From: Polyangiaceae bacterium
GTDB taxonomy: Bacteria; Myxococcota_A; Polyangia; Polyangiales; Polyangiaceae
DNA length: 64,000 nucleotides
NCBI GenBank assembly: GCA_019637265.1
Contig: JAHBVY010000006.1
Span: 62,001 to 126,000 of the forward strand
Direction of reading: 5' to 3'
Shown here: piece after piece, positions 1 through 64,000 of the stretch
Layout: every line of letters begins with the position of its first letter
Numbering within the stretch: position 1 is the first letter of the stretch
Position numbers and translations under genes: made by a program
The notes under the pieces: model-generated
Databases searched by the model: none
Seen by the model: the letters and a program-made list of their open reading frames with translations, nothing else
Told to the model about the DNA's origin: nothing

Positions 1-570
1 CGCCTGGACGAGCCGCTCACCCCGCGTGAGGCGCTGTTCCTCCCCGATCAGCTGCGCGAGGCGATCGCGGTCCAGCTCGGCGTCACTCCGGAGCGGGTGC
101 ACCAGCGCCGCGGTCCGCCCTTCCGCGCAGAGCCGCCCACCACCTGGCCCGTCTTCGCGGCGCTGGCCGTCTTGGTCACGGCGCCGCTCTTGTTGGCGCG
201 CCGCGCTTGGGCGCGCGTCGTGGCGCTGGGCCTGGCGTCCCTGGTGCTCGGCGGCGTGGGAGCGCTGGTGCTGCTGATGGCTGTCTTCGCGCGCGTCCCC
301 GAGCTGCAGCTGACCGAGGCGCTCTTGGTGTTCTGGCCGACGGATCTCGCCTGGTGGTGGCTCGCGCGGCGCGGCGAGCGGGGCGTCAAACAAGCCGCCA
401 TGTACTCGCGGCTCCGGGTGATGAGCCTCGTGGCGGTGCTGGGGCTCTCGTTGGCGGGGCTGTTGCTGCAGCCGCTCACCTGGCTCGTGATCGTCGCCCT
501 GCTGCCGCACGCGTGGCTGGGGTTCGGCGCGCCAACGCTCCGGAAATTCCAGGCCGCTAGGGGTTCTTGA
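1..570 (+). CDS. C-terminal part of a multi-spanning membrane protein (5' end outside window)
   Basis: The frame is open from base 1 with no stop, so the gene starts before the window; the GTG at 97 is internal. The first 30 residues (LDEPLTPREALFLPDQLREA) look soluble. About four hydrophobic helices follow, with a conserved-looking FWPTDLAWWWLARR stretch between the third and fourth. The tail after a soluble domain recalls DUF4105/Lnb-type periplasmic-domain proteins, but that is only an impression because the diagnostic domain is missing. The stop is 1 nt before the next ATG, so it may be co-transcribed with the peptidase gene. Confidence 0.6.
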   Translation, partial: RLDEPLTPREALFLPDQLREAIAVQLGVTPERVHQRRGPPFRAEPPTTWPVFAALAVLVTAPLLLARRAWARVVALGLASLVLGGVGALVLLMAVFARVPELQLTEALLVFWPTDLAWWWLARRGERGVKQAAMYSRLRVMSLVAVLGLSLAGLLLQPLTWLVIVALLPHAWLGFGAPTLRKFQAARGS

Positions 571-571
571 T

Positions 572-1648
572 ATGCTCGGGGTCATGTCCCGGCAGAGTCC
601 CCTGAGCGGTCCGGCCGCTCGTCCGCGGCGCCGCGCAGCGACCTCCCAAGCCACCCAGGGCGCCCCCGCACCGCGAGGCCTGGTCAGCGCCCTGTTCGTG
701 AGCAGCACGGCCTGGGGTGCGCTGGCCTTCGCTGCGGCCTCTGGCTTGGGGTGCTCCCACGCCGCGCCTCGCGCCGCGCAGGCCGCCCCCGCGCCTGCCC
801 CGTCCCCGCTGCCGAGCCTGGCAGAGCCGCCCCGCAGCGCGCCCGTGGTTGCCACGGCGGAAATGACGGAGCCGGCCCCTGCGCCGCCGCGCCTCGGCTG
901 GGTGATGCCCGTCGATCACGGCGTCCGCGCCGATCGAGCCGGCGGTGGTCAGTTCCTCGCACCACGTACGCACGGCCGTCACAACGGGGTGGATCTCCTG
1001 GCGCCGCTCGGCACCCCGGTGCTCGCCGCCTGCGATGGCGTCGCGCGCGCCGGCACCCTGGGCGGCTATGGTAAGTACGTCGCCCTGGTGTGCGAGCTGC
1101 CGCCGGAGTGGGGTGGCGCGCACCTGTCGCTGTTCTACTCACACCTCAGCGCCCAAGAGGTGGGCGCGGAGCGCGTTCGAGTGGCGCTCGGTCAGCCGCT
1201 CGGCGCCGTCGGGAAGACGGGCAACGCCGCGGGGCCGAGCGTGATGCCGCACTTGCACCTCGAGCTGATCGTGCACCCGAGCGCCGAGGAGGCGCGCCGC
1301 GAGACGCACTCGGGCCGCGATCAAAGCAACAACCCCGCCGCGGACGCGCTGCTAAGTCAGCTGGACGAACGTTGTTTGCGGCCGCTGGGCCTCACCTCGC
1401 GGCAGCCGCTCCGCCGTGAGCGCCGGCTCGATCCTTACTTGGTGTTGGGCTGCCTCGGCGCGACGAAGCCCGCCTACCAGCGCCCCTCCGGCGAGCTCGC
1501 GGGGGCCAGCTTCCCCTGGCAGGATTACTACCGCGCGCGTGGCGGCGACCCCGAGCCCGTTCTTTTCCGTGCGGAATCATCTGCGCCCGTCCACACGGCG
1601 GCCTGGCTCCAGCGGGAGTCGCGGGAGCTCCGGGCGGGCACACCGTGA
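572..1648 (+). CDS. M23-family (LytM-type) peptidase, exported
   Basis: Predicted zinc metallopeptidase acting on peptidoglycan peptides outside the cytoplasm. An Arg-rich N-terminus is followed by a hydrophobic stretch ending in SGLGC, suggesting export and perhaps lipidation, although the lipobox is not canonical. An Ala/Pro-rich linker leads to the M23 core: HNGVDLLAPLGTPV supplies the first His and Asp, then GGYGKYV, and the HLHLE motif gives the HxH pair. All catalytic and metal residues appear intact. The start could be ATG 572 or ATG 584. The stop overlaps the GTG of the phosphatase gene by 4 nt (GTGA), a sign of translational coupling. Confidence 0.85.
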   Translation: MLGVMSRQSPLSGPAARPRRRAATSQATQGAPAPRGLVSALFVSSTAWGALAFAAASGLGCSHAAPRAAQAAPAPAPSPLPSLAEPPRSAPVVATAEMTEPAPAPPRLGWVMPVDHGVRADRAGGGQFLAPRTHGRHNGVDLLAPLGTPVLAACDGVARAGTLGGYGKYVALVCELPPEWGGAHLSLFYSHLSAQEVGAERVRVALGQPLGAVGKTGNAAGPSVMPHLHLELIVHPSAEEARRETHSGRDQSNNPAADALLSQLDERCLRPLGLTSRQPLRRERRLDPYLVLGCLGATKPAYQRPSGELAGASFPWQDYYRARGGDPEPVLFRAESSAPVHTAAWLQRESRELRAGTP

Positions 1649-2616
1649 GCGGGCGGCTCCGGCTGTTCGCGGCGGGGCTCACCGACGTGGGCAGGCGCCG
1701 CAGCCACAACGAGGACCACGTCGTGGTGCGCCCCGACATCGGGCTCATGTTGGTCGCCGACGGCGCCGGGGGCCACAACGCGGGGGAGGTGGCCGCGCGC
1801 CTCGCGGGCACCAGCGTGGCCAACTACCTGGGCTCCACGGTGCGGCGCGCGTGGGAAGCGCCCGACTACGATCGCTTCGGCTTGGCCAGCGACGCGCGGC
1901 GCTTGGTGCAGGCGATCCACAAAGCGAACCGCGACGTGGTGGAGATCTCTCGCACCGAGGGTCGCTACCGCGGCATGGGCACCACGGTGGTCGCGATCCT
2001 GTTCTCCCCCAAGAGCTCGCTCGTCCACGTGGCGCACGTGGGAGACAGTCGGGCTTACCGTCTGCGGCGCGGCTGCCTCGAGCAGCTCACGCAAGATCAC
2101 TCGCTCATCCAGGACGTGCTCGAGACCCAGCCTGGCCTGGATGACAAGGTGATCGAGCGCTTCCCCCGCAGCGTGGTGACGCGCGCGCTCGGCATGGATC
2201 AGCAGCTCCGCGTCAGCGTCAGCTCTCACACCGCGCTCCCCGGGGACCGCTACCTGCTCTGCAGCGACGGCCTCTCGAGCTACGTGGCGCCCGGCGACAT
2301 CGAGACCACGCTGCGGCTTATGGAGGCGCCCTCGCGCGTGTGCGAGCTGCTCATTCAGCTGGCGAATGCCGTCGGCGGGCGCGACAACATCGCGGCGGTG
2401 GTGGGCGAGCTCGAGGCGGAGGGCCCGCTGCCCAAGGCGATGCCACAAGGCAGCATCCCTGACCTCGATGATCGCGACACCCCCGAGCTGATGATCCTGG
2501 GCATCGAGGACGCCGCGCTCGACTCGAGCCCGCAGCTCCACGTGGTGACCGAAGGTCGCGTGGAGCCCGACCTGCTCGCGACCCTCGGCGACCTCTTGCG
2601 TCGCCGCCCGAAGTGA
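1645..2616 (+). CDS. PP2C-family Ser/Thr protein phosphatase
   Basis: A 323-residue metal-dependent phosphatase. The PP2C core covers about the first 255 residues: RSHNEDHVVV, VADGAGGHNAGE (metal Asp; Ala replaces the usual Met of DGMGGH), GMGTTVVAI, VGDSRAYRLR, DHSLIQD, LLCSDGLSSYV and GRDNIAAVV. A tail of about 65 residues, rich in acidic and Leu residues, lies beyond the domain. It would reverse Hanks-type kinase phosphorylation in the cytoplasm. It overlaps its neighbours by GTGA at both ends (1645 and 2613), so the three genes are probably one transcript. Confidence 0.9.
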   Translation: MSGRLRLFAAGLTDVGRRRSHNEDHVVVRPDIGLMLVADGAGGHNAGEVAARLAGTSVANYLGSTVRRAWEAPDYDRFGLASDARRLVQAIHKANRDVVEISRTEGRYRGMGTTVVAILFSPKSSLVHVAHVGDSRAYRLRRGCLEQLTQDHSLIQDVLETQPGLDDKVIERFPRSVVTRALGMDQQLRVSVSSHTALPGDRYLLCSDGLSSYVAPGDIETTLRLMEAPSRVCELLIQLANAVGGRDNIAAVVGELEAEGPLPKAMPQGSIPDLDDRDTPELMILGIEDAALDSSPQLHVVTEGRVEPDLLATLGDLLRRRPK

Positions 2617-3464
2617 GCCGTCCCTTGGCGAACGCGCCCAACGGGGCAGCCAAGCGGCGCCCGCGCCACCGGTCGCTAGGTCGTCAGGGTCACGCACGGC
2701 TCCTGACGGGCCTCCTGCCGCTCGGGTTCCTGGCCTGTGGGCCCTGCCCGGGTTGTGAGGGAGAGGCGGATTCAGGGCAGGGGGTTGGGGAGCCGCGCGC
2801 GTCGCCGCGAGGAGCCACCAGCCAGCCGGGCCCACCGAGCGCCAGCGCCGGAGCACCACCTGACAAGTCAGCTGATGAAACCGGAGTCCCAGCTTCAGTC
2901 AGTGGCACCGACGAAGCAGGTGCCGTCAGTGACACGACCGAAGCCGACGCAGCCCCATCGAAATCCCTCGAAGAGCAGCTGGAGGAGCTGAGCTTCGCGC
3001 CGGCGCTGGCTGGCGGCTGCGTCCCTTGTGTCAGCTGTGGTGAGCTGGACCCGGTCCTGTGCAGTGAGCAAGCCTGCGCGGCGGAGCCGTGCGCCGCCTA
3101 CGGTCAGTGCGTGGCCGAGCAGGGCCGCTGCGTGGCGAAGGATGACGCCGCGTGTCGCGCGAGCCGGCGCTGCTCTGAGCTGGGCCTCTGTGTGCGGCGG
3201 GGCGCGGTGTGCGCCGCGACGCGCGCGGAGGACTGTCAGCGCGCCGCGGTGTGTCGTGAGCGCGGCCTGTGCGCCGCGGAGCGCGGCGTGTGCGTCGCGA
3301 AGGGGGACGCCGCGTGCCGCAAGAGCAAGGGCTGCGCGCTCCGCGGCGAGTGCAGCGAGCAGGGGGGTGAATGCGCCGCCACGCGCGACGCAGACTGCAA
3401 AGCCGCCGCGGTGTGCCGTCGTCACCAGCTGTGCCGCGCGGTGGCCGGCCGCTGTGAGTCGTGA
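2613..3464 (+). CDS. Secreted lipoprotein with tandem Cys-rich repeats
   Basis: A Leu-rich signal ends in GFLACGPC, consistent with a lipoprotein. A Ser/Thr/Ala/Glu linker runs to about residue 125, followed by Cys-rich repeats of the form C-x3-x3-C-x5-G-x-C-x6-C to the C-terminus (for example CRASRRCSELGLCVRR and CRKSKGCALRGECSEQ), four or five units. Such arrays are common in myxobacterial surface proteins; no biochemical function is known to me. The GTG start overlaps the phosphatase stop. Disulfide bonding outside the cell is an inference. Confidence 0.75.
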   Translation: MSRPLANAPNGAAKRRPRHRSLGRQGHARLLTGLLPLGFLACGPCPGCEGEADSGQGVGEPRASPRGATSQPGPPSASAGAPPDKSADETGVPASVSGTDEAGAVSDTTEADAAPSKSLEEQLEELSFAPALAGGCVPCVSCGELDPVLCSEQACAAEPCAAYGQCVAEQGRCVAKDDAACRASRRCSELGLCVRRGAVCAATRAEDCQRAAVCRERGLCAAERGVCVAKGDAACRKSKGCALRGECSEQGGECAATRDADCKAAAVCRRHQLCRAVAGRCES

Positions 3465-3482
3465 GGCGAGCTGCCAAACCCC

Positions 3483-3508
3483 AAAAAAGAAGCCGAATGA
3501 GGCGCTTC
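3483..3508 (-). terminator. Probable Rho-independent terminator for the ABC-F gene
   Basis: Read on the minus strand: GAAGC, a 10-nt loop, GCTTC, then TTTTTT. It lies about 120 nt beyond the ABC-F stop. The T-run belongs to a copy of the dispersed CCAAACCCCAAAAAA repeat (3471-3489). The stem is short, so confidence is moderate. Confidence 0.45.
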
Positions 3509-3629
3509 GAGGGGAGAGAGCGCTTTGGGGTGCGCTGCGCGCGGTTGGTGGCGTCTCTTGCCTGCGGTGCGCTGCGCGCGCCGGTTGTCGCCCATAGGGG
3601 CGCCGCTCACCGCCCGCTTCAGGATACGG

Positions 3630-5246
3630 CTACCAGCTGACCTTCTGATAAGTCTTGTGCTTGGTGAGGAAGTCGCCCTCCATGAACTGCTGCGGCGTGA
3701 GCTCGCGGATGCCGTCCTCACTCAGCTCGAGGATGCGATCGGCCACGGTGCTCACCATCTGGCGGTCGTGGGTCACGAACACGCAGCAGCCTTCGTAGGC
3801 GACCAGCGCGTCCGTCAGGGAGCGGATGGCCTCGAGGTCGAGGTGGTTGGTGGGCTCGTCCAACACCAGCACGTTGGGCTTCAGCAGCATCAGGCGCGCG
3901 AGCAAGAGCCGCACCGTCTCACCACCGCTCAACACGGAGGTGGGCTTGAAGGGCTCCTCCTTCTTGAACAGGAGGCGCCCGAACATCGCGCGGATCTGCT
4001 CTTCGTCCGCCTCCTGGTTCCAACCCCACAGCCACTTGTGCGCCGTGATGTCGCTCTTCTCGATCTGCTCGTGGTGGTCCTGCGGCATGTAGCCGACGTG
4101 CGTCTCGTAGCCCCACTCGGCGCTGCCCGCGTCGGGCTGGAGCTCGCCCACCAAGAGGCGCAGTAAGCTCGTCTTACCGATCCCGTTGGAGCCCACCACC
4201 GCGACCTTGTCCCCGCGGAACAGCCCGAAGTTCAGGTTGTCGCAGATCACCTTGTCGCCGAAGCGCTTGCTCAGGCCCTGCACCACCAGCGCCTGCTTGC
4301 CGCTGGGGCGCTTCATCTCGAAGCGCAGCCAGGGGCGCTCGATGTTGGAGCGCTTGAGGTCCGCCAGCGCCTGCTTCTCACGCTCGAGCGACTTCTCGCG
4401 GCTCTTCACCTGGCTCGCGCGGGAGCCCGCGCGGAAACGCTGCACGAACTCCTGGAGGTCTTGGATCTTCTTCTTCTTGGCTGAGTTCACCAGCTCGAGG
4501 CTGCTCCGCGCCTCGGCCTTCTGGTGCACCATGTCGTCGTAGTTCCCGGGGTAGACGATGATGGTCTCGTAGTCGATGTCCGCGATGCGGTCGCACACCT
4601 CGTTCAAGAAGTGGCGGTCGTGGCTGATGACGACCAGGACCCCGCGGTAATCTTTGAGGAAGCCCTCGAGCCAGCGGATGCTGGCGATGTCGAGGGCGTT
4701 GGTGGGCTCGTCCAGCAGGAGCGCCTCCGGGTCACCGAACAGCGCCTGGGCCAGGAGCACCCGCACCTTGTCGCCGCCGGTGAGGCTGCTCATCTTTTCT
4801 TCATGGTATTTCTCGGCGATGCCGAGGCCCTCGAGCAGCTCCGCGGCGTTCGACTCGGCGGTGTAGCCGTCCTCCTCGGCGATGGTCCCCTCCAGCTCGC
4901 CCAGGCGCATGCCATCCTCATCCGTCAGGGCGTCGCCCTTCTTGAGCAGCTCCTCCTTCTCGAACATCGCCTCCCACAGCGGGGCGTTGCCCATCAGCAC
5001 CACGTCGATCACGCGCTGCTCCTCGAAGCGGTAGTGATCTTGCCGCAAGATGCCGACCTTGCGCGGCTTCTGCACGCGGCCGCTCATCGGCTCCTGATCC
5101 CCCGTGATGATCTTCATGAAGGTGGACTTGCCGCTGCCGTTCGGCCCGGTCAGGCCGTAGCGCTCACCCTGGTTGAAGGTGACGTTGACGTTGTCGAACA
5201 GGATCTGTTCGCCAAAGTTCATGGAGACTTCGCTGACGGTGATCAT
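3630..5246 (-). CDS. ABC-F family ATPase, YbiT-like
   Basis: A 538-residue protein with two ABC domains and no membrane segments, matching the length and order of YbiT, a ribosome-associated ABC-F protein. Domain 1 has Walker A GPNGSGKS, signature SLTGGDK (unusual for LSGGQ) and LLLDEPTNALD. A charged linker holds the KKKKIQDLQEFVQRF arm. Domain 2 has GSNGIGKT, VLSGGE and LDEPTNHLD. The frame extends upstream to 5486, but ATG 5246 is preferred: AGAGG lies 8-9 nt upstream and the family N-terminus (MITVSEVSMNFGEQ) begins there. The role in translation is inferred from the family. Confidence 0.9.
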   Translation of the reverse strand: MITVSEVSMNFGEQILFDNVNVTFNQGERYGLTGPNGSGKSTFMKIITGDQEPMSGRVQKPRKVGILRQDHYRFEEQRVIDVVLMGNAPLWEAMFEKEELLKKGDALTDEDGMRLGELEGTIAEEDGYTAESNAAELLEGLGIAEKYHEEKMSSLTGGDKVRVLLAQALFGDPEALLLDEPTNALDIASIRWLEGFLKDYRGVLVVISHDRHFLNEVCDRIADIDYETIIVYPGNYDDMVHQKAEARSSLELVNSAKKKKIQDLQEFVQRFRAGSRASQVKSREKSLEREKQALADLKRSNIERPWLRFEMKRPSGKQALVVQGLSKRFGDKVICDNLNFGLFRGDKVAVVGSNGIGKTSLLRLLVGELQPDAGSAEWGYETHVGYMPQDHHEQIEKSDITAHKWLWGWNQEADEEQIRAMFGRLLFKKEEPFKPTSVLSGGETVRLLLARLMLLKPNVLVLDEPTNHLDLEAIRSLTDALVAYEGCCVFVTHDRQMVSTVADRILELSEDGIRELTPQQFMEGDFLTKHKTYQKVSW

Positions 5247-5474
5247 GAAAGGACCTCTCGCGCGGCTCGCCACGCATGATGCAGGCTCGGGCGCCGCGGG
5301 GCGGAACCATGACAGCCTTTGCCTGAGCTTCAAGGCGCTCGGCGCTTCGAGCGCTGCGTGGCTTCGAAGTGTCAGGGCGTCGGCGACCTCGGGGCGCAGG
5401 CTGGCTTCACAGCGCAGGCTGGCTTCGAAGCGCAGCGTGCTGACGCGTCTAGAGGGCCGTGATAAGGGGCGTTC

Positions 5475-7070
5475 ATGGGAAGTCAAGCGCTGCTTGGGCT
5501 GGTCACGGGGGTGATGGTGGTGGGGGCGCTGGCGGTGTCATGCACCGACGAGCCGGTCGCGCCCGAGGGTGTCGCGGGCTCGGGCGGTGTGGCCGGCGCT
5601 GCGGCCTCGGGCGGCGTGGCGGGCTCGGCGGGTGTTGGCGCGGCTGGCGCGGGCTCGGGCGGCGTGAGCGGCAGTGGCAACACGGGGGGCTCCGCGGGGA
5701 CGTCGCCGGTGCTCACCGTGGAGAGGCACCCGCTGCAGCCGATGGTGGTGGACGTGGTGGCGACGCTGCCCGACGCGGAGGCGGCGGAGCTGGTGCTCGA
5801 GGCGGACCCCGGCGTGCGCATCGAGCAGCTCGCGGAGACGGACCCTGGTTCACGTCGCTATCGCTTGCGCGGGCTCGCGCCAGGTGCGGCGCACGAGAGC
5901 GCGCTCGTGGTGGGGGAGCAGCGCTACCCGGTGAGCTTCACCACGCTCCCGCCGTTGCCCGGTTTTCAAGCCAGCTTCGACGTGGACGTGCGCGGCGAGC
6001 ACGCGCCGGATTACCGCATCTTCGACTACGCGAAGGCGCCCGCGGTGGGCGACGCGGGCATCTACGTCATCGACGCGGCGGGCCGCACGCGCTGGTTCTA
6101 CGCGCTCGTGGGCGCCGCCACCATCAACGACTTGGCCGCGGGGGTGAAGCTGCTCCCGAGCGGCGACGTGCTTTACTCCGACATCGGTAAAATCCGCGTG
6201 GTAAGTGAGCTGGGGGAGGTGAAGCTCGAGGTCACGGCGGCGCAGGTTGGGGCGCTCTTGTTTCACCACGACGTCATCCAGCTCCCGAACGGCAACTTCG
6301 TGGCCATCGCCCTGGAGCTGCGGGACATCTACTACCCGGCGGACGACGAGACGCACTACGTGGCGGGCGACGTGCTGGTGGAGCTCACGCCGGCGGGGGA
6401 GGTGGTGTGGACCTTCAAGGCGCTCGACAAGCTCGACCCGTTGCGCAAGCGCATGGACTTCGACGCGCCCTACTACCCATTTTTCCACCCGGATACAGGC
6501 AAGCAAGCGAAGGACTGGTCTCACGCCAACGGCGTGATCCACGATCCGTCGGATGACTCGCTGTGGCTCAGCCTGCGGCACCAGGATTGGCTGATCAAGA
6601 TCGACCGCGCGAGCGGCGAGGTGGTGTGGCGCCTGGGTGAAGAGGGCGACTTCGCGTTGGTCGGCGATCGCTGGTTTTATCACCCGCACTCCCCGGAGCT
6701 TCAGCCCGACGGCAGCCTGCTGCTCTACGACAACGGCGTCGGCAACCCGCATTCACCGCCAGAGGAGTGGCGCACTCGCCCCATTCGCCTGGCGCTCGAT
6801 ACCGCCGCGATGACCGCCACCATCGCCTGGCAGGACACCCAAGAGTCCTATGTCGCCCCCATCGCCGGCGACGTGGACCGCCTCTCCAACGGGAACTTCC
6901 TGGTGCTGGACACCGTGCTCCCGGACGATCCGTCAGCTTACCTGCCCGGTCGCCCGCGGCTCCGCGAAGTGAGCCCCATCACCGGCGAGTGGACCTGGGT
7001 GCTGCACGCCCCCAGCGGCCACTTCGCCTACCGCGCCATCACCGCCACGCGCCTCCCCGGCGAGCAGTGA
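5475..7070 (+). CDS. Arylsulfotransferase (ASST)-family lipoprotein
   Basis: A 531-residue predicted lipoprotein: the signal ends at LAVSC, followed by a roughly 50-residue Gly/Ala/Ser linker with repeated SGGVAG. The rest resembles the ASST beta-propeller: FDYAKAP, FHHDVIQLPNGNFV, a SHANGV...DWLIKIDRASGEVVW block and HPHSPELQPDGSLLLYDNG. Its His residues match the conserved region of bacterial arylsulfate sulfotransferases. It would act at the cell surface on phenolic sulfates, though some members are only structural homologues. AAGGGG lies just upstream of the ATG. Confidence 0.8.
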   Translation: MGSQALLGLVTGVMVVGALAVSCTDEPVAPEGVAGSGGVAGAAASGGVAGSAGVGAAGAGSGGVSGSGNTGGSAGTSPVLTVERHPLQPMVVDVVATLPDAEAAELVLEADPGVRIEQLAETDPGSRRYRLRGLAPGAAHESALVVGEQRYPVSFTTLPPLPGFQASFDVDVRGEHAPDYRIFDYAKAPAVGDAGIYVIDAAGRTRWFYALVGAATINDLAAGVKLLPSGDVLYSDIGKIRVVSELGEVKLEVTAAQVGALLFHHDVIQLPNGNFVAIALELRDIYYPADDETHYVAGDVLVELTPAGEVVWTFKALDKLDPLRKRMDFDAPYYPFFHPDTGKQAKDWSHANGVIHDPSDDSLWLSLRHQDWLIKIDRASGEVVWRLGEEGDFALVGDRWFYHPHSPELQPDGSLLLYDNGVGNPHSPPEEWRTRPIRLALDTAAMTATIAWQDTQESYVAPIAGDVDRLSNGNFLVLDTVLPDDPSAYLPGRPRLREVSPITGEWTWVLHAPSGHFAYRAITATRLPGEQ

Positions 7071-7127
7071 AGCGCTGGGCGGCGCTCTGAAGCGCCACCC
7101 GTTGCCACCAGGACATCCCTAGTCTTA

Positions 7128-7160
7128 CGCGCGGCGCTCGCAGCGTCACGCGCGGTTTTT
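7128..7160 (+). terminator. Probable Rho-independent terminator after the ASST gene
   Basis: CGCGCG pairs with CGCGCG, an inner CGCT pairs with AGCG, and GGTTTTT follows. It is about 60 nt past the ASST stop. The T-run is the first part of a copy of the dispersed repeat. Confidence 0.5.
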
Positions 7161-7203
7161 CTTGGGGGTTGGTAGAGCCGCGCGGCGCCACAGCCCGCTA
7201 CAG
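7154..7203 (+). repeat. Dispersed-repeat copy and left direct repeat of the RM island
   Basis: GGTTTTTCTTGGGGGTTGG is followed by a 33-nt block (7171-7203, beginning GGTAGAGCCGCGCGGCGCCA). The block recurs at 17111-17143 with 29 of 33 identities in the same orientation, so the RM island sits between two direct repeats. A more diverged relative is at 47781-47827. Confidence 0.7.
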
Positions 7204-7233
7204 GCGCTGGTGCCCAGCGCTGCGCGGCGCGGT

Positions 7234-7337
7234 GAGGCGCAGGTGTGCGCTGCGAGGCGCTGCGAGGCGCGGGGAGGCGCAGGTGTGCGCTGCAAAGCGC
7301 GGTGTGGCGCATGCGCGCTGCGAGGCGCTGCGAGGCT
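7234..7337. repeat. GC-rich direct repeats upstream of hsdM
   Basis: GAGGCGCAGGTGTGCGCTGC occurs at 7234 and 7274 (period 40), interleaved with five copies of TGCGAGGCGC or close variants. The gap 7071-7407 holds these repeats, a terminator and a dispersed-repeat copy; no gene is visible. The hsdM promoter must lie here, but I cannot place it. Confidence 0.7.
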
Positions 7338-7407
7338 CACGGCGCCGGGCGGTTACGTAGGACGGCGCCGGATGGTTCCGCTAGACTCGCTGCAAAGGAC
7401 CACGGCC

Positions 7408-9201
7408 ATGACGATTGATATGAATGAGCCCAAGAAGCGCGGGCGGCCGCGGAAGGTGACTGGCGCGGGTGTGGCGCCGGTTGGTGCGACTGCTGCGGGT
7501 GCGCCGAAGCGGCGGGGGCGGCCGCCCAAGGCTGCTGCGGTGGAGGTGGGGGCACAGCACGCGGGTGCGGTGCCGTCCAACCCCCAAAACCCTTCGAGGA
7601 AGGGGCGGGGTAAGAGCACTTCGGATGCGGTGGTCGGCTTTGAAGAGAAGCTTTGGCAGATGGCCGACAAGCTCCGCAACAACATGGATGCGGCGGAGTA
7701 CAAGCACGTAGTTTTAGGGCTCATCTTCCTGAAGTACATCTCGGACGCGTTCGAGGAGAAGCGCGCGGAGCTGCTGGAGGAGGTGAGCTCGGGTGCCGAT
7801 CCGGAGGACCCGGATGAGTACCGCGCGGACAACATCTTCTGGGTGCCGAAGGAGGCGCGTTGGCCCCACCTCCAGGGGCGCGCGAAGCTGGCGACGATTG
7901 GCAAGCTGGTGGATGACGCGATGGTCGCCATCGAGGCGCAGAACCCCTCGCTCAAGGGCGTGCTGCCGAAGGACTACGGCCGCCCGGCGCTCGACAAGAC
8001 GCGGCTCGGCGAGCTGATCGATTTGGTTGGCACGATTGGCCTGGGCGACAAGGAGAACCGCTCACGCGACGTGCTCGGCCGGGTTTATGAATACTTCCTG
8101 ACTAAATTCGCCGCCGCGGAGGGCAAGAACGGCGGGCAGTTTTATACGCCGCGCGGCGTGGTGCGGGTGCTGGTGGAGATGCTCGCGCCGTACAAGGGCC
8201 GCGTGTTCGACCCGGCGTGTGGCTCCGGCGGCATGTTCATCTCCAGCGAGAAGTTCGTGGAGGCGCACGGCGGCCGCGTGGGTGACATCAGCATTTACGG
8301 CCAGGAGAGCAACCACACCACCTGGCGGCTGGCGAAGCTGAACCTGGCTATTCGCGGCATCGACGCCAACATCGTCCAGGGTGACACGTTCCACGCGGAC
8401 GGCCATAAAGACCTGAAGGCTGACTACGTGCTCGCCAACCCGCCGTTCAACGACAGCGACTGGGGCCAGGCGCGGCTGAAGGAGGACGTGCGCTGGAAGT
8501 ACGGCACGCCGCCGGCGGGCAACGCGAACTTCGCCTGGGTGCAGCACTTCCTCCACCACCTGGCGCCGCGCGGCATCGCGGGTTTTGTGCTGGCGAACGG
8601 CAGCATGAGCTCGCAGCAATCCGGGGAGGGGGAGATCCGCAAGGCGCTCGTGGAGGCGGACCTCGTCGACTGCATGGTGGCGCTGCCTGGTCAGCTCTTC
8701 TACTCGACGCAGATCCCAGTGTGCCTGTGGTTCTTGGCGCGCGACAAAAAGAACGGCCTGGGCGGTCGCGGCAAGAAGATGCGAAACCGCCAGCGGGAGA
8801 CGCTGTTCATCGACGCTCGCAAGTTAGGCACCCTGGTTGACCGAGTGCACCGCGAGCTCTCGGAGGAGGACATCGCGCGCATCGCGGACACGTATCACCT
8901 GTGGCGCGGCGACTGGTCGCCGGATGATTCACGTCAGGTAGGGGCGGCCCCCCGTGGCCGCCCGATCTACGAGGACACGCCGGGCTTCTGCTACTCGGCG
9001 ACGACGGAGGAGATCGCCTCGCACCAGTACGTGCTCACCCCGGGCCGCTACGTGGGCGCCGAGGAGGTGGAGGACGACGGTGAGCCGTTCGACGAGAAGA
9101 TGAAGCGTCTGGTCGCTACGCTGGAGCAGCAGTTCGCGGAGGGCGCGCGCCTGGAGAAGGAGATCCGGAAGAACCTGCGAGGGCTGGGGTATGGCGGCTA
9201 A
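7408..9201 (+). CDS. hsdM: Type I RM DNA methyltransferase subunit with AT-hook N-terminus
   Basis: A 597-residue N6-adenine methyltransferase of a type I RM system. The HsdM helical N-domain starts near residue 76 ([17 protein letters not shown]). Motif [10 protein letters not shown] is at about 267-275 and the catalytic NPPF at 344-347. Residues 1-75 are unusual: two AT-hook-like motifs (KKRGRPRK about 9-16; KRRGRPPK about 34-41) and VPSNPQNP, encoded by a dispersed-repeat copy. ATG 7408 has AAAGGA 8 nt upstream; the frame is open to 7162 but without an RBS. It heads the island and overlaps the next gene by 11 nt. Confidence 0.93.
7570..7593. repeat. Dispersed-repeat copy inside hsdM
   Basis: GTGCCGTCCAACCCCCAAAA matches the dispersed intergenic repeat and is translated in frame as VPSNPQNP within the HsdM N-terminal extension. 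It is inverted relative to the copy at 7154. Confidence 0.7.
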
Positions 9202-9778
9202 GAAGACGACCGGTGGGAGCGAACGTTTAAGATCGCAAATTGTGACCTCAAGATCGACGGGCGCGGCGGACGGGGCGACCGTAGCGCTGCCCGTCGAGCA
9301 GGCGATCGTGAGGCTGCGCGGGCAACGGGTGATGCTGGATGAGGCGCTGGCGGAGCTGTACGGCGTGCCCGTCAAGCGCCTCAATGAACAGGTGAAGCGC
9401 AACATCGAGCGCTTCCCCGAGGACTTCATGTTCCAGCTCACGGAGGAGGAGGTCGAGATCTTGAGGTCGCAAATTGCGACCTCAAGATCTGAGCACGGCG
9501 GTCGGCGCTACCTCCCCTACGCCTTCACTGAGCAGGGTGTGGCCATGCTCTCCAGCGTGCTGCGGAGCGAGCGCGCGGTGCAGGTGAACATCGAGATCAT
9601 GCGCACCTTCGTGAGGCTGCGCGGCATGCTAGCCGAGCACGCGGAGCTGGCGCGCCAGCTCGAGCGGCTCGAAAAGAAGTACGACGCGCAGTTCCGCGTG
9701 GTGTTCGACGCCATCCGTGAGCTGATGACACCCACGGCGAAGGCGAAGCGGCCGATCGACTTCCGGAGGAAGGCGTGA
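9191..9778 (+). CDS. ORF6N-domain DNA-binding protein
   Basis: A 195-residue protein. From about residue 35 it carries an ORF6N domain ([58 protein letters not shown]), related to phage KilA-N/antirepressor proteins. A coiled-coil-prone C-terminus follows ([18 protein letters not shown]). It often travels with type I RM loci, where its role is unknown; regulation of the locus is only a guess. The N-terminus contains [10 protein letters not shown], a degenerate copy of the internal [10 protein letters not shown], because the DNA carries a duplicated palindrome. It overlaps hsdM by 11 nt and hsdS by 4 nt (GTGA). Confidence 0.88.
9226..9255. repeat. Degenerate copy of a palindrome in the ORF6N gene
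   Basis: 30 nt, 26 identical to 9460-9489. It encodes the N-terminal [10 protein letters not shown] stretch, upstream of the ORF6N domain. Confidence 0.75.
9456..9490. repeat. Perfect 17-bp-arm palindrome in the ORF6N gene
   Basis: AGATCTTGAGGTCGCAA, one central A, then its exact reverse complement. It lies in coding sequence (residues [11 protein letters not shown]) and could form a long hairpin in RNA or a dyad protein-binding site in DNA. Confidence 0.9.
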
Positions 9779-11076
9779 GGGGGGTGGAGAGGGAGGCCCG
9801 GCGGAACCTACGGGCTCGGGGTGATGAGACCACTCTCGGCGCACTACTTGCCGTGGAGGGTGGGAGCATCAAGACCGGTCCGTTCGGCACAGTCCTGAAG
9901 GCGCACGAATACACGACCTCTGGCGTGCCGCTGATCTCCGTCGGAGAGATCCGACATGGATATTTCCGTATTCATGAGAAGACCCCCCGTATTTCAGAGG
10001 AGGTTTCGAGCCGACTTCCTGACTACGTGCTTCGTGCCGGCGATATCGTTTTTGGTCGGAAAGGGGCCGTAGACCGCTCCGCGCGCGTTTCACAAGAGCA
10101 AGACGGCTGGTTCCTCGGTTCCGATGGTATTCGACTTCGCCTATCTGAAGCAACCGATTCTCGCTTCATGGCGTACCAGCTTCAGAGTGATCTGGTTCGC
10201 CGCTGGATTCTTCAGCACGCGACCGGAACAACGATGGCGTCGCTCAATCAAGGAGTTATTGAGCGTATTCCTGTGCTAATTCCTCCCCTCCCCGAGCAAC
10301 GCGCCATCGCGCACATCCTTGGTACCCTTGATGACAAGATTGAGCTGAACCGCAAGATGAACGAGACGCTCGAGGCGATGGCGCGGGCGCTGTTCAAGTC
10401 GTGGTTCGTCGACTTCGACCCCGTGCGCGAAAAGAGCCAAGGCCGCGCCCCCACCGGCATGGACGCCGAGACCGCGAAGCTGTTCCCCAGTGAGTTCGTG
10501 GAGTCGGAGCTGGGGGAGATCCCGAAGGGGTGGGAGCATCGAACTGTTGGGGAACTCTCAGTCCTTTCCGGCGGCAAGCAGCTCGAACGTGAGTTCATCG
10601 TCGAGGATGGACTTATTCCGGTGTTCGGTGGTGCCGGCGTTATGGGCTTCACCATGGGACACAACGCGGACGGTTTCGTGATTTCAGTAGGGCGCGTCGG
10701 GGCGTACTGCGGTCAGTTCTTCGCGCATCGCGGGAAGGCGTGGATCAACAACAACGCCTCCTTGATTCGACCGAACGATGCTCATTTTTCCGAGTGGATG
10801 TTTCTCGCGTTGAAGCATGCCGATATAGATGTAATCAAGAAGGGCGCTGCTCAGCCTTTTGTCTCCAATGGCGACATTGCGAACCTCAAGCTGCTGTGGC
10901 CTGGCGCACCGACGATTGCGGCTTTCTCGCGCCAGTTTGTGCCTTTGTTAGACGCCAAGGACGCAAACGACGCCCAGTCGAAAACCCTTGCTCGCACCCG
11001 CGACACCCTCCTCCCAAGCCTCCTCTCTGGCGAACTTTCTGTGGCCGCTGCGGTGAAGGAGCTTGTGGTCGCATGA
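9775..11076 (+). CDS. hsdS: Type I RM specificity subunit
   Basis: A 433-residue HsdS with the usual two target-recognition halves. TRD1 is about residues 1-175 and ends in the helical spacer [20 protein letters not shown]...[16 protein letters not shown]2 is about 250-395 and ends in a second helix finishing with [15 protein letters not shown]. It sets which DNA motif HsdM and HsdR recognise. Both TRDs are visibly more AT-rich than their surroundings, as expected for exchanged recognition domains. The GTG start overlaps the ORF6N stop and the stop overlaps the next ATG (ATGA). It is complete. Confidence 0.93.
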
Positions 11077-12377
11077 GTACGGCTTACCTCTCCATTCGAA
11101 CTCGAAACGCGGTTCGGGATGTCCTTGCGCAAAGGGGTCCTCTCGACGTGTCGGACCTCTGCTCCGAATGTGAAATTAGGAGGCAGCTAGAAACTATCTA
11201 TCCAAGGATAGATGACGAACGAACGCGGTTGGCCGCAGAATACCTTGCGTCGCTCAATCTCAACATGAAGAGGGATGCCGAACGCTTGCTCGCTCTTGTC
11301 GCGCGCCTCGCGGAGGAACCGGTCAGAGGCAGGCATTTCTCTCAACTTCAGCAAGCCCTTGAGCGCGATGGATTCATGCTTGAGTCGTCCAGCCTCGTCG
11401 CCAAGTCTCCCTTTGCGCTGGTGGTCTTTCCCAAGTACGCACCAGTAGATTCAGTCACTGGCGCGACTCGAGAGAGGATCTGTAGCGATCTTCAAAAGAA
11501 TAGCCTTGCGGTTGAGGGGAGGTTCACCTTCCAGAGATTATTGGACAGATTTATTGCTACACCGGTCACGCATGGCTCACTTGGTGTCGGGTTGATGCAA
11601 GCTTACGTGAATTCCGGTCAGTCGAGTCTTAAAAGCTATCTGTCCGGGTTCGGTGGGCGCCCCATTGATTGGCCTGATGGGGCTTTCTTGAGGATCTTGG
11701 TCGAGTCCCTTCATCCGGATGTCCGAAGCTTGCATGAATCGAACAAGCTCCTTCGCCTATATAACTCACAGCTGGAATCTGATGGGTGGGAGATCGTAAA
11801 GGCGGAGCGCGTTGAGGGGGCGGACCCGTTTGTCTTTCGACGGCGCTCGATTGGAGGAGTGACATTCCCAGATTCGACTCCCGCCTCAGACATCCTTTCG
11901 GGGGAGTACGTTCGCGATCTGGTGGGCAAGTGCGACTCCCGTCTTACCTCGGGAGACTTGGAAGGAACTATCACCACCGCGCGCACCATGCTGGAGGCCG
12001 TGCTCCGTGAGCTGGAGATTCAGCTTGCGGGTGCGCCGGGCGACTACAAGGGCGATCTGCCAAGGCAGTTTAAGGCTGTAGTCAAGCAGCTCCGCATCGA
12101 CGACGAGCGCCGAGACCTCGACGACAACTTCAAGCAGGTGGCTCGTGGTCTCGTGCAGGTGGTCAACGGCCTTGCGCCTATCCGCAACAAGATGAGCGAC
12201 GGGCACGCGCGAGAACGAAAGCCTGAGATACACGAGGCTCGGGTGGTCTTGAATGCGTCCAAGACTGTCGCGGCGTTCCTGGTAGACTGCTACTTGACGC
12301 AGAAGGAGCAAGGAGAGCTTAGTACGCCGACCCCCTCGCACAATGACGACGAGAGAGCTTCGGGAGGCTCTACATGA
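11073..12377 (+). CDS. Abortive-infection family protein (Abi_C domain)
   Basis: A 434-residue protein inserted between hsdS and the DUF1016 gene. The C-terminal 130 residues fit the Abi_C domain of AbiJ-like defence proteins: ITTARTMLEAVLREL, then QVARGLVQVVNGLAPIRNKM with the RN-x-H signature (RNK about 371-373, His about 379). Residues 1-300 are not recognised. Base composition is lower in GC and codon use less biased than the neighbours, indicating horizontal transfer. ATG 11073 overlaps the hsdS stop, and the gene ends in an ATGA overlap with the hsdS-tail remnant. Phage-triggered growth arrest is inferred from the family. Confidence 0.8.
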   Translation: MSTAYLSIRTRNAVRDVLAQRGPLDVSDLCSECEIRRQLETIYPRIDDERTRLAAEYLASLNLNMKRDAERLLALVARLAEEPVRGRHFSQLQQALERDGFMLESSSLVAKSPFALVVFPKYAPVDSVTGATRERICSDLQKNSLAVEGRFTFQRLLDRFIATPVTHGSLGVGLMQAYVNSGQSSLKSYLSGFGGRPIDWPDGAFLRILVESLHPDVRSLHESNKLLRLYNSQLESDGWEIVKAERVEGADPFVFRRRSIGGVTFPDSTPASDILSGEYVRDLVGKCDSRLTSGDLEGTITTARTMLEAVLRELEIQLAGAPGDYKGDLPRQFKAVVKQLRIDDERRDLDDNFKQVARGLVQVVNGLAPIRNKMSDGHARERKPEIHEARVVLNASKTVAAFLVDCYLTQKEQGELSTPTPSHNDDERASGGST

Positions 12378-12493
12378 GTCCAGCGATCGTAGCAGCGCGC
12401 CCTCGCCGCTATAGTGCCATCCTCTTGGAGTCACTGCTCTCCGGTGAGCTCAACGTCCGCGCCGCCTCGCGCGAAGTGGAGGCCGCGCTGTGA
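12374..12493 (+). pseudogene. Stray HsdS C-terminal tail (39 codons)
   Basis: The 39-codon frame MSPAIVAARPRRYSAILLES, continuing LLSGELNVRAA, matches the end of the intact HsdS ([15 protein letters not shown]). It overlaps the Abi stop by ATGA and the next GTG by GTGA. It is best read as the 3' end of an older hsdS left after the new hsdS 3' end plus the Abi gene were introduced. Whether it is translated as a small protein is open. Confidence 0.65.
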
Positions 12494-13710
12494 GCGTCAC
12501 GAAGAAGCCTACCAAGAAGACCGCGTTGACCACGCGCGCGCCGCCGCGCTCACGTGGCCGCGTTCGCCCTGAGGGCGCGGAGTTCCCGCTCGCTCCGCTG
12601 AAGACGACGCTGCCAAGGGACTACGCCGAGGTGCTCGCCGAGCTGAAGTCGCGCATCTCCCTGGCCCAGCGGCGCGCGCTTCGCGCTGCGGCTCATGAAT
12701 TGACGGGCCTCTACTGGTACGTTGGACGTACCATCGTCGAACGCCAACGCGAATCCACCTGGGGAGACTCGGTCATCGAGCGGCTGGCGCACGATCTGCG
12801 AGCCGCATTCCCCAAGGTGGAGGGCTTCTCGCCGCGCAACATCTGGCGCATGCGGGCCTTCTTCCTCGCGTGGAGCGCCGAGCCGCGAAAACTGACACCC
12901 GCCGTGTCAGAGAGCCCGGCGCGCCGAAAACTGACACGCGCCGTGTCAGAAACAGAGAGCGAGATCCCAGCCGCCGTGGCGTCGCTGCCGTGGAGCCACA
13001 ACATCATCCTCGTCCAGCAGGTCAAGGAACCTGATGTTCGCCGTTGGTACGCCGAGCAGGCGTCGCGCGAAGGCTGGACCCGCGACGAGCTGCGAGCGCA
13101 AATCAAGAAGCAGACCCACGCGCGGCAGGGCAAGGCCGTCAGTAACTTCTCGCGGGTGCTCCCTGCAGCGCAGTCAGCGCTCGCGCAGCAGGCGCTGAAA
13201 GATCCGTACCTGTTCGACTTCCTGACCGTGGGCAAGGAGGCCCACGAGCGCGCGCTGGAACGCGAGCTGATCGCCCACGTGCGCGAGTTCCTGCTCGAGC
13301 TCGGCGCGGGGTTCGCCTTCATCGGCAGCCAGGTGAAGCTCGTCGTCGAAGAGCGCGACTACTTCGTCGACCTGCTCTTTTACCATCTCAAGCTCCGCGC
13401 CCACGTCGTGGTGGAGCTGAAGGCGACGGCCTTCAAGCCCGAGCACGTAGGGCAGATGAACTTCTACCTGGCCGCTGTCGACGACCTGCTGAAACACGAG
13501 CTAGATCAGCCGAGCATCGGGCTCTTGCTCTGCAAGTCGAAGGAGCGAATGCGGGTCGAGTACGCGCTGCGCGGCGTCGCCACCCCCATTGGGGTGGCCG
13601 AGTACGAGACGAAGCTCTTAGAGTCGCTCCCAAAGGAGCTAGAGGGCGTGCTCCCCACCGTCGAGCAGATTGAGGCGGAGTTTGCGCCGAAGAAGCGGGG
13701 GAAGCGGTGA
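12490..13710 (+). CDS. DUF1016 (YhcG-type) PD-(D/E)xK nuclease-family protein
   Basis: A 406-residue protein. A basic N-terminal tail is followed by the DUF1016 N-domain (LKSRISLAQRRALRAAAHEL, YWYVGRTIVERQ, FSPRNIWRMRAFF), a linker, then LPWSHNIILVQQVKEPDVRRWY. The C-domain is PD-(D/E)xK-like: FVDLLFYH (Asp about 294) and VVELKA (ELK 309-311). Family members accompany RM loci; their job there is unsettled. The linker carries a 13-residue tandem repeat (RKLTPAVSESPAR / RKLTRAVSETESE). It is coupled at both ends by GTGA overlaps. Confidence 0.88.
   Translation: MSVTKKPTKKTALTTRAPPRSRGRVRPEGAEFPLAPLKTTLPRDYAEVLAELKSRISLAQRRALRAAAHELTGLYWYVGRTIVERQRESTWGDSVIERLAHDLRAAFPKVEGFSPRNIWRMRAFFLAWSAEPRKLTPAVSESPARRKLTRAVSETESEIPAAVASLPWSHNIILVQQVKEPDVRRWYAEQASREGWTRDELRAQIKKQTHARQGKAVSNFSRVLPAAQSALAQQALKDPYLFDFLTVGKEAHERALERELIAHVREFLLELGAGFAFIGSQVKLVVEERDYFVDLLFYHLKLRAHVVVELKATAFKPEHVGQMNFYLAAVDDLLKHELDQPSIGLLLCKSKERMRVEYALRGVATPIGVAEYETKLLESLPKELEGVLPTVEQIEAEFAPKKRGKR
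12887..12964. repeat. In-frame 39-bp tandem repeat with internal palindromes
   Basis: Two copies with a 39-nt period. Each contains CTGACAC, a 5-nt loop and GTGTCAG (12892-12910 and 12931-12949). It encodes the RKLT(P/R)AVSE repeat in the DUF1016 linker. Confidence 0.85.
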
Positions 13711-13912
13711 GCGCGCCGAAAGCTCCCATCACGCCGAGCGATCTCGTCCTCTACCGCTCGTCATCGCCGTCGGCTATCGCGTCAACAGCGATGTGTTTCG
13801 CGTTCGCCAGGACCGCGAGCTCGTGTCGGACTTCGATCGCATCGTCGAGGGGGCGAAGCGGCTGGGTGAGGGCAAGGCGAAGAAGCGTCCGCGGAAGGAA
13901 AAGAAGCGATGA
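13707..13912 (+). pseudogene. RhuM-like gene remnant with internal deletion
   Basis: The reading starts at GTG 13707 as MSAPKAPITPSDLVLYR, like the start of RhuM-family proteins (SDIVLYxTEDG). In another frame it continues as LVIAVGYRVNSDVFRVRQDR, like the RhuM LDVIIAVGYRVxS segment, and ends as an Arg/Lys-rich tail stopping at 13912. The roughly 100 residues that normally separate the two blocks are missing and the frame shifts, so it is a deletion product. Its stop still overlaps the hsdR ATG (ATGA). Confidence 0.6.
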
Positions 13913-16900
13913 CCGTCTTCTCTGAGTCCACCGTCGAGCAGGCGGCGCTGGGGTGGTTCGAGGAGCTGGGCTACGCCGTGATCCATGGCCCTACCATCGG
14001 GCCTGGTGAGCCGGATGAAGAGCGCAGCTCTTACGCACAGGTGGTCCTCGAACGCCGCCTGCGCGAAGCGCTCGTGCGCCTGAATCCAGATGTCTCTCGC
14101 GAGGGCCTCGATGAGGCCTTCCGTAAGCTCACGCGCATCGCGTCACCTCAGCTCATCGACGCCAACCATGAGCTGCACCACTACCTGGTGAATGGTGTCA
14201 GCGTGGAGTACCTGCGCGCGGACGGCAGCATTGGTTACGATCCGGTGAGAGCCGTCGACTTCGACGAGCCGGACAACAACGACTGGCTCGTCGTAAACCA
14301 GCTCACCGTCACCGAAGGCGGCCACTACCGGCGCCCGGATGGGGTCGTCTTCCTGAACGGCCTGCCCATCGCGGTCATCGAGCTGAAGAACGCGGCGAGC
14401 GAGAGCGCGACGCTGGGGGGCGCCTTCCAACAGCTCCAGACCTACAAGCGAGAGCTGCCGTCGCTGTTCGTCTTCAACGAGCTGCTCATCGTCAGCGATG
14501 GGCTCGAGGCGCGCCTCGGCACGCTGTCGTCGAATAAGGAGCGCTTCTTGCCGTGGCGCACCGTGGAGGGAGAGGCGCGCGCCCCCAAGACGGTGTCAGA
14601 GCTCGAGGTGCTGATCCGGGGCGTCTTCGACCGGGCGCGGCTGCTCGACTTGGTGCGTTACTTCATCGTGTTCGAGGACGATGGAGACACCGTCACCAAG
14701 AAGGTGGCGGGCTACCACCAGTTCCACGCGGTTCACGTCGCGCTCGCGGCGACGCTGCGCGCAGCGGGCGTGCAGCGCAGCGAAAGCGCGAGCGGCAAAG
14801 TGGGCGATCGCCGCGTTGGGGTCGTGTGGCACACCCAGGGCTCCGGCAAGAGCCTCACCATGGCGTTCTACGCTGGGCGCGTGGTGCAGCACCCCGCGAT
14901 GCAGAACCCCACGCTCATCGTGCTGACGGATCGTAACGACCTCGATGAGCAGCTGTTCGGCACCTTCGCGCGCTGTCAGGGCATTTTACGTCAGACACCG
15001 GAGCAAGCGAGGGATCGCGGACACCTGCGTGATCTCTTGAAGGTGGCTTCGGGAGGCGTCGTGTTCACCACGATTCAGAAGTTCATGCCCGAGACGCGGG
15101 GAGACAGCTTCCCCCTGCTGTCCGAGCGAAAGAACATCGTCGTCATCGCTGACGAGGCGCACCGCAGCCAATACGACTTCATCGATGGCTTCGCGCGGCA
15201 CCTGCGCGATGCGCTCCCGAACGCCTCCTTCATCGGCTTCACGGGCACGCCGATCGACGCCGCCGACAAGAGCACGCGCTCCGTGTTCGGTGATTACGTC
15301 AGTGTCTATGATATTCAGCGCGCGGTGGAGGACGGCGCCACGGTGCCCATCTACTACGAGAGCCGCCTTGCCAAGCTCGAGCTGAGCACCGAAGAGGCGC
15401 CGCGCCTCGACGAGGCCTTCGATGAGCTGTTCGAGGTCGATGAGGCCGAGGAGACAGGCGAAGCTGAGCCTGCTTCGCTGGAGGAGCGAGAGAAGCTGAA
15501 GACCCGGTGGTCGGCGCTGGAGGTGCTGGTGGGCACCGAGCGGCGCCTCCAGCTCATCGCTGAAGATCTCATCCAACACTTCGAAGCGCGCCTCGAGGTC
15601 ATGGATGGCAAGGCGATGCTCGTCTGCATGAGCCGCCGCATCTGCGTCCAGCTCTACGAGGCGATAGTCAGGCTTCGTCCCGACTGGCACCACGAGCGAG
15701 ATGACCAAGGCGCCATCAAGATCGTGATGACGGGCTCGGCGTCGGACCCAGTCGAGTGGCAGCCGCACATCCGCAGCAAGCAGCGGCGCGAGCTGCTCGC
15801 GAAGCGCTTCAAAGATCCGAGCGATCCGCTCAGGCTCGTCATCGTCCGCGACATGTGGCTCACCGGCTTCGACGCGCCGTGCATGCACACCATGTACCTC
15901 GACAAGCCGATGCGCGGGCACGGGCTGATGCAAGCCATCGCGCGGGTGAACCGCGTGTTTCGTGACAAGCCAGGCGGCCTCGTCGTCGACTACCTGGGGC
16001 TCGCCGATCAGCTGCGGCAGGCGCTCCACGTCTACACGGAGAGCGGCGGCCAAGGCGAGACCGCGCTCGACCAAGCGGAGGCCGTGGCGCTGATGCTCGA
16101 GCGCTACGAGGTGTGTCGCGATCTATTTGGTCCGTTCATTGGACCAGGCGGGGAGCGCTCCCCTGGCTTCGACTTCAGCGCTTGGACTAGCGGCTCCCCC
16201 GCGGCAAAGCTCTCCCTCTTGCCCGCGGCGCAGGAGCACGTGCTCGCGCAAGAGCAGGGCAAGGAGCGGCTGCTTCAGGTCGTGACCGAGCTGTCGAAGG
16301 CGTTCGCGCTCGCGGTGCCTCATGACGAAGCGATCCGTGTTCGCGATGACGTCGGCTTCTTCCAGGCCGTGCGCGCCGCCATCGCCAAGACGCAAGGTGG
16401 CGGCCGCGGGGGAGCGAGCGGGGATCTCGATCACGCCATCCGGCAGATAGTCAGCCGGGCGATCGTCAGCGATCGGGTGATCGACGTGTTCAAGGCGGCG
16501 GGACTCTCGAAGCCCGACATCTCCATCCTCTCCGATCAGTTCCTGGCCGACGTGCGCGGCATGCAGCACAAGAACCTCGCCGTGGAGCTGCTGAAGAAGC
16601 TCCTGAATGACGAGTTGAAGGCGCGAAGGAAGCACAACCTCGTGCAGGCGCGCTCCTTCGCCGAGCTGCTCGAGAGCTCGGTGCGGCGCTACCAGAGCCG
16701 CGCCATCGAGGCCGCGCAGGTCATCGAGGAGCTGATCGAGCTCGCTAAAGACATGCGTCAGGCGCACGCGCGCGGTGAGGAGCTAGGGCTCACGACTGAC
16801 GAGCTAGCCTTCTACGACGCGCTCGAGGTAAGCGACAGCGCCGTGAAAGTGCTCGGCGACGACACGCTCCGAAACATCGCTCGCGAGCTGGTCTCAACCG

Positions 16901-17076
16901 TGAAACAGAACGCCACCATCGACTGGACCATCAAGGAGACGGTGCGCGCTAAGCTGCGCGTCATCGTCAAGCGCATCCTCCGTAAACACGGCTACCCACC
17001 TGACAAACAGGAAGCCGCGACGACCACCGTGCTGCAGCAAGCCGAGCTCCTGAGCGAGCTCTGGACCGCCGCCTGA
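13909..17076 (+). CDS. hsdR: Type I RM restriction (motor and nuclease) subunit
   Basis: A 1,055-residue HsdR. The N-terminal PD-(D/E)xK nuclease has [20 protein letters not shown] (ELK 158-160). The SF2 translocase has Walker A TQGSGKS (about 309-315), DEAH (415-418), [10 protein letters not shown] and a helicase C-part with [16 protein letters not shown] and [10 protein letters not shown]. The C-terminal third is helical and binds the methyltransferase complex. It appears intact. It is the last gene of the island and overlaps the rhuM remnant. The N-domain architecture ([14 protein letters not shown]) resembles the type Ic-like clade, though I cannot assign the subtype firmly. Confidence 0.95.
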
Positions 17077-17110
17077 GCGCCGCACGTTCATCTGGGGTGA
17101 GGGAGGGGGT

Positions 17111-17143
17111 GGTAGCGCCGCGTGGCGCCACCGCCCGCTGCAG
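17111..17143 (+). repeat. Right direct repeat of the RM island
   Basis: 33 nt beginning GGTAGCGCCGCGTGGCGCCA, 29 of 33 identical to 7171-7203 and preceded by a related G-run. It lies 35 nt after the hsdR stop and just before the convergent hutF end. Confidence 0.7.
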
Positions 17144-17150
17144 TGAGCCC

Positions 17151-18680
17151 TCACAGCGCTTCAAACAACTCTCCGATCTCCGCCGCGTAGCGTTTCCGCG
17201 CGGCATCGTGCGCCACGTGGCGGCCCTCCAGGACGCGCCACACGCCGCCGACCATCACTTGGCGCACGGGGGAGGCCCCGGGCGCGAACACCCAGCTGTC
17301 CAGCGCGCGGTCTTCGGTGCGCCCCAGGAGGCTTGGGTGCGCGCCGTCGAGCACCACCAGGTCCGCGTGGCAACCCGGCGCGAGGCGCCCCAACGCCATG
17401 CCGCTGCTCATCGCCATCCCGCCGCCCATCGTCTCAGCATGGCTGCCCATCGCCGCGCCGCTGCTCATTGCCATCCCACCGCCTAGCGCCTTCGCCCCAC
17501 CGCGCAGCGCCTCGCTGTACAGCCGCGCGCCGGTTCCGCGCGGCGGCGATGAGCGATCGGAGACGGCGCGCGCCCGCGTCGTGAGGCGCTGCCCATACTC
17601 CAAGAGCCGCAGCTCCTCGGCGGGACACACGCACACCTGACTGTCACTGCCGATCCCGAAGCTGCCGCCGAGGTCGAGCAGCTTCGGCAGCGGGAACAGC
17701 CCGTCGCCGAGGTTCGCCTCCGTGGTCGGGCACAGGCCGAGGGTGGCGCCCGCTCGCACCACGCCGCGGAGCTCCTCCTCGGTGACGTGGGTCGCGTGCA
17801 CCAGGCACCAACGCGCGTCCACCTCGTGCTCGCTGAGCAAAAGCTCTACCGGGCGCGCGCCGTGATGCGCCAGCGCCGCCTCCACCTCCGCCACCTGCTC
17901 CGCGACGTGAATATGTACTGGAACCTGATGATCGCTGGCGGCCGATGCGAGCACCGCCAAGATCTCCCGGCGCCCCTCGAGCGGCGCCGCGCGCAGGCTG
18001 TGCAGCGCGACCCCCAAGCTGACGAGCGGCCCGACCTCCGATTCGAGCGCCTGCAGCAGCCGCAAGTAGCGCTCGGGGCGATTGTAGAAGCGCCGCTGCT
18101 CGGGCGCGATCGGCGCCGCGCCGAAGCCCGAGGTCTCGTAATAGACAGGCAACAGGACGAGTCGCATCCCCGCGCCGCGCGCCGCCTCTGCCACGTGTCG
18201 CCCGAGCTCCGCCAAGTCGGCGTAGGGCTCACCCCCTGGGCCGTGATGCAGGTAGTGGAACTCGGCGGTGCTGGTGTAGCCGTGCTCCAGGAGCTCCACG
18301 TACAAGAGCTCGGCGATGGCGCTCACCTGCGAGGGTGAGAGCCGCTCGACGAACCGATACATCAGCTCACGCCAGCTCCAGAAGCTGTCCTGCCCCGCAG
18401 GCGAAGCGCGCTCCGTGAGCCCCGCCAGTGCGCGTTGGAACGCGTGCGAGTGGAGGTTGGGCATCCCCGGCGCGGTGATGCCCGGCAGCCACGTCGCCGC
18501 TTCATCGCCTGGCGGCACCTCGCGTCGCGCGCTCTCATCGCCTGGACGCCGCTCCCCCAGCGCCTCACCACCCAGCGCGCCCACCTCCGTCACCACGCCG
18601 GCCTCCACTCGGAGCCGCCCGGGTCGATGCCAGCGCTGCCCGTCGAACAGCTGCTCGCAGTGGTAGACGCCGGCGCTCAC
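17151..18680 (-). CDS. hutF: Formimidoylglutamate deiminase
   Basis: A 509-residue amidohydrolase converting N-formimidoyl-L-glutamate to N-formyl-L-glutamate and ammonia in histidine degradation. Family motifs: GMPNLHSHAFQRALAGL (zinc His pair), FWSWRELMYRF, TSTAEFHYLHH, VHIHVAEQ, ARWCLVHATH and GIGSDSQV. GTG 18680 gives a GTGA overlap with the hutG stop, preferred over the upstream ATG at 18725. An odd Met/Gly-rich insertion (GGGMAMSSG twice) sits just before LAPGCHADLVVLD; it comes from a 57-nt direct repeat at 17401-17483. Confidence 0.92.
   Translation of the reverse strand: MSAGVYHCEQLFDGQRWHRPGRLRVEAGVVTEVGALGGEALGERRPGDESARREVPPGDEAATWLPGITAPGMPNLHSHAFQRALAGLTERASPAGQDSFWSWRELMYRFVERLSPSQVSAIAELLYVELLEHGYTSTAEFHYLHHGPGGEPYADLAELGRHVAEAARGAGMRLVLLPVYYETSGFGAAPIAPEQRRFYNRPERYLRLLQALESEVGPLVSLGVALHSLRAAPLEGRREILAVLASAASDHQVPVHIHVAEQVAEVEAALAHHGARPVELLLSEHEVDARWCLVHATHVTEEELRGVVRAGATLGLCPTTEANLGDGLFPLPKLLDLGGSFGIGSDSQVCVCPAEELRLLEYGQRLTTRARAVSDRSSPPRGTGARLYSEALRGGAKALGGGMAMSSGAAMGSHAETMGGGMAMSSGMALGRLAPGCHADLVVLDGAHPSLLGRTEDRALDSWVFAPGASPVRQVMVGGVWRVLEGRHVAHDAARKRYAAEIGELFEAL
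17401..17483. repeat. Direct repeat inside hutF
   Basis: CCGCTGCTCATCGCCATCCC plus six more bases recurs 57 nt later with 2 mismatches in 26. It encodes the two GGGMAMSSG units. Confidence 0.8.
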
Positions 18681-19474
18681 GCGGGCCGCCACGTGGAGAG
18701 CGCCTGAGCCAGCTCTCGAAGGCACTTCGTGAGCCGCTCCGCGCGCGCCGGCTCGAAGCGATAAGGCGGCGCCTCATCCATGTAGCAAGCCTGCGCCATC
18801 TCGAGCTGCAGCGCGTGCACCCCGCGGCTCGGCTCACCGTAGCGCCGCGTGATGTAGCCGCCGGTGAAGCGCCCGTTCACCACGTAGCTCATCCCAGACG
18901 CCGCGAGCACCGCCGCCGCGCGCGCCGCGAGCTCATCGTCAGCGCTCCTGCCATGGTAGGTGCCCAGGTTCAGGTCAGGTAACCTGCCTTCGAAGAAGCG
19001 CGGTACCTGAGCGCGAATCGAGTGACCATCGAGCAGCACCGCGAAGCCGTGCGCCGCGTGGAGCCTGGCTAGCTCCGCGCGCAGCGCCGCGTGGTAAGGC
19101 ATGAAGTAGTGCTCCACGCGCCCCAAGATTTCCTGGGGGTTCGGCGTGGCGCCTTCGCGGTAGATGCGCTCGTCGGCGAAGGTGGTCAGCGGGCAGAGCT
19201 CCGTGGTGCGCTGCCCGGGGTACAGCGAGGTGCCCTCGGGGGCGCGGTTCAAGTCGATGACGTAGCGGCTCAGGCGCGCGCGGAGCACACTGGCCCCCAA
19301 ACCCGCTGCGAAGGCGTACAGGCGGTCCACGTGCCAGTCCGTGTCGGGCAGCGCGAGCGCGGCCTCCGTCAGCCGCTCGCCGAAGCCCGGGGGCAGCTCG
19401 GTGCCAGAGTGAGGTAAGCTGACGAGGAGCGGCGCCTCTCCCCGCGTCAGCTCGAACGTCGCCTGCGGAGGCAT
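18677..19474 (-). CDS. hutG: N-formylglutamate deformylase
   Basis: A 265-residue N-formylglutamate amidohydrolase, which releases formate and glutamate from the HutF product. Motifs: VSLPHSGTELP, DTDWHVDRLY, VIDLNRAPEGTSLYPGQRTT, GFAVLLDGHSI, NLGTYHGRSAD, GGYITRRYG and ALQLEMAQ. It is the upstream member of a two-gene operon with a GTGA overlap into hutF. The HutF/HutG pair implies the five-step route from histidine; hutH and hutU are not in the window. Confidence 0.93.
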   Translation of the reverse strand: MPPQATFELTRGEAPLLVSLPHSGTELPPGFGERLTEAALALPDTDWHVDRLYAFAAGLGASVLRARLSRYVIDLNRAPEGTSLYPGQRTTELCPLTTFADERIYREGATPNPQEILGRVEHYFMPYHAALRAELARLHAAHGFAVLLDGHSIRAQVPRFFEGRLPDLNLGTYHGRSADDELAARAAAVLAASGMSYVVNGRFTGGYITRRYGEPSRGVHALQLEMAQACYMDEAPPYRFEPARAERLTKCLRELAQALSTWRPA

Positions 19475-19676
19475 GAACGCCTCCTAGCACCCCTCGCGCG
19501 CGTCCGCCTCAGCGCTGCGCGCCGGCGTCTCGCCGTCAGTGTCCAGCGCTTTGCGCTCATCGCCGCTTGCAGCACCGCTCACCTCGCACGAGCCCTGCGT
19601 GCTGTGGCAGCGCCTTGCGGACAGTGGCTAGCGCCACGCCGCTCGTCGTGTGCTCCATGCGTCGCCTCTCGCCGCC

Positions 19677-20957
19677 TCAGCGCGGGCGGCCTTGCGCGAT
19701 CCAGCTCTCCACCAGTTGGACCTGCTCAGAGCTGAGCGCCGGCAGGCTGAGCGGCATCCCGCGCACCTCGCCGGGCTTCGCCCCGGCCTCCTCCGCCTGG
19801 CGCGCGAGCAGCGCCGCCACCAGGCGCGGCGTGCCATCAGCGGTCGGCTTGAAGGCGCTCACGCGCTCACCCTCGGTGTCCACCATCCCGCTCAGCAGCG
19901 CGGAGTAGCTCGCCAGGTTCAGGCGCCGCGGCTTGAACCCGAAGCCACCGGTGTTGCCGGGGCCGCCGTCACCGCGAGCCACTTGAGGATCCCCGTGGCA
20001 GTGCACGCAGGTCTTGCTGAACACCTCATCGAACACCTCTTGATAGCGCACCGGGCGGCTCAGCACCGCGAGCCGCTCCGGTACGGCGCGCTTGGGCGCC
20101 GCCTCGAGCGGCGTGTCGAACACGTACGCCGCGATGTCGCGCGCCTCCTGCTCGCTGAGGCTGGTGCTCGGCATCAGGGTGCTCTTCTTGATGCTGCTCG
20201 GGTCGCGGATCCAACGGATCGCCGACTCGCGCGGCATGCGCTCGCGCGCGAAGCGCAGATCGGGCGCCAGGAGCACGCCGCGCCGGGTGCGCTCGTCCGC
20301 TGATTTGGCGTCCGGCTGGGTGGCGAAGGCGGGCACGCCGGTCATCGTGTGGCAGCTCGGGCAGCCCTTCTGCTCCATCAGCGCGCGCCCCTTGGCGAGG
20401 TCGCCGCCGGCGAGCGGATCTTTCTGGGCGGGCGCGGGCGCGCCCTTCGTGAGGAAGGCGGCGATGTCGGTCGCCTGCTCCTCCGTCAACGCGAGGCGCG
20501 GCATCGACTGCTTCAAGTGGGGACGCAGGTCGTGCGGCGCGGTCAAGAAGGAGGCGAGCCAGCTCGCCTTGAAGCGCTGCGCCGAGCTCTGGAGGGAGGG
20601 GATGTCGCGGTAGGGCTCCACCACGGGCTGCCACTTCGCGAGCTCGGTCTTGGGCGCCTTGAAGGTGCCGTTCATGATATCCATGTGGCAATGGCCACAG
20701 TGCTGCTCGAGCGGCGATTGCACCAGCTCGGCCCCATCATGACAGCGGCCGCACTCGAAGGCCTGCGTCAGCGCCTCGCCGCGCGCGGCGTCGCCCTTCG
20801 GGTGCACCTCCGCTCGCGCCAGCTCCGGCGCCGCGCTCGCGCTAGGCCCAGGGGCTGGCGTGGCGTCCTCGGGGCTGGGCTTCTCACGGCAGCCCAGCCA
20901 AAGCGCGGCGGTGGTGGTCAGGGTCAAGAACCAAGTGAGGCGATGATTCCGTGTCAT
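19677..20957 (-). CDS. Tetraheme c-type cytochrome lipoprotein
   Basis: A 426-residue lipoprotein (signal ends ALWLGC) with four heme sites: CGRCH and CGHCH close together near the N-terminus, CPSCH in the middle and CVHCH in the last third. Each later heme is followed by a cytochrome-c-like segment (MPSTSLSEQEARDIAAYVF). It is probably an extracytoplasmic electron carrier; the partner is unknown. Its start is 29 nt after the stop of the upstream secreted protein gene, so the two are likely co-transcribed. Confidence 0.85.
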   Translation of the reverse strand: MTRNHRLTWFLTLTTTAALWLGCREKPSPEDATPAPGPSASAAPELARAEVHPKGDAARGEALTQAFECGRCHDGAELVQSPLEQHCGHCHMDIMNGTFKAPKTELAKWQPVVEPYRDIPSLQSSAQRFKASWLASFLTAPHDLRPHLKQSMPRLALTEEQATDIAAFLTKGAPAPAQKDPLAGGDLAKGRALMEQKGCPSCHTMTGVPAFATQPDAKSADERTRRGVLLAPDLRFARERMPRESAIRWIRDPSSIKKSTLMPSTSLSEQEARDIAAYVFDTPLEAAPKRAVPERLAVLSRPVRYQEVFDEVFSKTCVHCHGDPQVARGDGGPGNTGGFGFKPRRLNLASYSALLSGMVDTEGERVSAFKPTADGTPRLVAALLARQAEEAGAKPGEVRGMPLSLPALSSEQVQLVESWIAQGRPR

Positions 20958-20986
20958 GGCGCTCGACCCCGAACCTGCCGCGTCGC

Positions 20987-21670
20987 TCAGCCGTGGACGG
21001 CGCAGGTGGACTTATCCTTCGCCATCGCCTCGCAGCGCTCCATCGCGAGCTTGGTGCCCGCGCGGTCACCGCGCTTCTGGCGCAGGTGCGCGAGCGCTGC
21101 GTACCCCTCGGGGCTGGTCACCAAGTCGGCCTTGGCCAGCTCCTCCAAGATGCCGAGCGCCTCCTTCTCGCCGCCCTCCGTGCGCGCCAGCGCCTCCGCG
21201 AGCTCGGTGCGCGACTGCGGGTCGTTCTCCTGCGCCTCGGCGGTCTTACGCAGGATGTCCGTCGCCCAGGTGAGGTTCGTCTGGCGATCTTCCGCCGACT
21301 TCCCCAGCCAAGTGTCTTGGACGTGCGCCGGGAGCTGCCGCGCGGCGTCCAAGCGGCCATCCGTACGCGCCACGCTGAGCGCCAGCACGCGCAGCGCGCG
21401 GTTCACGAGCGGCTTGCTCGCGCTCATCTTCAGCGACTTGATGTGAGGCATCATGCGCACCACGCTGGCGGCGGCGTCGGTCGACTTCCCAGCGTCCATC
21501 AGGCGCTCCGCCTGCAGCACGCCGGGCACCCGCCAGTCGATTTGCTCCTCCACGATCGGCACCCAAGCGCCGCCGCAGGCCGACGCCTCGCGGGTGGTGG
21601 CGCCGACCATCAGGCTGGCAGCGGCGGTGAGGAGCAGGGTCTTGGCGAGGAGCTTGCGGGTGCGGGTCAT
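20987..21670 (-). CDS. Secreted helical-repeat (TPR-like) protein, unknown function
   Basis: A 227-residue protein with an Arg/Lys start, a hydrophobic core and a predicted cleavage after REASA, leaving CGGAWVPIVEEQ. The mature part is helical, with pairs such as RALRVLALSVARTDGRLDAA and GYAALAHLRQKRGDRAGTKL that look like degenerate TPRs. ATG 21670 is chosen over 21700 because AGGAG lies 11 nt upstream and the signal peptide begins there. It precedes the tetraheme cytochrome in an apparent operon and may help assemble or dock it (inference only). Confidence 0.7.
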   Translation of the reverse strand: MTRTRKLLAKTLLLTAAASLMVGATTREASACGGAWVPIVEEQIDWRVPGVLQAERLMDAGKSTDAAASVVRMMPHIKSLKMSASKPLVNRALRVLALSVARTDGRLDAARQLPAHVQDTWLGKSAEDRQTNLTWATDILRKTAEAQENDPQSRTELAEALARTEGGEKEALGILEELAKADLVTSPEGYAALAHLRQKRGDRAGTKLAMERCEAMAKDKSTCAVHG

Positions 21671-21692
21671 GGTGGGTGGTTCTCCTGGTGGC

Positions 21693-21780
21693 TTGGTCAA
21701 TCAGTGCGGCTTGGTGAGGCTGCTTGGTCAGTGGGGTTGGGTGAGGCGCGGCTCGGTCAATCGGTTTGGTGAGGTGCGGC
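21693..21780. repeat. Tandem repeats upstream of the TPR-like gene
   Basis: Three degenerate units of 28-31 nt: starts at 21693, 21724 and 21753, each TYGGTCAAT followed by GGTGAGGYGCGGC. They sit in the leader of the minus-strand operon. Confidence 0.65.
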
Positions 21781-22207
21781 TCGGGGATCAGGTGGGCGCA
21801 ACGCGCGAGCGATGGGGCCCTTTCAGCGTGAACTCAGAGACATCGTTCGAGGGGACCGGCCTGTGACACGGGGCGCGCGAATCAGTTCCCAAAGTTCGCC
21901 CTCTCGTGACCATGAGCCTCCCGTTGGGCCCTCGCGAAGGACCTATTCAAGCGCCGTGCCGACCCGCGGGGTGTCACCTCCTCGAGCCATGCCTGGGAAA
22001 ACCCGCGCGGATACGCGAGCCTTGGGTGGTGTTGCGGTGACCGAGCACTTCGGGGCGCCGTGTGACGCGTCACACGCCGCGTGTCTCACCGCCCACGAGT
22101 GACACCCCTTGCTGGGGTGGCCCGAGCGCTCGCCGGGCAGAGCGTTGCGTCGCCCCGACCACCCACGGGCTCGAACCTGCTGCTCACGGGGGTGGCCCTC
22201 GAAGGAG
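21781..22207. other. Non-coding stretch, no gene seen
   Basis: About 430 nt between the leader repeats and the 3' end of the EEP gene. No frame has convincing codon bias, and no RNA gene or strong hairpin is visible. It should contain the promoter of the TPR/cytochrome operon. Confidence 0.5.
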
Positions 22208-23041
22208 CTACAGCGCGAGCTCCACCGACAGCGGGAGGTGGTCGCTGGCCAGCGCCGTCGGGCCCTCCGTGTGTATCCGGGCGGAACCAGGCTGGTAGTG
22301 GCTTCGCGCCTTGGGGCTGAGCAGGGCGAAGTCGATGCGGTTCGAGTGCACGCCGGAGCGGTAGGTCGGCACCAGGGCGCCGCTCGGCTCCTGCTCCGCG
22401 GCGATGGGGTCCCACCAGTGTTCCGAGGCGCACAGCGGGGCGAGGCTCACGTCGCGCGGCGGCGCGTTGAAGTCGCCGAGCAGCACGCAGGGCTCGTGCA
22501 GGTGCTGCTGCATCAAGTGGGCTGCGGCGCGGGCTTCGGCGCTGCGGATGGCACCTGCGGTGTGGCGCATCCAGGGGTAGCTACGGAGCGACTTGAGGTG
22601 CGCCACGAAGACTCTCGCGAAGCCCCCCCCTTCTCCCTCGAGCGAGACGCGCGGTAAATCCCGCTGGAAACGCAGCGGGCTAAGCTGACCTTCGCGCGCT
22701 GCTTCACGATTCGGGTGATCGTGCAGCGGCTCTCCGTCAGGACACCTGAGCAACACGTCGCGATGCGACGCCACGTCGATGGGGCGCCGACTGAGCACCG
22801 CCAGGTGGATCCCGAGCCGCGAGTTGGTGGGGCAGAAGTGGGCGTGAGGGTAGGGCGCCGCGAGCAGCGACTGGAGCTCGACCAGGGCCTCCGGGCTGCC
22901 CACCTCTTGGAGAGCCAGGACGTCCGCCTGAAGGAGATCGATCACCTGCGCGACGGCGCGCCATGATCGGCGCGACTTCGGGTGACGTCCGCCGCGGCCC
23001 GCGAGGCACAAGAGGCGCACGTTGTAGGTGGCGAGGCGCAT
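22208..23041 (-). CDS. Endonuclease/exonuclease/phosphatase-family protein
   Basis: A 277-residue EEP-fold metal-dependent hydrolase. Motifs: LATYNVRLL (Asn), ALQEVGS (metal Glu), VAHLKSLRS, LLGDFNAPP (Asp/Asn) and LASDHLPLSVEL (Asp-His pair). The substrate (nucleic acid, phospholipid or other phosphodiester) cannot be told. No signal peptide is evident, so it is probably cytoplasmic. It has its own promoter region, divergent from the crotonase gene. Confidence 0.88.
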   Translation of the reverse strand: MRLATYNVRLLCLAGRGGRHPKSRRSWRAVAQVIDLLQADVLALQEVGSPEALVELQSLLAAPYPHAHFCPTNSRLGIHLAVLSRRPIDVASHRDVLLRCPDGEPLHDHPNREAAREGQLSPLRFQRDLPRVSLEGEGGGFARVFVAHLKSLRSYPWMRHTAGAIRSAEARAAAHLMQQHLHEPCVLLGDFNAPPRDVSLAPLCASEHWWDPIAAEQEPSGALVPTYRSGVHSNRIDFALLSPKARSHYQPGSARIHTEGPTALASDHLPLSVELAL

Positions 23042-23164
23042 CCGGCGGCCGCATCAAGGGCGCGCTTCGCCGCTGGGTCAAGCGCTCGCTCATCACGCGT
23101 TGGTCTGGGCCTCGAGCGTTGGGTTAGCCCATGGATCAGGCGTCATCGGCGGCAGCGTGGCTTG

Positions 23165-23182
23165 TTTTGGGGGGGGGTTGGC
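23165..23182. repeat. Dispersed-repeat copy
   Basis: TTTTGGGGGGGGGTTGGCTT between the divergent EEP and crotonase genes. It is in plus-reading orientation and not linked to a gene 3' end. Confidence 0.55.
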
Positions 23183-23267
23183 TTGCATCGGGGCGACGCT
23201 GCCCGGCGCTCGCTCATGCGCCCGAGCGGCGCTTGGTGTGGGGCGCGCCTCGTGGCACAAGGGCGCC

Positions 23268-23960
23268 ATGACCACCCACTATGAGCTGCAAGACGGCGTC
23301 GCCGTGATCCGCCTGGACGATGGTAAGGCGAACGCACTAGGTCAGGCGCGCGTCGCGGCGATCCAGGCGCACCTCGATCGCGCCGAGCAGGAGGCGAACG
23401 CGGTGCTCATCATGGGGCGTGAGGGGATGTTCTCCGCCGGGTTCGATTTGAAGGAGATGATGGCGGGGATCGAGAGCACCCGCGCGCTGGTGAAGGCGGG
23501 CGGTGAGCTGATGCTCAGGATCTTCATGTCGCCGCTGCCGGTGGTGGCGGCGTGCACCGGGCACGCGATGGCGGGCGGGGTGATCTTGCTCACCGCGTGC
23601 GATCTTCGGATCGGCGCCGAGGGGAGCTTCAAGATCGGGCTCAACGAGGTCTCGCTGGGGATGACGCCGCCCATGTACCTGGTGGGGCTGGCGCGGCATC
23701 GCCTGAGCCCCAAGTGGTACCCGCGCATCGTCTCCCAGAGTGAAATCGTTAGCCCAGCTGACGCCGTGGAGGCGGGGTGCCTCGACTTCACGGCGCCCCC
23801 CGAGGCGCTCCAGGAGCAAGCGCTCGGCGCCGCGCGGCGGCTGGGGGCGCTGCCGCGCAAGGCCTTCGTGGAGGCCAAGCGCCGTGAGCGGGGCGCGCTG
23901 GCCCAGGCGCTACGCGAGGGCCTGGACGAGGACCTGAAGACCGTCGTCATCGCGCCCTGA
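23268..23960 (+). CDS. Crotonase/enoyl-CoA hydratase-family protein
   Basis: A 230-residue single-domain crotonase. Oxyanion-hole motifs are FSAGFDLKEM and HAMAGGVILLTACDLRIG; FKIGLNEVSLGM covers the usual first catalytic Glu region. The second catalytic Glu of true enoyl-CoA hydratases is not clearly conserved, so isomerase, hydrolase or another acyl-CoA reaction is possible. The frame is open upstream, but the family N-terminus (YELQDGVAVIRLDD) follows ATG 23268. Confidence 0.85.
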   Translation: MTTHYELQDGVAVIRLDDGKANALGQARVAAIQAHLDRAEQEANAVLIMGREGMFSAGFDLKEMMAGIESTRALVKAGGELMLRIFMSPLPVVAACTGHAMAGGVILLTACDLRIGAEGSFKIGLNEVSLGMTPPMYLVGLARHRLSPKWYPRIVSQSEIVSPADAVEAGCLDFTAPPEALQEQALGAARRLGALPRKAFVEAKRRERGALAQALREGLDEDLKTVVIAP

Positions 23961-24040
23961 ATGATTGCCGCGAGGAAATATGATCGCGCTGACTTGGCTC
24001 GCGGCTGATGGGGCGCCGTGAATCGCCCATCGGAGGACCC

Positions 24041-24820
24041 ATGGCTGATCCCGATCTGACTGAAGCTCACCTGGACGATCGCTCTGAGGCGCCTGAGGGC
24101 GCAGTCTTTCCTGAAGGCGCAGCGGTCAATTCATCTGACGAAGTGGCCGTGCTGGAGACGGTGATGCGCCGGCGCCGCTCGGTGCGCGGCTTCTTGGAGA
24201 CGCCCGTCCCGGCGGGCACGCTGCGCTCCATCTTCGAGCTGGCCCAGACGGCGCCCTCGAACTGCAACGTGCAGCCGTGGCGTGTGTACCTCGCCTCGGG
24301 GGAGACCCGCGATCGCGTGCGGGCGGCGCTGCTCGGGGTGGTGGGCGCCGCGGGGGGGCCCGTGGAGCCACCGCGCCCCGACTTCGACCTCGGCGCCAGC
24401 TTCCAAGGGGAGTACCGGCGCCATCAGGTGGAGTGCGCCGTGGCGCTGTACCGCGAGATCGGGGTGGAGCGCGGCGACGCCGAGGGGCGCCTCAAGGCGT
24501 TTCAGCGCAACTACGCCTTGTTCGACGCGCCGCACGTCGCGTTCATCGGGATGGATAAGTCGTTCGGGCCCTCGGTGGTGGTGGACGTGGGGATCTACCT
24601 GGGCCAGCTGATGCTGCTGCTCACCGCGCATGGCATCGCCTGCTGCCCGATGGGCAGCCTCCGGAACTACCCCGATGTGGTCCGCGCCGAGCTGGGCGTC
24701 CCCGAAGAGATCGGCCTCTTGGTGGGGCTCTGCTTCGGCTATGAAGATCCGGCGGTCCCCGCCAACCGCACGCGCACCACCCGCGCCCCGGTCACCGACA
24801 ACGTGCGCTTCTTCGAGTGA
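24041..24820 (+). CDS. Nitroreductase-family FMN oxidoreductase
   Basis: A 259-residue protein. The core begins near residue 35 with VMRRRRSVRGFLETPVP and the FMN-binding block AQTAPSNCNVQPWRVY; the second half contains VGIYLGQLMLLLTAHGIACCP and VGLCFGYEDP. It likely reduces nitro- or quinone-type substrates using NAD(P)H. ATG 24041 is preceded by an ideal GGAGG 4 nt upstream, deciding it over ATG 24008. Confidence 0.9.
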   Translation: MADPDLTEAHLDDRSEAPEGAVFPEGAAVNSSDEVAVLETVMRRRRSVRGFLETPVPAGTLRSIFELAQTAPSNCNVQPWRVYLASGETRDRVRAALLGVVGAAGGPVEPPRPDFDLGASFQGEYRRHQVECAVALYREIGVERGDAEGRLKAFQRNYALFDAPHVAFIGMDKSFGPSVVVDVGIYLGQLMLLLTAHGIACCPMGSLRNYPDVVRAELGVPEEIGLLVGLCFGYEDPAVPANRTRTTRAPVTDNVRFFE

Positions 24821-24942
24821 TGTCCACCCGGTCGACCTCCTGTCCAGTCGCTTCCCGCTTATGGCTGCCTGCCTCGTGAGTTGGGCCGCGCCGCTCACGA
24901 TCTCCCAAGTGACCTCGCCTGCGTGAACCCTGAAGTGATCTC

Positions 24943-25599
24943 ATGTCCAAGAAGGTGCCCAAGAAGCCAGGCCCGGCGCTCATCAATCCGCTCAGCGTGA
25001 TGCGCAAGCAGTCGGGCACCCCCGCGGTGGATCACCCGACGGAGTTCATCCATGGCGGTCAGCCGTGGGACACCTCGCGCACCCGTCAGCGCGCCGAGGC
25101 GCGCGGCAAGGAGGCGGCGCTCAAGGACCTGGCGCTCGCCCTCATCCAGCTGTCGTCGCCGCGCCTCACCCGACTCCAGCTGCCGGAGGAGCTCGACTCT
25201 GCCGTACGCGTCGCCAAGACGATCCCCCCCTCCAAGGCCTGGCAGCGGCAGATCAAGCTGCTCGCGCGGCTGCTCGCCGAGGTGGACCACGAGGCGATCC
25301 AGCGTGACGTCGCCGACCCCACGCGTCGCCCGAAGTCAGTCAGCCCAGCTGATCGCTTCGCGACCGAGTGGCTCGCGCGGCTCACGGCGGAGGGGGACGA
25401 GGCGCTCATGGCGCTGTGCGCCGCGCACCCGGAGGCGCCCCGCCAAGAGCTGCGTCAGGCGCTGCGAGCCCACCGCGCGGGGCGCCCAGCCGCGGAGCGC
25501 AGCTTGCGCCAGCTGCTGGCGCCGCTCGCCCCACCCCAGCCGGAAGACGAAGAAGCTGATGGAGACGCCGTGGGCGATGACGTCAATAGCACTGACTGA
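24943..25599 (+). CDS. darP: Ribosome-associated protein DarP/YjgA (DUF615)
   Basis: A 218-residue protein matching the DUF615 layout: RAEARGKEAALKDLALALIQ, LRLTRLQLPEEL-like block, AVRVAKTIPPSKAWQRQIKLLARLLAEVD and a helical C-domain with HPEAPRQELRQALRAHRAG. DarP takes part in late 50S subunit maturation in proteobacteria. An acidic tail (about 15 residues) and a basic Lys/Pro N-terminus are extra. The RBS is weak and the gene stands alone. Confidence 0.85.
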   Translation: MSKKVPKKPGPALINPLSVMRKQSGTPAVDHPTEFIHGGQPWDTSRTRQRAEARGKEAALKDLALALIQLSSPRLTRLQLPEELDSAVRVAKTIPPSKAWQRQIKLLARLLAEVDHEAIQRDVADPTRRPKSVSPADRFATEWLARLTAEGDEALMALCAAHPEAPRQELRQALRAHRAGRPAAERSLRQLLAPLAPPQPEDEEADGDAVGDDVNSTD

Positions 25600-25690
25600 C
25601 GGGCCCGGGGGTCGAGTCCGCCCGGATGTCGTCCAGGCGATGCGCGTCAGCAGCGCTGCCCGATACGTCATCTAAACTGACGTTCGACCT

Positions 25691-27151
25691 TCAGCCACCC
25701 GGGGGGCGGCGGATCACCAGCAGCCGCTGCTCCTGCATGTCCTCCATCGCGTAGGTGATGCCCTCGCGCCCGAAGCCGCTGTCCTTCACGCCGCCGTAAG
25801 GCATGTGGTCCACGCGCCACGACGGCACGTCCCCGATCACCACGCCGCCCACCTCGAGCACCTCCCAGGCGCGCTGCGCCTTGTAGAGGTCACGCGTGAA
25901 CACGCCCGCTTGGAGCCCGAAGGCGCTGTCGTTGACCTCGGCGAGCGCCGCTTCGAAGTCACTGAAGGGGCTGAGCAGCGCGACGGGACCAAAGGCCTCT
26001 TCACGGTAGAGCGGGGCGCTCTTCGGTACGCCCTCGAGCAAGCTGGCAGGCAGCATCGCGCCCTCGCGCGGCCCTCCGGTGAGCCGGGTGGCGCCGCTCG
26101 CGAGCGCGTCGTCGATCCACGCCTCGAGGCGCGCCGCTTCCCGCTCGGAGATCATCGGACCGATGAAGGTGGGCTCGAGCTTTGGGTCGCCCATCGGTAG
26201 CGCCTCCGCGGCGTGGACGAGGCGCGCCTTGAGCTCCGGGTAAATCGCCTCGTGGATTAGGATGCGCTGCACCCCAATGCAGCTCTGTCCGGATTGATAG
26301 AAGGCGCCGACGATCAGGCGCTCGGTGACGTCATCCAAGTCGGCGTCGTGGTCCACCACGCAGGCCGCGTTGCCGCCCAGCTCGAGCACCACGCGCTTCT
26401 TCCCGGCGCGCGCCTTGAGCTCCCACCCCACGCCAGGTGAGCCCGTGAAGGAGAGCAGCTTGAAGCGCGGGTCGGTGGTGAGCGCCTCGGCGCCGTCCCG
26501 CGGGCAAGGCAAGATGCTGAAGGCGCCTTCGGGCAGCGCCGTCTCCGCCAGCACCTCGCCGATGAGCAGCGCGCCGAGCGGCGTGAGGCTGGCGGGCTTC
26601 AGCACGAAGGGGCAGCCCACCGCCAGCGCCGGCGCGATCTTGTGCGCCGCGAGGTTCAGCGGGAAGTTGAAGGGGCTGATGAAGCTGCACGGTCCGATGG
26701 GCACGCGCCGCACCATCCCGGTGTAGCCGCGCGCCCGCGCGCTGATGCCTAGCTCGAGCACCTGACCCTGAATGCGCACGGACTCCTCTGCGGCGTAGCG
26801 GAAGGTGTCGATGAGGCGCGCCACCTCGCCCCGGGCGTCGCGGATCGGCTTGCCCGCCTCCACGCACAGCGCGTAGCTGAGCTCCGCCGCGCGCTCCTCG
26901 AAGCGCCGCACGCAGTGGCTCAGGATGGCTTGACGCTCGTAGGCTTCGAGGCGCCGCATCGGCTCCGTCGCGCGGTGCGCCGCCGCGATGGCGCGCTCGA
27001 TGACCTCAGGGCCGGCGAGCGGCACCCGCGCGACCTCCTCCCCGGAGTATTTGTCGGTCACCGCGAGGTCGAGGTTGGGCTGCTCGGCGCGGCCACCGAC
27101 GTAGAGCGGCCACTCGCGCTGGATGCTGCCCGTCACGCTGGTCTCTGGCAT
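25691..27151 (-). CDS. NAD(P)-dependent aldehyde dehydrogenase
   Basis: A 486-residue ALDH. Motifs: SPFNFPLNLAAHKIAPALA, the cofactor-site FTGSPGVGW, catalytic Glu in VLELGGNAA, catalytic Cys in YQSGQSCIGVQR and EEAFGPVALLSPF. It resembles broad-specificity semialdehyde/phosphonoacetaldehyde-type ALDHs; the substrate is not deducible. ATG 27151 (MPETSVTG) is preferred over the upstream 27193 because the Arg-rich extension is not family-like. It is divergent from rnhA. Confidence 0.88.
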   Translation of the reverse strand: MPETSVTGSIQREWPLYVGGRAEQPNLDLAVTDKYSGEEVARVPLAGPEVIERAIAAAHRATEPMRRLEAYERQAILSHCVRRFEERAAELSYALCVEAGKPIRDARGEVARLIDTFRYAAEESVRIQGQVLELGISARARGYTGMVRRVPIGPCSFISPFNFPLNLAAHKIAPALAVGCPFVLKPASLTPLGALLIGEVLAETALPEGAFSILPCPRDGAEALTTDPRFKLLSFTGSPGVGWELKARAGKKRVVLELGGNAACVVDHDADLDDVTERLIVGAFYQSGQSCIGVQRILIHEAIYPELKARLVHAAEALPMGDPKLEPTFIGPMISEREAARLEAWIDDALASGATRLTGGPREGAMLPASLLEGVPKSAPLYREEAFGPVALLSPFSDFEAALAEVNDSAFGLQAGVFTRDLYKAQRAWEVLEVGGVVIGDVPSWRVDHMPYGGVKDSGFGREGITYAMEDMQEQRLLVIRRPPGG

Positions 27152-27251
27152 GCAGCGACTGAAGCACAGATGACGGCGCGGTGGGGCGCTCACCTTATGG
27201 AGGCCAGATGGGGCCTGGCTTCGGGCGCGTGAGGCGCGCTATAGGCGGGCG

Positions 27252-27689
27252 GTGACTACGGTGGTTTACACGGACGGCGCGTGCAGCGGGAACCCAGGGC
27301 CAGGCGGGTGGGCTTGGGCGACGTCGCGGGAGCACTTCGCGAGCGGCGCCGAGCGCCACACCACGAACCAGCGGATGGAGATCCGCGCGGCGCTCGAGGC
27401 GGTGCGGGGCAATGAGGGGCCGCTCGAGGTAGTCAGTGACTCGACCTACGTCGTCAACTGCTTCAAGGATCGCTGGTGGGTGGGTTGGCTGAAGCGCGGC
27501 TGGCTGAACAGCCAGAAGAAGCCGGTGGCGAACCGCGACCTGTGGGAGCCGCTCATCGACCTGGTGCGCGAGCGCGGTAACGTGACCTTCCGCTGGGTGA
27601 AGGGCCACAGCGGCCACCCGATGAATGACCTGGTGGACGAGCTCGCGGTGGAGGCCGGGCGCGAGCAAGTGGGTCGTCAGCAGCCCTGA
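27252..27689 (+). CDS. rnhA: Ribonuclease HI
   Basis: A 145-residue RNase HI that degrades RNA in RNA-DNA hybrids. The DEDD catalytic set is present: YTDGACSGNPGPGGW (Asp), MEIRAALEAV (Glu), VSDSTYVVN (Asp) and MNDLVDELA (Asp); the basic handle region (WLKRGWLNSQKKPVAN) is also present. The GTG start is right for the family N-terminus. It is monocistronic. Confidence 0.95.
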   Translation: MTTVVYTDGACSGNPGPGGWAWATSREHFASGAERHTTNQRMEIRAALEAVRGNEGPLEVVSDSTYVVNCFKDRWWVGWLKRGWLNSQKKPVANRDLWEPLIDLVRERGNVTFRWVKGHSGHPMNDLVDELAVEAGREQVGRQQP

Positions 27690-27711
27690 GCGACACGCTG
27701 CGCCCAGTGAG

Positions 27712-27733
27712 GTGCCGTCCAACCCCCTGAAAA
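27712..27733. repeat. Dispersed-repeat copy after rnhA
   Basis: GTGCCGTCCAACCCCCTGAAAA, 22 nt past the rnhA stop. The remaining gap to 27928 shows no gene. Confidence 0.65.
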
Positions 27734-27870
27734 TGAACCTCGAGACACCACGCGAGGCGCTTCAGGGCCGCAGGGAGACGCGGATGTCGGAGCGCGTGAG
27801 GCGCGATCTGCCGCGTCGTACGATGACGTGCCGCAAACTCGGACCGTGGCGTGATGACGCGCGCTAGATT

Positions 27871-27895
27871 GTCGCGTAGTCGGGCGGCACGCGAC
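27871..27895. promoter_or_regulatory. Candidate operator upstream of the nitrite-reduction genes
   Basis: GTCGCGT, 11 nt, ACGCGAC: a perfect 7-bp interrupted dyad ending 33 nt before the cytochrome ATG. It is not an FNR or NsrR consensus. The position suits a repressor or activator site; no regulator gene is nearby. Confidence 0.3.
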
Positions 27896-27928
27896 GTGCA
27901 TAGGATGAGCGCCGAAAGGAGTGATTAG

Positions 27929-28360
27929 ATGACTTTAGAGCGCTTGGTTTGGTGTGGTGTCGTGGTGGTGGGGCTGACTGTCGGGTGCGGCAAGAAGGAG
28001 AGCGCCCCGGCTCCATCGGCAGAGCCGTCGGCCAAAGCGGCGTCGACCACGGGTGCGTCGGCGAGCGGTGAAGCCTCCGCCGCGAGGAAATACTTCAAGC
28101 AGAAGTGCGTCGTTTGCCACGGTGAAGAGGGGATGGGTGACGGTCCCGGCGCCGCGGCGTTGAACCCCAAGCCGCGCGCGTTCTCCGACAAAGAATGGCA
28201 AAAGAGCGTGGATGACGCGTACCTGAAGAAGATCATCGTGGGCGGTGGCTCCGCGGTGGGCAAGAGCAACATCATGCCCGGCAACCCGGATCTGGAGGAT
28301 CCAGACAAGGCGGAGGTCGTCGCGGAGCTGGTGAAGTTGGTGCGCCGCTACGGCGAGTGA
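27929..28360 (+). CDS. Monoheme cytochrome c lipoprotein
   Basis: A 143-residue lipoprotein: the signal ends GLTVGC, followed by a Ser/Ala/Pro linker and a class I cytochrome c fold with CVVCH heme site, GEEGMGDGPGAA and a distal Met in NIMPGNPD. AAGGAG lies 8 nt before the ATG. It is the first gene of the nitrite-reduction cluster and a plausible electron donor to the downstream NirK. Confidence 0.88.
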   Translation: MTLERLVWCGVVVVGLTVGCGKKESAPAPSAEPSAKAASTTGASASGEASAARKYFKQKCVVCHGEEGMGDGPGAAALNPKPRAFSDKEWQKSVDDAYLKKIIVGGGSAVGKSNIMPGNPDLEDPDKAEVVAELVKLVRRYGE

Positions 28361-28724
28361 TGAGCCGAGGGCGCCGATCCGTTTCGCCGCCGCCGCGGCG
28401 CTCGGTTCGGCGCTCTCGCACGTTTTGGGGGGCGCTATGAGGGAGCGCGTCGTTGTGGTGGTGGCGCCGAGGTGGGCGATCGCGAAGCGTTTGGGGGATT
28501 GGGACGGGGACCTGAGCAGGTGACTTTCGCGCAGGCTTGGCGTGCTGCGCGCAATTTTGTCGCACGCTGATTCGCGCAATTCCTGCGGCGCCGAAGCGCG
28601 CTCCAGGCATCTTGTGCAGGGATGCCCTCGGCGCTTGGCGCGCTGCAGCGTGAATTGCTCGGCGCGCCAACGACTGCCTCCGATGGCGCGCTGCGTGCAG
28701 TGCGCGGGGGAGATTGGAGGGCCT
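28361..28724. other. Leader region of nirK, no gene seen
   Basis: 364 nt with no supported frame. It contains G-rich stretches, an ACCTG-AG-CAGGT dyad (28510-28521) and two GCGCAATT-containing segments (about 28551 and 28576) that could be a repeated binding site. nirK may have its own promoter here. Confidence 0.4.
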
Positions 28725-30236
28725 ATGAGGATGCACCGATACGCCATGTTCCCCCTGCTGCTCGCTGCGGCTTGCGCGCAGCCAGCGCCGACACCACCCC
28801 CCGAGGGCGAGAAGTCTGTTTTCTTAGAGGACACAGGCGGATCGGCGAAGGGGGATCTCGGCCCACCGCAAGGTGAGCCCATTCAGGCCGTGTTGACGCA
28901 CGCGCCGGAGGTTCCCCCGCCGATCACCCGCAAGACTCCAGCGAAGGTGATCGTGGACCTGGAGGTCAAGGAAGTGGAGCTGCCCATCGCGGAGGGCGTG
29001 AATTACATGTTCTGGACCTTCGGTGGGAAGGTGCCTGGGCAGTTCATTCGCGTTCGTCAGGGTGACACCGTCGAGTTTCACCTGAAGAACCACCCCGACA
29101 GCAAGATGCCCCACAACATCGACTTGCACGCGGTGACGGGGCCTGGCGGTGGTGCCGCGAGCTCCTTCACGGCGCCGGGGCACAAGTCGCAGTTCACCTT
29201 CAAGGCGCTGAACCGCGGGCTCTACGTGTACCACTGCGCGGTGGCGCCGGTCGGCATGCACGTCGCCAACGGGATGTATGGCCTCATCTTGGTGGAGCCG
29301 CCGGAGGGCCTCCCCAAGGTGGATCGTGAGATGTACGTGATGCAGGGCGACTTCTACACGGTGGGTAAGTACCGTGAGAAGGGGCTGCAGCCGTTCGACA
29401 TGCAGAAGGCCATCGACGAGAACGCGACCTACGTCGTGTTCAATGGTTCGGAGGGCGCCCTAGTGGGCGACAACGCGCTGAAGGCCAAGGTGGGCGAGAC
29501 GGTGCGCATGTACATCGGCAACGGTGGGCCGAACCTGATCAGCAGCTTCCACGTGATCGGTGAGATCTTCGACAAGGTCTACCCGGAGGGTGGCAGCCGC
29601 TTCCAGGAGAACGTGCAGACCACGCTCGTCCCCGCGGGCGGCGCGGCTTGGGCGGAGTTCAAGCTGGAGGTGCCCGGCACTTACGTGCTGGTGGATCACT
29701 CGCTGTTCCGCGCCTTCAACAAGGGCGCGCTCGGGATGCTGAAGGTGGATGGCCCCGAGGACAAGACCGTCTACACCGGCAAGGAGGTGGACGAGATCTA
29801 CCTGGGGGACAAGGTGAGTGACCCTGCGCCGGTCGGCGTCGCGGCCAAGTCGCGCAAGGCAGGTGAGCTGACCTTGGAGGAGCAGGTCGCCGCGGGCAAG
29901 GTGCTCTACCAAGGCACTTGCTCCGCCTGTCACCGTGACAATGGTGAGGGGGTGCCCGGCGCCTTCCCTCCGCTCGCCAAGGCTGACTACCTCGCGAAGA
30001 TGAGCCAAGAGCAGCTGATCGTCGCGATTTTGAACGGCCTGGAGGGCGAGATCACGGTGAATGGCACGGTGTACAACTCGGTGATGCCACCTCAGAGCCA
30101 CCTGGCTGACGAGGACATCGCCAACATCCTCACCTACGTCCTCAACTCCTGGGGCAACGCGGGCGGGCAGATCTCGGTGGAGCAAGTGAAGGCGATCCGC
30201 GCCAAGACCCCGCGCGCGGTAGGCGCAGGACACTGA
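28725..30236 (+). CDS. nirK: Copper nitrite reductase fused to a C-terminal cytochrome c domain
   Basis: A 503-residue enzyme reducing nitrite to nitric oxide. The N-terminal signal ends near [10 protein letters not shown] (lipoprotein-like). Cupredoxin domain 1 carries HNIDLH (type-1 His 130, catalytic Asp 133, type-2 His 135), YHC (His 170, Cys 171), and His 179 with Met 184. Domain 2 has the AniA/Nir[18 protein letters not shown] block with catalytic His 276. A class I cytochrome c domain follows: CSACH at 399-403 and distal Met in SVMPPQ. The fused heme domain probably feeds electrons to the copper site. GGAGG precedes ATG 28725. Confidence 0.93.
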
Positions 30237-30266
30237 CGCTGCGGAAGCGGCTGGCTGGAGGTGCCC

Positions 30267-31061
30267 ATGACGACGCTGATCTGGGTGACTGTTTATGCGC
30301 TGACCCTGGGCGCGCACGTCGGCTCCACGCCGGAGCTGGGCTGGCTCCTCCCCTCCGAGGTGGACCGCGTGACGATCCCAGCTGGCCGCTTCCGCACCTT
30401 TTACCCTCCGAGCGCGACCGAGACGGACGTGCCCATCGCGGGCTTCCGTCTCGATCGCTACCCGGTGACGAACGCGGACTACCTCCGCTTCGTGAAGTTG
30501 AACCCGCGCTACCGTCGCGACCGCGTCTCGCGGCTGTTCGCCGACTCGCAGTACCTGAGTCACTGGGCGGAGGCAGGTCGGCTGGGTGAAGGCGCAGGGC
30601 CGCGTGAGCCCGTCACCAACGTGAGCTGGTTCACGGCGAAGGCCTACTGCGAGTGGCAGGACGGGCGGCTGCCCACCGAGTACGAGTGGGAGTACGCCGC
30701 GGCGGCGGACGAGCGCTCACCGGAGGCGCGCGAGCGGCTCACGCCGCGCATCCTCGAGTGGTACGCGGCGCGCAGCTCGCGGCCAGGGCCGGTGGGGGAG
30801 GGCAGGCCCAACTGGTACGGGGTGCACGACCAGCATCGCCTGGTGTGGGAGTGGGTGCTCGACTTCAACTCGAACCTGGTGAGCGGGGACAGCCGCGAGC
30901 GGCAGTCCGGTGACATGGAGCGCTTCTGCGGCGCGGGGGCGCTCTCGGCGAGTGACGTGAACGACTACGCGAGCTTCATGCGCATCGCCTTCCGCGGTTC
31001 GCTCGAGGCGCGCTACACGACGCGCAACCTGGGCTTCCGCTGCGCGGACGATGGGAGGTGA
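30267..31061 (+). CDS. nirV: NirV-like formylglycine-generating-enzyme-family protein
   Basis: A 264-residue exported FGE/SUMF1-fold protein directly after nirK, as in nirKV operons. It shows VTIPAGRFRTF, GFRLDRYPVTNADYLRFV, PVTNVSWFTAKAYCEW, GRLPTEYEWEYAA and a C-terminal RNLGFRCADD. The active-site Cys pair of true formylglycine generators is not obvious, which fits a NirV role in nitrite-reductase maturation; that role is poorly understood. ATG 30267 is chosen because GGAGG lies 5 nt upstream. Confidence 0.82.
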   Translation: MTTLIWVTVYALTLGAHVGSTPELGWLLPSEVDRVTIPAGRFRTFYPPSATETDVPIAGFRLDRYPVTNADYLRFVKLNPRYRRDRVSRLFADSQYLSHWAEAGRLGEGAGPREPVTNVSWFTAKAYCEWQDGRLPTEYEWEYAAAADERSPEARERLTPRILEWYAARSSRPGPVGEGRPNWYGVHDQHRLVWEWVLDFNSNLVSGDSRERQSGDMERFCGAGALSASDVNDYASFMRIAFRGSLEARYTTRNLGFRCADDGR

Positions 31062-31065
31062 TCCA

Positions 31066-31731
31066 ATGAAGTGGCTCTTCACAGGCGCGTGCCTTCTCTC
31101 GATGCTGGTCGCTTGCAAGGCGAAGGAGGAGGGCCAGGCGCCGGCGAGTGAGCCGGCGAGCGTGGCGGCGCAGGTGCCAGCTCAGGTCCCTCAGGGTGCT
31201 GAAGCGGCGGCTCACGAGACGTTGGGTGCCGGTCAGGGCGCGGTGGACGCGTCGCTGTACGATCTGGAGCTGAAGCTGACCGATCAGCATGGCAAAGCCA
31301 TCGCGCTCGATGAGTTCCGAGGGCACCCGGTGGTGATCAGCATGTTCTATGCGACCTGCCCCTTCGCCTGCCCCACCTTGATCCGCGACATAAAGCGCTT
31401 CGAGCGCTCCTTGGATGAAGCCTCGAGAGCGAAGCTGCGGGTGCTGCTCGTCAGCATCGACCCGGAGCGCGACACCCCCCAGGTGCTGATGGAGCTCGCC
31501 GAGCGTCACCAGCTGGACTCGAAGCGCTATCGGCTCGCCACGGCGCCGGACAGCGACGTGCGCGCGCTGGCGGCGGCGCTCGGCTTCAAGTACCGAAAGC
31601 TGGAGGGGGGCGCCTTCAACCACTCCTCGCTCATCACGCTGCTCGACGCTCGCGGTTTCCCTCAGGCGCGCGTCGATGGACTGAATCAGCCGCTCGAGGC
31701 GCTCACCGCCCGCGTCCGAGCGATGCCGTGA
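31066..31731 (+). CDS. Sco1/SenC-family copper chaperone lipoprotein
   Basis: A 221-residue lipoprotein (signal ends SMLVAC) with a thioredoxin fold. The copper motif CPFACP (CxxxC) lies in MFYATCPFACPTLIRDI and the ligand His in GGAFNHSSLITLLD. It loads or protects copper sites; its place right after nirK-nirV suggests copper delivery to NirK. GGGAGGTG sits 6 nt before the ATG, and the gene starts 4 nt after nirV ends. Confidence 0.88.
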   Translation: MKWLFTGACLLSMLVACKAKEEGQAPASEPASVAAQVPAQVPQGAEAAAHETLGAGQGAVDASLYDLELKLTDQHGKAIALDEFRGHPVVISMFYATCPFACPTLIRDIKRFERSLDEASRAKLRVLLVSIDPERDTPQVLMELAERHQLDSKRYRLATAPDSDVRALAAALGFKYRKLEGGAFNHSSLITLLDARGFPQARVDGLNQPLEALTARVRAMP

Positions 31732-31810
31732 GCTTTCGCCCTGGCGCCGTGGTGCGCGCTGATGCAGTGGGTGCGTCTTCGTGGTGGCGCGGTTCGTCTG
31801 TGGAGCGAAC

Positions 31811-31851
31811 AAAAAGGTGAGCGCCACCCACCGGGGAGGTGGGTGGCGCTC
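31811..31851 (-). terminator. Rho-independent terminator of the EF-hand gene
   Basis: A perfect 14-bp stem (GAGCGCCACCCACC / GGTGGGTGGCGCTC) with a 5-nt loop, followed on the minus strand by ACCTTTTT. It is 55 nt past the EF-hand stop and may also stop the converging nir transcript. Confidence 0.85.
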
Positions 31852-31905
31852 GGGGCGCATCAGGGGCTGGGTGGGGGGTGCGGTAGGAGCCCCTGACGGC
31901 CTGAC

Positions 31906-32265
31906 TCAGCTGGCCGACTTCTTCTCGCGCTTGTCGCCCTTCTTCTTGTCACCGCGCTTCTTGTCGCCCTTCTTGCGGTCGCCCTTCTTGGACTTCCACT
32001 CGGCGCGCTTCGCCTCGAGCTCGGCCTTGGTGACGGCGCCATCCTTGTTGGCGTCCGCGCGGCTGAGGCGGTTCCAGAGCTTCTCGGGGACTTCGCTCTT
32101 GGTCAGCTTGCCATCCTTATTGGCGTCGAAGCGCTCGAAGAGCTTGCCCATGCGGTCGCCACGGGGGCCTTTCTTCTCGCCGTCTCCCTTGGCGAAGGCC
32201 ACGCTCGTGAGGGTGAGCGAGGCGCCGATGATCCAGGTGGTGAGGATGCGGGTCTTACGGGTCAT
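31906..32265 (-). CDS. Exported EF-hand protein with Lys/Gly/Asp repeat tail
   Basis: A 119-residue protein with a signal peptide (to SVAFA). Two EF-hand loops are complete: DANKDGKLTKSE and DANKDGAVTKAE. The last 35 residues are a strongly basic repeat (KKGD-RKKGD-KKRGD-KKKGD). It is probably a periplasmic or surface calcium-binding protein; the tail may bind acidic polymers. AAAGGA lies 7 nt upstream of the ATG. Confidence 0.85.
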   Translation of the reverse strand: MTRKTRILTTWIIGASLTLTSVAFAKGDGEKKGPRGDRMGKLFERFDANKDGKLTKSEVPEKLWNRLSRADANKDGAVTKAELEAKRAEWKSKKGDRKKGDKKRGDKKKGDKREKKSAS

Positions 32266-32405
32266 CTGGTGTCCTTTCTTGAGCTCCTGCGCTCAGATGG
32301 GGGACAACTGCCGCTCGGCGGGGCGCCGTTAATCGCGCGTCGCGCCGCCCCGGGCGTGAGCCGGTGGACCTGGGCGGACGAGCCGTGCCCGGCGCCCCCC
32401 AGGGC

Positions 32406-32432
32406 GCTGCCAAACCCCCAAAAACCCTCGGG
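32406..32432. repeat. Dispersed-repeat copy after the FGE/MopE lipoprotein gene
   Basis: GCTGCCAAACCCCCAAAAAC then CCTCGGGG, about 80 nt downstream (minus reading) of the gene ending at 32509. In that direction it reads as a T-run followed by GGGGG. Confidence 0.65.
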
Positions 32433-32508
32433 GATCACGCAGGGGCTGCCTCGTATCGCTACGGATCCGCAGAGCGGAGACGACCGATCGTCGCTCGAAG
32501 CGGACGCG

Positions 32509-33951
32509 CTACGGATCCGAGCAGCAGCGGAAGCCGATGTTCGGGAGGATCGCCTTCTCGCCGGCGCGGGGCGCCAGCTCGATGTCGCAGCTCAGCCCGA
32601 GCGACGGGGAGAGGTAGGAGCCGCCGTGCAGCTGGTAGATGTCCTGCGGTGGGGACTCGTTGGTCGAGCCGGTGCGGGTGGACGTCCACTCGGCGGCGTT
32701 GCCCGAGAGGTCGTAGAGGTCACTCGCGCTCCTGCACTCGAGCAGGGAGCCGGTGGGGAGCAGGACGTTGTCATCCGCGCCGCCCGGGATCCCGTCGTAG
32801 TCGCTGCCGTTGCAGGTGTCCGGCTCGTAGCTCATCCCGTATGGGAACGTGCGGCCGCCTTCGGCGCAGGCTTGCCTGAGCTCGGCCGCGGTGCACAGCC
32901 TGAACTTGGGGCCGCGCGCCTCGCAGGCGGCCTTGGCGCGCGACCAGGAGGCGGAGGTCCAAGGGAGCACGTCGGGCGCGGTGCAGGCCACGTGCTCGAT
33001 CAGGCCGGGGGAGCTGGCGGTGGCGTCGGGGCGCGAGGCCTCGAAGCGATCCACCAGGAAGCTCGGGCTCGCGGCGCTGGGGAACGGCTGCATGTCGAAG
33101 ACGACGCCTTCATCCACCAAGCCGTCGCAGTCGTCGTCGAGCCCATTGCACACCTCCACGCCGGGCGGTGAGGCGTCCGGGAGCACCGACAGATCACAGA
33201 ACGTCAGGCTGTCGTCCGTTGGGTCGCAGGCGACCTCACCGACGTCGCGGCACACGCCGACGCCGCCATCGTCACAGGGCTTGCCTAGATCTTGGAAGGT
33301 CTCGTCGATGTGCCCGTCGCAGTTGCCGTCGATGCCATCGCAGCGTGACTCGATGGAGCGCACGAAGCCTTGGTCCGTTTCTACGTCGGTGCTGTAGTCG
33401 CAGGACCAGCCGAGCGCGCCGAGGCAGAGCGCCTGGGTGCCCTCACAGGGTGTGCCGGGGGTGGTGTTACAGAGGCCTGGCGGCGGCGTCAGATCGGGGT
33501 CGTCGAGATCGACCAGACCATCGCAGTCGTTGTCGATGCCGTCACAGATCTCAGGGCCGGTGACGGGGACGCTGCAAGCGTATTCACAGCCGTTCTGTGG
33601 GTCGCCGTCCAGATCGTAGAACTGTGGCGCGCAGCTCTCCACCACGCACCGCCCGGCCTCGCACGCGGCGAAGGCGCCGGGCAGCTCGCACAGGTTGCCG
33701 CAGGCGCCGCAGTTCTCGAGGTCCGTTTGGAGGTCCGCGTCGCAGGAGGCGTCGCTGGTGCCGCCGCCGTTGCCCCCGGGGATGAAGCCACCAGTGCCGC
33801 CGAACGGTGTGCCCCCCGCGCCTCCGCTGCCTCCCTGACCACCGCTCGCCGAGTCGCAGTTGGAGAAGCAGAACGCGTCCACGACGCAGCTCGGCAAGAG
33901 GAGCCCCACGCCGAGCAGGGCGACGCCCGAGATGAGCCAACGCGCGGCCAT
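32509..33951 (-). CDS. Lipoprotein with MopE-type motifs and an FGE-like domain
   Basis: A 480-residue lipoprotein (signal ends LLLPSC). After a Gly-rich linker and Cys-rich region (ENCGACGNLC) come three MopE motifs: CDGIDNDCDGLVD, CDGIDGNCDGHID and CNGLDDDCDGLVD. The C-terminal 200 residues resemble an FGE-sulfatase domain (FLVDRFEASR, YDLSGNAAEWTS, HGGSY, NIGFRCC). The Cys/Asp motifs are annotated as putative metal binding. ATG 33951 overlaps the upstream stop (TGATG) with AAGGAG 8 nt before it, so it is translationally coupled to the large surface protein. Confidence 0.82.
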   Translation of the reverse strand: MAARWLISGVALLGVGLLLPSCVVDAFCFSNCDSASGGQGGSGGAGGTPFGGTGGFIPGGNGGGTSDASCDADLQTDLENCGACGNLCELPGAFAACEAGRCVVESCAPQFYDLDGDPQNGCEYACSVPVTGPEICDGIDNDCDGLVDLDDPDLTPPPGLCNTTPGTPCEGTQALCLGALGWSCDYSTDVETDQGFVRSIESRCDGIDGNCDGHIDETFQDLGKPCDDGGVGVCRDVGEVACDPTDDSLTFCDLSVLPDASPPGVEVCNGLDDDCDGLVDEGVVFDMQPFPSAASPSFLVDRFEASRPDATASSPGLIEHVACTAPDVLPWTSASWSRAKAACEARGPKFRLCTAAELRQACAEGGRTFPYGMSYEPDTCNGSDYDGIPGGADDNVLLPTGSLLECRSASDLYDLSGNAAEWTSTRTGSTNESPPQDIYQLHGGSYLSPSLGLSCDIELAPRAGEKAILPNIGFRCCSDP

Positions 33952-36900
33952 CACGCGGCCTCCTTCTGGTTCACGTCGCCGTTTGCGCGTCGTCGTCGTC
34001 TGAGCCCCAAGAGGCCGAGCGCTGCGAGCAATAGCCAGGCGCCCTCACGAGTGTGCGTGGGGCTCACCGCGCAGCCGCCGCCGCCCGTGGGGAGGCCGTA
34101 GACACCCGGATCACCTGCGGCTCCCGAGGTGCCGCCGCTGCCGCCGAACCCAGCGCTGCCGCCGACCCCGCCGCTGCCAGCTGCACCTGCGGCCCCGGCA
34201 TTGCCGCCTGAAGCAGCATTGCCGCCTGAGCCGCCCGAGCCGCTCGAGCCCGAGCTACCACCGGAGCCGCTGGTGCCGCCGGTGCCCTGCATCACGCACA
34301 GCCCGTTCATGCACACCTGGCCCTCGGGGCAGTCGATGTCAGCGCACCCGAGCGGGAAGCAGAAGCCGGAGCGGCACTCGAAGCCGCCGGGGCACTTGAA
34401 CTCGCCGGAGGCACATGGGCCGACGCACTGACCTTCGATGCACTGGGTCACGCCCGGGCAAGGCGCGTCGTTGTCCGCGACGCCATCGCAGTCGTCGTCC
34501 AGGCCATTGCAGATCTCCGCTTGCGGCTTGATGGCGCCGGTGCACACGGGGTTGCCGTTGACGCAGGTGAGGCGCCCGGGCTGACACGGGGCTTGGTCAT
34601 TGGGAGCGACCAATGGCTCACACTCGCCGCCGATGTTCGGGTCGTTCAAGGAGACGTCCGGCTCCTCGTCGATGCTGCGATCGCAGTCATCATCCCTGCC
34701 GTTGCAGATCTCCGGCTGGGGTACGCAACCATCACAGGTGAGCCCCTCGTCCACCAGGCCATCGCAGTCATCGTCGAGGCCGTTGCACACCTCCTCCGTG
34801 GGCGTGGCGCCGGGGTTCGTGATGACGCACTCCGTGCCGCTGCCGTCCGCGGTGCACAGGTAGACGCCGGTGCCGCGGCAGAGCCCGACCCCGCCGTCGT
34901 CACACACGAGGCCCTTGTTGGGGAAATCCTCGTCGACGAGCCCGTCGCAGTCGTCGTCCAGATCGTTACACGACTCGAAGCGCTGACTCGAGGCGATGAT
35001 GGTGGCGATCGCGTTGGCGAGGCCATCCTCGTCGTTCGCGAAGAACGCGGCGTCCGGCTGACCCGTGAAGTCGCCGGCGTTCGTGCCGCCCGCGGTGGCG
35101 ATGGCGTTGAGCTGCGCGCGCTCCGTCGGCGAGACGCTGAAGCCGATGACGTAGGTCTTCACCTCGTGGCCCGGGATCGCGCTGCGGAGCGCGGCGGCCG
35201 CGGCCTCCGGATCGCCCTGGCAGCTCTCGGCGCCATCCGTGAGCAGGATGGTGGCGTAGGTGCGGCAGTCCTTGGCGCTGTCGCAGGTGACCACCGGGGT
35301 GAGGAAGTCCTGCGTCGCGGCGAGCGCGCCGGCGAGCGGGGTGGGGCCCGTGGCCCGGAGCTCACAGTCCCCACCCTGACAATGTCGGCCAGGTACGATA
35401 TCCGGGCGGAAATCGGACTCGGCGCCGTCGAGCCACCGGAGGTAGTCGTTCAGCGGGGTGTCGAAGCCGACCAGGTACTGCGCGCCGCGGCTCGGCGGGC
35501 CGCAGGAGCCGGCGTAGTTGATGCACGCGGCGGAGGGGGTGGCCCAGCCGATGTTGATGTCCGTGGTGCGGCCCGGGTTGGGGAAGGTGTAGCCGGCGGT
35601 GGGGTACAGCGCGCCGAGCACGCAGCGGTTGTCCGGGTAGTGGCTGGGGTACGCCGGGCCGACGTTGTCCGTCGGGTCGTCATAGGAGCAGCAGCTCATG
35701 GCGCACTCGAAGTTGGAGGCCGTTTGGCAGCTGCGGTTGACCCCGACGTCCTGGTAGTAGCGCGCGAGCGCGTAGTCGCTCTCCGGGAAGGCCGCGAGCA
35801 CCTTCGCCACCGCGCGCTTGGCGATGTAGAGCCGCGAGTCTTGCCCAGGGCCGCCTGGCGCGTTGGTATTCACACCTGGAAAATCGGCGGAGCCGTCCCC
35901 GAAGGTGGGGTTGCCGTTGATGTCGAGCAGCATCGACCCAGAGGAGTCGAGGATCAGCGCGAAGCGCGGCCGTGCGTCGCTGGCGGTGACGGTGCAGGTG
36001 GCGGGGTCCGCCGGGCAGGATTGGGGCTGACCGCCGACGCAGCTCGGCAGCAGGGTGCCGCCGCAGTTCAGCTGCGGCAGGCCGTCGTCCACCAGCCCGT
36101 TGAAGTCGTTGTCCTTCCCGTCGCAGATCTCGCCGACGTAGGCGCTGTCGAGCTGGAGCTCGCCGGCGCCGCCGCCCGCCTCGCCCGCGCAGATGGGGCA
36201 GATGCCGCCGTGGCCGCCGCGGACGTCGAAGATGGCGTGCGGGTGGATCGCCGCGGTGCGGCTCTGCACGTTGATGATGCCGCCGCCGCCGCCGCCGGCG
36301 CAGTCGTCGCAGGTACCTGAGTTCTGGGTGTCCAGGCACTCTCCCTCGTTGTCGGCGACGTCGTAGGGCGTGCACTGACCCGCGGCGTTGGCGCACACAT
36401 TGTTGAGCGCCCCGCCGAGGTTTCGGCAGGTTTGGCCTGGGAAGCTGCAGTCGGCGTTGGTGGAGCAGGGCGTGCAGTTGCACGGCCCGCACAGGTTGTA
36501 GCTGGCGCCGCTCGCGGGGTCCGTGTGGGTGGTGCAGGTCTGACCCGACTCACAGATGTCTTGCGTCCCGGGGTTCGAGCAAGGCAGGCACTTGGGCTGG
36601 GAGTCGCCGCCGCGCCCGCCGCGCGCGCTGACCCGCGCCGAGGGCGCGACGTTGACGGTGTCGCCGATCAACAGCACCACGCCGCCGGCGCCGGCGCCGG
36701 CCGAGTCATTGCCGCTCGAGCAGCCGCGCTGACCATCCGCGGTGACGCGCCCGGCGATGTCGAGCAGGCCCGCCTCACCCGGCGTGGCGGCGAACAGCAC
36801 GATGCGCCCGCCGCCGCTGCCCGCGCGCGGCGAGCTATCGAAGCCATCCAAGCAGCCCTTGTCGCCGCCCGCTGCGCCGAACTCGATGTCCAAGATGTGG

Positions 36901-37592
36901 TGGTAGAACGCCTGACCCGCGACGTCCGGGAGGCCGTTGCCCGCGCCGGTCGTCATGTTCTGAGGCGTCGGGTCGAAGCCGCGACAGGTGGCGAAGCCAG
37001 GCTCGCTGGTGCTCACGCAGGCGTTGCCCGCGGCGTTCAGCTCACCGCAGGCCTCCTCGAACTCCTGCGGGAACTCGCAGGCCGTGGCGGACCCGAACAC
37101 GAAGCAGTCCTTGGTGCCGCGCCCGCCGCGCCCGAAGTGCCCGCCGCCGCCGCCGGAGTCGAGGACGGCGCAGCCACCGCGCCCGCCCGCCAGGGGAGCG
37201 CCGGCCGGGCCATCGCCGTTACCGCACAGCACGTCCTGATAGCCAGAGCCCTTCGCGATGATGCGTGAGCGCGCATCTACCCGTATGGAAAAAGCGTTGG
37301 TCGGGTCGCGCCCGGTGGCGCGCAGCACCAGGTTGCCGGTGTTCTCGCGGTCCGTGCCGTTGAACGGGATCACGTTCAGCGCGCCGCCGTTACGGATGTC
37401 GATGTAGTCGAACTCGTGGTTCCCGCCGTAGCGGCAGGCGCGCCCGCCGGGCTCGACGGTGCCGCCGGGGCAGCTGGTGTTGGCGGGGGTCGCGCCGTCG
37501 ATGATGAGCGGCGCGGCGAACGCCTCGGCGCTCGACCACCAAGCCACGAGGAAGGCGCCGAGCAGCGGGAGGGAAGCGATGGGACGGATCAT
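33951..37592 (-). CDS. Large surface protein: VWA domain, MopE motifs, MYXO-CTERM tail
   Basis: A 1,213-residue exported protein. The signal peptide ends near SAEAFA. The N-terminal 430 residues are Gly/Cys-rich with GGGGGHFGRGGRG-type runs. A von Willebrand A domain starts at ALILDSSGSM (MIDAS) and includes LLTDGAESCQ. About five MopE motifs lie before and after it (for example CNDLDDDCDGLVDE and CNGLDDDCDGVAD). A Ser/Gly linker ends in GGGCAVSP, a hydrophobic helix and LRRRRR, the MYXO-CTERM pattern for surface sorting. It forms an operon with the following lipoprotein. Confidence 0.88.
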   Translation of the reverse strand: MIRPIASLPLLGAFLVAWWSSAEAFAAPLIIDGATPANTSCPGGTVEPGGRACRYGGNHEFDYIDIRNGGALNVIPFNGTDRENTGNLVLRATGRDPTNAFSIRVDARSRIIAKGSGYQDVLCGNGDGPAGAPLAGGRGGCAVLDSGGGGGHFGRGGRGTKDCFVFGSATACEFPQEFEEACGELNAAGNACVSTSEPGFATCRGFDPTPQNMTTGAGNGLPDVAGQAFYHHILDIEFGAAGGDKGCLDGFDSSPRAGSGGGRIVLFAATPGEAGLLDIAGRVTADGQRGCSSGNDSAGAGAGGVVLLIGDTVNVAPSARVSARGGRGGDSQPKCLPCSNPGTQDICESGQTCTTHTDPASGASYNLCGPCNCTPCSTNADCSFPGQTCRNLGGALNNVCANAAGQCTPYDVADNEGECLDTQNSGTCDDCAGGGGGGIINVQSRTAAIHPHAIFDVRGGHGGICPICAGEAGGGAGELQLDSAYVGEICDGKDNDFNGLVDDGLPQLNCGGTLLPSCVGGQPQSCPADPATCTVTASDARPRFALILDSSGSMLLDINGNPTFGDGSADFPGVNTNAPGGPGQDSRLYIAKRAVAKVLAAFPESDYALARYYQDVGVNRSCQTASNFECAMSCCSYDDPTDNVGPAYPSHYPDNRCVLGALYPTAGYTFPNPGRTTDINIGWATPSAACINYAGSCGPPSRGAQYLVGFDTPLNDYLRWLDGAESDFRPDIVPGRHCQGGDCELRATGPTPLAGALAATQDFLTPVVTCDSAKDCRTYATILLTDGAESCQGDPEAAAAALRSAIPGHEVKTYVIGFSVSPTERAQLNAIATAGGTNAGDFTGQPDAAFFANDEDGLANAIATIIASSQRFESCNDLDDDCDGLVDEDFPNKGLVCDDGGVGLCRGTGVYLCTADGSGTECVITNPGATPTEEVCNGLDDDCDGLVDEGLTCDGCVPQPEICNGRDDDCDRSIDEEPDVSLNDPNIGGECEPLVAPNDQAPCQPGRLTCVNGNPVCTGAIKPQAEICNGLDDDCDGVADNDAPCPGVTQCIEGQCVGPCASGEFKCPGGFECRSGFCFPLGCADIDCPEGQVCMNGLCVMQGTGGTSGSGGSSGSSGSGGSGGNAASGGNAGAAGAAGSGGVGGSAGFGGSGGTSGAAGDPGVYGLPTGGGGCAVSPTHTREGAWLLLAALGLLGLRRRRRANGDVNQKEAA

Positions 37593-37692
37593 GGAGTGAC
37601 TCCGGGGCGAGGGGGCGGCTCGCCTGACCCGCTAGGCTACGCAGGGACGCGCGGCGCGTCTACACAGTACCTCGGAGCCCGCGCTTCGGTCG

Positions 37693-38877
37693 TCAGTTGG
37701 CCGGGAGCCAAGCGTATCGCGCGCTCCCGTCGTCGCTCTCCGCCTCCAGCAGGTCCCCACCCCCGAAGCAAAACCGTAAGGCAGCCTGTTTGGCTCCCCT
37801 CACCGAGCGCTCTCCAGAGCGCTGCGCCTCGACGCCCCACCAGCGCTGCGTGGCGCACCAGCCGGCCGGCGCCTGGGCCGCTGGCTCGGCTGCCGCGGGC
37901 CTGGCCGCCGGCTGGGGCAGCGCTGGCTCGGCGAGGATGGCCTCGACCTCGAGTGACTGGAACCAGCCGGGGGCCGGCGGTGTGATTTCTATATTGAAAA
38001 TGGTGGGCAGCGCCGGCAGCACCAGCTCATGCTCCTTCACCATCGCGGGCTCGCCCGGATTGGGCAGCGCCGCGAGTCGGAACAGGCCACGCGCGTCGGC
38101 GCCCCAGGCGCCTTGCAGCGGGCTCTCCGGGACCTGGAGGTCACACTCGATCAGGCTGAGCACGGAGCCGATGCGCCGCTCCACGAAGGTCACGGAGCAG
38201 GTCACGCGCGTCGGCGTGCCGGGTTTTTGGGGGTTTGGCGTGTCACTGCTCGGCTCTGCTGCTGCGGGCGTTGCTGGCGCCACGTCAGACGCCGCGCTGT
38301 CATCGGCCGTGCCCACCCTCGCACCGGGCAGTTCACCTGATGGATCCGCGCCAGGGGCACCAGGCAGTGTCGCTGCCTTGTCTCGAGGAGCGCCGCTGGG
38401 CTGCGCCTCCGGCGTGTCCTTCCGGGGCGCCGAGCTACCCTCGACGCGGTCCACACCGGGCTCACTGGGTTCATTGGCGCGCGCGGGCTCATCGTGCTCG
38501 GCCGCTTGGTCGCCCGCCGGCTCACCGCTCGCTTGGTCGCCGGCTTCTCCGTCGCCGGTCAGCTCGTCGCTGCGCGCCGCCTCGTCGTCGGCTCCTGTCG
38601 CTGGGTCCGCGCGGACCACCTCGAAGTGCCAGGTGTGCCCCTCCTCGAACAGCTTGGCGTAGGGGGCCGGCGCCGTGAGCCAATGCCAGGTCGTGAGAGC
38701 AGCGGACGTTTCGCTGGGGCTCGGTGCCAGAGGGACAGCGGGGCGGGTGCAGCCGCCAGCCAGCAGCGCGGTGAGGCCGAGCAGGCACTGGCGGCCCCTG
38801 CAGACGAGCGTGGGCGCTCCGAGCGCAGGTGCTCGCTGGCTCGGGCGCCGCTTGGCTCGTCGCAGGCTGTGGGTCAC
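37693..38877 (-). CDS. Lipoprotein of unknown function with low-complexity insert
   Basis: A 394-residue protein. A basic N-terminus and hydrophobic stretch end in LLAGGC. Residues about 95-215 are acidic/Pro/Ala-rich low complexity and include TPNPQKPGTP, encoded by a dispersed-repeat copy at 38221-38240. The C-terminal half (RVTCSVTFVERRIGSVLSLIEC, PALPTIFNIEI) looks like an ordered domain I do not recognise, with paired Cys residues. It is monocistronic. Confidence 0.65.
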   Translation of the reverse strand: MTHSLRRAKRRPSQRAPALGAPTLVCRGRQCLLGLTALLAGGCTRPAVPLAPSPSETSAALTTWHWLTAPAPYAKLFEEGHTWHFEVVRADPATGADDEAARSDELTGDGEAGDQASGEPAGDQAAEHDEPARANEPSEPGVDRVEGSSAPRKDTPEAQPSGAPRDKAATLPGAPGADPSGELPGARVGTADDSAASDVAPATPAAAEPSSDTPNPQKPGTPTRVTCSVTFVERRIGSVLSLIECDLQVPESPLQGAWGADARGLFRLAALPNPGEPAMVKEHELVLPALPTIFNIEITPPAPGWFQSLEVEAILAEPALPQPAARPAAAEPAAQAPAGWCATQRWWGVEAQRSGERSVRGAKQAALRFCFGGGDLLEAESDDGSARYAWLPAN

Positions 38878-38975
38878 GCCGCGAGGCTAGCGCACTCCAC
38901 GGGGTGCGACACGCCTGCAGCGGCCGGGCGTTGAGTGGTTCTGTCCGGCGCCGTGGCCGGCTATAGTCCTCCGTC

Positions 38976-40616
38976 GTGACGACGACGCGGCGAGGGTTCT
39001 TGGGGTGGGCTTCCGGGGTGGCTTGCGCCAGCGTGCTGGGGGGGTCGCAGCTGGGCTGCGCGAGCGGGGGCTCACCGCGCTGGCTCCGGCCTGGCTCGCG
39101 CTGGCAAGACGCCTCCAAGAGCAACCCGGGCGCGCTCCCCCGCTACCGCGCGGAGCCGCGGAGCCTCCAGGACCTGCGTGAGATCGTGAAGGCGGCGGAG
39201 GCGGAGGCGCTCACCGTGCGCATGACCGGCTCAGGGCACTCCTACTCCGACGTGGCCTTCAGCTCCGGTTACCTGATGAGCCCGGTGGGGCTGACGCGCC
39301 GCCTGCCGGTGCCGCGGGAGCAGCTGAAGGCCGCCGCCCGCGACGCGAAGCTTTACCGTACGGAATCAGGAGCCACCATCCGTCAGCTGAACGCCGATCT
39401 CGACTGCGAGGGGCTCGCGTTTCAGAACCTCGGCGGGTACGACGCGCAGACGCTCGCCGGCGCTGCGATGACGGGGACCCACGGCTCGGGGCTGAAGTAC
39501 GGCCCCATCCCGTCGCAGATCGTGTCGCTCCAAGTGGTGGTCGCGGGGGGCGAGGTGCTGCAGCTCGAGCCGAGCGAGGGCATCACCGACGCGGCGCGCT
39601 TCCCTGGCTTCGTGGAGTCGGACGGCCAGCGCGTCCCCGCGCGGCTGGTGCAGGATGATCGCGCCTTCAACGCCGCCTGCGTCAGCATGGGCGCGCTGGG
39701 CGTGGTGTACTCGGTGACGCTCGCGGTGACCGACGCGTTCTGGCTGAAGGAGGCGCCGCTCGTGACCACCTGGGGCGCGGTCAACGAGCCCGGTGGCTTC
39801 ATCGATCGACTGCTCCGCTCCGCGCCGCTCGTGGCCTCGGGCCCTGAGCCTGAATACTACGAGGTCTCCCTGAACCCCTACCCACCGCGGCGCGGTGCCG
39901 GCGCGGCCGAGCACCAGGTGCTGCTGCAGCAGCGCTACAAGCTCGAGCGGGAGCCGTGGCGCAGCACCTCCGATCGGAAGCGCGGGCGGCTCGGCGCCGA
40001 GCTCGATGGCCTCGGCACCGTGCTCTCGGGGCATGGCGCGGTGCTCGCCGAGTTGGTGAACCGCTTGCCGCACGAGGCCCCGGCGGTGATCACCGAGTCG
40101 ATCAACAGCCGCGCTGACCGGAGCTACATCGCGAAGAGCTACGAGGTCTTCAACATCGGGCCGGTGAACCACATGCGGGTGTTCGGCGTGGAGCTCTCGT
40201 TTCATCTACGGGACACCCGCCGCGTCGCGGAGCGGTTCTTCCAGCTCGCTGCGGAGCACGCCGATCAGGGGATGGTGCACACCACGCCGTGTACCCTGCG
40301 CTTCGTGAAGCGCTCGCCAGCGAACCTCGCCATGATGCATGGCAGGGACACCTGCACTTTGGAGATCGGCTCGGTCCTCGGCGTGAGCCGCGCGCGAGAG
40401 ATGCTGCTCCGCTACGAGCAGGTGTTCATGCGTGAGCTCGGCGCGCGGCCTCACTGGGGCCTGGACATGAAGGCCCTGCGCGGCGTGTCCCAGCTGAAGG
40501 CGCTGTGGGGTGACGCGAACGTGGACGACTGGCTCGCGGTGTACCGGGAGCTGAACCGGAGCGGGGTGTTCGACGGCCCGCTGACCGACCGCCTCGGGAT
40601 CTCGATTCGGAGCTAA
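38976..40616 (+). CDS. Tat-exported FAD-linked sugar-1,4-lactone oxidase-family protein
   Basis: A 546-residue oxidoreductase. The Tat signal is TTTRRGFLGWASG; LGCASG follows. The FAD PCMH domain has VRMTGSGHSYSDVAFSSGYL and LAGAAMTGTHGSGLKYG. The C-terminal half resembles D-arabinono-1,4-lactone/L-gulonolactone oxidases (HWGLDMKAL near the end). It likely oxidises a sugar lactone or alditol in the periplasm; the exact substrate is unknown. The start is GTG 38976. Confidence 0.85.
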   Translation: MTTTRRGFLGWASGVACASVLGGSQLGCASGGSPRWLRPGSRWQDASKSNPGALPRYRAEPRSLQDLREIVKAAEAEALTVRMTGSGHSYSDVAFSSGYLMSPVGLTRRLPVPREQLKAAARDAKLYRTESGATIRQLNADLDCEGLAFQNLGGYDAQTLAGAAMTGTHGSGLKYGPIPSQIVSLQVVVAGGEVLQLEPSEGITDAARFPGFVESDGQRVPARLVQDDRAFNAACVSMGALGVVYSVTLAVTDAFWLKEAPLVTTWGAVNEPGGFIDRLLRSAPLVASGPEPEYYEVSLNPYPPRRGAGAAEHQVLLQQRYKLEREPWRSTSDRKRGRLGAELDGLGTVLSGHGAVLAELVNRLPHEAPAVITESINSRADRSYIAKSYEVFNIGPVNHMRVFGVELSFHLRDTRRVAERFFQLAAEHADQGMVHTTPCTLRFVKRSPANLAMMHGRDTCTLEIGSVLGVSRAREMLLRYEQVFMRELGARPHWGLDMKALRGVSQLKALWGDANVDDWLAVYRELNRSGVFDGPLTDRLGISIRS

Positions 40617-40644
40617 CGTCGGCGCACCGGTGTAACCGGCCGTC

Positions 40645-40800
40645 CAGCACCAGACAGCTTACCAGTCCAATCGGAAGCCACTCAGCGCCGATCGGCGCGG
40701 AGCCACTCAGCACCAGACAGCTTACCAGTTCAATCGGGAGCCACTCAGCGCCGATCGGTACGGAGCTACTCAGCACCAGTCAGCTCACCAGTCTAATCCG
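40645..40800. repeat. 63-bp tandem repeat reaching into the astD 3' end
   Basis: Units beginning CAGCACCAGACAGCTTACCA start at 40645, 40708 and 40771. The third partly overlaps the last codons of astD. Each unit contains GCCGATCGG. The period is a multiple of three, so one minus frame stays open (PIGAEWLPI repeats), but no start/RBS supports a gene. It fills the gap between two convergent genes. Confidence 0.85.
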
Positions 40801-42254
40801 GGGCTGAGCGCGGGGCGGGTCGTGCCGCCGCGCAGGGTGGCCACGGGGTAGCTGCAGTAGAGGCTCGACCACAGCGCCGCGGGGCGGTGATTGCCGCTCT
40901 GCTTGACGCCGCCGAACGGCAGCCGGCTCGAGGCGCCGGGCGTCGGCGCGTTGTGGTTGATGCAGCCGTACTCGAGGTGGCCGCGAGCCCACTCGAAGCG
41001 GCTCGCGCTCGCGGTAAAAACGCTGGCGGAGAGCCCATAGGGGAGGGCGTTGGCGATCTCGATGCCGTGCTCGAGGTCATCGATGGGCATCAGGGTGAGA
41101 TCGGGGCCGAACAGCTCCTCCGTGAGGTAGGGCTGTGTGCTGTCGAACTGCTCCACGCGGTGGAGGGTGGCGGGCGCGTAGGCGGCGCCGCTCGGGGCCT
41201 CGCTCGACGCCACTTGCTCCACGCCGGCCGAGCGCGCCGCCGCGAGCTGCGTCTCCAGCGCGGCGCGCGCGCCCGCGGTAGCGAGCGGGCCCATGAACAC
41301 CTCGCTGAAGGGATCCCCCACGCGGATCCCTGGGAGCATCCGCGTGAGCCCCGCCTGCACCGCCTCGAGCAGCGGGCGCTCCACCAAGCAGAGGGCGGTG
41401 CCCGAGCAGCGCTGCCCGGTGGTGACGTAGGCGCCCCAGGCGACGTCGTGGAGCGCCTTGTCGAGGGGCGCGTCGGCGAGCACCAGCGCCGGGTTCTTCC
41501 CGCCCATCTCGAGCGCCAAGAGCTTGCCGGGTTGCTCGAGCGTCGCGCGCTGGATCGCGAGCCCGGCGCGGTAGCTGCCGGTGAACAGCACGCCCTGGAC
41601 GCCCGGGTGCGCCGCGAGCGCCGCGCCCACCTCGGCGCCGCCCTGCACCAGGTTGAACACCCCGGCAGGCAGCCCCGCCGCGTGCATCACCTCGGCGTAC
41701 AGCTCGCCCACGAACGGCGCCACCTCGCTCGGCTTGAGCACCACCGTATTGCCCATGAGCAGCGCCGGCACCACGTGGCCGTGCATCAGGTGCAGTGGGA
41801 AGTTGAACGGACCGAGCACCGCGAGCACGCCGTGCGGCGCTGGCGCGTAGCTCGAGCCGTCCTCGAGGGTCACCTCACGCACCAGCGCCAGGCCTTCTTC
41901 TACGCTGACCCCGACCTTGGCGATGGCGGCCTTCACCTCGGTGCGCGCCTCCCAGAGCGGCTTGCCCACCTCACGGGTGATCCGTCGTGCGAGCTCCTCG
42001 CCGCGCGCTTCGAGCTCCTTCGCCACGCGCTGGACGGCGGCGATACGCGTCGCGAGCTCGGTCTCACGCCATGCGCGTCGCGCGTCGCTCGCGGCGGTCA
42101 CCGCGCGCTCCACGTCGTGGAGGCTCACCTGAAGGCGCCCCACCGGCTCGCCGCTGTGGGGATCCAGGCTGACGAGCTCCGCGTCGAAGTCCGGCGGGCG
42201 CCGGAGCTCACCGCCAAGGTAGTTGCCGCGAGATGTCAGGGTTTGGCTGCGCAC
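40785..42254 (-). CDS. astD: Succinylglutamate-semialdehyde-dehydrogenase-like ALDH
   Basis: A 489-residue ALDH close in length and motifs to AstD of arginine catabolism: GNYLGGEL, GPFNFPLHLMHGHVVPALLM, LFTGSYRAG, catalytic Glu in LALEMGGKNP, catalytic Cys in TTGQRCSGTA and LPFGGVKQSGNHRP. The GTG at 42254 is preferred: a perfect AGGAGG lies 6 nt upstream, whereas ATG 42284 has none. Other ast genes are absent, so the assignment is by similarity only. Confidence 0.82.
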   Translation of the reverse strand: MRSQTLTSRGNYLGGELRRPPDFDAELVSLDPHSGEPVGRLQVSLHDVERAVTAASDARRAWRETELATRIAAVQRVAKELEARGEELARRITREVGKPLWEARTEVKAAIAKVGVSVEEGLALVREVTLEDGSSYAPAPHGVLAVLGPFNFPLHLMHGHVVPALLMGNTVVLKPSEVAPFVGELYAEVMHAAGLPAGVFNLVQGGAEVGAALAAHPGVQGVLFTGSYRAGLAIQRATLEQPGKLLALEMGGKNPALVLADAPLDKALHDVAWGAYVTTGQRCSGTALCLVERPLLEAVQAGLTRMLPGIRVGDPFSEVFMGPLATAGARAALETQLAAARSAGVEQVASSEAPSGAAYAPATLHRVEQFDSTQPYLTEELFGPDLTLMPIDDLEHGIEIANALPYGLSASVFTASASRFEWARGHLEYGCINHNAPTPGASSRLPFGGVKQSGNHRPAALWSSLYCSYPVATLRGGTTRPALSPGLDW

Positions 42255-42602
42255 GGAGGGCCTCCTGAGGGACGCGCGGTACATACCAGCTCCCGAGGAG
42301 CGCGCTCGGGGCCTCCCGCGCCGGAGCGCAGGCGGCGTAGGGGGGGCGAGAAGTGGGAGTCGAGCGGCGGGGACGGCGCACGCGAGTCGGCGTGTGGTGG
42401 TTTTCCAACCCCCCGATCCCGATCCTGCGGCAGCTTCAGGAAGTCACCGGGGCGGTGGATTGGGGGCGCCGACACGCCAGCACCACTTGGCTCGCCCAGC
42501 GTCTGAATGGAGACGGTGTCGGAGGTTCGGAGGAGCGTCTGCCTAGGTTGACCGAAGAGTCGTCCGATTGATCGTCATGTTGGCTGATGATTTGGGTTGT
42601 GC
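42255..42602. other. Divergent intergenic region, no gene seen
   Basis: About 350 nt between astD and the kinase gene. It holds the AGGAGG site of astD and a weak dispersed-repeat copy (TTTTCCAACCCCCCGATCCC, 42403-42422). The last 80 nt before the kinase are less GC-rich. Confidence 0.45.
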
Positions 42603-42631
42603 TTGGAATCCAGCGTCCGCCTGGCTACCGT
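42603..42631 (+). promoter_or_regulatory. Candidate sigma-70 promoter of the kinase gene
   Basis: TTGGAA, a 17-nt spacer, TACCGT, ending 11 nt before ATG 42643 in an AT-richer patch. The spacing is ideal and the hexamers are moderate matches. If used, the transcript would be nearly leaderless or translation would start at a later Met (42688). Confidence 0.35.
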
Positions 42632-42642
42632 ATCGTATTTGA

Positions 42643-44232
42643 ATGGTGGTCCGGTCGGTCCAGCTGAGTGTGGCAGAGACCCAGCTCATGACGTTGGCTC
42701 AGGCTCCGGAGGGTGGGGTCGGCTCGTCGAGCCCAGGGGTCGCGGCGACGGCGCTGCTCCCGCCGGGTGAGCTGCTCGCGCAGCGCTACCTCGTGGAGCA
42801 GCACCTCAGCCACGGCGGCATGGGGGTGGTGTTCCGGGGTCGCGACGTGGAGCTGGACGCGCCGGTCGCGATCAAGGCGCTGCGGGCGGATCGTCATCAT
42901 GAACAGCTGCTCGCCCGATTTCGTCATGAATACTACCTGATGGCGACCCTCTCGCACCCCCGCTTCGTGGAGGTGCGCGATCTGGTGCTGACGCGCGCGG
43001 GGCAACCCTGCCTGGTGATGGAGTACCTGCCCGGCGCCGACCTCGATAGCTGCTTACCGCTGTCGCTCTTGGAGGGGGTGGAGGTGCTCGATCAGCTGTG
43101 CGAGGCCCTCGCGTTCCTTCACTCACGTCGCTACGTGCACCACGACCTCAAGTCGAGCAACGTGCGTATCGACCGTGACGTGAACGGGAAGATCCACGCT
43201 CGCCTGATCGACTTCGGGATCATGGAGTCGGTGGGCAGCGTGCGGCGTGAGCTGGCTGGTACGCCAGCCTACCTACCGCCCGAGGTGCTCTACGGCGCCC
43301 CCACCGACCCGCGCCTCGATCTCTACTCGCTGGGCGTGCTCGCCTTCCAGGTCTTCGCTGGCTACATCCCGTTCGATATCCGCGACGCCGAGAGCTTCGT
43401 TCAAGCGAAGCAGGTCAGTGTACCTGACGTCAAGCGACTGCTCCACGAGCTGCCGGAGCCGCTAGCGGAGCTGATCGACGATCTGATGAGCCCAGACCCC
43501 GCCGCGAGGCCGCACGACGCGCAGGTGGTGCGGCGGCGGCTCCGCGTGTTCTCTCCGCACCTGGGCGCGGCGACGGCACTCGCGGCGCCGCCCTACCTCA
43601 CGCCGTCGCGGCTGTTCGGACGTGACGCGGAGCTCGAGTCGCTGCTCCGCGCCTGGGAGGAGAGCACGGCGTCGCCGCGGCTGTGCGGGGTGCGCGCGCC
43701 GGGTGGCCTCGGCAAGAGCGCGCTCTTGCGCGAGCTGGCGCTGCAGGTGCGGCTCCGCGGTGGGGTGGCGGAGCTGTTCAGCGTGGACCCAGGGGCCGGC
43801 GCGTTCAGCGCCTTGCGCCCGCTCTTGCGCTCCCTGTGGCGGGCGGATGGCGGCGATGTGCCGGAGCTTCGCGCCTTGGCGCCTCAGGTGATGCGCGTGT
43901 TGCCCGAGCTGGACAGCTTGGGTGACGATCTGCGCCCCGCGGCGCCGCACCCAGACCCGGCGGAGGACAGGCGGCAGCTCTACCGCGCGGTGTGCGAGTG
44001 GGTGGGGCGGCTCAAGGGTGAGCGCCCGCTGGCAGTGCTCGTCGACGACGCTCATCTGGCTGACGGCGCGAGCCTCGAGGCGCTGCGCGCGCTGCCAGCG
44101 GCTGATAGGCGAAGGGATCGGGGTGCAGGGCGCGCTGAGCGGGGAGCACCGCGCCCAAGCCGAGCGGCTGTTCGAGCGCCTCGGTTACACGCCGGACACG
44201 CTGGGTGGCTCCCGCCGCGGCATCACCGGTGA
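42643..44232 (+). CDS. Hanks-type Ser/Thr kinase joined to a broken AAA ATPase
   Basis: A 529-residue product. The kinase domain is about residues 50-300: HGGMGVVF, VAIK (Lys 78), catalytic loop HHDLKSSN (166-173, His replaces the Arg of HRD), DFG 190-192, GTPAYLPPE. An ATPase domain begins at LFGRDAELESLL with Walker A GGLGKSA (354-360) and Walker B VLVDDAH (about 465-471). From about residue 484 the frame becomes Arg/Pro nonsense. A different frame continues as IGEGIGVQGALSGEHRAQAE and ends at 44338. Such proteins normally run past 1,000 residues, so a deletion with frameshift near 44100 is likely. The kinase part may still work. Confidence 0.7.
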   Translation: MVVRSVQLSVAETQLMTLAQAPEGGVGSSSPGVAATALLPPGELLAQRYLVEQHLSHGGMGVVFRGRDVELDAPVAIKALRADRHHEQLLARFRHEYYLMATLSHPRFVEVRDLVLTRAGQPCLVMEYLPGADLDSCLPLSLLEGVEVLDQLCEALAFLHSRRYVHHDLKSSNVRIDRDVNGKIHARLIDFGIMESVGSVRRELAGTPAYLPPEVLYGAPTDPRLDLYSLGVLAFQVFAGYIPFDIRDAESFVQAKQVSVPDVKRLLHELPEPLAELIDDLMSPDPAARPHDAQVVRRRLRVFSPHLGAATALAAPPYLTPSRLFGRDAELESLLRAWEESTASPRLCGVRAPGGLGKSALLRELALQVRLRGGVAELFSVDPGAGAFSALRPLLRSLWRADGGDVPELRALAPQVMRVLPELDSLGDDLRPAAPHPDPAEDRRQLYRAVCEWVGRLKGERPLAVLVDDAHLADGASLEALRALPAADRRRDRGAGRAERGAPRPSRAAVRAPRLHAGHAGWLPPRHHR

Positions 44233-44445
44233 GGGCGCTTGGTGGAGCCAGGTCACGGTGCAGGGGGTCGCGCCGCGCGATCCGGAGACGCAGCATGAGG
44301 TGGCTCACGCCGCGCCTCAGGGGGAAGAGGGCGAATGAGCACGACGGGAGTCTGTCAGTTTGGCTCACGGGTGCCGGAGAAGACGTGCATGGGAGCGCAT
44401 GGGTCCTTGGGGCTGACCGCGCCTGAGGTTCGGGAGAAAAGCAGG

Positions 44446-45264
44446 ATGAAGAAGACGCACTGGTCCTTGGTGTTGGCGCTCGGGGTGATGAGCCCCGGCC
44501 TCGTGAGCTGTGGGCCGCCGTGCCCCACCGCTTCGGTGCAGAGCGAGCGCGAGTGGGAGCGCGCGCTCGATCAGATGAAGATCCTCCCGCTCGACGCCAA
44601 GGGCGCCATCACCATCAAGCGCGACGTCCACTCGGTGGTGGTCGACGCGGGCCCGCGTGAGTTCGCGCACGCGTTTCAAGCGGTGATGATGGACACCAGC
44701 CGCCACTTCGGGCTCATCCAAGTGCGCCGCAAGGCGAGCAACGAGGGCCGCCCGTTTCAGGTGGGGGAGCGCTTCCAGGGGCACTACAGCATCGAGCTGG
44801 CGAGCGAGCAGTGGGGTCCTTTTTGGCAGAAGGTGTTCAACGATTTGTATGAGCACGCGTGGGTCAGGCGCGTCACCTGCGCCATCGAGAACGGCGCCAC
44901 CAGCGACTACGGCGTCATCTCGCTCATCGAGCTCGATCCGCCGCCTGGCTCGCCCTTCCGCATGCGCTACGACTACCTGGGTGGCGATCGAGGCGGCTCA
45001 CCCATCGCTGGCAGCTCCACCTTCACCATCGAGTCGGTGGTGGATGTCCACGAGCTCCAGCGCTACGGCGTGAGCCAGGCCGCGCGCATCACGCAAGTCT
45101 TCGAGTATCAGGAGCAGAGCGAGCCCTTCGCCTTCTTCTTCTCGGTGGGCGGGCTGAAGCTCCACAACCAGGTCGTGTTCAGTCAGGCGCGGCAAGCCGC
45201 CGAGCTGATCGGCGCGAAGATCCTGGAGAGCGACATCCCCAAGGCCTATCAAGAGGGGATCTAG
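44446..45264 (+). CDS. Lipoprotein of unknown function
   Basis: A 272-residue protein. The signal peptide MKKTHWSLVLALGVMSPGLV ends SC, a good lipobox. The mature part is an alpha/beta-looking domain with no family I recognise (LPLDAKGAITIKRDV, FRMRYDYLGGDRGG, ITQVFEYQEQSEPFAF). ATG 44446 is taken over 44335 because the signal peptide starts there. A dispersed-repeat copy begins 16 nt after the stop. Confidence 0.7.
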   Translation: MKKTHWSLVLALGVMSPGLVSCGPPCPTASVQSEREWERALDQMKILPLDAKGAITIKRDVHSVVVDAGPREFAHAFQAVMMDTSRHFGLIQVRRKASNEGRPFQVGERFQGHYSIELASEQWGPFWQKVFNDLYEHAWVRRVTCAIENGATSDYGVISLIELDPPPGSPFRMRYDYLGGDRGGSPIAGSSTFTIESVVDVHELQRYGVSQAARITQVFEYQEQSEPFAFFFSVGGLKLHNQVVFSQARQAAELIGAKILESDIPKAYQEGI

Positions 45265-45279
45265 AGACCCAGCGGCTTC

Positions 45280-45447
45280 GGGTTTTGGGGGTTGGTCCCG
45301 CTGTTCGTATCCGCGCGGTAACACAGTCGCCGCGCGCCGCTTCGAGCGTGCAAAGACAGCTCAACGCCCCAGGGGAGGCGTTGAGCGGCTCACCCGTGGG
45401 TCAGGCCACGGTGCGGTGCCGTCCAACCCCCCCCGAACCCAAAAACC
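45280..45447. repeat. Pair of dispersed-repeat copies in inverted arrangement
   Basis: Left copy GGTTTTGGGGGTTGG (45281-45295); right copy GGTGCCGTCCAACCCC (45415-45430) continuing to AAAAACC. Between them lies a hairpin GCTCAACGCC / GGCGTTGAGC (45359-45386). The arrangement matches the one at 56577-56839. The inner 130 nt have no gene. Confidence 0.6.
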
Positions 45448-45482
45448 GCCGAGCCGCACGCGTCGGGAGACGGTGCGGCTCG
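45441..45482 (-). terminator. Rho-independent terminator of the lipoprotein gene 45527-46207
   Basis: A 10-bp perfect stem CGAGCCGCAC / GTGCGGCTCG (45450-45482); reading minus, GCGGTTTTTGGG follows. The T-run is contributed by a dispersed-repeat copy. Confidence 0.75.
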
Positions 45483-45526
45483 ATGTCAGTCAGCCTGACT
45501 GCGGCTCAGGTACGCTCAGCTGCGGC

Positions 45527-46207
45527 TCAGGTACCGGGCGGCCAGAGCTTGGCCACGATCTCGGAGAGCTTCTTCACCGTGTTCGGCTTCATGCCGGTGC
45601 TCGAGTGCGGCCAGGCGAAGCCGCGCGCCTCCACCCGATTGCACGAGAACGACACCAAGAGCTCGTTGTTCCCCATGGCGCCAGAGAAGGCGAGGCCCAT
45701 CTCCGCGTACATGCAGTTGGCCTGACTGCTGTCGAAGCTCTTCTCGCTGCCGAACAGGTCACCCAGATCCTCCTTCAGGTCCTCGTCGATGACCGGCGTC
45801 TGGCTGAGGATGCGGAAGTTCGGCGCCGCGAGCGGGAAGCGCGGGGCGTCCGGCGCGGCCTGGAGCGGAGCGCCGGGGGTGCCGCCGAGCAGACCAGGGG
45901 GCAGGAGGCCCGGGGGGATGAGCTGCTGGAGGCCTTGCGCGCCCGCCTGGACCCACTGCTGGATCTCCGGGGGCAGCCCGGGGATGCCGCCTGCTTGCGG
46001 CGCTTGCGCGGCGGGTGGCTCGTAGTTCTGCAAGCGGAAGGCGGTGACCTGCGAGGTCTTCAGCGTGTCGAAGGGGGCGGCTGGCTTACCAGCGCAGCCC
46101 GTCGCCGCGGCCACGCCCCCGACGACGAGAGCCAGCTTCAAGCTGCCGAGCAGGCCGCGCACCACGGTGGCGCCGAGTGAGGTGGATGAAGTCTGTTGTG
46201 TCGTCAT
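45527..46207 (-). CDS. Lipoprotein of unknown function
   Basis: A 226-residue protein. The long N-region and hydrophobic segment end in VAAATGC. A Pro/Gly/Ala-rich middle (LIPPGLLPPGLLGG) leads to a small C-terminal domain with paired Cys (ANCMYAEMGLAF ... VSFSCNRVEARG). I do not recognise a family. A good terminator follows; it is divergent from the epimerase gene. Confidence 0.65.
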   Translation of the reverse strand: MTTQQTSSTSLGATVVRGLLGSLKLALVVGGVAAATGCAGKPAAPFDTLKTSQVTAFRLQNYEPPAAQAPQAGGIPGLPPEIQQWVQAGAQGLQQLIPPGLLPPGLLGGTPGAPLQAAPDAPRFPLAAPNFRILSQTPVIDEDLKEDLGDLFGSEKSFDSSQANCMYAEMGLAFSGAMGNNELLVSFSCNRVEARGFAWPHSSTGMKPNTVKKLSEIVAKLWPPGT

Positions 46208-46292
46208 GGATGTCCCTCAAGCATTTTTCGCGTGATGCCAGCCGCCGCGCAGGCGGCGCCCTTCGTGCGCGAGTGCTAAACGGCGCCGAAGC

Positions 46293-47210
46293 GTGAAGAC
46301 CGTCGTCATCTCAGGTGGAACTGGCTTCGTTGGCAGAGGCCTTGTAGCAAGGCTCGTCGCACGAGGCGACGCTGTTCGTATCTTGACTCGCAATAGGACG
46401 CCGCCCGAGCCCACGGATTCAGTGACCTGGGTCACTTGGGATCCGGCGAGCCCCGGCGACTGGTTCCAGGCGGTCGATGGCAGCGACGCGGTCGTCCACC
46501 TGGCGGGCGAGCCGGCGGTGGGGGTACGCTGGACGGAGGCCGTGAAGCGGCGGCTGCTCGAGAGCCGGGTGGTCCCCGCAGGCCTCCTGGTGGACGCGAT
46601 TCAGGCCGCCTCGAAGCCTCCCGGGGTGCTGATCAGCGCCTCGGGGATCAGCTACTACGGCGACACGGGTGAGCCCTGCGACGAGCAGAGCCCACCGGGG
46701 CCGCCCGGGGCGGATTTCCTGACGGAGGTGACCCTGGCCTGGGAGGCCGCGGCGGCGCGCGCGGAGCCGCTCGGGGCGCGGGTGGTGCGGGCGCGGCTCG
46801 GGGTCGTGCTGGGGCCGGGGGGCGGCGCGCTCAGCGTGATGGCGAAGCCGTTTCAGTGGTTCGTCGGCGGGCCGATCGGCAGCGGCGATCAGTGGGTCTC
46901 CTGGATCCACCTGGACGACGCGGTCGGTATCCTGCTGGCGTGCCTGGACAGCGTCGAGGTGTCAGGCCCCGTCAACGTCACCGCGCCGAGCCCGGTGCCA
47001 CAACGTGAGCTGGCGAGGACCTTGGGCCGCGTCCTGGGGCGGCCCAGCGCGCTCAAGGTGCCTGCGTTCGCGCTCAGGTTACGCTTTGGTCAGGGTGCCA
47101 CACCCATCCTCACGGGGCAGCCGGTCATCCCCCGGGTGATGCAGGAGCACGGCTACGCCTGGCAACACCCCACGCTCGAAGGCGCGCTGAGCGCGGCCCT
47201 GGGTAGGTGA
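46293..47210 (+). CDS. TIGR01777-family NAD(P)-dependent epimerase
   Basis: A 305-residue SDR-fold protein of the YfcH type. It has Rossmann motif ISGGTGFVGRGL, VVHLAGEPAVGVRWTEAVKR, SASGISYYGDTG (Tyr of the active site) and WISWIHLDD-like VSWIHLDDAVG, with the family C-terminal block NVTAPSPVPQRELARTLG. The physiological substrate is unknown. The GTG start is 85 nt from the divergent lipoprotein gene. Confidence 0.9.
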   Translation: MKTVVISGGTGFVGRGLVARLVARGDAVRILTRNRTPPEPTDSVTWVTWDPASPGDWFQAVDGSDAVVHLAGEPAVGVRWTEAVKRRLLESRVVPAGLLVDAIQAASKPPGVLISASGISYYGDTGEPCDEQSPPGPPGADFLTEVTLAWEAAAARAEPLGARVVRARLGVVLGPGGGALSVMAKPFQWFVGGPIGSGDQWVSWIHLDDAVGILLACLDSVEVSGPVNVTAPSPVPQRELARTLGRVLGRPSALKVPAFALRLRFGQGATPILTGQPVIPRVMQEHGYAWQHPTLEGALSAALGR

Positions 47211-47239
47211 GGGCGGGTTTGAAACCCGCCCCTACGTGC

Positions 47240-47599
47240 TCAGAGCTCCCAGGTGTAGGTCGCGTTGGCGGGGCGGTTGTCGCCGGGCTGCAGCGCCAAG
47301 CCCTCGAGCGACGACACCACGCACTGGCTCACGGCCTCTGGCGCGGTGGTGCGGCTGGGCTCCACCGCGGCGTTCGTGATGAGACCGGTGCTCTCCTCGA
47401 CGCGGAAAGTCACCGTGACGGTGCCAGCCGCCGCGGGATCCGCGCGGCGGACGTTCGCCCAGCAGTCGGAGACCGACTGTGCCTTCGTCTCCAGCAGCGC
47501 CCGCACGTCGTCAGCGTAGATGCCGTCACTGCGCGCCGCGCAGCCGGTCGCTGAAGCGATGAACAACGCGAAAAGACCGATTCGAACCGCTCGTGTCAT
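47240..47599 (-). CDS. Small AgmX/PglI C-terminal-domain lipoprotein
   Basis: A 119-residue lipoprotein (signal ends ASATGC). The mature part matches the short AgmX/PglI-type domain common in myxobacteria: SDCWANVRRADP, GTVTVTFRVEESTGLITNAAV and VSQCVVSSLEGL, with two conserved Cys. The domain is TonB-C-like and is found in gliding and envelope proteins. It converges on the epimerase gene with a 29-nt gap. Confidence 0.8.
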   Translation of the reverse strand: MTRAVRIGLFALFIASATGCAARSDGIYADDVRALLETKAQSVSDCWANVRRADPAAAGTVTVTFRVEESTGLITNAAVEPSRTTAPEAVSQCVVSSLEGLALQPGDNRPANATYTWEL

Positions 47600-47776
47600 G
47601 CTTTCCCTCTCTAGCTCGCATCTCCGGCTCAGGGCCAGAGGCCTCGTGACCTTCGTGGCTCACCCCGGAGCTGTCAACCGCTCTCTTACGCTGGAGCCCG
47701 CTCGCTGCCTCCCCAATCCACTCGAAGGGCGCGCGTCGGGTTCCAGTGGGAGGCTGAGTAGAGCGGCTAGTAGCCT

Positions 47777-47827
47777 GGGTTTTTTGGGGGTTGGGTCGCG
47801 CCGCGCGGCACCTTCGCCCGCCATCCA
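47777..47827. repeat. Dispersed-repeat copy with extended right part
   Basis: GGGTTTTTTGGGGGTTGG followed by a block (GGTCGCGCCGCGCGGCACC) related to the direct repeats flanking the RM island. It lies just beyond the 3' end of the NDH-2 gene. The rest of 47600-47832 shows no gene. Confidence 0.6.
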
Positions 47828-47832
47828 GGCGC

Positions 47833-49284
47833 CTAGGCCGATGGGCCGGTCGTGGTGGCTTCGTGGATCACGACCTCACCAGGTTCCGCTGACAGCGGAT
47901 GAGAGCTCGCCGCTGCGCGCTCGCTGGCGCCTGTGGGTGAAACGTCCGTTACCCTGACCTCGTACGGTGAGCCGGAGTGAGGCCCCTGCTCGGCTTGCCG
48001 CGCGAGCAGCTGCGCGCGCTCCCAGGCGCGCTCACCTGTGATCAGCCGCGCGCCGCGCTTGTAGGTGAAGTAGCTCCACGTCCACTGGAAGAGCACGATC
48101 AGCCGCCGTCGCGAGCCGACGAGGTACAGCACGTGGATGAACAGCCAGGCGATCCACGCGACGAACCCCGTCATGCGCAGGCGCCCGCTCTCGGCCACCG
48201 CGCGTGAGCGCCCGATGGTCGCCATCATGCCTTTGTCCGTGTACTCGAAGGCGGGCGTCTCCTTACCGGCGAGGCGCCGCGTGATGTAGCGCGCCGCGTA
48301 GCGCCCCTGCTGCATCGCGACGGGCGCCACCCCGGGCAGCGCGCGCTCGCTGCCCGGCGGGACGAAGTGCGCCATGTCGCCGATCACCAGCACCTCCGGG
48401 TGATCCTTCAGCGTGCAGCTCGGCTCCACCACCAGCCGCCCGCCAGGCCCCGCCTCCGCGCCGACGCGCGCCGCGAGCCCCCGCGCGCACACGCCCGCGC
48501 TCCACACCACGGTGCTGCTGCGCAGCCACTCGTCGCCGAGCCGCACCCCATGCTCGGTGATGTCGGTCACGCGCTCACCGAGCCGGAGCTCCACCCCCAA
48601 GTCCTGGAGCTGGCTCGCGGCGCGCTCCGCGGAGCGATCGCTCATCCCCGGCAGCAGGCGATCCGTCGCCTCCACCAAGATCACGCGCGGCGACTGCCCC
48701 GCGATCTCCCGGAAGTCAGCCGCCAGGACGACACGCCCGAACTCGGCCAGGCCCCCCGCGAGCTCCACCCCCGTGGGGCCCCCGCCGATCACCACGAAGG
48801 TGAGCAGGCGTCGGCGCGCGTCGGGATCGGCTTCGCGCTCAGCGGCTTCGAAGCTGAGCAGCACGCGGCGCCGGATCTCCACGGCGTCGTCGAGCGACTT
48901 GAGGCCCAGCGCGTGGCGCGCCCAGGCGCTGTTGCCGAAGAAGTTGGTCTTCGCGCCGGCGGCGATGACCAGGTAGTCGTAGCTGAGGGTGTCGCCTGGA
49001 TCGAGGTGCACCTCCCGCGACCCCAAGCTCACGCGCGTGACCTCGGCCAAGAGCACGCGGCAGTTCTGCTGGTGCTTCAGCACCGCGCGGATCGGCGCCG
49101 CGATGTCGGCGGGGGAGAGCCCCGCCATGGCGACTTGGTAGAGCAGCGGTTGAAACAGGTGGTGGTTCGAGCGGTCGAGCAGGGTGACGCGGACGGGCGC
49201 GTCGGCGAGGCGCTTGGCGGCCTCCAGCCCGCCGAAGCCGCCGCCGATCACCACGACGTGGGGGAGCTCTTTAGCCTGGGTCAT
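47833..49284 (-). CDS. Type II NADH dehydrogenase-like flavoprotein
   Basis: A 483-residue FAD oxidoreductase of the NDH-2 family, which passes electrons from NADH to quinone at the inner membrane face without proton pumping. FAD site VVVIGGGFGGLEAAKRL; NAD site FVVIGGGPTGVELAGGL; second FAD motif VLVIGDMAHF. A C-terminal membrane-associating region (FVAWIAWLFIHVLYLVG ... WTWSYFTY) is typical of NDH-2. The last 40 residues are extra and Ser/Ala-rich. It overlaps the upstream 65-codon Cys gene by 14 nt. Confidence 0.9.
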   Translation of the reverse strand: MTQAKELPHVVVIGGGFGGLEAAKRLADAPVRVTLLDRSNHHLFQPLLYQVAMAGLSPADIAAPIRAVLKHQQNCRVLLAEVTRVSLGSREVHLDPGDTLSYDYLVIAAGAKTNFFGNSAWARHALGLKSLDDAVEIRRRVLLSFEAAEREADPDARRRLLTFVVIGGGPTGVELAGGLAEFGRVVLAADFREIAGQSPRVILVEATDRLLPGMSDRSAERAASQLQDLGVELRLGERVTDITEHGVRLGDEWLRSSTVVWSAGVCARGLAARVGAEAGPGGRLVVEPSCTLKDHPEVLVIGDMAHFVPPGSERALPGVAPVAMQQGRYAARYITRRLAGKETPAFEYTDKGMMATIGRSRAVAESGRLRMTGFVAWIAWLFIHVLYLVGSRRRLIVLFQWTWSYFTYKRGARLITGERAWERAQLLARQAEQGPHSGSPYEVRVTDVSPTGASERAAASSHPLSAEPGEVVIHEATTTGPSA

Positions 49285-49468
49285 GGATTTTTCCGGGAGA
49301 GAACTCGCGGCAGTGAGCCACCGGCAGCCGGGGGTACTTGGGCAAGGCGGGGACCTCGCGGCTCCGGGTGCACAGCCAGAAGGTGCTGCGCGCGGCGCGC
49401 ACCGCTCGAGCGTGGACGCAGCGCGCGCAGAGCCCCACCGCGGCTTCCCCGGACATGCCCCGAGCCAT
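49271..49468 (-). CDS. Small conserved Cys-rich protein upstream of NDH-2
   Basis: 65 residues: LCARCVHARAVRAARSTFWL, then CTRSREVPALPKYPRLPV and a fourth Cys. The spacing CxxC ... C ... C with the KYPRLPV motif fits a small zinc-binding family I have seen as conserved hypothetical proteins. ATG 49468 or 49456 could be the start. The 14-nt overlap with the NDH-2 gene implies one transcript. Confidence 0.65.
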   Translation of the reverse strand: MARGMSGEAAVGLCARCVHARAVRAARSTFWLCTRSREVPALPKYPRLPVAHCREFSPGKIHDPG

Positions 49469-49553
49469 ACCCCGCCCGGCGCGCGGCGCCAGCCGGTTTC
49501 AGGTTCCCCCTACGCTGCGCGCCGATGAAGGCGCCAGGTGGTGCAACGCGCCG

Positions 49554-50444
49554 TCAGCCGCTCGCCCTTGGGGCGAGCAGCTGGTCGATGGCCTGCACGT
49601 CCTCGGGCGACAGCCCGAGGCGCGTGGCGCGCGCGCTGTCACTCACGCTGTCGAGCCGCCGGGCGCCGAACAGCGGGACCACCGCGGGGCTCTTGGCGAG
49701 GAGCCAGGCCAGCACCAGGCGGTAGGCGCTCACCTTGCGCCGCTTCGCCTCTTGGCTCAGCCGGCTGAGCCCCAGCTCCGGGGCGTTCTGCGCGCCGCCG
49801 AACGGCGAGTGGGCGAACAAGGTGATGCGGTGCTTGGTGCAGTAGTCCAGCACGCCGTTCGTCTCCACGCTGCGATCGTGGAGGTTGAAACGGTTCTGAA
49901 CACTGACGATGGGCGTGATGGCGCGCGCCTCGGCGATCTGATTGGCGCTGACGTTCGAGAGCCCGACGTGGCGCACCTTGCCGGCGCGGACCAGCTCCGC
50001 CAGCGCCCCCACGCTCTCGGCGAAGGGCACGCGGGAGTCCGGGGCGTGCAGCTGCAGCAAGTCGATCGGCTCGCGCCCGAGCGCCGTGAGGCTCTGCTCG
50101 GCGGCTTGGATGAGGCGCTCGGGTCGCGCGTCCACGCGCCAGGCGCCGCCCGGCCGCGTGCAGCCGACCTTGGTGATGACCCACACCTGATCGCTGCCGC
50201 GGAGCGCCTCACGCAGCAGGCGCAGGTTGTGGCCCTGCTCGCTGTCGTCCAGGCAGTAGGCGTCCGCGGTGTCCACCAGCGTGATGCCCTCGCTCACGGC
50301 GTGGCGGATCAGCTCGATCGCCGCGGCGTGCGGCGGGCGCCCCTGGATTGACAGCAGCATCCCCCCGAGGCCCACGGCGCTGATCAGCGCGCCGGTGGCG
50401 CCGAGCTCACGCTTCTGAAGGGCTGGCGAGCCACGGCTGCTCAT
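49554..50444 (-). CDS. Aldo/keto reductase
   Basis: A 296-residue (beta/alpha)8 oxidoreductase using NADPH. The catalytic tetrad is visible: Asp and Tyr in DTADAYCLDD, Lys in WVITKVG, His in LLQLHAPDS; cofactor-site segments are SVQNRFNL and LFGARRLDSV. The substrate is unknown. It is monocistronic; the start is ATG 50444. Confidence 0.9.
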   Translation of the reverse strand: MSSRGSPALQKRELGATGALISAVGLGGMLLSIQGRPPHAAAIELIRHAVSEGITLVDTADAYCLDDSEQGHNLRLLREALRGSDQVWVITKVGCTRPGGAWRVDARPERLIQAAEQSLTALGREPIDLLQLHAPDSRVPFAESVGALAELVRAGKVRHVGLSNVSANQIAEARAITPIVSVQNRFNLHDRSVETNGVLDYCTKHRITLFAHSPFGGAQNAPELGLSRLSQEAKRRKVSAYRLVLAWLLAKSPAVVPLFGARRLDSVSDSARATRLGLSPEDVQAIDQLLAPRASG

Positions 50445-50505
50445 CGGGTTAGCATAGCCCGGGGGGTCGCGGCGTCCACCACCAGTCGCGCCAGCGAGAC
50501 CGCGG

Positions 50506-51606
50506 CTAGAGCAGCGGGCCGCCCGCGAGATCGACGATCAGCGCTTCGACGCCGGAGACGACGCGCGCCATGCGATCGTAGTCGAGGGTGTCCGCCGTAT
50601 CAGATGCCGTGCGGAAATGGGGGTTGCGGCGCTCGGCGGTGTCCGTGATTTGGATCGCGGGGATCCCCAAGAGCTCGTAGGCCCAGCCATCGGACCAAGC
50701 GGGCGGCGCGCTCGCCGCCGGCAACACGCCGCCCAGCACGGGCAAGCTGGCGTGGCGCCGGAGCGTCTTCGTCGCGTGCTGCACCAGGCGCCGGGCGGGC
50801 TCGGCGCCGAGCACCGCGATGAAGTCGCCGTTCGGGCGCGCCTCGAGGCCTGGCGTTGGCTTGGCTGAAGGGGCGTCGCTGAAGTAACCGATCGACTCGA
50901 GGCTCAGCATCGCCGCCACCCGGCGCGCGCTCTTCGCGAGGGCGCGCGCGTGCACCGTGCTGCCGAGCGTGACGGCGCTGGGCTCGGCGTGGACGCGGTG
51001 GGCGTACCAAGCGAAGGTCAGGGTGCGCTGGTGCCTGCGCCCGCTGAGGCTGCGCGCGAGCGCCAAGAGCCCCGCCACGCCGCTGGCGTTGGCGTCGGCG
51101 CCGGGGCTGCCGCTGCTCGAGTCGTAGTAAGCGCCGATCACCACCACCTCCTCGCCGCCGGGGATGGTGACCTCGAGGTTGAGCGCGAGGCCGTCATCCA
51201 GCTCGATGCCCTGACGGTTGACCTGGTGACCCGCGGAGGTGAGCTCACCGGAGAGCCAGTCCGCCACCTCCGCCAGCTCCCAGCGCTGCTTGGGGTTGCG
51301 CCCGCAGGGGACCGCCGACGTGGCGAGGGAGGCGGGGCAGCTCAGCGCCGTGATGCGCTCGACGTCGCGCCGCAGCGCGGCGCTGAGCGCGCGCTCCTCC
51401 TCGGTGAGCGGCTCGAGCGCGCCCTCGGAGGGCGCGGGCGCCGCGGGGGGTGCCGCGGTGGCGACCGGGGCGACGGGCGCCGCGGGGGTGGAGGCGCAGC
51501 CCAGCGCGAGGCTCGCGAACAGAAGCTGGGCGAGCGCGCCCAACGGACGCGGGCGAGCGTGGCGATGGGGCACGATGGGGGACGACATGGCGGGGGCTCG
51601 GCTCAT
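50506..51606 (-). CDS. M28-family peptidase homologue lacking metal ligands (lipoprotein)
   Basis: A 366-residue lipoprotein (LALGC, Cys 37) with an Ala/Pro linker and a clear M28 aminopeptidase fold. All ligand positions differ from active members: GAHxD is GAYYD (about 158-162), the bridging Asp in NDNGSG is Ala in GADANASG (169-176), the catalytic/metal Glu-Glu is His-Arg in FAWYAHRV (about 198-205), the later Asp is Glu in LSLESIGYF, and the last His is Arg in PHFRTASDT. It is probably a non-catalytic binding protein. ATG 51606 (or 51588) is chosen; the frame is open to 52263 over udk. Confidence 0.82.
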   Translation of the reverse strand: MSRAPAMSSPIVPHRHARPRPLGALAQLLFASLALGCASTPAAPVAPVATAAPPAAPAPSEGALEPLTEEERALSAALRRDVERITALSCPASLATSAVPCGRNPKQRWELAEVADWLSGELTSAGHQVNRQGIELDDGLALNLEVTIPGGEEVVVIGAYYDSSSGSPGADANASGVAGLLALARSLSGRRHQRTLTFAWYAHRVHAEPSAVTLGSTVHARALAKSARRVAAMLSLESIGYFSDAPSAKPTPGLEARPNGDFIAVLGAEPARRLVQHATKTLRRHASLPVLGGVLPAASAPPAWSDGWAYELLGIPAIQITDTAERRNPHFRTASDTADTLDYDRMARVVSGVEALIVDLAGGPLL

Positions 51607-51632
51607 GGACGGCGCGCTGAAGGGGACGGGGG

Positions 51633-51659
51633 GTGCAGACCAACCCCCAAAAACCCCGG
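51633..51659. repeat. Dispersed-repeat copy before udk
   Basis: GTGCAGACCAACCCCCAAAA then ACCCCGG, between divergent genes. A copy in the opposite orientation (GGGTTTTGGGGGGTTGG, 52431-52447) follows udk, so the gene is bracketed by inverted copies. Confidence 0.65.
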
Positions 51660-51702
51660 CGCTCAGGTGGGCTGGGGATAGGACACCGGCGGCCTTTCTG
51701 CC

Positions 51703-52374
51703 ATGGTGCGCGCCATGGGTAAATCGCCCCAGCCGATCGTGATCGGGGTCGCCGGCGGCTCGGGCTCCGGTAAGACGACGGTGGTCCGCGAGATCCAGCG
51801 GCTGCACGGCGACGACTCGGTGATCGTGCTGCAGCACGACTGGTACTACCGCGACCGCAGCCAGACCTCGCCCGAGGAGCGCGAGGCGATCAACTACGAT
51901 CACCCCGACGCGCTCGAGACCGAGCTGATGGTCGAGCACCTGACGATGCTGCGCGAGGGGCAGGCGGTGGACGCGCCGATCTACGACTTCCGCAGCCACA
52001 CGCGCGCCGCCGAGCAGCGGCGCGTGGAGCCGCACGCGGTGATCGTGGTGGATGGCATCTTGATCCTCGCGGACAAGGCGCTGCGCGAGCTGATGGACAT
52101 CCGCGTCTTTGTCGACACGGACGCTGACCTTCGGCTGGTGCGGCGCATCAACCGCGACATCGTGGAGCGAGGGCGCACGCTGGAGTCGGTGGTGAGGCAG
52201 TACCTCGGGACGGTGCGCCCGATGCACCTCGAGTTCGTGGAGCCGAGCAAGCGCTACGCCCACGTGATCTTCCCGGAGGGGGGCTTGAACCGCGTCGCGG
52301 TGGACATGCTGGCGACCAAGGTGAGCTCCATCTTGCGCGAGCGCGCGGGGGGCGCGGAGCGTCGTCGGCGATAG
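51703..52374 (+). CDS. udk: Uridine kinase
   Basis: A 223-residue P-loop kinase phosphorylating uridine/cytidine in pyrimidine salvage. Walker A GVAGGSGSGKTTVVREI; VLQHDWYYRD; NYDHPDALET; APIYDFRSHTR; VVVDGILILADKALRELMD; FVDTDADLRLVRRINRD. It has a short basic C-terminal tail. The start is ATG 51703 or 51715 (MGKSPQP); both are plausible. Confidence 0.93.
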   Translation: MVRAMGKSPQPIVIGVAGGSGSGKTTVVREIQRLHGDDSVIVLQHDWYYRDRSQTSPEEREAINYDHPDALETELMVEHLTMLREGQAVDAPIYDFRSHTRAAEQRRVEPHAVIVVDGILILADKALRELMDIRVFVDTDADLRLVRRINRDIVERGRTLESVVRQYLGTVRPMHLEFVEPSKRYAHVIFPEGGLNRVAVDMLATKVSSILRERAGGAERRRR

Positions 52375-52625
52375 GCTCGGATCGGCGCTTCGGGCTGCCG
52401 TTGGGTCAGTCGCTTCGGGGAGCGCGGCCAGGGTTTTGGGGGGTTGGCTTGCGTCGCGAAGCGCCGCGCGTCACTCGCGGCCGGCGCGGGTCGGCCCTGC
52501 GCGCGAGGTGATGAGCCACGTCGATGACGCCGTCCGAGGTCTCCGTGATTTCGCGCGCGAAAAGGTCGTGATAGGGGGCGTCGGCGCCGCGATCGGCGCG
52601 ATGGACACAGCGAACTGGAGGCAAG

Positions 52626-53123
52626 GTGGCTGAAGTGCAGGCGAAGGTCGGTGTGGTGATGGGCTCCAAGAATGACTGGGAGGTGATGCGGCACGCGGCG
52701 CTCACCCTAGAGTCGCTGGGGATCGCCTTCGAGGCGCGCGCGATCTCCGCGCACCGGAGCCCGGAGCTCGCCTTCGAGTACGCGACCACCGCCGAGGAGC
52801 GCGGCCTCGAGGTGATCATCGCCGCGGCGGGCGGCGCCGCGCACCTCGCGGGGGTGCTCGCCGGGAAGACGCTGCTCCCGGTGCTGGGGGTGCCGATGAC
52901 GGGCTGGGCGCTGTCCGGCTTGGATGCGCTGCTCAGCACCGTGCAAATGCCCGCGGGTGTGCCGGTCGGCACCTTGGCGATTGGCAAGCCAGGTGCCATC
53001 AACGCCGCCCTGCTCGCGGCCGCGCAGCTCGCGCGGAAGTACCCGGAGGTGCGCGTGGCGCTGGAGCAGTTCCGCGCGGAACAAACCGCGGCCGTGGCGG
53101 CCTCGTCGCAGCTGTCCCTGTGA
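52626..53123 (+). CDS. purE: N5-carboxyaminoimidazole ribonucleotide mutase
   Basis: A 165-residue PurE, catalysing rearrangement of N5-CAIR to CAIR in purine synthesis. Motifs: VGVVMGSKNDWEVM, AISAHRSPELAFEYA, IIAAAGGAAHLAGVLAG and GVPMTGWALSGLDALLSTVQ. GTG start with GGAGG 4 nt upstream. purK is not adjacent. A dispersed-repeat copy and about 170 nt without a gene separate it from udk. Confidence 0.95.
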   Translation: MAEVQAKVGVVMGSKNDWEVMRHAALTLESLGIAFEARAISAHRSPELAFEYATTAEERGLEVIIAAAGGAAHLAGVLAGKTLLPVLGVPMTGWALSGLDALLSTVQMPAGVPVGTLAIGKPGAINAALLAAAQLARKYPEVRVALEQFRAEQTAAVAASSQLSL

Positions 53124-53150
53124 GCGGCGCCGAGCGCGGCGCAGCCCACC

Positions 53151-53280
53151 TTTGAGTCAACTGACTTGGCTCCGTGAGGTGCTGAGCGGCATCGAGTCAA
53201 CTGCGCCGACTTCTCTCTACGAGAGGCGCTGAGCGGCTTTGAGTCAGCTGCACTGACTGAGCTCCGTGAACGGCGCTCAG
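53151..53280. repeat. Degenerate tandem repeats between purE and the protease gene
   Basis: Three units of about 40-47 nt, each YGAGTCARCTGCN followed by CTCCGTGA or a variant and CGCTGAGCGGC. They occupy the convergent intergenic gap. Confidence 0.65.
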
Positions 53281-53312
53281 CGACTGAAAGTCAGCTTGGT
53301 TGGCTTGTGCGC

Positions 53313-54740
53313 TCAGCGCCGCGCCAGGGCCAGCACGCGGATCGCGCCGCGGTTGTCTTCGAGCTGGGCGTCGTTGATGCGGCAGAGCAGCTCACCGGAT
53401 TCGTGCGCCGTGAGGTCGCTCACCGTGACGGAGCCCGCGCCGCTGCCGGCCCAGCGCTTGTTGACGGGCGCTGGCGCGCCCTCTCCCACGCGGCAGATGA
53501 GCGAGGCGAAGGGGAGCGATGGATCCAGCGCCTCGCCGTGGCGCTCGGGCCGATGCACGCCGCGGCTCTCGGCGCGGGCCCGCCATGGGTGGTAGCTCCA
53601 CTCGCCGTCGGCGAGCAGGCTGACCCGGGTGCCGCGCTCCGCCCACACGCCCACCGGCTGCCAGCCCTGGCGCGCGTCGATCTGAGTGGTGGCGACCCGC
53701 AGGCGCGAGAGGTACTCGCTGAGGTCGAGCGCCACCGCGCGCTCGTGCTGCGTGCCTGGCATGAAGAGGTAGGTCGTCACCCCGACTACCTTACCAGCGG
53801 AGTCGAACACGGGGCCCCCGGAGGAGCCGCGCTCGGCGACGCAGTCATGCTTGAACGCCGCGCCCTTCCGGGCTTCGCGCACGTAGCCGCTCGAGAGCAC
53901 GAACTCCTCCCCCAAGGGGAAGCCGGAGCAGGTGAGGTACCGCCCGGTGGCGGTGAGCGAGCCGACGACCGCCGGCTGACCCAGCTCGCGCCGAGAGTCC
54001 ACGACGGCGAGCAGCGCGATGTCCACCTGGCCTGGCTGCTCCTCGAGCCACACGGGGTAGGCGGCTTGCCAGCTGCCCTCCGGCGCCTTCACCCGGATGT
54101 GACCGTCGAGCTCCCCGCCGCGGTCGGTCACCACGTGAGCGTTGGTCACCACCAGCACGGTGTCCCCCGAGCGGCTGTAGATGAAGCCGGAGCCCGCATG
54201 GTGCTGGCTCGCCACCAGCACGCTGGTGCGCTTCGCGATGCGCCGCAGCTCCAGCCGCCGCTCGCCGGTGATCTGCTCATCCGTGGCGCGCGAGAGGCGG
54301 AACACGGGGCCGCTCGGTGAGCTGTTCGCGAGCCACGCCACGACGCCGATCAGGCCGAGCAGCGCGGTGCCCAGCGCCACGTGAGGCCACCAACCGAGCC
54401 AGCGTCGCCCGCGGTGCTGCGGGAGCGCTGAGCCCTGCTTCGCCTGGATCGTTCGCCGCTGGGCGTTGGCGGTCGCCACCTGCAGCGCGCGGGTCGCGCT
54501 GCGCAGCGGATCGGTCTGGTTCGAGGCGGCGGCGCGTAGCAGCGCCTCAGCCGCCTGGAGCAGCTCCGGGGGCAGCGCGGTGTCCTCCGTGGCCACGTCG
54601 GACGGGGCGGGGACGGCGCCCGCTCGTTGGGGCTCGGGGGCGGGAGGGCGTGACACGGCGTGCTGTATGAGACGTGGGGTGGGGCGAACGCTTTGGCAAG
54701 ATCCAAGAGTCGTGCCCGCGCGCTCGCGCTCCCCTCTCAT
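53313..54740 (-). CDS. Membrane-anchored trypsin-like serine protease
   Basis: Up to 475 residues. A cytoplasmic N-part contains a helical segment (LPPELLQAAEALLRAAA), then one transmembrane helix (about 117-138: WWPHVALGTALLGLIGVVAW) and an exported trypsin-fold domain with the full triad: His in VVTNAHVV, Asp in VDIALLAV, Ser in ERGSSGGPVFD. A C-terminal beta-rich domain of about 110 residues follows. HtrA-like, but with no PDZ seen. The true start may be internal (GTG 54689 or 54656), since the first residues are not convincing. Confidence 0.82.
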   Translation of the reverse strand: MRGERERAGTTLGSCQSVRPTPRLIQHAVSRPPAPEPQRAGAVPAPSDVATEDTALPPELLQAAEALLRAAASNQTDPLRSATRALQVATANAQRRTIQAKQGSALPQHRGRRWLGWWPHVALGTALLGLIGVVAWLANSSPSGPVFRLSRATDEQITGERRLELRRIAKRTSVLVASQHHAGSGFIYSRSGDTVLVVTNAHVVTDRGGELDGHIRVKAPEGSWQAAYPVWLEEQPGQVDIALLAVVDSRRELGQPAVVGSLTATGRYLTCSGFPLGEEFVLSSGYVREARKGAAFKHDCVAERGSSGGPVFDSAGKVVGVTTYLFMPGTQHERAVALDLSEYLSRLRVATTQIDARQGWQPVGVWAERGTRVSLLADGEWSYHPWRARAESRGVHRPERHGEALDPSLPFASLICRVGEGAPAPVNKRWAGSGAGSVTVSDLTAHESGELLCRINDAQLEDNRGAIRVLALARR

Positions 54741-54866
54741 TCCCCCGAAGGCGGGGCGATCTCCCTTCGGTCGGCGCCCGCGCGCGCCGCCCCGCTCGTC
54801 CCCACCGTGGGGTCGAGACGACAGCCAGGGCGGCGATGTCGTGCACGGACCTGATCGCCGGTCGGG

Positions 54867-55295
54867 CTAGTGTCCGCCGCCCGCGCCGGCGTGGTCGCCC
54901 CCGGTGCCGCCGAGGTGCCCACCCGCGCCGCCATGGTGGTGCCCGCCCGCGCCGCCGTGATGGTGCCCGCCGGCGCCGCCGTGGTGGTGGGAGCCACCGT
55001 GCCCGCCATCGAAGGGAGGCGCTGCGTCGCACGCCGAAACGCAGCGCGCGCGCTGCTTGGTGCAGAACGAGAAGTCACCGTCCGTTCGCAGCTCGGCGCG
55101 GTGGGCGGTCTCGTGGCAGAGTGTGATGTCGCCTCCAGAGCCGTCGTCCTTCTCGTGGCAGGCGTCGATGATGGCGTAGCAGTCCTCGATGGATCCCTTG
55201 CTCGAGCCAGTGGGGTCCTTCTCCTCATCGGAGCTGCAGGCGAAGGAGAGCGTGCTCAGCGCCGCGATGAAGAGGGCGCGCGTCAGGTGCTTCAT
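54867..55295 (-). CDS. Lipoprotein with His/Gly repeat tail
   Basis: A 142-residue lipoprotein: signal MKHLTRALFIAALSTLSF then AC. The middle has six Cys residues (EDCYAII-ACHEK, CHETAHRAEL, FSFCTKQRARCVSACD). The last 45 residues are His/Gly repeats: GGHHHGGA three times plus variants, a likely divalent-metal-binding tail. ATG 55295 is preferred over 55400 because AAGGAA lies 3-8 nt upstream and the signal peptide begins there. Confidence 0.75.
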   Translation of the reverse strand: MKHLTRALFIAALSTLSFACSSDEEKDPTGSSKGSIEDCYAIIDACHEKDDGSGGDITLCHETAHRAELRTDGDFSFCTKQRARCVSACDAAPPFDGGHGGSHHHGGAGGHHHGGAGGHHHGGAGGHLGGTGGDHAGAGGGH

Positions 55296-55382
55296 AGGTT
55301 CCTTGGTGAGTCCACGAGGGACGGGTGTTAGCGTGGGCTCGTGATCGGGCTCCGAGACTAAACCCCGTACTAGGTACAGGCT

Positions 55383-56555
55383 ATGGCTAAATTGTCGCAT
55401 CAGGGTCTTTGGAAGGCGTTTGGGTCGCTCGAGCGACCTACGAATGACCGCCTGCTGGTCAGTGTCGTTGGGCTCGTGCTGGCGCTGGCGGTGGGCTGCT
55501 CCTCAGGGGCCGATGAGCAGCTGCCCGCCGAGCGGCCTTCGGTCGACGCGCCGGGGCCTTACGAGGTGGGTCACCAGCGCTTCACGCTCACGCGCGGTGC
55601 GCGCGCCGTGGAGGTCGACCTCTGGTACCCCACGGCTGAAGCGGCGGAGGTGGTGCCGATCGAGTCGCTCTTGAGCGAGGCGAGCCGTGAGCCGTATCGC
55701 GCGCTGCTCGACGCCGCGCCCGCGAGCTGCCCGACGCGGAGCCTCACGGTGGCGCTCGACGCCGCTCCCGCCGGCGGGCCTTGGCCGCTGGTCGTCTACT
55801 CCCACTGCGTGAGCTGCATCCCGCTGGGCGGCGCCTCGGTAGCGGCGCGCCTCGCGAGTCACGGCATCGCCGTGGCGGCGCCGAGCCACGCCGGGGAGCT
55901 GCCGTTCGCCTCCGACCCGGAGCCGCTCGACACCGATCAGCTCGCAGTTCGGGTCGCTGACTTGTCGGCGGTGCTCGACGCGCTGCTGAGCAGCGCCGCC
56001 GAGGTGCCGAGCGCGCTGCATGGACGCTTCGACGCGCAGCGCGTGGGCGCGCTGGGGCACAGCTTCGGGAGCGTCAGCGTGGGCCTCTTCACTCAGACCG
56101 ACCCGCGGGTGAAGGCGGTGTTCGGGCTCGCCGCGCCGATGGAGAACCCGCTGCTCCCCGGGGTGAAGGTCGCGGAGCTGGGCGCGCCCGCGGGGCTCCT
56201 GATCGCGCAGGAAGACAACAGCATCACCGAGCTCGGCAACCGGTTCATGCGCGAGAACTTCGAGGCGCTCACGGCGGGCGGCGTGGAGATCGAGGTGCGC
56301 GACGCCGGTCACTGGTCGATCTCCGACTTGTGTGGGCTGGTCCCGGCGTTCGAGCCGGGGTGTGGCGCCGGGGTGCGCCACTCGGCGGGGCGCCAGGGGG
56401 AGGACTTCGACTACCTCCCTGTCTCCACGGGGATCTCGATCACCCAGCGCTACACCACCGCGTTCTTCCGCGGCCACTTGTACGGCGAGGCGGCGGCGCT
56501 CGCTGACTTGGCGGATGCTAGCCCGGCAGAGCAGGTGTCGGTTCGCACTCGCTGA
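55383..56555 (+). CDS. Alpha/beta-hydrolase lipoprotein (PAF-acetylhydrolase/chlorophyllase-like)
   Basis: A 390-residue lipoprotein (ALAVGC). The hydrolase core has the nucleophile elbow GHSFGS, oxyanion region VVYSHCVSC, PSHAGELP, a C-terminal Asp/His in EVRDAGHWSISD, and a final domain with CGLVPAFEPGCGAG. It is likely an esterase/lipase of the dienelactone or PAF-AH group. The last 11 codons (EQVSVRTR end) are duplicated 238 nt downstream. Divergent from the His/Gly lipoprotein gene. Confidence 0.82.
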   Translation: MAKLSHQGLWKAFGSLERPTNDRLLVSVVGLVLALAVGCSSGADEQLPAERPSVDAPGPYEVGHQRFTLTRGARAVEVDLWYPTAEAAEVVPIESLLSEASREPYRALLDAAPASCPTRSLTVALDAAPAGGPWPLVVYSHCVSCIPLGGASVAARLASHGIAVAAPSHAGELPFASDPEPLDTDQLAVRVADLSAVLDALLSSAAEVPSALHGRFDAQRVGALGHSFGSVSVGLFTQTDPRVKAVFGLAAPMENPLLPGVKVAELGAPAGLLIAQEDNSITELGNRFMRENFEALTAGGVEIEVRDAGHWSISDLCGLVPAFEPGCGAGVRHSAGRQGEDFDYLPVSTGISITQRYTTAFFRGHLYGEAAALADLADASPAEQVSVRTR

Positions 56556-56801
56556 GGTCGAGGGCAGGTTGGTTGGGGGGGTTGGACGGCACCGCGCTGC
56601 TAGGACGACCAACGGTTTACCGTTGGTCGTCCTCAAATCAGCAACTAGAGCGCCAAGAAGGGAAGCAGCAGCACGCAGAGAGCCCGGGAAAACGTGCCCT
56701 CGCCCTGCACGGGAGCGTTTTTCCGGGCTCGTGTGGCGGCAAACTGATCGGCGCTCTAGCCCAGCCGAGCAGGTGTCGGTCCGCAGCCGCTGAGGTCGAG
56801 G
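56529..56801. repeat. Duplicated 3' end of the hydrolase gene
   Basis: 35 nt beginning GAGCAGGTGTCGGT at 56529-56563 recur at 56767-56801 with 32 identities. The first copy ends the hydrolase CDS; the second follows the inserted elements. Confidence 0.75.
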
Positions 56802-56839
56802 CCTTGAGTCGGCTCGCGTGGCGGTGCCGTCCAACCCCC
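56577..56839. mobile_element. MITE-like unit with 19-bp perfect inverted ends
   Basis: The left end GGGGGTTGGACGGCACCGC (56577-56595) is the exact reverse complement of 56821-56839, giving a 263-bp unit. The inside has a 15-bp-arm perfect palindrome (56602-56633), the 115-bp element at 56645-56759 and half of a direct duplication. No transposase gene. The ends are copies of the dispersed repeat. The gap 56556-56983 contains no gene. Confidence 0.6.
56645..56759. repeat. Structured element with CTAGAGCGCC inverted ends, copy A
   Basis: CTAGAGCGCC and GGCGCTCTAG form the ends. The inside holds a 15-bp stem (56680-56694 with 56716-56730, one G-T pair) and a nested GTGC/GCAC stem. Related copy B is at 58441-58546. 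Confidence 0.65.
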
Positions 56840-56875
56840 AAACCCCGATGCTGAGGCGACCGCCGGCTGTCCCGT

Positions 56876-56985
56876 CAGCGCACCGTACGACGCACCGTCA
56901 GTGCGCCGTACCATGCGTCCTATGGCACACCGTCAGCGCACGGTACGGTACACCGTCAGTGCGCCGTGCCATGCCCTACGGCTTC
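56876..56985. repeat. Tandem CACCGTCAGYGC repeats
   Basis: Four units of CACCGTCAGYGCRC followed by GTAC- or ATGC-containing spacers, just past the end of the M16 gene. Confidence 0.65.
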
Positions 56986-58570
56986 AGCGCGCGGGCTGCC
57001 CCAGCACGTCGTAGCGCTTCAAGTCACCGAGCCCGCTCAAGGTGGGCTCCACCGAGCTGCGGTCCCCCGCCACCACGATGACGTACTGCTTGGGGTCGCA
57101 GTAGCGGCTGGCGGCGGCCCGCGTCTGCTCGAGCGTCACGCGCTCGATCCCGGTGACCCATTCGCCGAACCACCCCGCGCCGCGCCCGGCGATCTTCGCC
57201 GCCGAGAGCTGCATCGCGGTGTCGCTGACGCCCTCGAAATCCCCCGGGAGGCCGAGCAGCATGCCTTGGACCGCCTCGCGCTGCTCCTTCTCCGTGATGG
57301 GGCGCGCGGCGCACACCTCCTCGATCTCCTTCAGCATCTCGTCGATGCTCGCGCGCGTCGTCTCGCTCTTCACCTTGGCGGCGAGCCAATAGAAGCCGCT
57401 GTGCTTCCAGCGGTTGAAGGTGCTGCGAGCGCCGTAGGTGTAGCCCTTGTCCTCTCGCAGGTTCATGTTGAGCCGCGAGGTGAAGGCGCCGCCCAGCGTC
57501 CAGTTGAAGGTCTCGTCGGCGAAGTACGCCTCCCCGCCGTGAGCCGGGCCACGCGCCGCGACGGCGACGGCCGACTGCGTGGCGCCCGGGTAGTCCACCA
57601 GGTGCACGCCGCCGGCGCCGCCCTTCGGCTCGAGGGCACGCGGTGTCACGCGCGGGGAGCCTGACCACCCCTTGAAGGCGCGCTCGATGCTCGCCTGCGC
57701 GGCGGCCTGATCGAGGCCACCCACGACGATGAAGGTCGCGCCCTCGGGCGCGAACAGCGCGCGGTGCTGGCGCACCACGTCGGCCAGCTGAATGCGCGCG
57801 ATGCTCTGCCTGTCGCCGCCCGGGGAGTAGCTGCCGTAGCCCTTACCGAACAGCACCTTGCGGGTCACCGCGATGCGACCCGTGTCCGAGCGCTTCTCGT
57901 CGGCGACGAGCTCCGTGATCAGCTCCGCGCGGCGCCGCGCGAAGTCCTTGGCGGTGAGCTTCGGGCGCATCACGATGTCCGCGAGCAGCTGCATCGACGC
58001 GTCGAAGTGCTCGGCGAGCAGGCTCATGCCGAGCTCGACGTGGTCCGTGCCGGTGCGCCCGCCGTAGCTGGTGGCGAGGCGCTGCAGCGCCTCACTGAGC
58101 GCCAGCGCGTCGAGGGAGCCGGCGCCCTCGTCCAGCATGTCGACGGTGAGCTGCGTCAGCCCTTCACGGCCGTTCGGATCGGCGCTGGCGCCGCTCGGCA
58201 TCACCAGCTGCACGCTGACGAGCGGCGTGTTGCCTTGCTTCACGTACCAGAGGGTGGCGCCGTTCTCGAGCTTCACCTCGGCGACCTCCGGCGGCGCCCA
58301 ATGCGGCGCGGGGCCGGGCTCTGGGAGCTTCGTGCGATCGACGTTCGACGCCTCGGGCTGCAGCACCACGGGCGGCGCTTCGGGTGACGTGGGGGGCGAC
58401 TCGGCGGGCGGCGCGCCGCAAGCCGTGAGCAGCGCCCCGCCTAGAGCAGCCCACGGGATACCGTTCGTCGTCCTCGAATGACCGCTGCGCTGTTTTCCGC
58501 ACGGGAATACAACGCTCGTGTGGTGGCGATTCGCTCGGCGCTCTAGCGCGCATCCATGGCGGCGGGTCAT
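56984..58570 (-). CDS. M16-family peptidase homologue, non-catalytic subunit type
   Basis: A 528-residue lipoprotein-like protein. The hydrophobic signal ends LGGALLTACGAPP. The M16 domains follow, but the HxxEH zinc motif is absent (GLTQLTVDML at its place). The C-domain Arg-Tyr motif for substrate binding is present in NLREDKGYTYGARS. It is therefore probably the partner of the active M16 gene just upstream. ATG 58570 is 1 nt after that gene's stop with GGAGG 8 nt before. Residues 7-40 preceding the signal helix are encoded by repeat element B. Confidence 0.85.
   Translation of the reverse strand: MTRRHGCALERRANRHHTSVVFPCGKQRSGHSRTTNGIPWAALGGALLTACGAPPAESPPTSPEAPPVVLQPEASNVDRTKLPEPGPAPHWAPPEVAEVKLENGATLWYVKQGNTPLVSVQLVMPSGASADPNGREGLTQLTVDMLDEGAGSLDALALSEALQRLATSYGGRTGTDHVELGMSLLAEHFDASMQLLADIVMRPKLTAKDFARRRAELITELVADEKRSDTGRIAVTRKVLFGKGYGSYSPGGDRQSIARIQLADVVRQHRALFAPEGATFIVVGGLDQAAAQASIERAFKGWSGSPRVTPRALEPKGGAGGVHLVDYPGATQSAVAVAARGPAHGGEAYFADETFNWTLGGAFTSRLNMNLREDKGYTYGARSTFNRWKHSGFYWLAAKVKSETTRASIDEMLKEIEEVCAARPITEKEQREAVQGMLLGLPGDFEGVSDTAMQLSAAKIAGRGAGWFGEWVTGIERVTLEQTRAAASRYCDPKQYVIVVAGDRSSVEPTLSGLGDLKRYDVLGQPAR
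58441..58546. repeat. Structured element copy B, inside the M16 gene 5' end
   Basis: CTAGAGC (58441) to GGCGCTCTAG (58537-58546). The right 32 nt share 26 identities with copy A, and 58458-58482 matches the TACCGTTGGTCGTCCTC arm next to copy A. It is translated in frame as the N-region before the lipoprotein signal. Confidence 0.6.
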
Positions 58571-58571
58571 G

Positions 58572-60011
58572 TCAGCCACCTCCCATGGTGTCGCTGATCT
58601 GCGGTTTGGGTCCTGGGGTGATGTCGATCCGGACATGGTGCTTCAGGTCGAGCCACTGACGCGTCGCGTGGAGGTCCGCTGGTGTCAGCCGGGTGTAGCG
58701 CGCGAGGTCCTCCGCGAGGTAATCCGCCCGCCCAGCGAGGTGATAGTAGGTGCTGAGCAGCTGCGCGCGGCTCAGCACGTCCTCCACTCGGTGGAAAAAG
58801 CTCTTCTTCCAGCCGTTCAGCGCGCGCTCCAGCTCGTCGTCCGTGGGCGGCGTCTCGAAGGCCTGGGTGAGCGCTTCGGTGAGCGCCTTGGACAGCTCCT
58901 CCACGCTCTTGCCCTCCGCCGCCGTGGCTTGCACGACGAACACCGAGCCGAGCTGGGACGAGGCCTGGTAAGCCGACACGTCCTTCGCGACCTTCTGCTC
59001 GAACACCAGCGGCTTGTAGAGGCGGCTCGACTTACCATCCGTGAGCACGCTGGCCACGACGTCGAGCGCGGCGTCGCCCGGCGCGTAGAGCGCGGGCGTT
59101 GGCCACACCAGGTACACCCGCGGCTGAGCCACGGCGTCGGTGTACTGGAGGTGCTTGACGCCGCTCAGCTTGACCGGCGTCGCCTTGGGTGTCGCTGCGC
59201 GCTGGCCGCCCTTGCCGCCGCCGAAGTAACGCTGGACCAGCGCCTTGGCCTGCTTCGGCTCGAAGTCACCGACCAGCGTCACCACGGCGTTGGCCGGGGT
59301 GTAGTAGCGCGTGAAGAAGCTCCGCACGTCCTTCATCGACGCGCGGGTGAGATCGGCGTGGGAGCCAATCGTCAGGTGCCTGTACGGGTGCCCGGGCGGG
59401 TAGATGGCCTCGGCCATGTAGAACCAGAACATCCCATAGGGCGGGTTCTCGTAGTTCTGGCGTCGCTCGTTCTTCACGACGTCGCGCTGGTTGTCGAGCT
59501 TCTCTTGGGTGAGCGCTGGCAAGAGGTTGAACATCCGATCGGACTCCATCCACAGCGCCAGCTCGAGGTACTGGCTGGGGACGCGCTCGAAGTAGTTGGT
59601 CCGATCGGCGTTGGTGGTGCCGTTGATCACGCCGCCGATGGGCTCGAACGGCGCGAAGTATTCGTGATCGAAGTGCTTCGAGCCTTGGAACATCAGGTGC
59701 TCGAACAAGTGCGCGAAGCCGCTCTTGCCGGGCTCCTCGCTCGAGGCGCCGACCAGGTAGCGGACCTCCACCGCCACGACGGGCAGCGAGGTGTCGCGGC
59801 TCATCAGCAGGGTGAGCCCGTTGTCGAGCTTCGTGGTCTCCACCGGGAGCTTCACCTCGGCCTTGGCGGTGGCCGCGGGTGGGGCGCCGCTGGGAGGCGC
59901 GGCCAGGGCCGAGGTGGGCAGCGCGCCGAGCGGCGCGAGCAGCAGCGCGGCGAGCGGCCAACGAGATCGGCGACGTGCGCCGCGTGGGCAGCTGAGGGCA
60001 GGCAAGGTCAA
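58572..60011 (-). CDS. M16-family zinc peptidase, catalytic
   Basis: A 479-residue exported peptidase. The signal peptide ends TSALA. The zinc motif HLFEH (in FAHLFEHLMF) and distal Glu in VVKNERRQNYENP are intact. The C-domain has QPRVYLVWPTPAL and the RLYKPLVFEQ segment. It processes peptides in the periplasm, presumably with the inactive homologue encoded 1 nt downstream. The TTG start at 60011 has CAGGAG 6 nt upstream. Confidence 0.9.
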   Translation of the reverse strand: MTLPALSCPRGARRRSRWPLAALLLAPLGALPTSALAAPPSGAPPAATAKAEVKLPVETTKLDNGLTLLMSRDTSLPVVAVEVRYLVGASSEEPGKSGFAHLFEHLMFQGSKHFDHEYFAPFEPIGGVINGTTNADRTNYFERVPSQYLELALWMESDRMFNLLPALTQEKLDNQRDVVKNERRQNYENPPYGMFWFYMAEAIYPPGHPYRHLTIGSHADLTRASMKDVRSFFTRYYTPANAVVTLVGDFEPKQAKALVQRYFGGGKGGQRAATPKATPVKLSGVKHLQYTDAVAQPRVYLVWPTPALYAPGDAALDVVASVLTDGKSSRLYKPLVFEQKVAKDVSAYQASSQLGSVFVVQATAAEGKSVEELSKALTEALTQAFETPPTDDELERALNGWKKSFFHRVEDVLSRAQLLSTYYHLAGRADYLAEDLARYTRLTPADLHATRQWLDLKHHVRIDITPGPKPQISDTMGGG

Positions 60012-60124
60012 GGGCAGCTCCTGATGTCCGGCTCACGGCGACGCGCCGCGAGGCCGGGGGATGATAAGGGATGAGCGCGCGCGATGCTCGCTAATCCTCG
60101 AGCGATTTCGGCTACATTGCGCGG

Positions 60125-60721
60125 GTGACGACGAAGCCTGACATCACGCCGCTCGAGCGCGTCGCGGCGGACGCGGGACAGCGCCTGTCCCAGAGCCTGG
60201 CCAAGCTCACGCCTTATGAGCGGCAGCTGGTGGTGACGCTCACCGCGCAGGTGCAGAGCCTGCTCAGCGTGGGGCAGCTCGCGCTGTTTGGTTACGAGGG
60301 CGCGCACGAAGGGCACACGCGCTTCGGTGGGGTGTCGCTGTCGCCGCCGACCCTCGCTTGGGCGCAGGGGGCCAGCCGCCCGAAGGCGGCGGTGGTGGTG
60401 ATCGGCAGCGCGGCGGCCACGCTGGCCTCGCTGCTCGAGGGCTTCGTGGTGGAGTGGAGCGCCGAGCAGGCGCTCGAGCTCTCGCGTCGCAGCGACGGCG
60501 CGGAGTGGGTGCGCGACGTGGAGGCGCGGCTCGGGGTGGACCTGGGCGGGCCGGCGCGTGAGGCGCTGGCGTCGGTGGTGGACGTGCGGCGCGCGTTCGC
60601 GATGGAGCTCGACGCGCTGCCCCCGAGCCACGCGCTGGCGCAGAGCTACGCTGCCTGGCCCTCGGCGGTGGTGGTGTTGGCCGAGGCGCTGGTGGCGCGG
60701 CGCGCGGGGGCGGTGGCTTGA
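60125..60721 (+). CDS. Protein of unknown function
   Basis: A 198-residue, probably cytoplasmic protein. Mostly helical with Ala/Leu-rich segments; LALFGYEGAHEGHTRFGGVS and AAVVVIGSAAATLASLLEGF are the most distinctive stretches. No known domain recognised. Its TGA overlaps the TTG start of the next gene, so the two are likely coupled and may share a pathway. Confidence 0.65.
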   Translation: MTTKPDITPLERVAADAGQRLSQSLAKLTPYERQLVVTLTAQVQSLLSVGQLALFGYEGAHEGHTRFGGVSLSPPTLAWAQGASRPKAAVVVIGSAAATLASLLEGFVVEWSAEQALELSRRSDGAEWVRDVEARLGVDLGGPAREALASVVDVRRAFAMELDALPPSHALAQSYAAWPSAVVVLAEALVARRAGAVA

Positions 60722-62001
60722 GGTCAGCTGATCTGCTCGATCCGAGCGCGCTGCGGCCTCACTACGCGCGCTTCTTGGGCGCTCCCGGGGCGCTTGGCCC
60801 TGTCGTTTCAGCGTTGGGCTCCGAGGCTTCGGCGGCGCGCGCTTCGGCGGCGCCCGGTGTTGCGGTGCTCGTCGAGTCGCCGCGCATCTTGCTCACGGGG
60901 CACTCGCATCAGGCATGGCCCGACGTGGCGGCGGAGGGCCTCCGCGAGGCCTTCGACGACGCCGCGCGCCACGTGGACGACAAATGGAGCGCGGCGTTCG
61001 AGCGCGCCGAGGTGCTCCGCGGCTACGTCGCCGAGCAGCTGGTCGGTGCATCTCCTGACGAAATCGCGCTGGGGCAGAACACGCACGAGCTCGTGAGCCG
61101 CTTCCTCTCGGCGCTCGACTTCGCGCGGCGCCCGCGGCTGGTGGCGAGCACCGGTGAGTTTCACTCACTGGATCGGCAGCTGCGGCGCCTGGCCGAGGCG
61201 GGGGCCCTGGTGGAGCTCATCGCGGCGGAGCCCGCCGCGACCCTCTCGGCGCGCCTGGCCGACGCGCTGGATGAGCGCACCGCCGCGGTGATGGTGTCGA
61301 GCGTGCTGTTCGAGAGCTCGAGTCAGGTACACGGACTAGCAGGGCTGGGGGAGCGCGCGGCGGCGCTCGGCGTGGAGCTCTTGGTGGACGCGTACCACGG
61401 CTTCGGGGTGCTCCCGCTGTCGCTCGCGGCGCTCGGCGGTGAGCGCGCCTTCGTCACCGGTGGCGGCTACAAGTACGCGCAGTGGGGGGAGGGCTGCTGC
61501 TTCCTCCGGGTGCCGAAGAGTAGCGAGCTTCGCCCCGTTTACACCGGTTGGTTCAGCGATTTCGCGGGGCTCGAGGCGCCGCGTGATGGCGTGGGTGTGG
61601 TGACGTACGGCGCGCTGCCGCACCAGCGCTTCGCGGGCAGCACCTACGACCCGACCAGTCACTACCGCGCGGCGCGCGTGGTGCGCTTCTTCTGCGAGCA
61701 GGGGCTCGGCATCTCACGTCTCCGCGCGCTGAGCCTGCACCAGACAGAGCGCCTGATGAGTCAGCTGGAGCAGGCGCTCGGGCCGGAGCGCCTGCTCACG
61801 CCGCGCGCGCCGGGAGATAGGGCGGGCTTCGTCGCCGTGCTGGACTCGCAGGCGAAGGCGCGGGCCGCTTCGCTTCGGGATCGGGGGGTTTGGGTCGATG
61901 CGCGGGGCGCGGCGCTGCGCTTCGGTCCAGCGCCCTACACGTTGGACAGTGAGTTGGACGAAGCCGTCGCGCGCTACCTGGCGCTGGTGCGCGCCGGTTG
62001 A
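60718..62001 (+). CDS. PLP-dependent class V aminotransferase-fold enzyme, kynureninase-like
   Basis: A 427-residue PLP enzyme. Features: RILLTGHSHQAWPDVAAEGL (kynureninase-like start), ALGQNTHELVSRFLSAL, LLVDAYHGFGVLPL (PLP-pyridine Asp), FVTGGGYKYAQWGEGCCF (Schiff-base Lys) and AGSTYDPTSHYRAARVV. It may cleave kynurenine or a related amino acid. The TTG at 60718 overlaps the previous stop; a slightly later start cannot be excluded. Confidence 0.8.
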   Translation: MRSADLLDPSALRPHYARFLGAPGALGPVVSALGSEASAARASAAPGVAVLVESPRILLTGHSHQAWPDVAAEGLREAFDDAARHVDDKWSAAFERAEVLRGYVAEQLVGASPDEIALGQNTHELVSRFLSALDFARRPRLVASTGEFHSLDRQLRRLAEAGALVELIAAEPAATLSARLADALDERTAAVMVSSVLFESSSQVHGLAGLGERAAALGVELLVDAYHGFGVLPLSLAALGGERAFVTGGGYKYAQWGEGCCFLRVPKSSELRPVYTGWFSDFAGLEAPRDGVGVVTYGALPHQRFAGSTYDPTSHYRAARVVRFFCEQGLGISRLRALSLHQTERLMSQLEQALGPERLLTPRAPGDRAGFVAVLDSQAKARAASLRDRGVWVDARGAALRFGPAPYTLDSELDEAVARYLALVRAG

Positions 62002-62052
62002 GTGCGCCGAGTGTGCACCGTGAGCGTGGGGCCACCCGCTAGCTCCGTGAGC

Positions 62053-62074
62053 GCCGCTCGAGGCAACGAGCGGC
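62053..62074. other. Hairpin between convergent genes
   Basis: GCCGCTCG, 6-nt loop, CGAGCGGC. No T-run follows on either strand, so termination would not be of the classic type. Confidence 0.4.
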
Positions 62075-62155
62075 CGCGGGGCGCCCGCGCGCGGTGAGTC
62101 AATGAGCGGAGCTGACGGGCCTAGCGCGCTGAGTGTGTGAGCCAAACTGATTGGT

Positions 62156-62860
62156 CTAGCCCGCGCTCAGGCGCGCGAGTAGCCACTGGCTGAGCCGCGC
62201 GGTGTCCGTCAGGTCGCTCACGAGCAGGTCTGGCGCCGTCAGGCGCAGGCTCTCTTCCGTCTCCACGCCGGTGGCGGTGATGAGCACCGGCGCGCCCACG
62301 TGGCGCGCGGCGCGCACGTCCGCCAGGGAGTCCCCGACGATCACCACCGGCGCGCCCAGAGCGCGCTCCACGGCGCGCGCCGCCATCTCCCCGCGGTCCT
62401 CATCATCCTCCGCGAAGGCCGAGAGCCCCACGTCGAAGCGGCGCCACAGCCCCACGTGCTCCAGCTTGATCCGCGCGGAACCGCTCAGGTTCCCGGTGAG
62501 CAGCCCGAGGCGCGCGCCCCCGCCTGTGAGCGCGTCGAGCAGCGCGGTCACCCCCGGCAGCGGCGCGCCGTGGCCAGGCGCGAGCGCCGAGAGGTAGGTG
62601 AGGTAGCGGCGCCACACGCCGGCGCGCGGCCGGTCCCCACCCACGGCGCGCGCCAAGGCACCATCCGTCGAGCCGGAGAGTGAGACGCCGTCGAGCGGCG
62701 CTTCGATGCCCCACTCCTCCGTCATGGCGCGCGCCAGCGCGCGCCGCCCGAGGCCACCCAGCGAGACCAGCGTGCCGTCGATGTCGAACAGCACCACCCC
62801 CGCGCCGTTCCACTCTGAGGGCGCGCGTGTCGAGCCGCGCGGCTCTGCTCGATGCGTCAC
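62156..62860 (-). CDS. HAD-superfamily hydrolase (phosphatase-like)
   Basis: A 234-residue HAD protein. Motif I FDIDGTLV, motif II LLTGNLSG, Lys in ARIKLEHVGL and motif IV VIVGDSLADVRAA are all present with a helical cap, as in phosphoglycolate-phosphatase-like enzymes. The substrate is unknown. It is the last gene of a three-gene operon; its start overlaps the Sco stop by 4 nt. Confidence 0.9.
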   Translation of the reverse strand: MTHRAEPRGSTRAPSEWNGAGVVLFDIDGTLVSLGGLGRRALARAMTEEWGIEAPLDGVSLSGSTDGALARAVGGDRPRAGVWRRYLTYLSALAPGHGAPLPGVTALLDALTGGGARLGLLTGNLSGSARIKLEHVGLWRRFDVGLSAFAEDDEDRGEMAARAVERALGAPVVIVGDSLADVRAARHVGAPVLITATGVETEESLRLTAPDLLVSDLTDTARLSQWLLARLSAG

Positions 62861-63588
62861 TTCGACAGTCGCCCGATGTCGGTGAGCAGCTGCTCCATGG
62901 AGCGCTCCTCTTCAGGTCGATAAAATCCGCGGATTTTCCCGCGGGTGTCCACCAGCACCAAGTGGGAGCCGTGCAAGATGCCGAAGTGATCGGCGCTCGC
63001 ATCGGCGCTGCCCTCCAGCGCCAGCTTGAAGCCCTCCACGCTGGTGCGCTTCACTACCTCGTAGTCGCCGGTCAAGAACGTCCAGCTCGAGAGATCCGCC
63101 TCATGCTTCTTGGCGTAGGCGGTGAGCTCCGCCGGGGTGTCATTGTCCGGATCCACGCTGAAGCTCACGAGCTGAAACGACAGGCCGCGCTGCTTGCCCT
63201 GCACCTGCACCTCGCGCGCCTTGCGGATCAGCCGCGGGCACACCACGGGGCAGCGCGTGAAGAAGAAGTTCGCCACCCAGACCTTCCCCTCCAAGGTCTG
63301 GCGGGTCACCTTCGCCCCGGCGTGACTGGTGAGCTCGAACTGGCCGATGTCGCCGAGCTCGGGCAGCTGCTCGGCGCCGGCGTCCACCCGCAGGTCCTTG
63401 GCGGCGGCCTTGGGGGTGTTGTCACAGGCAGTCAGGGCGACTGCGGATGACAGCAGCAGAGCTGATGAGAGCAGCGAAGCGGTGAGCAGCCCAGCGCGCG
63501 GCGCCTCGGCGCGGCGTACTTCAGCGCGCGGCGCCTCAGCGCGGCGCACAGTCAGTGAGCCTGATGAGCGCAGGGAACAGCGAATCAT
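62857..63588 (-). CDS. Sco1/SenC-family copper chaperone lipoprotein (second copy)
   Basis: A 243-residue protein. The N-terminus is unusually long and Arg/Ala-rich with a duplicated RRAEAPRAE block (direct repeat around 63495-63550), then a signal helix ending ALTAC. Thioredoxin fold with copper motif CPVVCP and ligand His in ILHGSHLVLVD. It differs clearly from the nir-cluster Sco. ATG 63588 overlaps the upstream stop (ATGA). Confidence 0.87.
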   Translation of the reverse strand: MIRCSLRSSGSLTVRRAEAPRAEVRRAEAPRAGLLTASLLSSALLLSSAVALTACDNTPKAAAKDLRVDAGAEQLPELGDIGQFELTSHAGAKVTRQTLEGKVWVANFFFTRCPVVCPRLIRKAREVQVQGKQRGLSFQLVSFSVDPDNDTPAELTAYAKKHEADLSSWTFLTGDYEVVKRTSVEGFKLALEGSADASADHFGILHGSHLVLVDTRGKIRGFYRPEEERSMEQLLTDIGRLSK

Positions 63589-64000
63589 GGGCGGGTGCGG
63601 TCGTATAGCGCGCGCAGGGCGCCGTGCGTAGCGGGCGTTTCGCCGCGGGCGATCGCCCACACCATCGCCTGCGCCGCCTGGTTCACCGGGGTGGGCACCC
63701 CCACGCGCTGGCCGCGCTGCACGATTTCGCCGTTCAAGAAGTCGACCGCCGGCGGGCGCCCGCGTTCGATGGCGGAGAGCATCGACGAGCGCAGCCGCCG
63801 GTAGCGCGTGCCCACCGCCAAGAGCAGGCCGTGCTTGGCCACCAGGCTGGGGGAGCCGCTCATCGCCGCCTCGCTGTCGGTCAGCGCCAGCCACTCGAGA
63901 TCGAGCGTGCCGCTCACCTTCTCGAGCGTCACTTGGAGGCGGGTCGCGACGCGCACGGCCTCCGTCATCACCTCGAGCGCCAGGCGCCTCACGTGGCGGT
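63585..64000 (-). CDS. Ketopantoate-reductase-like protein, C-terminal part (5' end outside window)
   Basis: The frame is open to the window edge, so only the last 138 codons are seen. The C-terminal domain of 2-dehydropantoate 2-reductases is recognisable: RRLRSSMLSAIERGRPPAVD then FLNGEIVQRG and GVPTPVNQAAQAMVWAI. Full members reduce ketopantoate to pantoate with NADPH; many homologues have other substrates. It is the first visible gene of the operon with Sco and HAD. Confidence 0.8.
   Translation of the reverse strand, partial: RHVRRLALEVMTEAVRVATRLQVTLEKVSGTLDLEWLALTDSEAAMSGSPSLVAKHGLLLAVGTRYRRLRSSMLSAIERGRPPAVDFLNGEIVQRGQRVGVPTPVNQAAQAMVWAIARGETPATHGALRALYDRTRP

Follow-up and report, generated by a model that had tools for sequence, protein, structure and literature searches.

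A type I restriction-modification operon with exchangeable slots, whose accessory proteins probably bind palindromes in their own genes

Type I restriction-modification (RM) systems with defence cargo are a known kind of locus, represented by the Campylobacter rlo/mlo loci and the EPEC RRDM island. The hsd loci of Campylobacter jejuni carry R-linked (rlo) and M-linked (mlo) ORFs (Miller et al. 2005, via excerpts of PMC5183652 and PMC4619093) and, like the locus studied here, have additional ORFs in the hsdM-hsdS and hsdS-hsdR intervals. They include GmrSD (RloF), which is also found in one of our relatives (L143). The other genes differ from ours, and the available excerpts of these two papers mention no intragenic palindromes for rlo or mlo. 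According to the available parts of PMC12255303, the EPEC RRDM island (RptR, type I RM, DarTG2, M48) likewise carries defence genes inside the hsdS-hsdR interval, at a site its authors term a potential recombination hotspot, and has a dedicated regulator, the 79-aa repressor RptR, which acts at repeats in the island promoter. In our locus, the putative sites are instead within the accessory genes.

Autorepressors with intragenic operators, i.e., a site within a gene that is bound by the gene's own product, are also known. Here, the putative feature concerns three protein families and the site drifts along with the recognition helix.

Organisation of the operon and turnover of its slots

The window, i.e., the whole stretch of 64,000 nucleotides of Polyangiaceae DNA that was analysed, encodes hsdM, hsdS and hsdR, with their domains, within one operon.

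7408..9201, + strand: hsdM, type I DNA methyltransferase (HsdM_N and N6_Mtase)
9191..9778, + strand: ORF6N-domain protein, 195 aa, presumed to bind DNA
9775..11076, + strand: hsdS, full-length specificity subunit, 433 aa
11073..12377, + strand: AbiJ-like Abi_C gene (partial AbiJ_NTD3 and Abi_C)
12374..12493, + strand: hsdS-tail ORF, 39 codons, C-terminal end of a lost hsdS
12490..13710, + strand: DUF1016/YhcG gene (DUF1016_N, presumed to read DNA, and a PD-(D/E)xK nuclease domain)
13707..13912, + strand: rhuM remnant, gutted, with the HTH and palindrome region gone
13909..17076, + strand: hsdR, type I restriction subunit (HSDR_N, SWI2/SNF2 and a T1RH-like C-terminus)

The ORF and domain calls bear out the gene order and coordinates that the first-pass annotation gave from hsdM through hsdR; we judged that the start of hsdM is best placed at the ATG at 7408 rather than at 7162. 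Nearly all junctions had been described as 4-nt GTGA/ATGA overlaps, and six of the seven are (GTGA, ATGA, ATGA, GTGA, GTGA and ATGA, in order from ORF6N/hsdS), the exception being the 11-nt overlap of hsdM and the ORF6N gene. Such 4-nt overlaps are common in related operons, including those of plasmid relatives. In a scan poorly suited to this phylum, the operon showed no promoter-like site; terminator-like sites numbered 12 (compared with 6.3 ± 2.4), of which two are on the operon strand, at 8566 and 11659.

The four extra genes initially proposed come down to three intact ones (ORF6N, Abi_C and DUF1016), the rest being only remnants. The Abi_C domain scores 58 bits (curated cut-off of 24), and the protein has the motif RNKMSDGH (RN-x5-H), which we take to be of the HEPN type. 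It thus has in common with AbiJ/Abi_C abortive-infection proteins the Abi_C domain, a partial AbiJ_NTD3 and this motif, with most of the N-terminal part lacking an assignment; a PDB sequence search of this protein gave nothing. The DUF1016 protein has the DUF1016_N and YhcG_C PD-(D/E)xK domains of the DUF1016/YhcG family. A PDB sequence search with it gave chance-level matches only, and its model matches an archaeal repair endonuclease (E 2.7e-5) and EndoMS (E 9.5e-5). A viral scan found no match with this single protein as query and 48 loci with the family alignment. The fold search of the PDB with the ORF6N model gave nothing at E 0.001 or better. Among the PADLOC profiles, which are those of candidate systems and do not have self-binding as a feature, PDC-S02 matches the DUF1016 protein (1.7e-140) and PDC-S05 (ORF6N, RhuM) reaches 2e-59.

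The remnants proved to be such. The sequence of the 39-codon ORF is homologous to the C-terminus of hsdS: it scores 72 with the HsdS of another, related system of the same genome and 58 with the neighbouring hsdS; the best scores of 200 shuffled tails averaged 35.3 and reached at most 60. The rhuM piece matches the PDC-S05 models weakly (1.5e-5), has no match in Pfam, the Virulence_RhuM domain included, and its two ends are in different frames; by eye, it retains a stub of the N-terminus, the VGYRVNS piece and a C-terminal tail and lacks the HTH region. A unit of hsdS and Abi_C has probably displaced the bulk of an earlier hsdS, and the rhuM once present ahead of hsdR has probably decayed.

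We searched related genomes for the same gene order. The whole order was found in none of 39 regions in one scan and in none of 34 in another (several regions end at contig ends), and it is pairs of neighbours that recur. Abi_C follows hsdS in five relatives (L135, L136, L152, L153 and L172). DUF1016 is between hsdS and hsdR in L038 and in four plasmids, and also, with another ORF between, in L154 and L157. A rhuM, or a piece of it, precedes hsdR in the window, in L136, L137, L140 and L158, and, by eye only, in L139. In the six relatives whose HsdR is 79-84% identical and whose upstream sequence was available, every slot differs from the others, although L135 and L136 have an Abi_C pair in common. 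Six of the 28 slot ORFs scanned have no Pfam match. As in rlo/mlo loci, non-hsd genes are thus found between hsd genes and vary among relatives. Since the slots differ among such close relatives, the gene set looks assembled, and together with the missing whole order this points to turnover of cargo and not to a fixed layered machine. Of the layered defence unit initially suggested, the presence of defence cargo in one type I RM operon and the recurrence of neighbour pairs hold, whereas a fixed composition is rejected. The hsdM-hsdS and hsdS-hsdR intervals probably act as exchangeable slots for defence genes.

These observations also suit another account, to which we give a little less than an even chance: a plain type I RM locus that gathered defence genes at random, as cargo of the rlo/mlo kind, and whose accessory genes have no control over the operon. 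The differing slots, the remnants and the many ORF6N and DUF1016 loci whose scanned neighbours include no RM gene all agree with it. It leaves unexplained the palindromes and their coupling to a protein helix, even if it is still compatible with self-regulation of each gene.

Palindromes within the accessory genes

The intact ORF6N and DUF1016 genes of the window both contain palindromes in their coding sequences, at the position fixed in their families.

9229..9249, unstranded: ORF6N palindrome, imperfect copy near the gene start, codons 13-20, 234 bp upstream of the main palindrome
9456..9490, unstranded: main ORF6N palindrome, 17-bp arms and 1-nt centre, codons 89-100
12892..12910, unstranded: DUF1016 palindrome copy 1, CTGACAC/GTGTCAG, codons 135-141
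12931..12949, unstranded: DUF1016 palindrome copy 2, 8-bp arms, codons 148-154, 39 bp downstream of copy 1

Perfect arms of at least 10 bp are found in 43 of 73 ORF6N, 28 of 45 RhuM and 40 of 114 DUF1016 non-redundant genes; the arms are shorter in the others (30/73, 17/45 and 74/114), so that many homologs have no clear palindrome. The second-best palindrome reaches 10 bp in 0/73, 0/45 and 2/114 genes, respectively, and other genes rarely have one (HsdS 0/35, HsdM 1/35, Abi_C 0/12). The best palindrome beats all 20 synonymous shuffles in 44/73 ORF6N, 27/45 RhuM and 45/114 DUF1016 genes; in a separate set of 20-40 shuffles per gene, 12 of 44 ORF6N and 24 of 73 DUF1016 genes had one or more shuffles that attained 10 bp; the sequences are related, and neither these shuffles nor the alignment columns used below are independent trials. 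The synonymous shuffles lead us to reject chance or codon usage as the source of the palindromes. With arms of at least 8 bp, the phase of the centre is fixed in 39/47 ORF6N, 31/32 RhuM and 67/72 DUF1016 genes. Among newly collected RhuM loci, 13 of 26 have arms of at least 10 bp, 12 of them at the expected place. On plasmids, a palindrome of at least 8 bp occupies the expected place in five of 13 DUF1016 genes and is near the start in a sixth; none of three ORF6N genes has one at the expected phase. A scan for further families gave arms of at least 12 bp in 53 of 3219 ORFs, by inspection mostly shadow frames of the same genes. We found no report of intragenic palindromes in these families in the literature searched, for the most part without subscription papers or preprints and partly seen as excerpts.

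Additional copies are found near the palindromes of ORF6N (24, for 0.8 expected) and DUF1016 (41, for 0.8 expected), where the tandem copies could also be protein repeats; there is no second site near the RhuM palindrome in 23 genes.

The paired fraction is 0.868 in RhuM (maximum of 0.611 in 500 shuffles) and 0.728 in ORF6N (shuffle maximum of 0.569). At pairs 3-7 of RhuM, 40-42 of 42 genes show Watson-Crick pairing, of 2-4 pair types and with no G:T. Within arms, G:T and A:C mismatches are equally rare. Since G:T is no commoner than A:C, the symmetry is of DNA and not of RNA. A palindrome can fold in the transcript, and hairpins governing translation or decay of the mRNA might be invoked; we hold this to be very improbable, given the mismatch types, the many 1-nt centres, the coupling to a presumed DNA-reading helix and the absence of an Rfam match.

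Palindromic DNA within coding genes is also found in Rickettsia, whose palindromic elements show that protein-coding repeats of this kind exist (PMC4316617, in its available parts). Our palindromes could be such selfish insertions, tolerated in coding regions, but they are not dispersed. In the 5.7-Mb genome, the ORF6N site has no copy outside its own gene with up to three mismatches, and the DUF1016 site has no further exact copy and is found in three places with two mismatches. A constant position and codon phase, a varying sequence and a coupling to the helix are not expected of insertions either, and we reject dispersed repeats as an origin that has next to no probability.

Coupling of the palindromes to the recognition helix

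The palindrome sequence varies among homologs and follows the presumed recognition helix of the gene's own product. Among palindrome-bearing genes, on which the coupling was measured, helix residues are the top three of 105 columns in ORF6N, where helix 61-70 of the model contains the covarying residues K62, R63 and E66, and the top six of 252 columns in RhuM. In the NIWRM subfamily of DUF1016 (which supplies 32 of the 67 genes whose arms reach 7 bp), a single column, residue 116, stands out among 300 (z 8.4); mixed subfamilies give no clear column, this residue included. The pairings are regular: in ORF6N, E/D goes with CGCA (15/15) and QA with TCAC (23/23); in RhuM, NE/SE goes with CGG (15/15), SR with GCA (7/7) and TQ with AAG (8/8). 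The window genes, which belonged to the sets used to read this code, agree with it (LNEQV with TCGCA, SPRN with CTGAC).

We then predicted palindromes from the nearest helix among proteins less than 50% identical elsewhere, using 60 control blocks. This gave 0.713 against 0.410 (control-block maximum of 0.484) for RhuM and 0.831 against 0.699 (maximum of 0.757) for ORF6N. The whole DUF1016 family is within the control range (0.585 against 0.530, maximum of 0.621), and its helix does no better than the rest of the protein (0.624). Below 40% identity, the ORF6N prediction still holds (0.782, 22 genes), and the single RhuM gene is wrong (0.167).

Covariation might also arise if the palindrome-encoded stretch touched the recognition helix within the protein. 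The two are near in sequence, and residues 89-94 of ORF6N, part of this stretch, are inside a modelled helix. Yet such contacts would explain neither the two-arm symmetry of the DNA nor the further copies of the site elsewhere, and the DUF1016 stretch falls in a low-confidence loop of the model, which makes this a highly unlikely source of the coupling.

Self-binding and its consequences

The sequences strongly imply that ORF6N, RhuM and DUF1016 proteins bind inside their own genes, which would be an unexpected layout. The recognition helix would read a palindrome located just after the part of the gene that encodes it, and the proteins would bind it as dimers. From this we infer autogenous regulation: the bound protein would limit transcription of its own gene, by a roadblock or by looping, and with it, in this operon, that of the genes further downstream (hsdS, Abi_C and hsdR) relative to hsdM. 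We regard as probable, overall, a type I RM operon with exchangeable slots in which these proteins bind their own-gene palindromes and probably limit expression.

The site might alternatively serve to recognise other copies of the gene, in exclusion, homing or recombination, with the DUF1016 nuclease addressed to its own gene. The resemblance of its PD-(D/E)xK fold to EndoMS, the absence of another exact copy of its site and the presence of the family on many plasmids (468 records) speak for this. Cutting its own gene would, however, be self-harm unless controlled, RhuM and ORF6N have the same feature with no nuclease domain in Pfam scans, and start-proximal copies fit an operator, so that we find this unlikely. 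More broadly, and tentatively, the three families may be convergent "self-addressed" mobile defence genes, with the target in their own coding sequence; we see this as less probable than not by some distance. The address would move with the gene and co-drift with the helix that reads it, and the product would recognise any copy of its gene, beyond plain autorepression, e.g., with the DUF1016 nuclease acting on, excluding or recombining rival copies on incoming elements.

Binding of the own-gene palindromes would give ORF6N, RhuM and DUF1016/YhcG, obscure defence candidates, a predicted activity, the binding of a predictable site, and the coupling yields part of a code that links residues of the recognition helix to bases. 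The idea is testable at once because yhcG of E. coli K-12, for which we know of no report of a function, has three such palindromes in tandem, within positions 3368135-3368236 of its record. It also suggests how accessory genes might remain self-controlled on entering any operon, and how they might balance the modification, restriction and abortive-infection genes downstream.

Operon content and turnover of the slot upstream of hsdR

The first-pass annotation had described a type I RM island with four extra genes in one overlapping operon, and each gene of that order was confirmed. The near-universal 4-nt coupling also holds: six junctions are 4-nt GTGA/ATGA overlaps, and the first (hsdM/ORF6N) overlaps by 11 nt.

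Genes of the operon (window coordinates, strand, assignment)
7408-9201, +, hsdM; Pfam HsdM_N and N6_Mtase
9191-9778, +, ORF6N gene; Pfam ORF6N, PADLOC PDC-S05
9775-11076, +, hsdS; Pfam Methylase_S
11073-12377, +, AbiJ-like Abi_C gene; Pfam AbiJ_NTD3 (partial) and Abi_C
12374-12493, +, 39-codon ORF; C-terminal HsdS-like tail, by alignment score
12490-13710, +, DUF1016/YhcG gene; Pfam DUF1016_N and YhcG_C, PADLOC PDC-S02
13707-13912, +, rhuM remnant; RhuM family is PADLOC PDC-S05
13909-17076, +, hsdR; Pfam HsdR domains

The Abi_C protein carries the motif RNKMSDGH, an RNx5H motif of HEPN type, with variants in the five relatives checked. The 39-codon ORF gives its best score against the HsdS C-terminus of the genome's second system (72); the adjacent hsdS scores 58, and 200 shuffles reached at most 60. 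We infer that this ORF is what remains of an earlier hsdS, displaced by an hsdS and Abi_C unit. Just upstream of hsdM (7204-7347) lie GC-rich, GCGCTGCGAG-like near-tandem repeats with a period of ~10 nt, which could be part of the operon control region. Apparently ordinary chromosomal genes of this 5.7 Mb genome, which we judge to be myxobacteria-like, flank the operon (3630-7070 and 17151-19474): named by eye from translations, they are an ABC-F-like ATPase and arylsulfotransferase-like, hutF-like and hutG-like genes.

When 377 genomes of the phylum were searched with HsdR, 52 of them had matches at E 1e-100 or better. The close comparison set consisted of six relatives with upstream sequence (HsdR 79-84% identical), and slot content differs in all six, with an Abi_C pair common to L135 and L136.

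Slot content in the six close relatives
L134 (second system in the window genome, G000:C17, 1-7768; HsdR 84% identical): AAA_13 gene, which we take to be PrrC/RloC-like, and Schlafen AlbA_2
L135: after hsdS, two Abi_C genes in a row that differ from each other
L136: the Abi_C pair of L135 (first by visible similarity, second by score) and an intact RhuM
L137: ORF with a sub-threshold Y1_Tnp match, and truncated RhuM
L139: DUF3644 and a 56-codon rhuM-like tail (by eye)
L140: Mrr_cat, RhuM and a partial second rhuM copy

The window Abi_C is related to those of L135 and L136 (73-74% over about 157 C-terminal residues), but it is one longer protein with an extended N-terminal part, where they have two. 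Slots of more distant relatives hold GmrSD, AbiEii-type AAA, SIR2_2, Abi_2, KAP, DUF3644, DUF6978 with DUF1828, and M78 with DUF4411; in a Pfam scan of 28 slot ORFs in relatives, six had no match. The suggestion of a layered defence unit finds no counterpart in a conserved gene order: the full window order occurred in 0/39 and 0/34 of the regions scanned, several of which are truncated at contig ends. What recurs are parts, namely Abi_C directly after hsdS (five loci), DUF1016 in the hsdS-hsdR interval (both chromosomally and on plasmids of Polaromonas and Pseudomonas) and rhuM, whole or in pieces, before hsdR. The rhuM decay of the window is itself repeated in L137, L139 and L140. Extra ORFs at corresponding places are described in Campylobacter type I loci (rlo/mlo; PMC5183652, PMC4619093) and in the EPEC RRDM island (PMC12255303). 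As a cargo slot, the operon belongs to an already known kind of arrangement.

Palindromes inside ORF6N, RhuM and DUF1016 genes

Palindromes inside the accessory genes were unexpected. A repeat scan found a perfect palindrome with 17-bp arms in the ORF6N gene (9456-9490) and, in DUF1016, a 39-nt tandem repeat containing two CTGACAC/GTGTCAG palindromes. Homologs have the palindrome at the same location with a different sequence. Among non-redundant homologs, the longest perfect palindrome reached an arm length of 10 bp or more in 43/73 ORF6N, 28/45 RhuM and 40/114 DUF1016 genes, and the second-best reached 10 bp in 0/73, 0/45 and 2/114. It exceeded all of 20 synonymous shuffles in 44/73, 27/45 and 45/114 genes (mean shuffled arm 5.7, 6.3 and 6.2). 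Control genes had such a palindrome in 0/35 (HsdS), 1/35 (HsdM) and 0/12 (Abi_C) cases. Among genes whose arms reach 8 or more, the codon phase of the palindrome centre is the same in 39/47 ORF6N, 31/32 RhuM and 67/72 DUF1016 genes. We found no report of intragenic self-gene palindromes of this kind in the literature searched, which was open-access and of partial coverage.

At pairs 3-7 of the RhuM site, Watson-Crick pairing is seen in 40 to 42 of the 42 genes that could be aligned there out of 45, whether or not they have a palindrome; the pairs are of two to four types, and G:T never occurs. Arm mismatches are A:C about as often as G:T (7 and 7 in ORF6N, 4 and 3 in RhuM, 5 and 4 in DUF1016), which speaks against an RNA stem as the source of the symmetry. 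Because of these two features, the symmetry is that of duplex DNA, as for the site of a protein dimer.

The pattern was found again in later-fetched genes: arms reached at least 10 in 13/26 non-redundant RhuM genes (12 of the 13 at the expected place, 12 with the expected phase) and in 7/27 DUF1016 genes (7 and 6 of the 7). On plasmids, 6/13 DUF1016 genes have a palindrome of at least 8 bp at the expected phase, five of them where it was expected and one, in L413, close to the start of the gene; three plasmid ORF6N genes had none at the expected phase. The yhcG gene of E. coli K-12 MG1655 (L407, 5828-6955) has three tandem palindromes at 6136-6237 with GCAGAC/CCAGAC cores (15-bp arms, 7-bp arms and, by reading the sequence, an imperfect third). 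Part of the 301 bp around them is matched in 3937/5426 complete E. coli genomes, and at least 80% of the length in 2829.

Coupling of the half-site to a presumed recognition helix

Covariation of protein columns with the half-site was measured in genes with arms of at least 7, excluding columns around the palindrome. The best three of 105 columns in ORF6N (45 genes) correspond to E66, R63 and K62 in the protein encoded in the window; the best six of 252 in RhuM (33 genes) all lie in the stretch KDVRTINE, which we take for the recognition helix. In the NIWRM subfamily of DUF1016 (32 genes), window residue 116 is the sole standout of 300 columns (z 8.4, next 2.6); in mixed DUF1016 sets no column stood out. 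The resulting tables read like a code.

Residues and half-sites
ORF6N: E or D, CGCA (15/15); QA, TCAC (23/23); KA, TTCCA (2/2); R, mostly GCCA (6/8); QQ, TCACA (2), TTGCA (1)
RhuM: NE/SE, CGG (15/15); SR, GCA (7/7); TQ, AAG (8/8); VR/VK, TCC (11/11); K, TCC (2), GCA (1)
DUF1016: R, CTG[A/C]C (15/15); S/A/G, CTCGC (9/10, the other one partial); Q, CTCTC (3/3)

In the six plasmid DUF1016 genes with a palindrome, R before N goes with GC (4/4) and A with CC (2/2) at the matching bases, by reading. In the AlphaFold2 models (mean pLDDT 69 for ORF6N, 71 for DUF1016), the presumed recognition helix of ORF6N is at 61-70, and the palindrome codes for residues 89-100, which begin in the last part of another helix (85-94) and continue in a loop of low confidence (96-103); that of DUF1016 is at 115-129, and both palindromes fall in a low-confidence loop (132-156).

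We predicted half-sites from the nearest helix in proteins sharing under 50% identity over the remaining sequence, with 60 control blocks as comparison (15 new RhuM genes and 0 new ORF6N were included). Prediction reached 0.713 in RhuM (control mean 0.410, maximum 0.484) and 0.831 in ORF6N (0.699 and 0.757). Since the nearest helix outpredicts control blocks, by far in RhuM and also in ORF6N, shared ancestry does not easily account for the coupling. For the whole DUF1016 family the helix gave 0.585, within controls (mean 0.530, maximum 0.621), and the rest of the protein 0.624. Below 40% identity, ORF6N gave 0.782 (22 genes), and the single RhuM gene was predicted wrongly (0.167).

Genomic copies of the sites and proposed function

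The window-genome sites have no further exact copies outside their own genes. Allowing up to 3 mismatches, the ORF6N site is confined to its gene, where it occupies the main place and a second one 234 bp further upstream, within the start of the gene; reversing the pattern as a control gave 4 matches per strand by chance. Perfect copies of the DUF1016 site number exactly two, and both lie within its gene; three places elsewhere have 2 mismatches each. Near 36 ORF6N genes we found 24 extra copies of the own site, in 13 genes (expected 0.8); 14 of these copies precede the main site by 230-390 bp, which puts them close to the start of the gene. Near 52 DUF1016 genes there were 41 (expected 0.8), of which 33 are tandem, 36-60 bp off; these could, as another option, reflect protein repeats. 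No extra copies were found near 23 RhuM genes. One locus (L119, G112:C98) has two tandem ORF6N genes sharing one site family; around each main site, five more copies fall within 1.1 kb.

We show by sequence comparison that symmetric, position-fixed DNA sites and the presumed recognition helix in the product of the gene that contains them coevolve. It is strongly implied that ORF6N, RhuM and DUF1016 proteins would each bind their own gene as a dimer, and we infer that the outcome would be autogenous control. Each accessory gene may instead limit itself alone, or its product may recognise other copies of its own gene, a reading in line with the resemblance of DUF1016 to EndoMS-type nucleases. 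Under autogenous control across the operon, ORF6N bound to its own site would be positioned after hsdM and before hsdS, and DUF1016 bound to its site after Abi_C and before hsdR; from there, both could keep down the genes for restriction and abortive infection in comparison with the methyltransferase gene.
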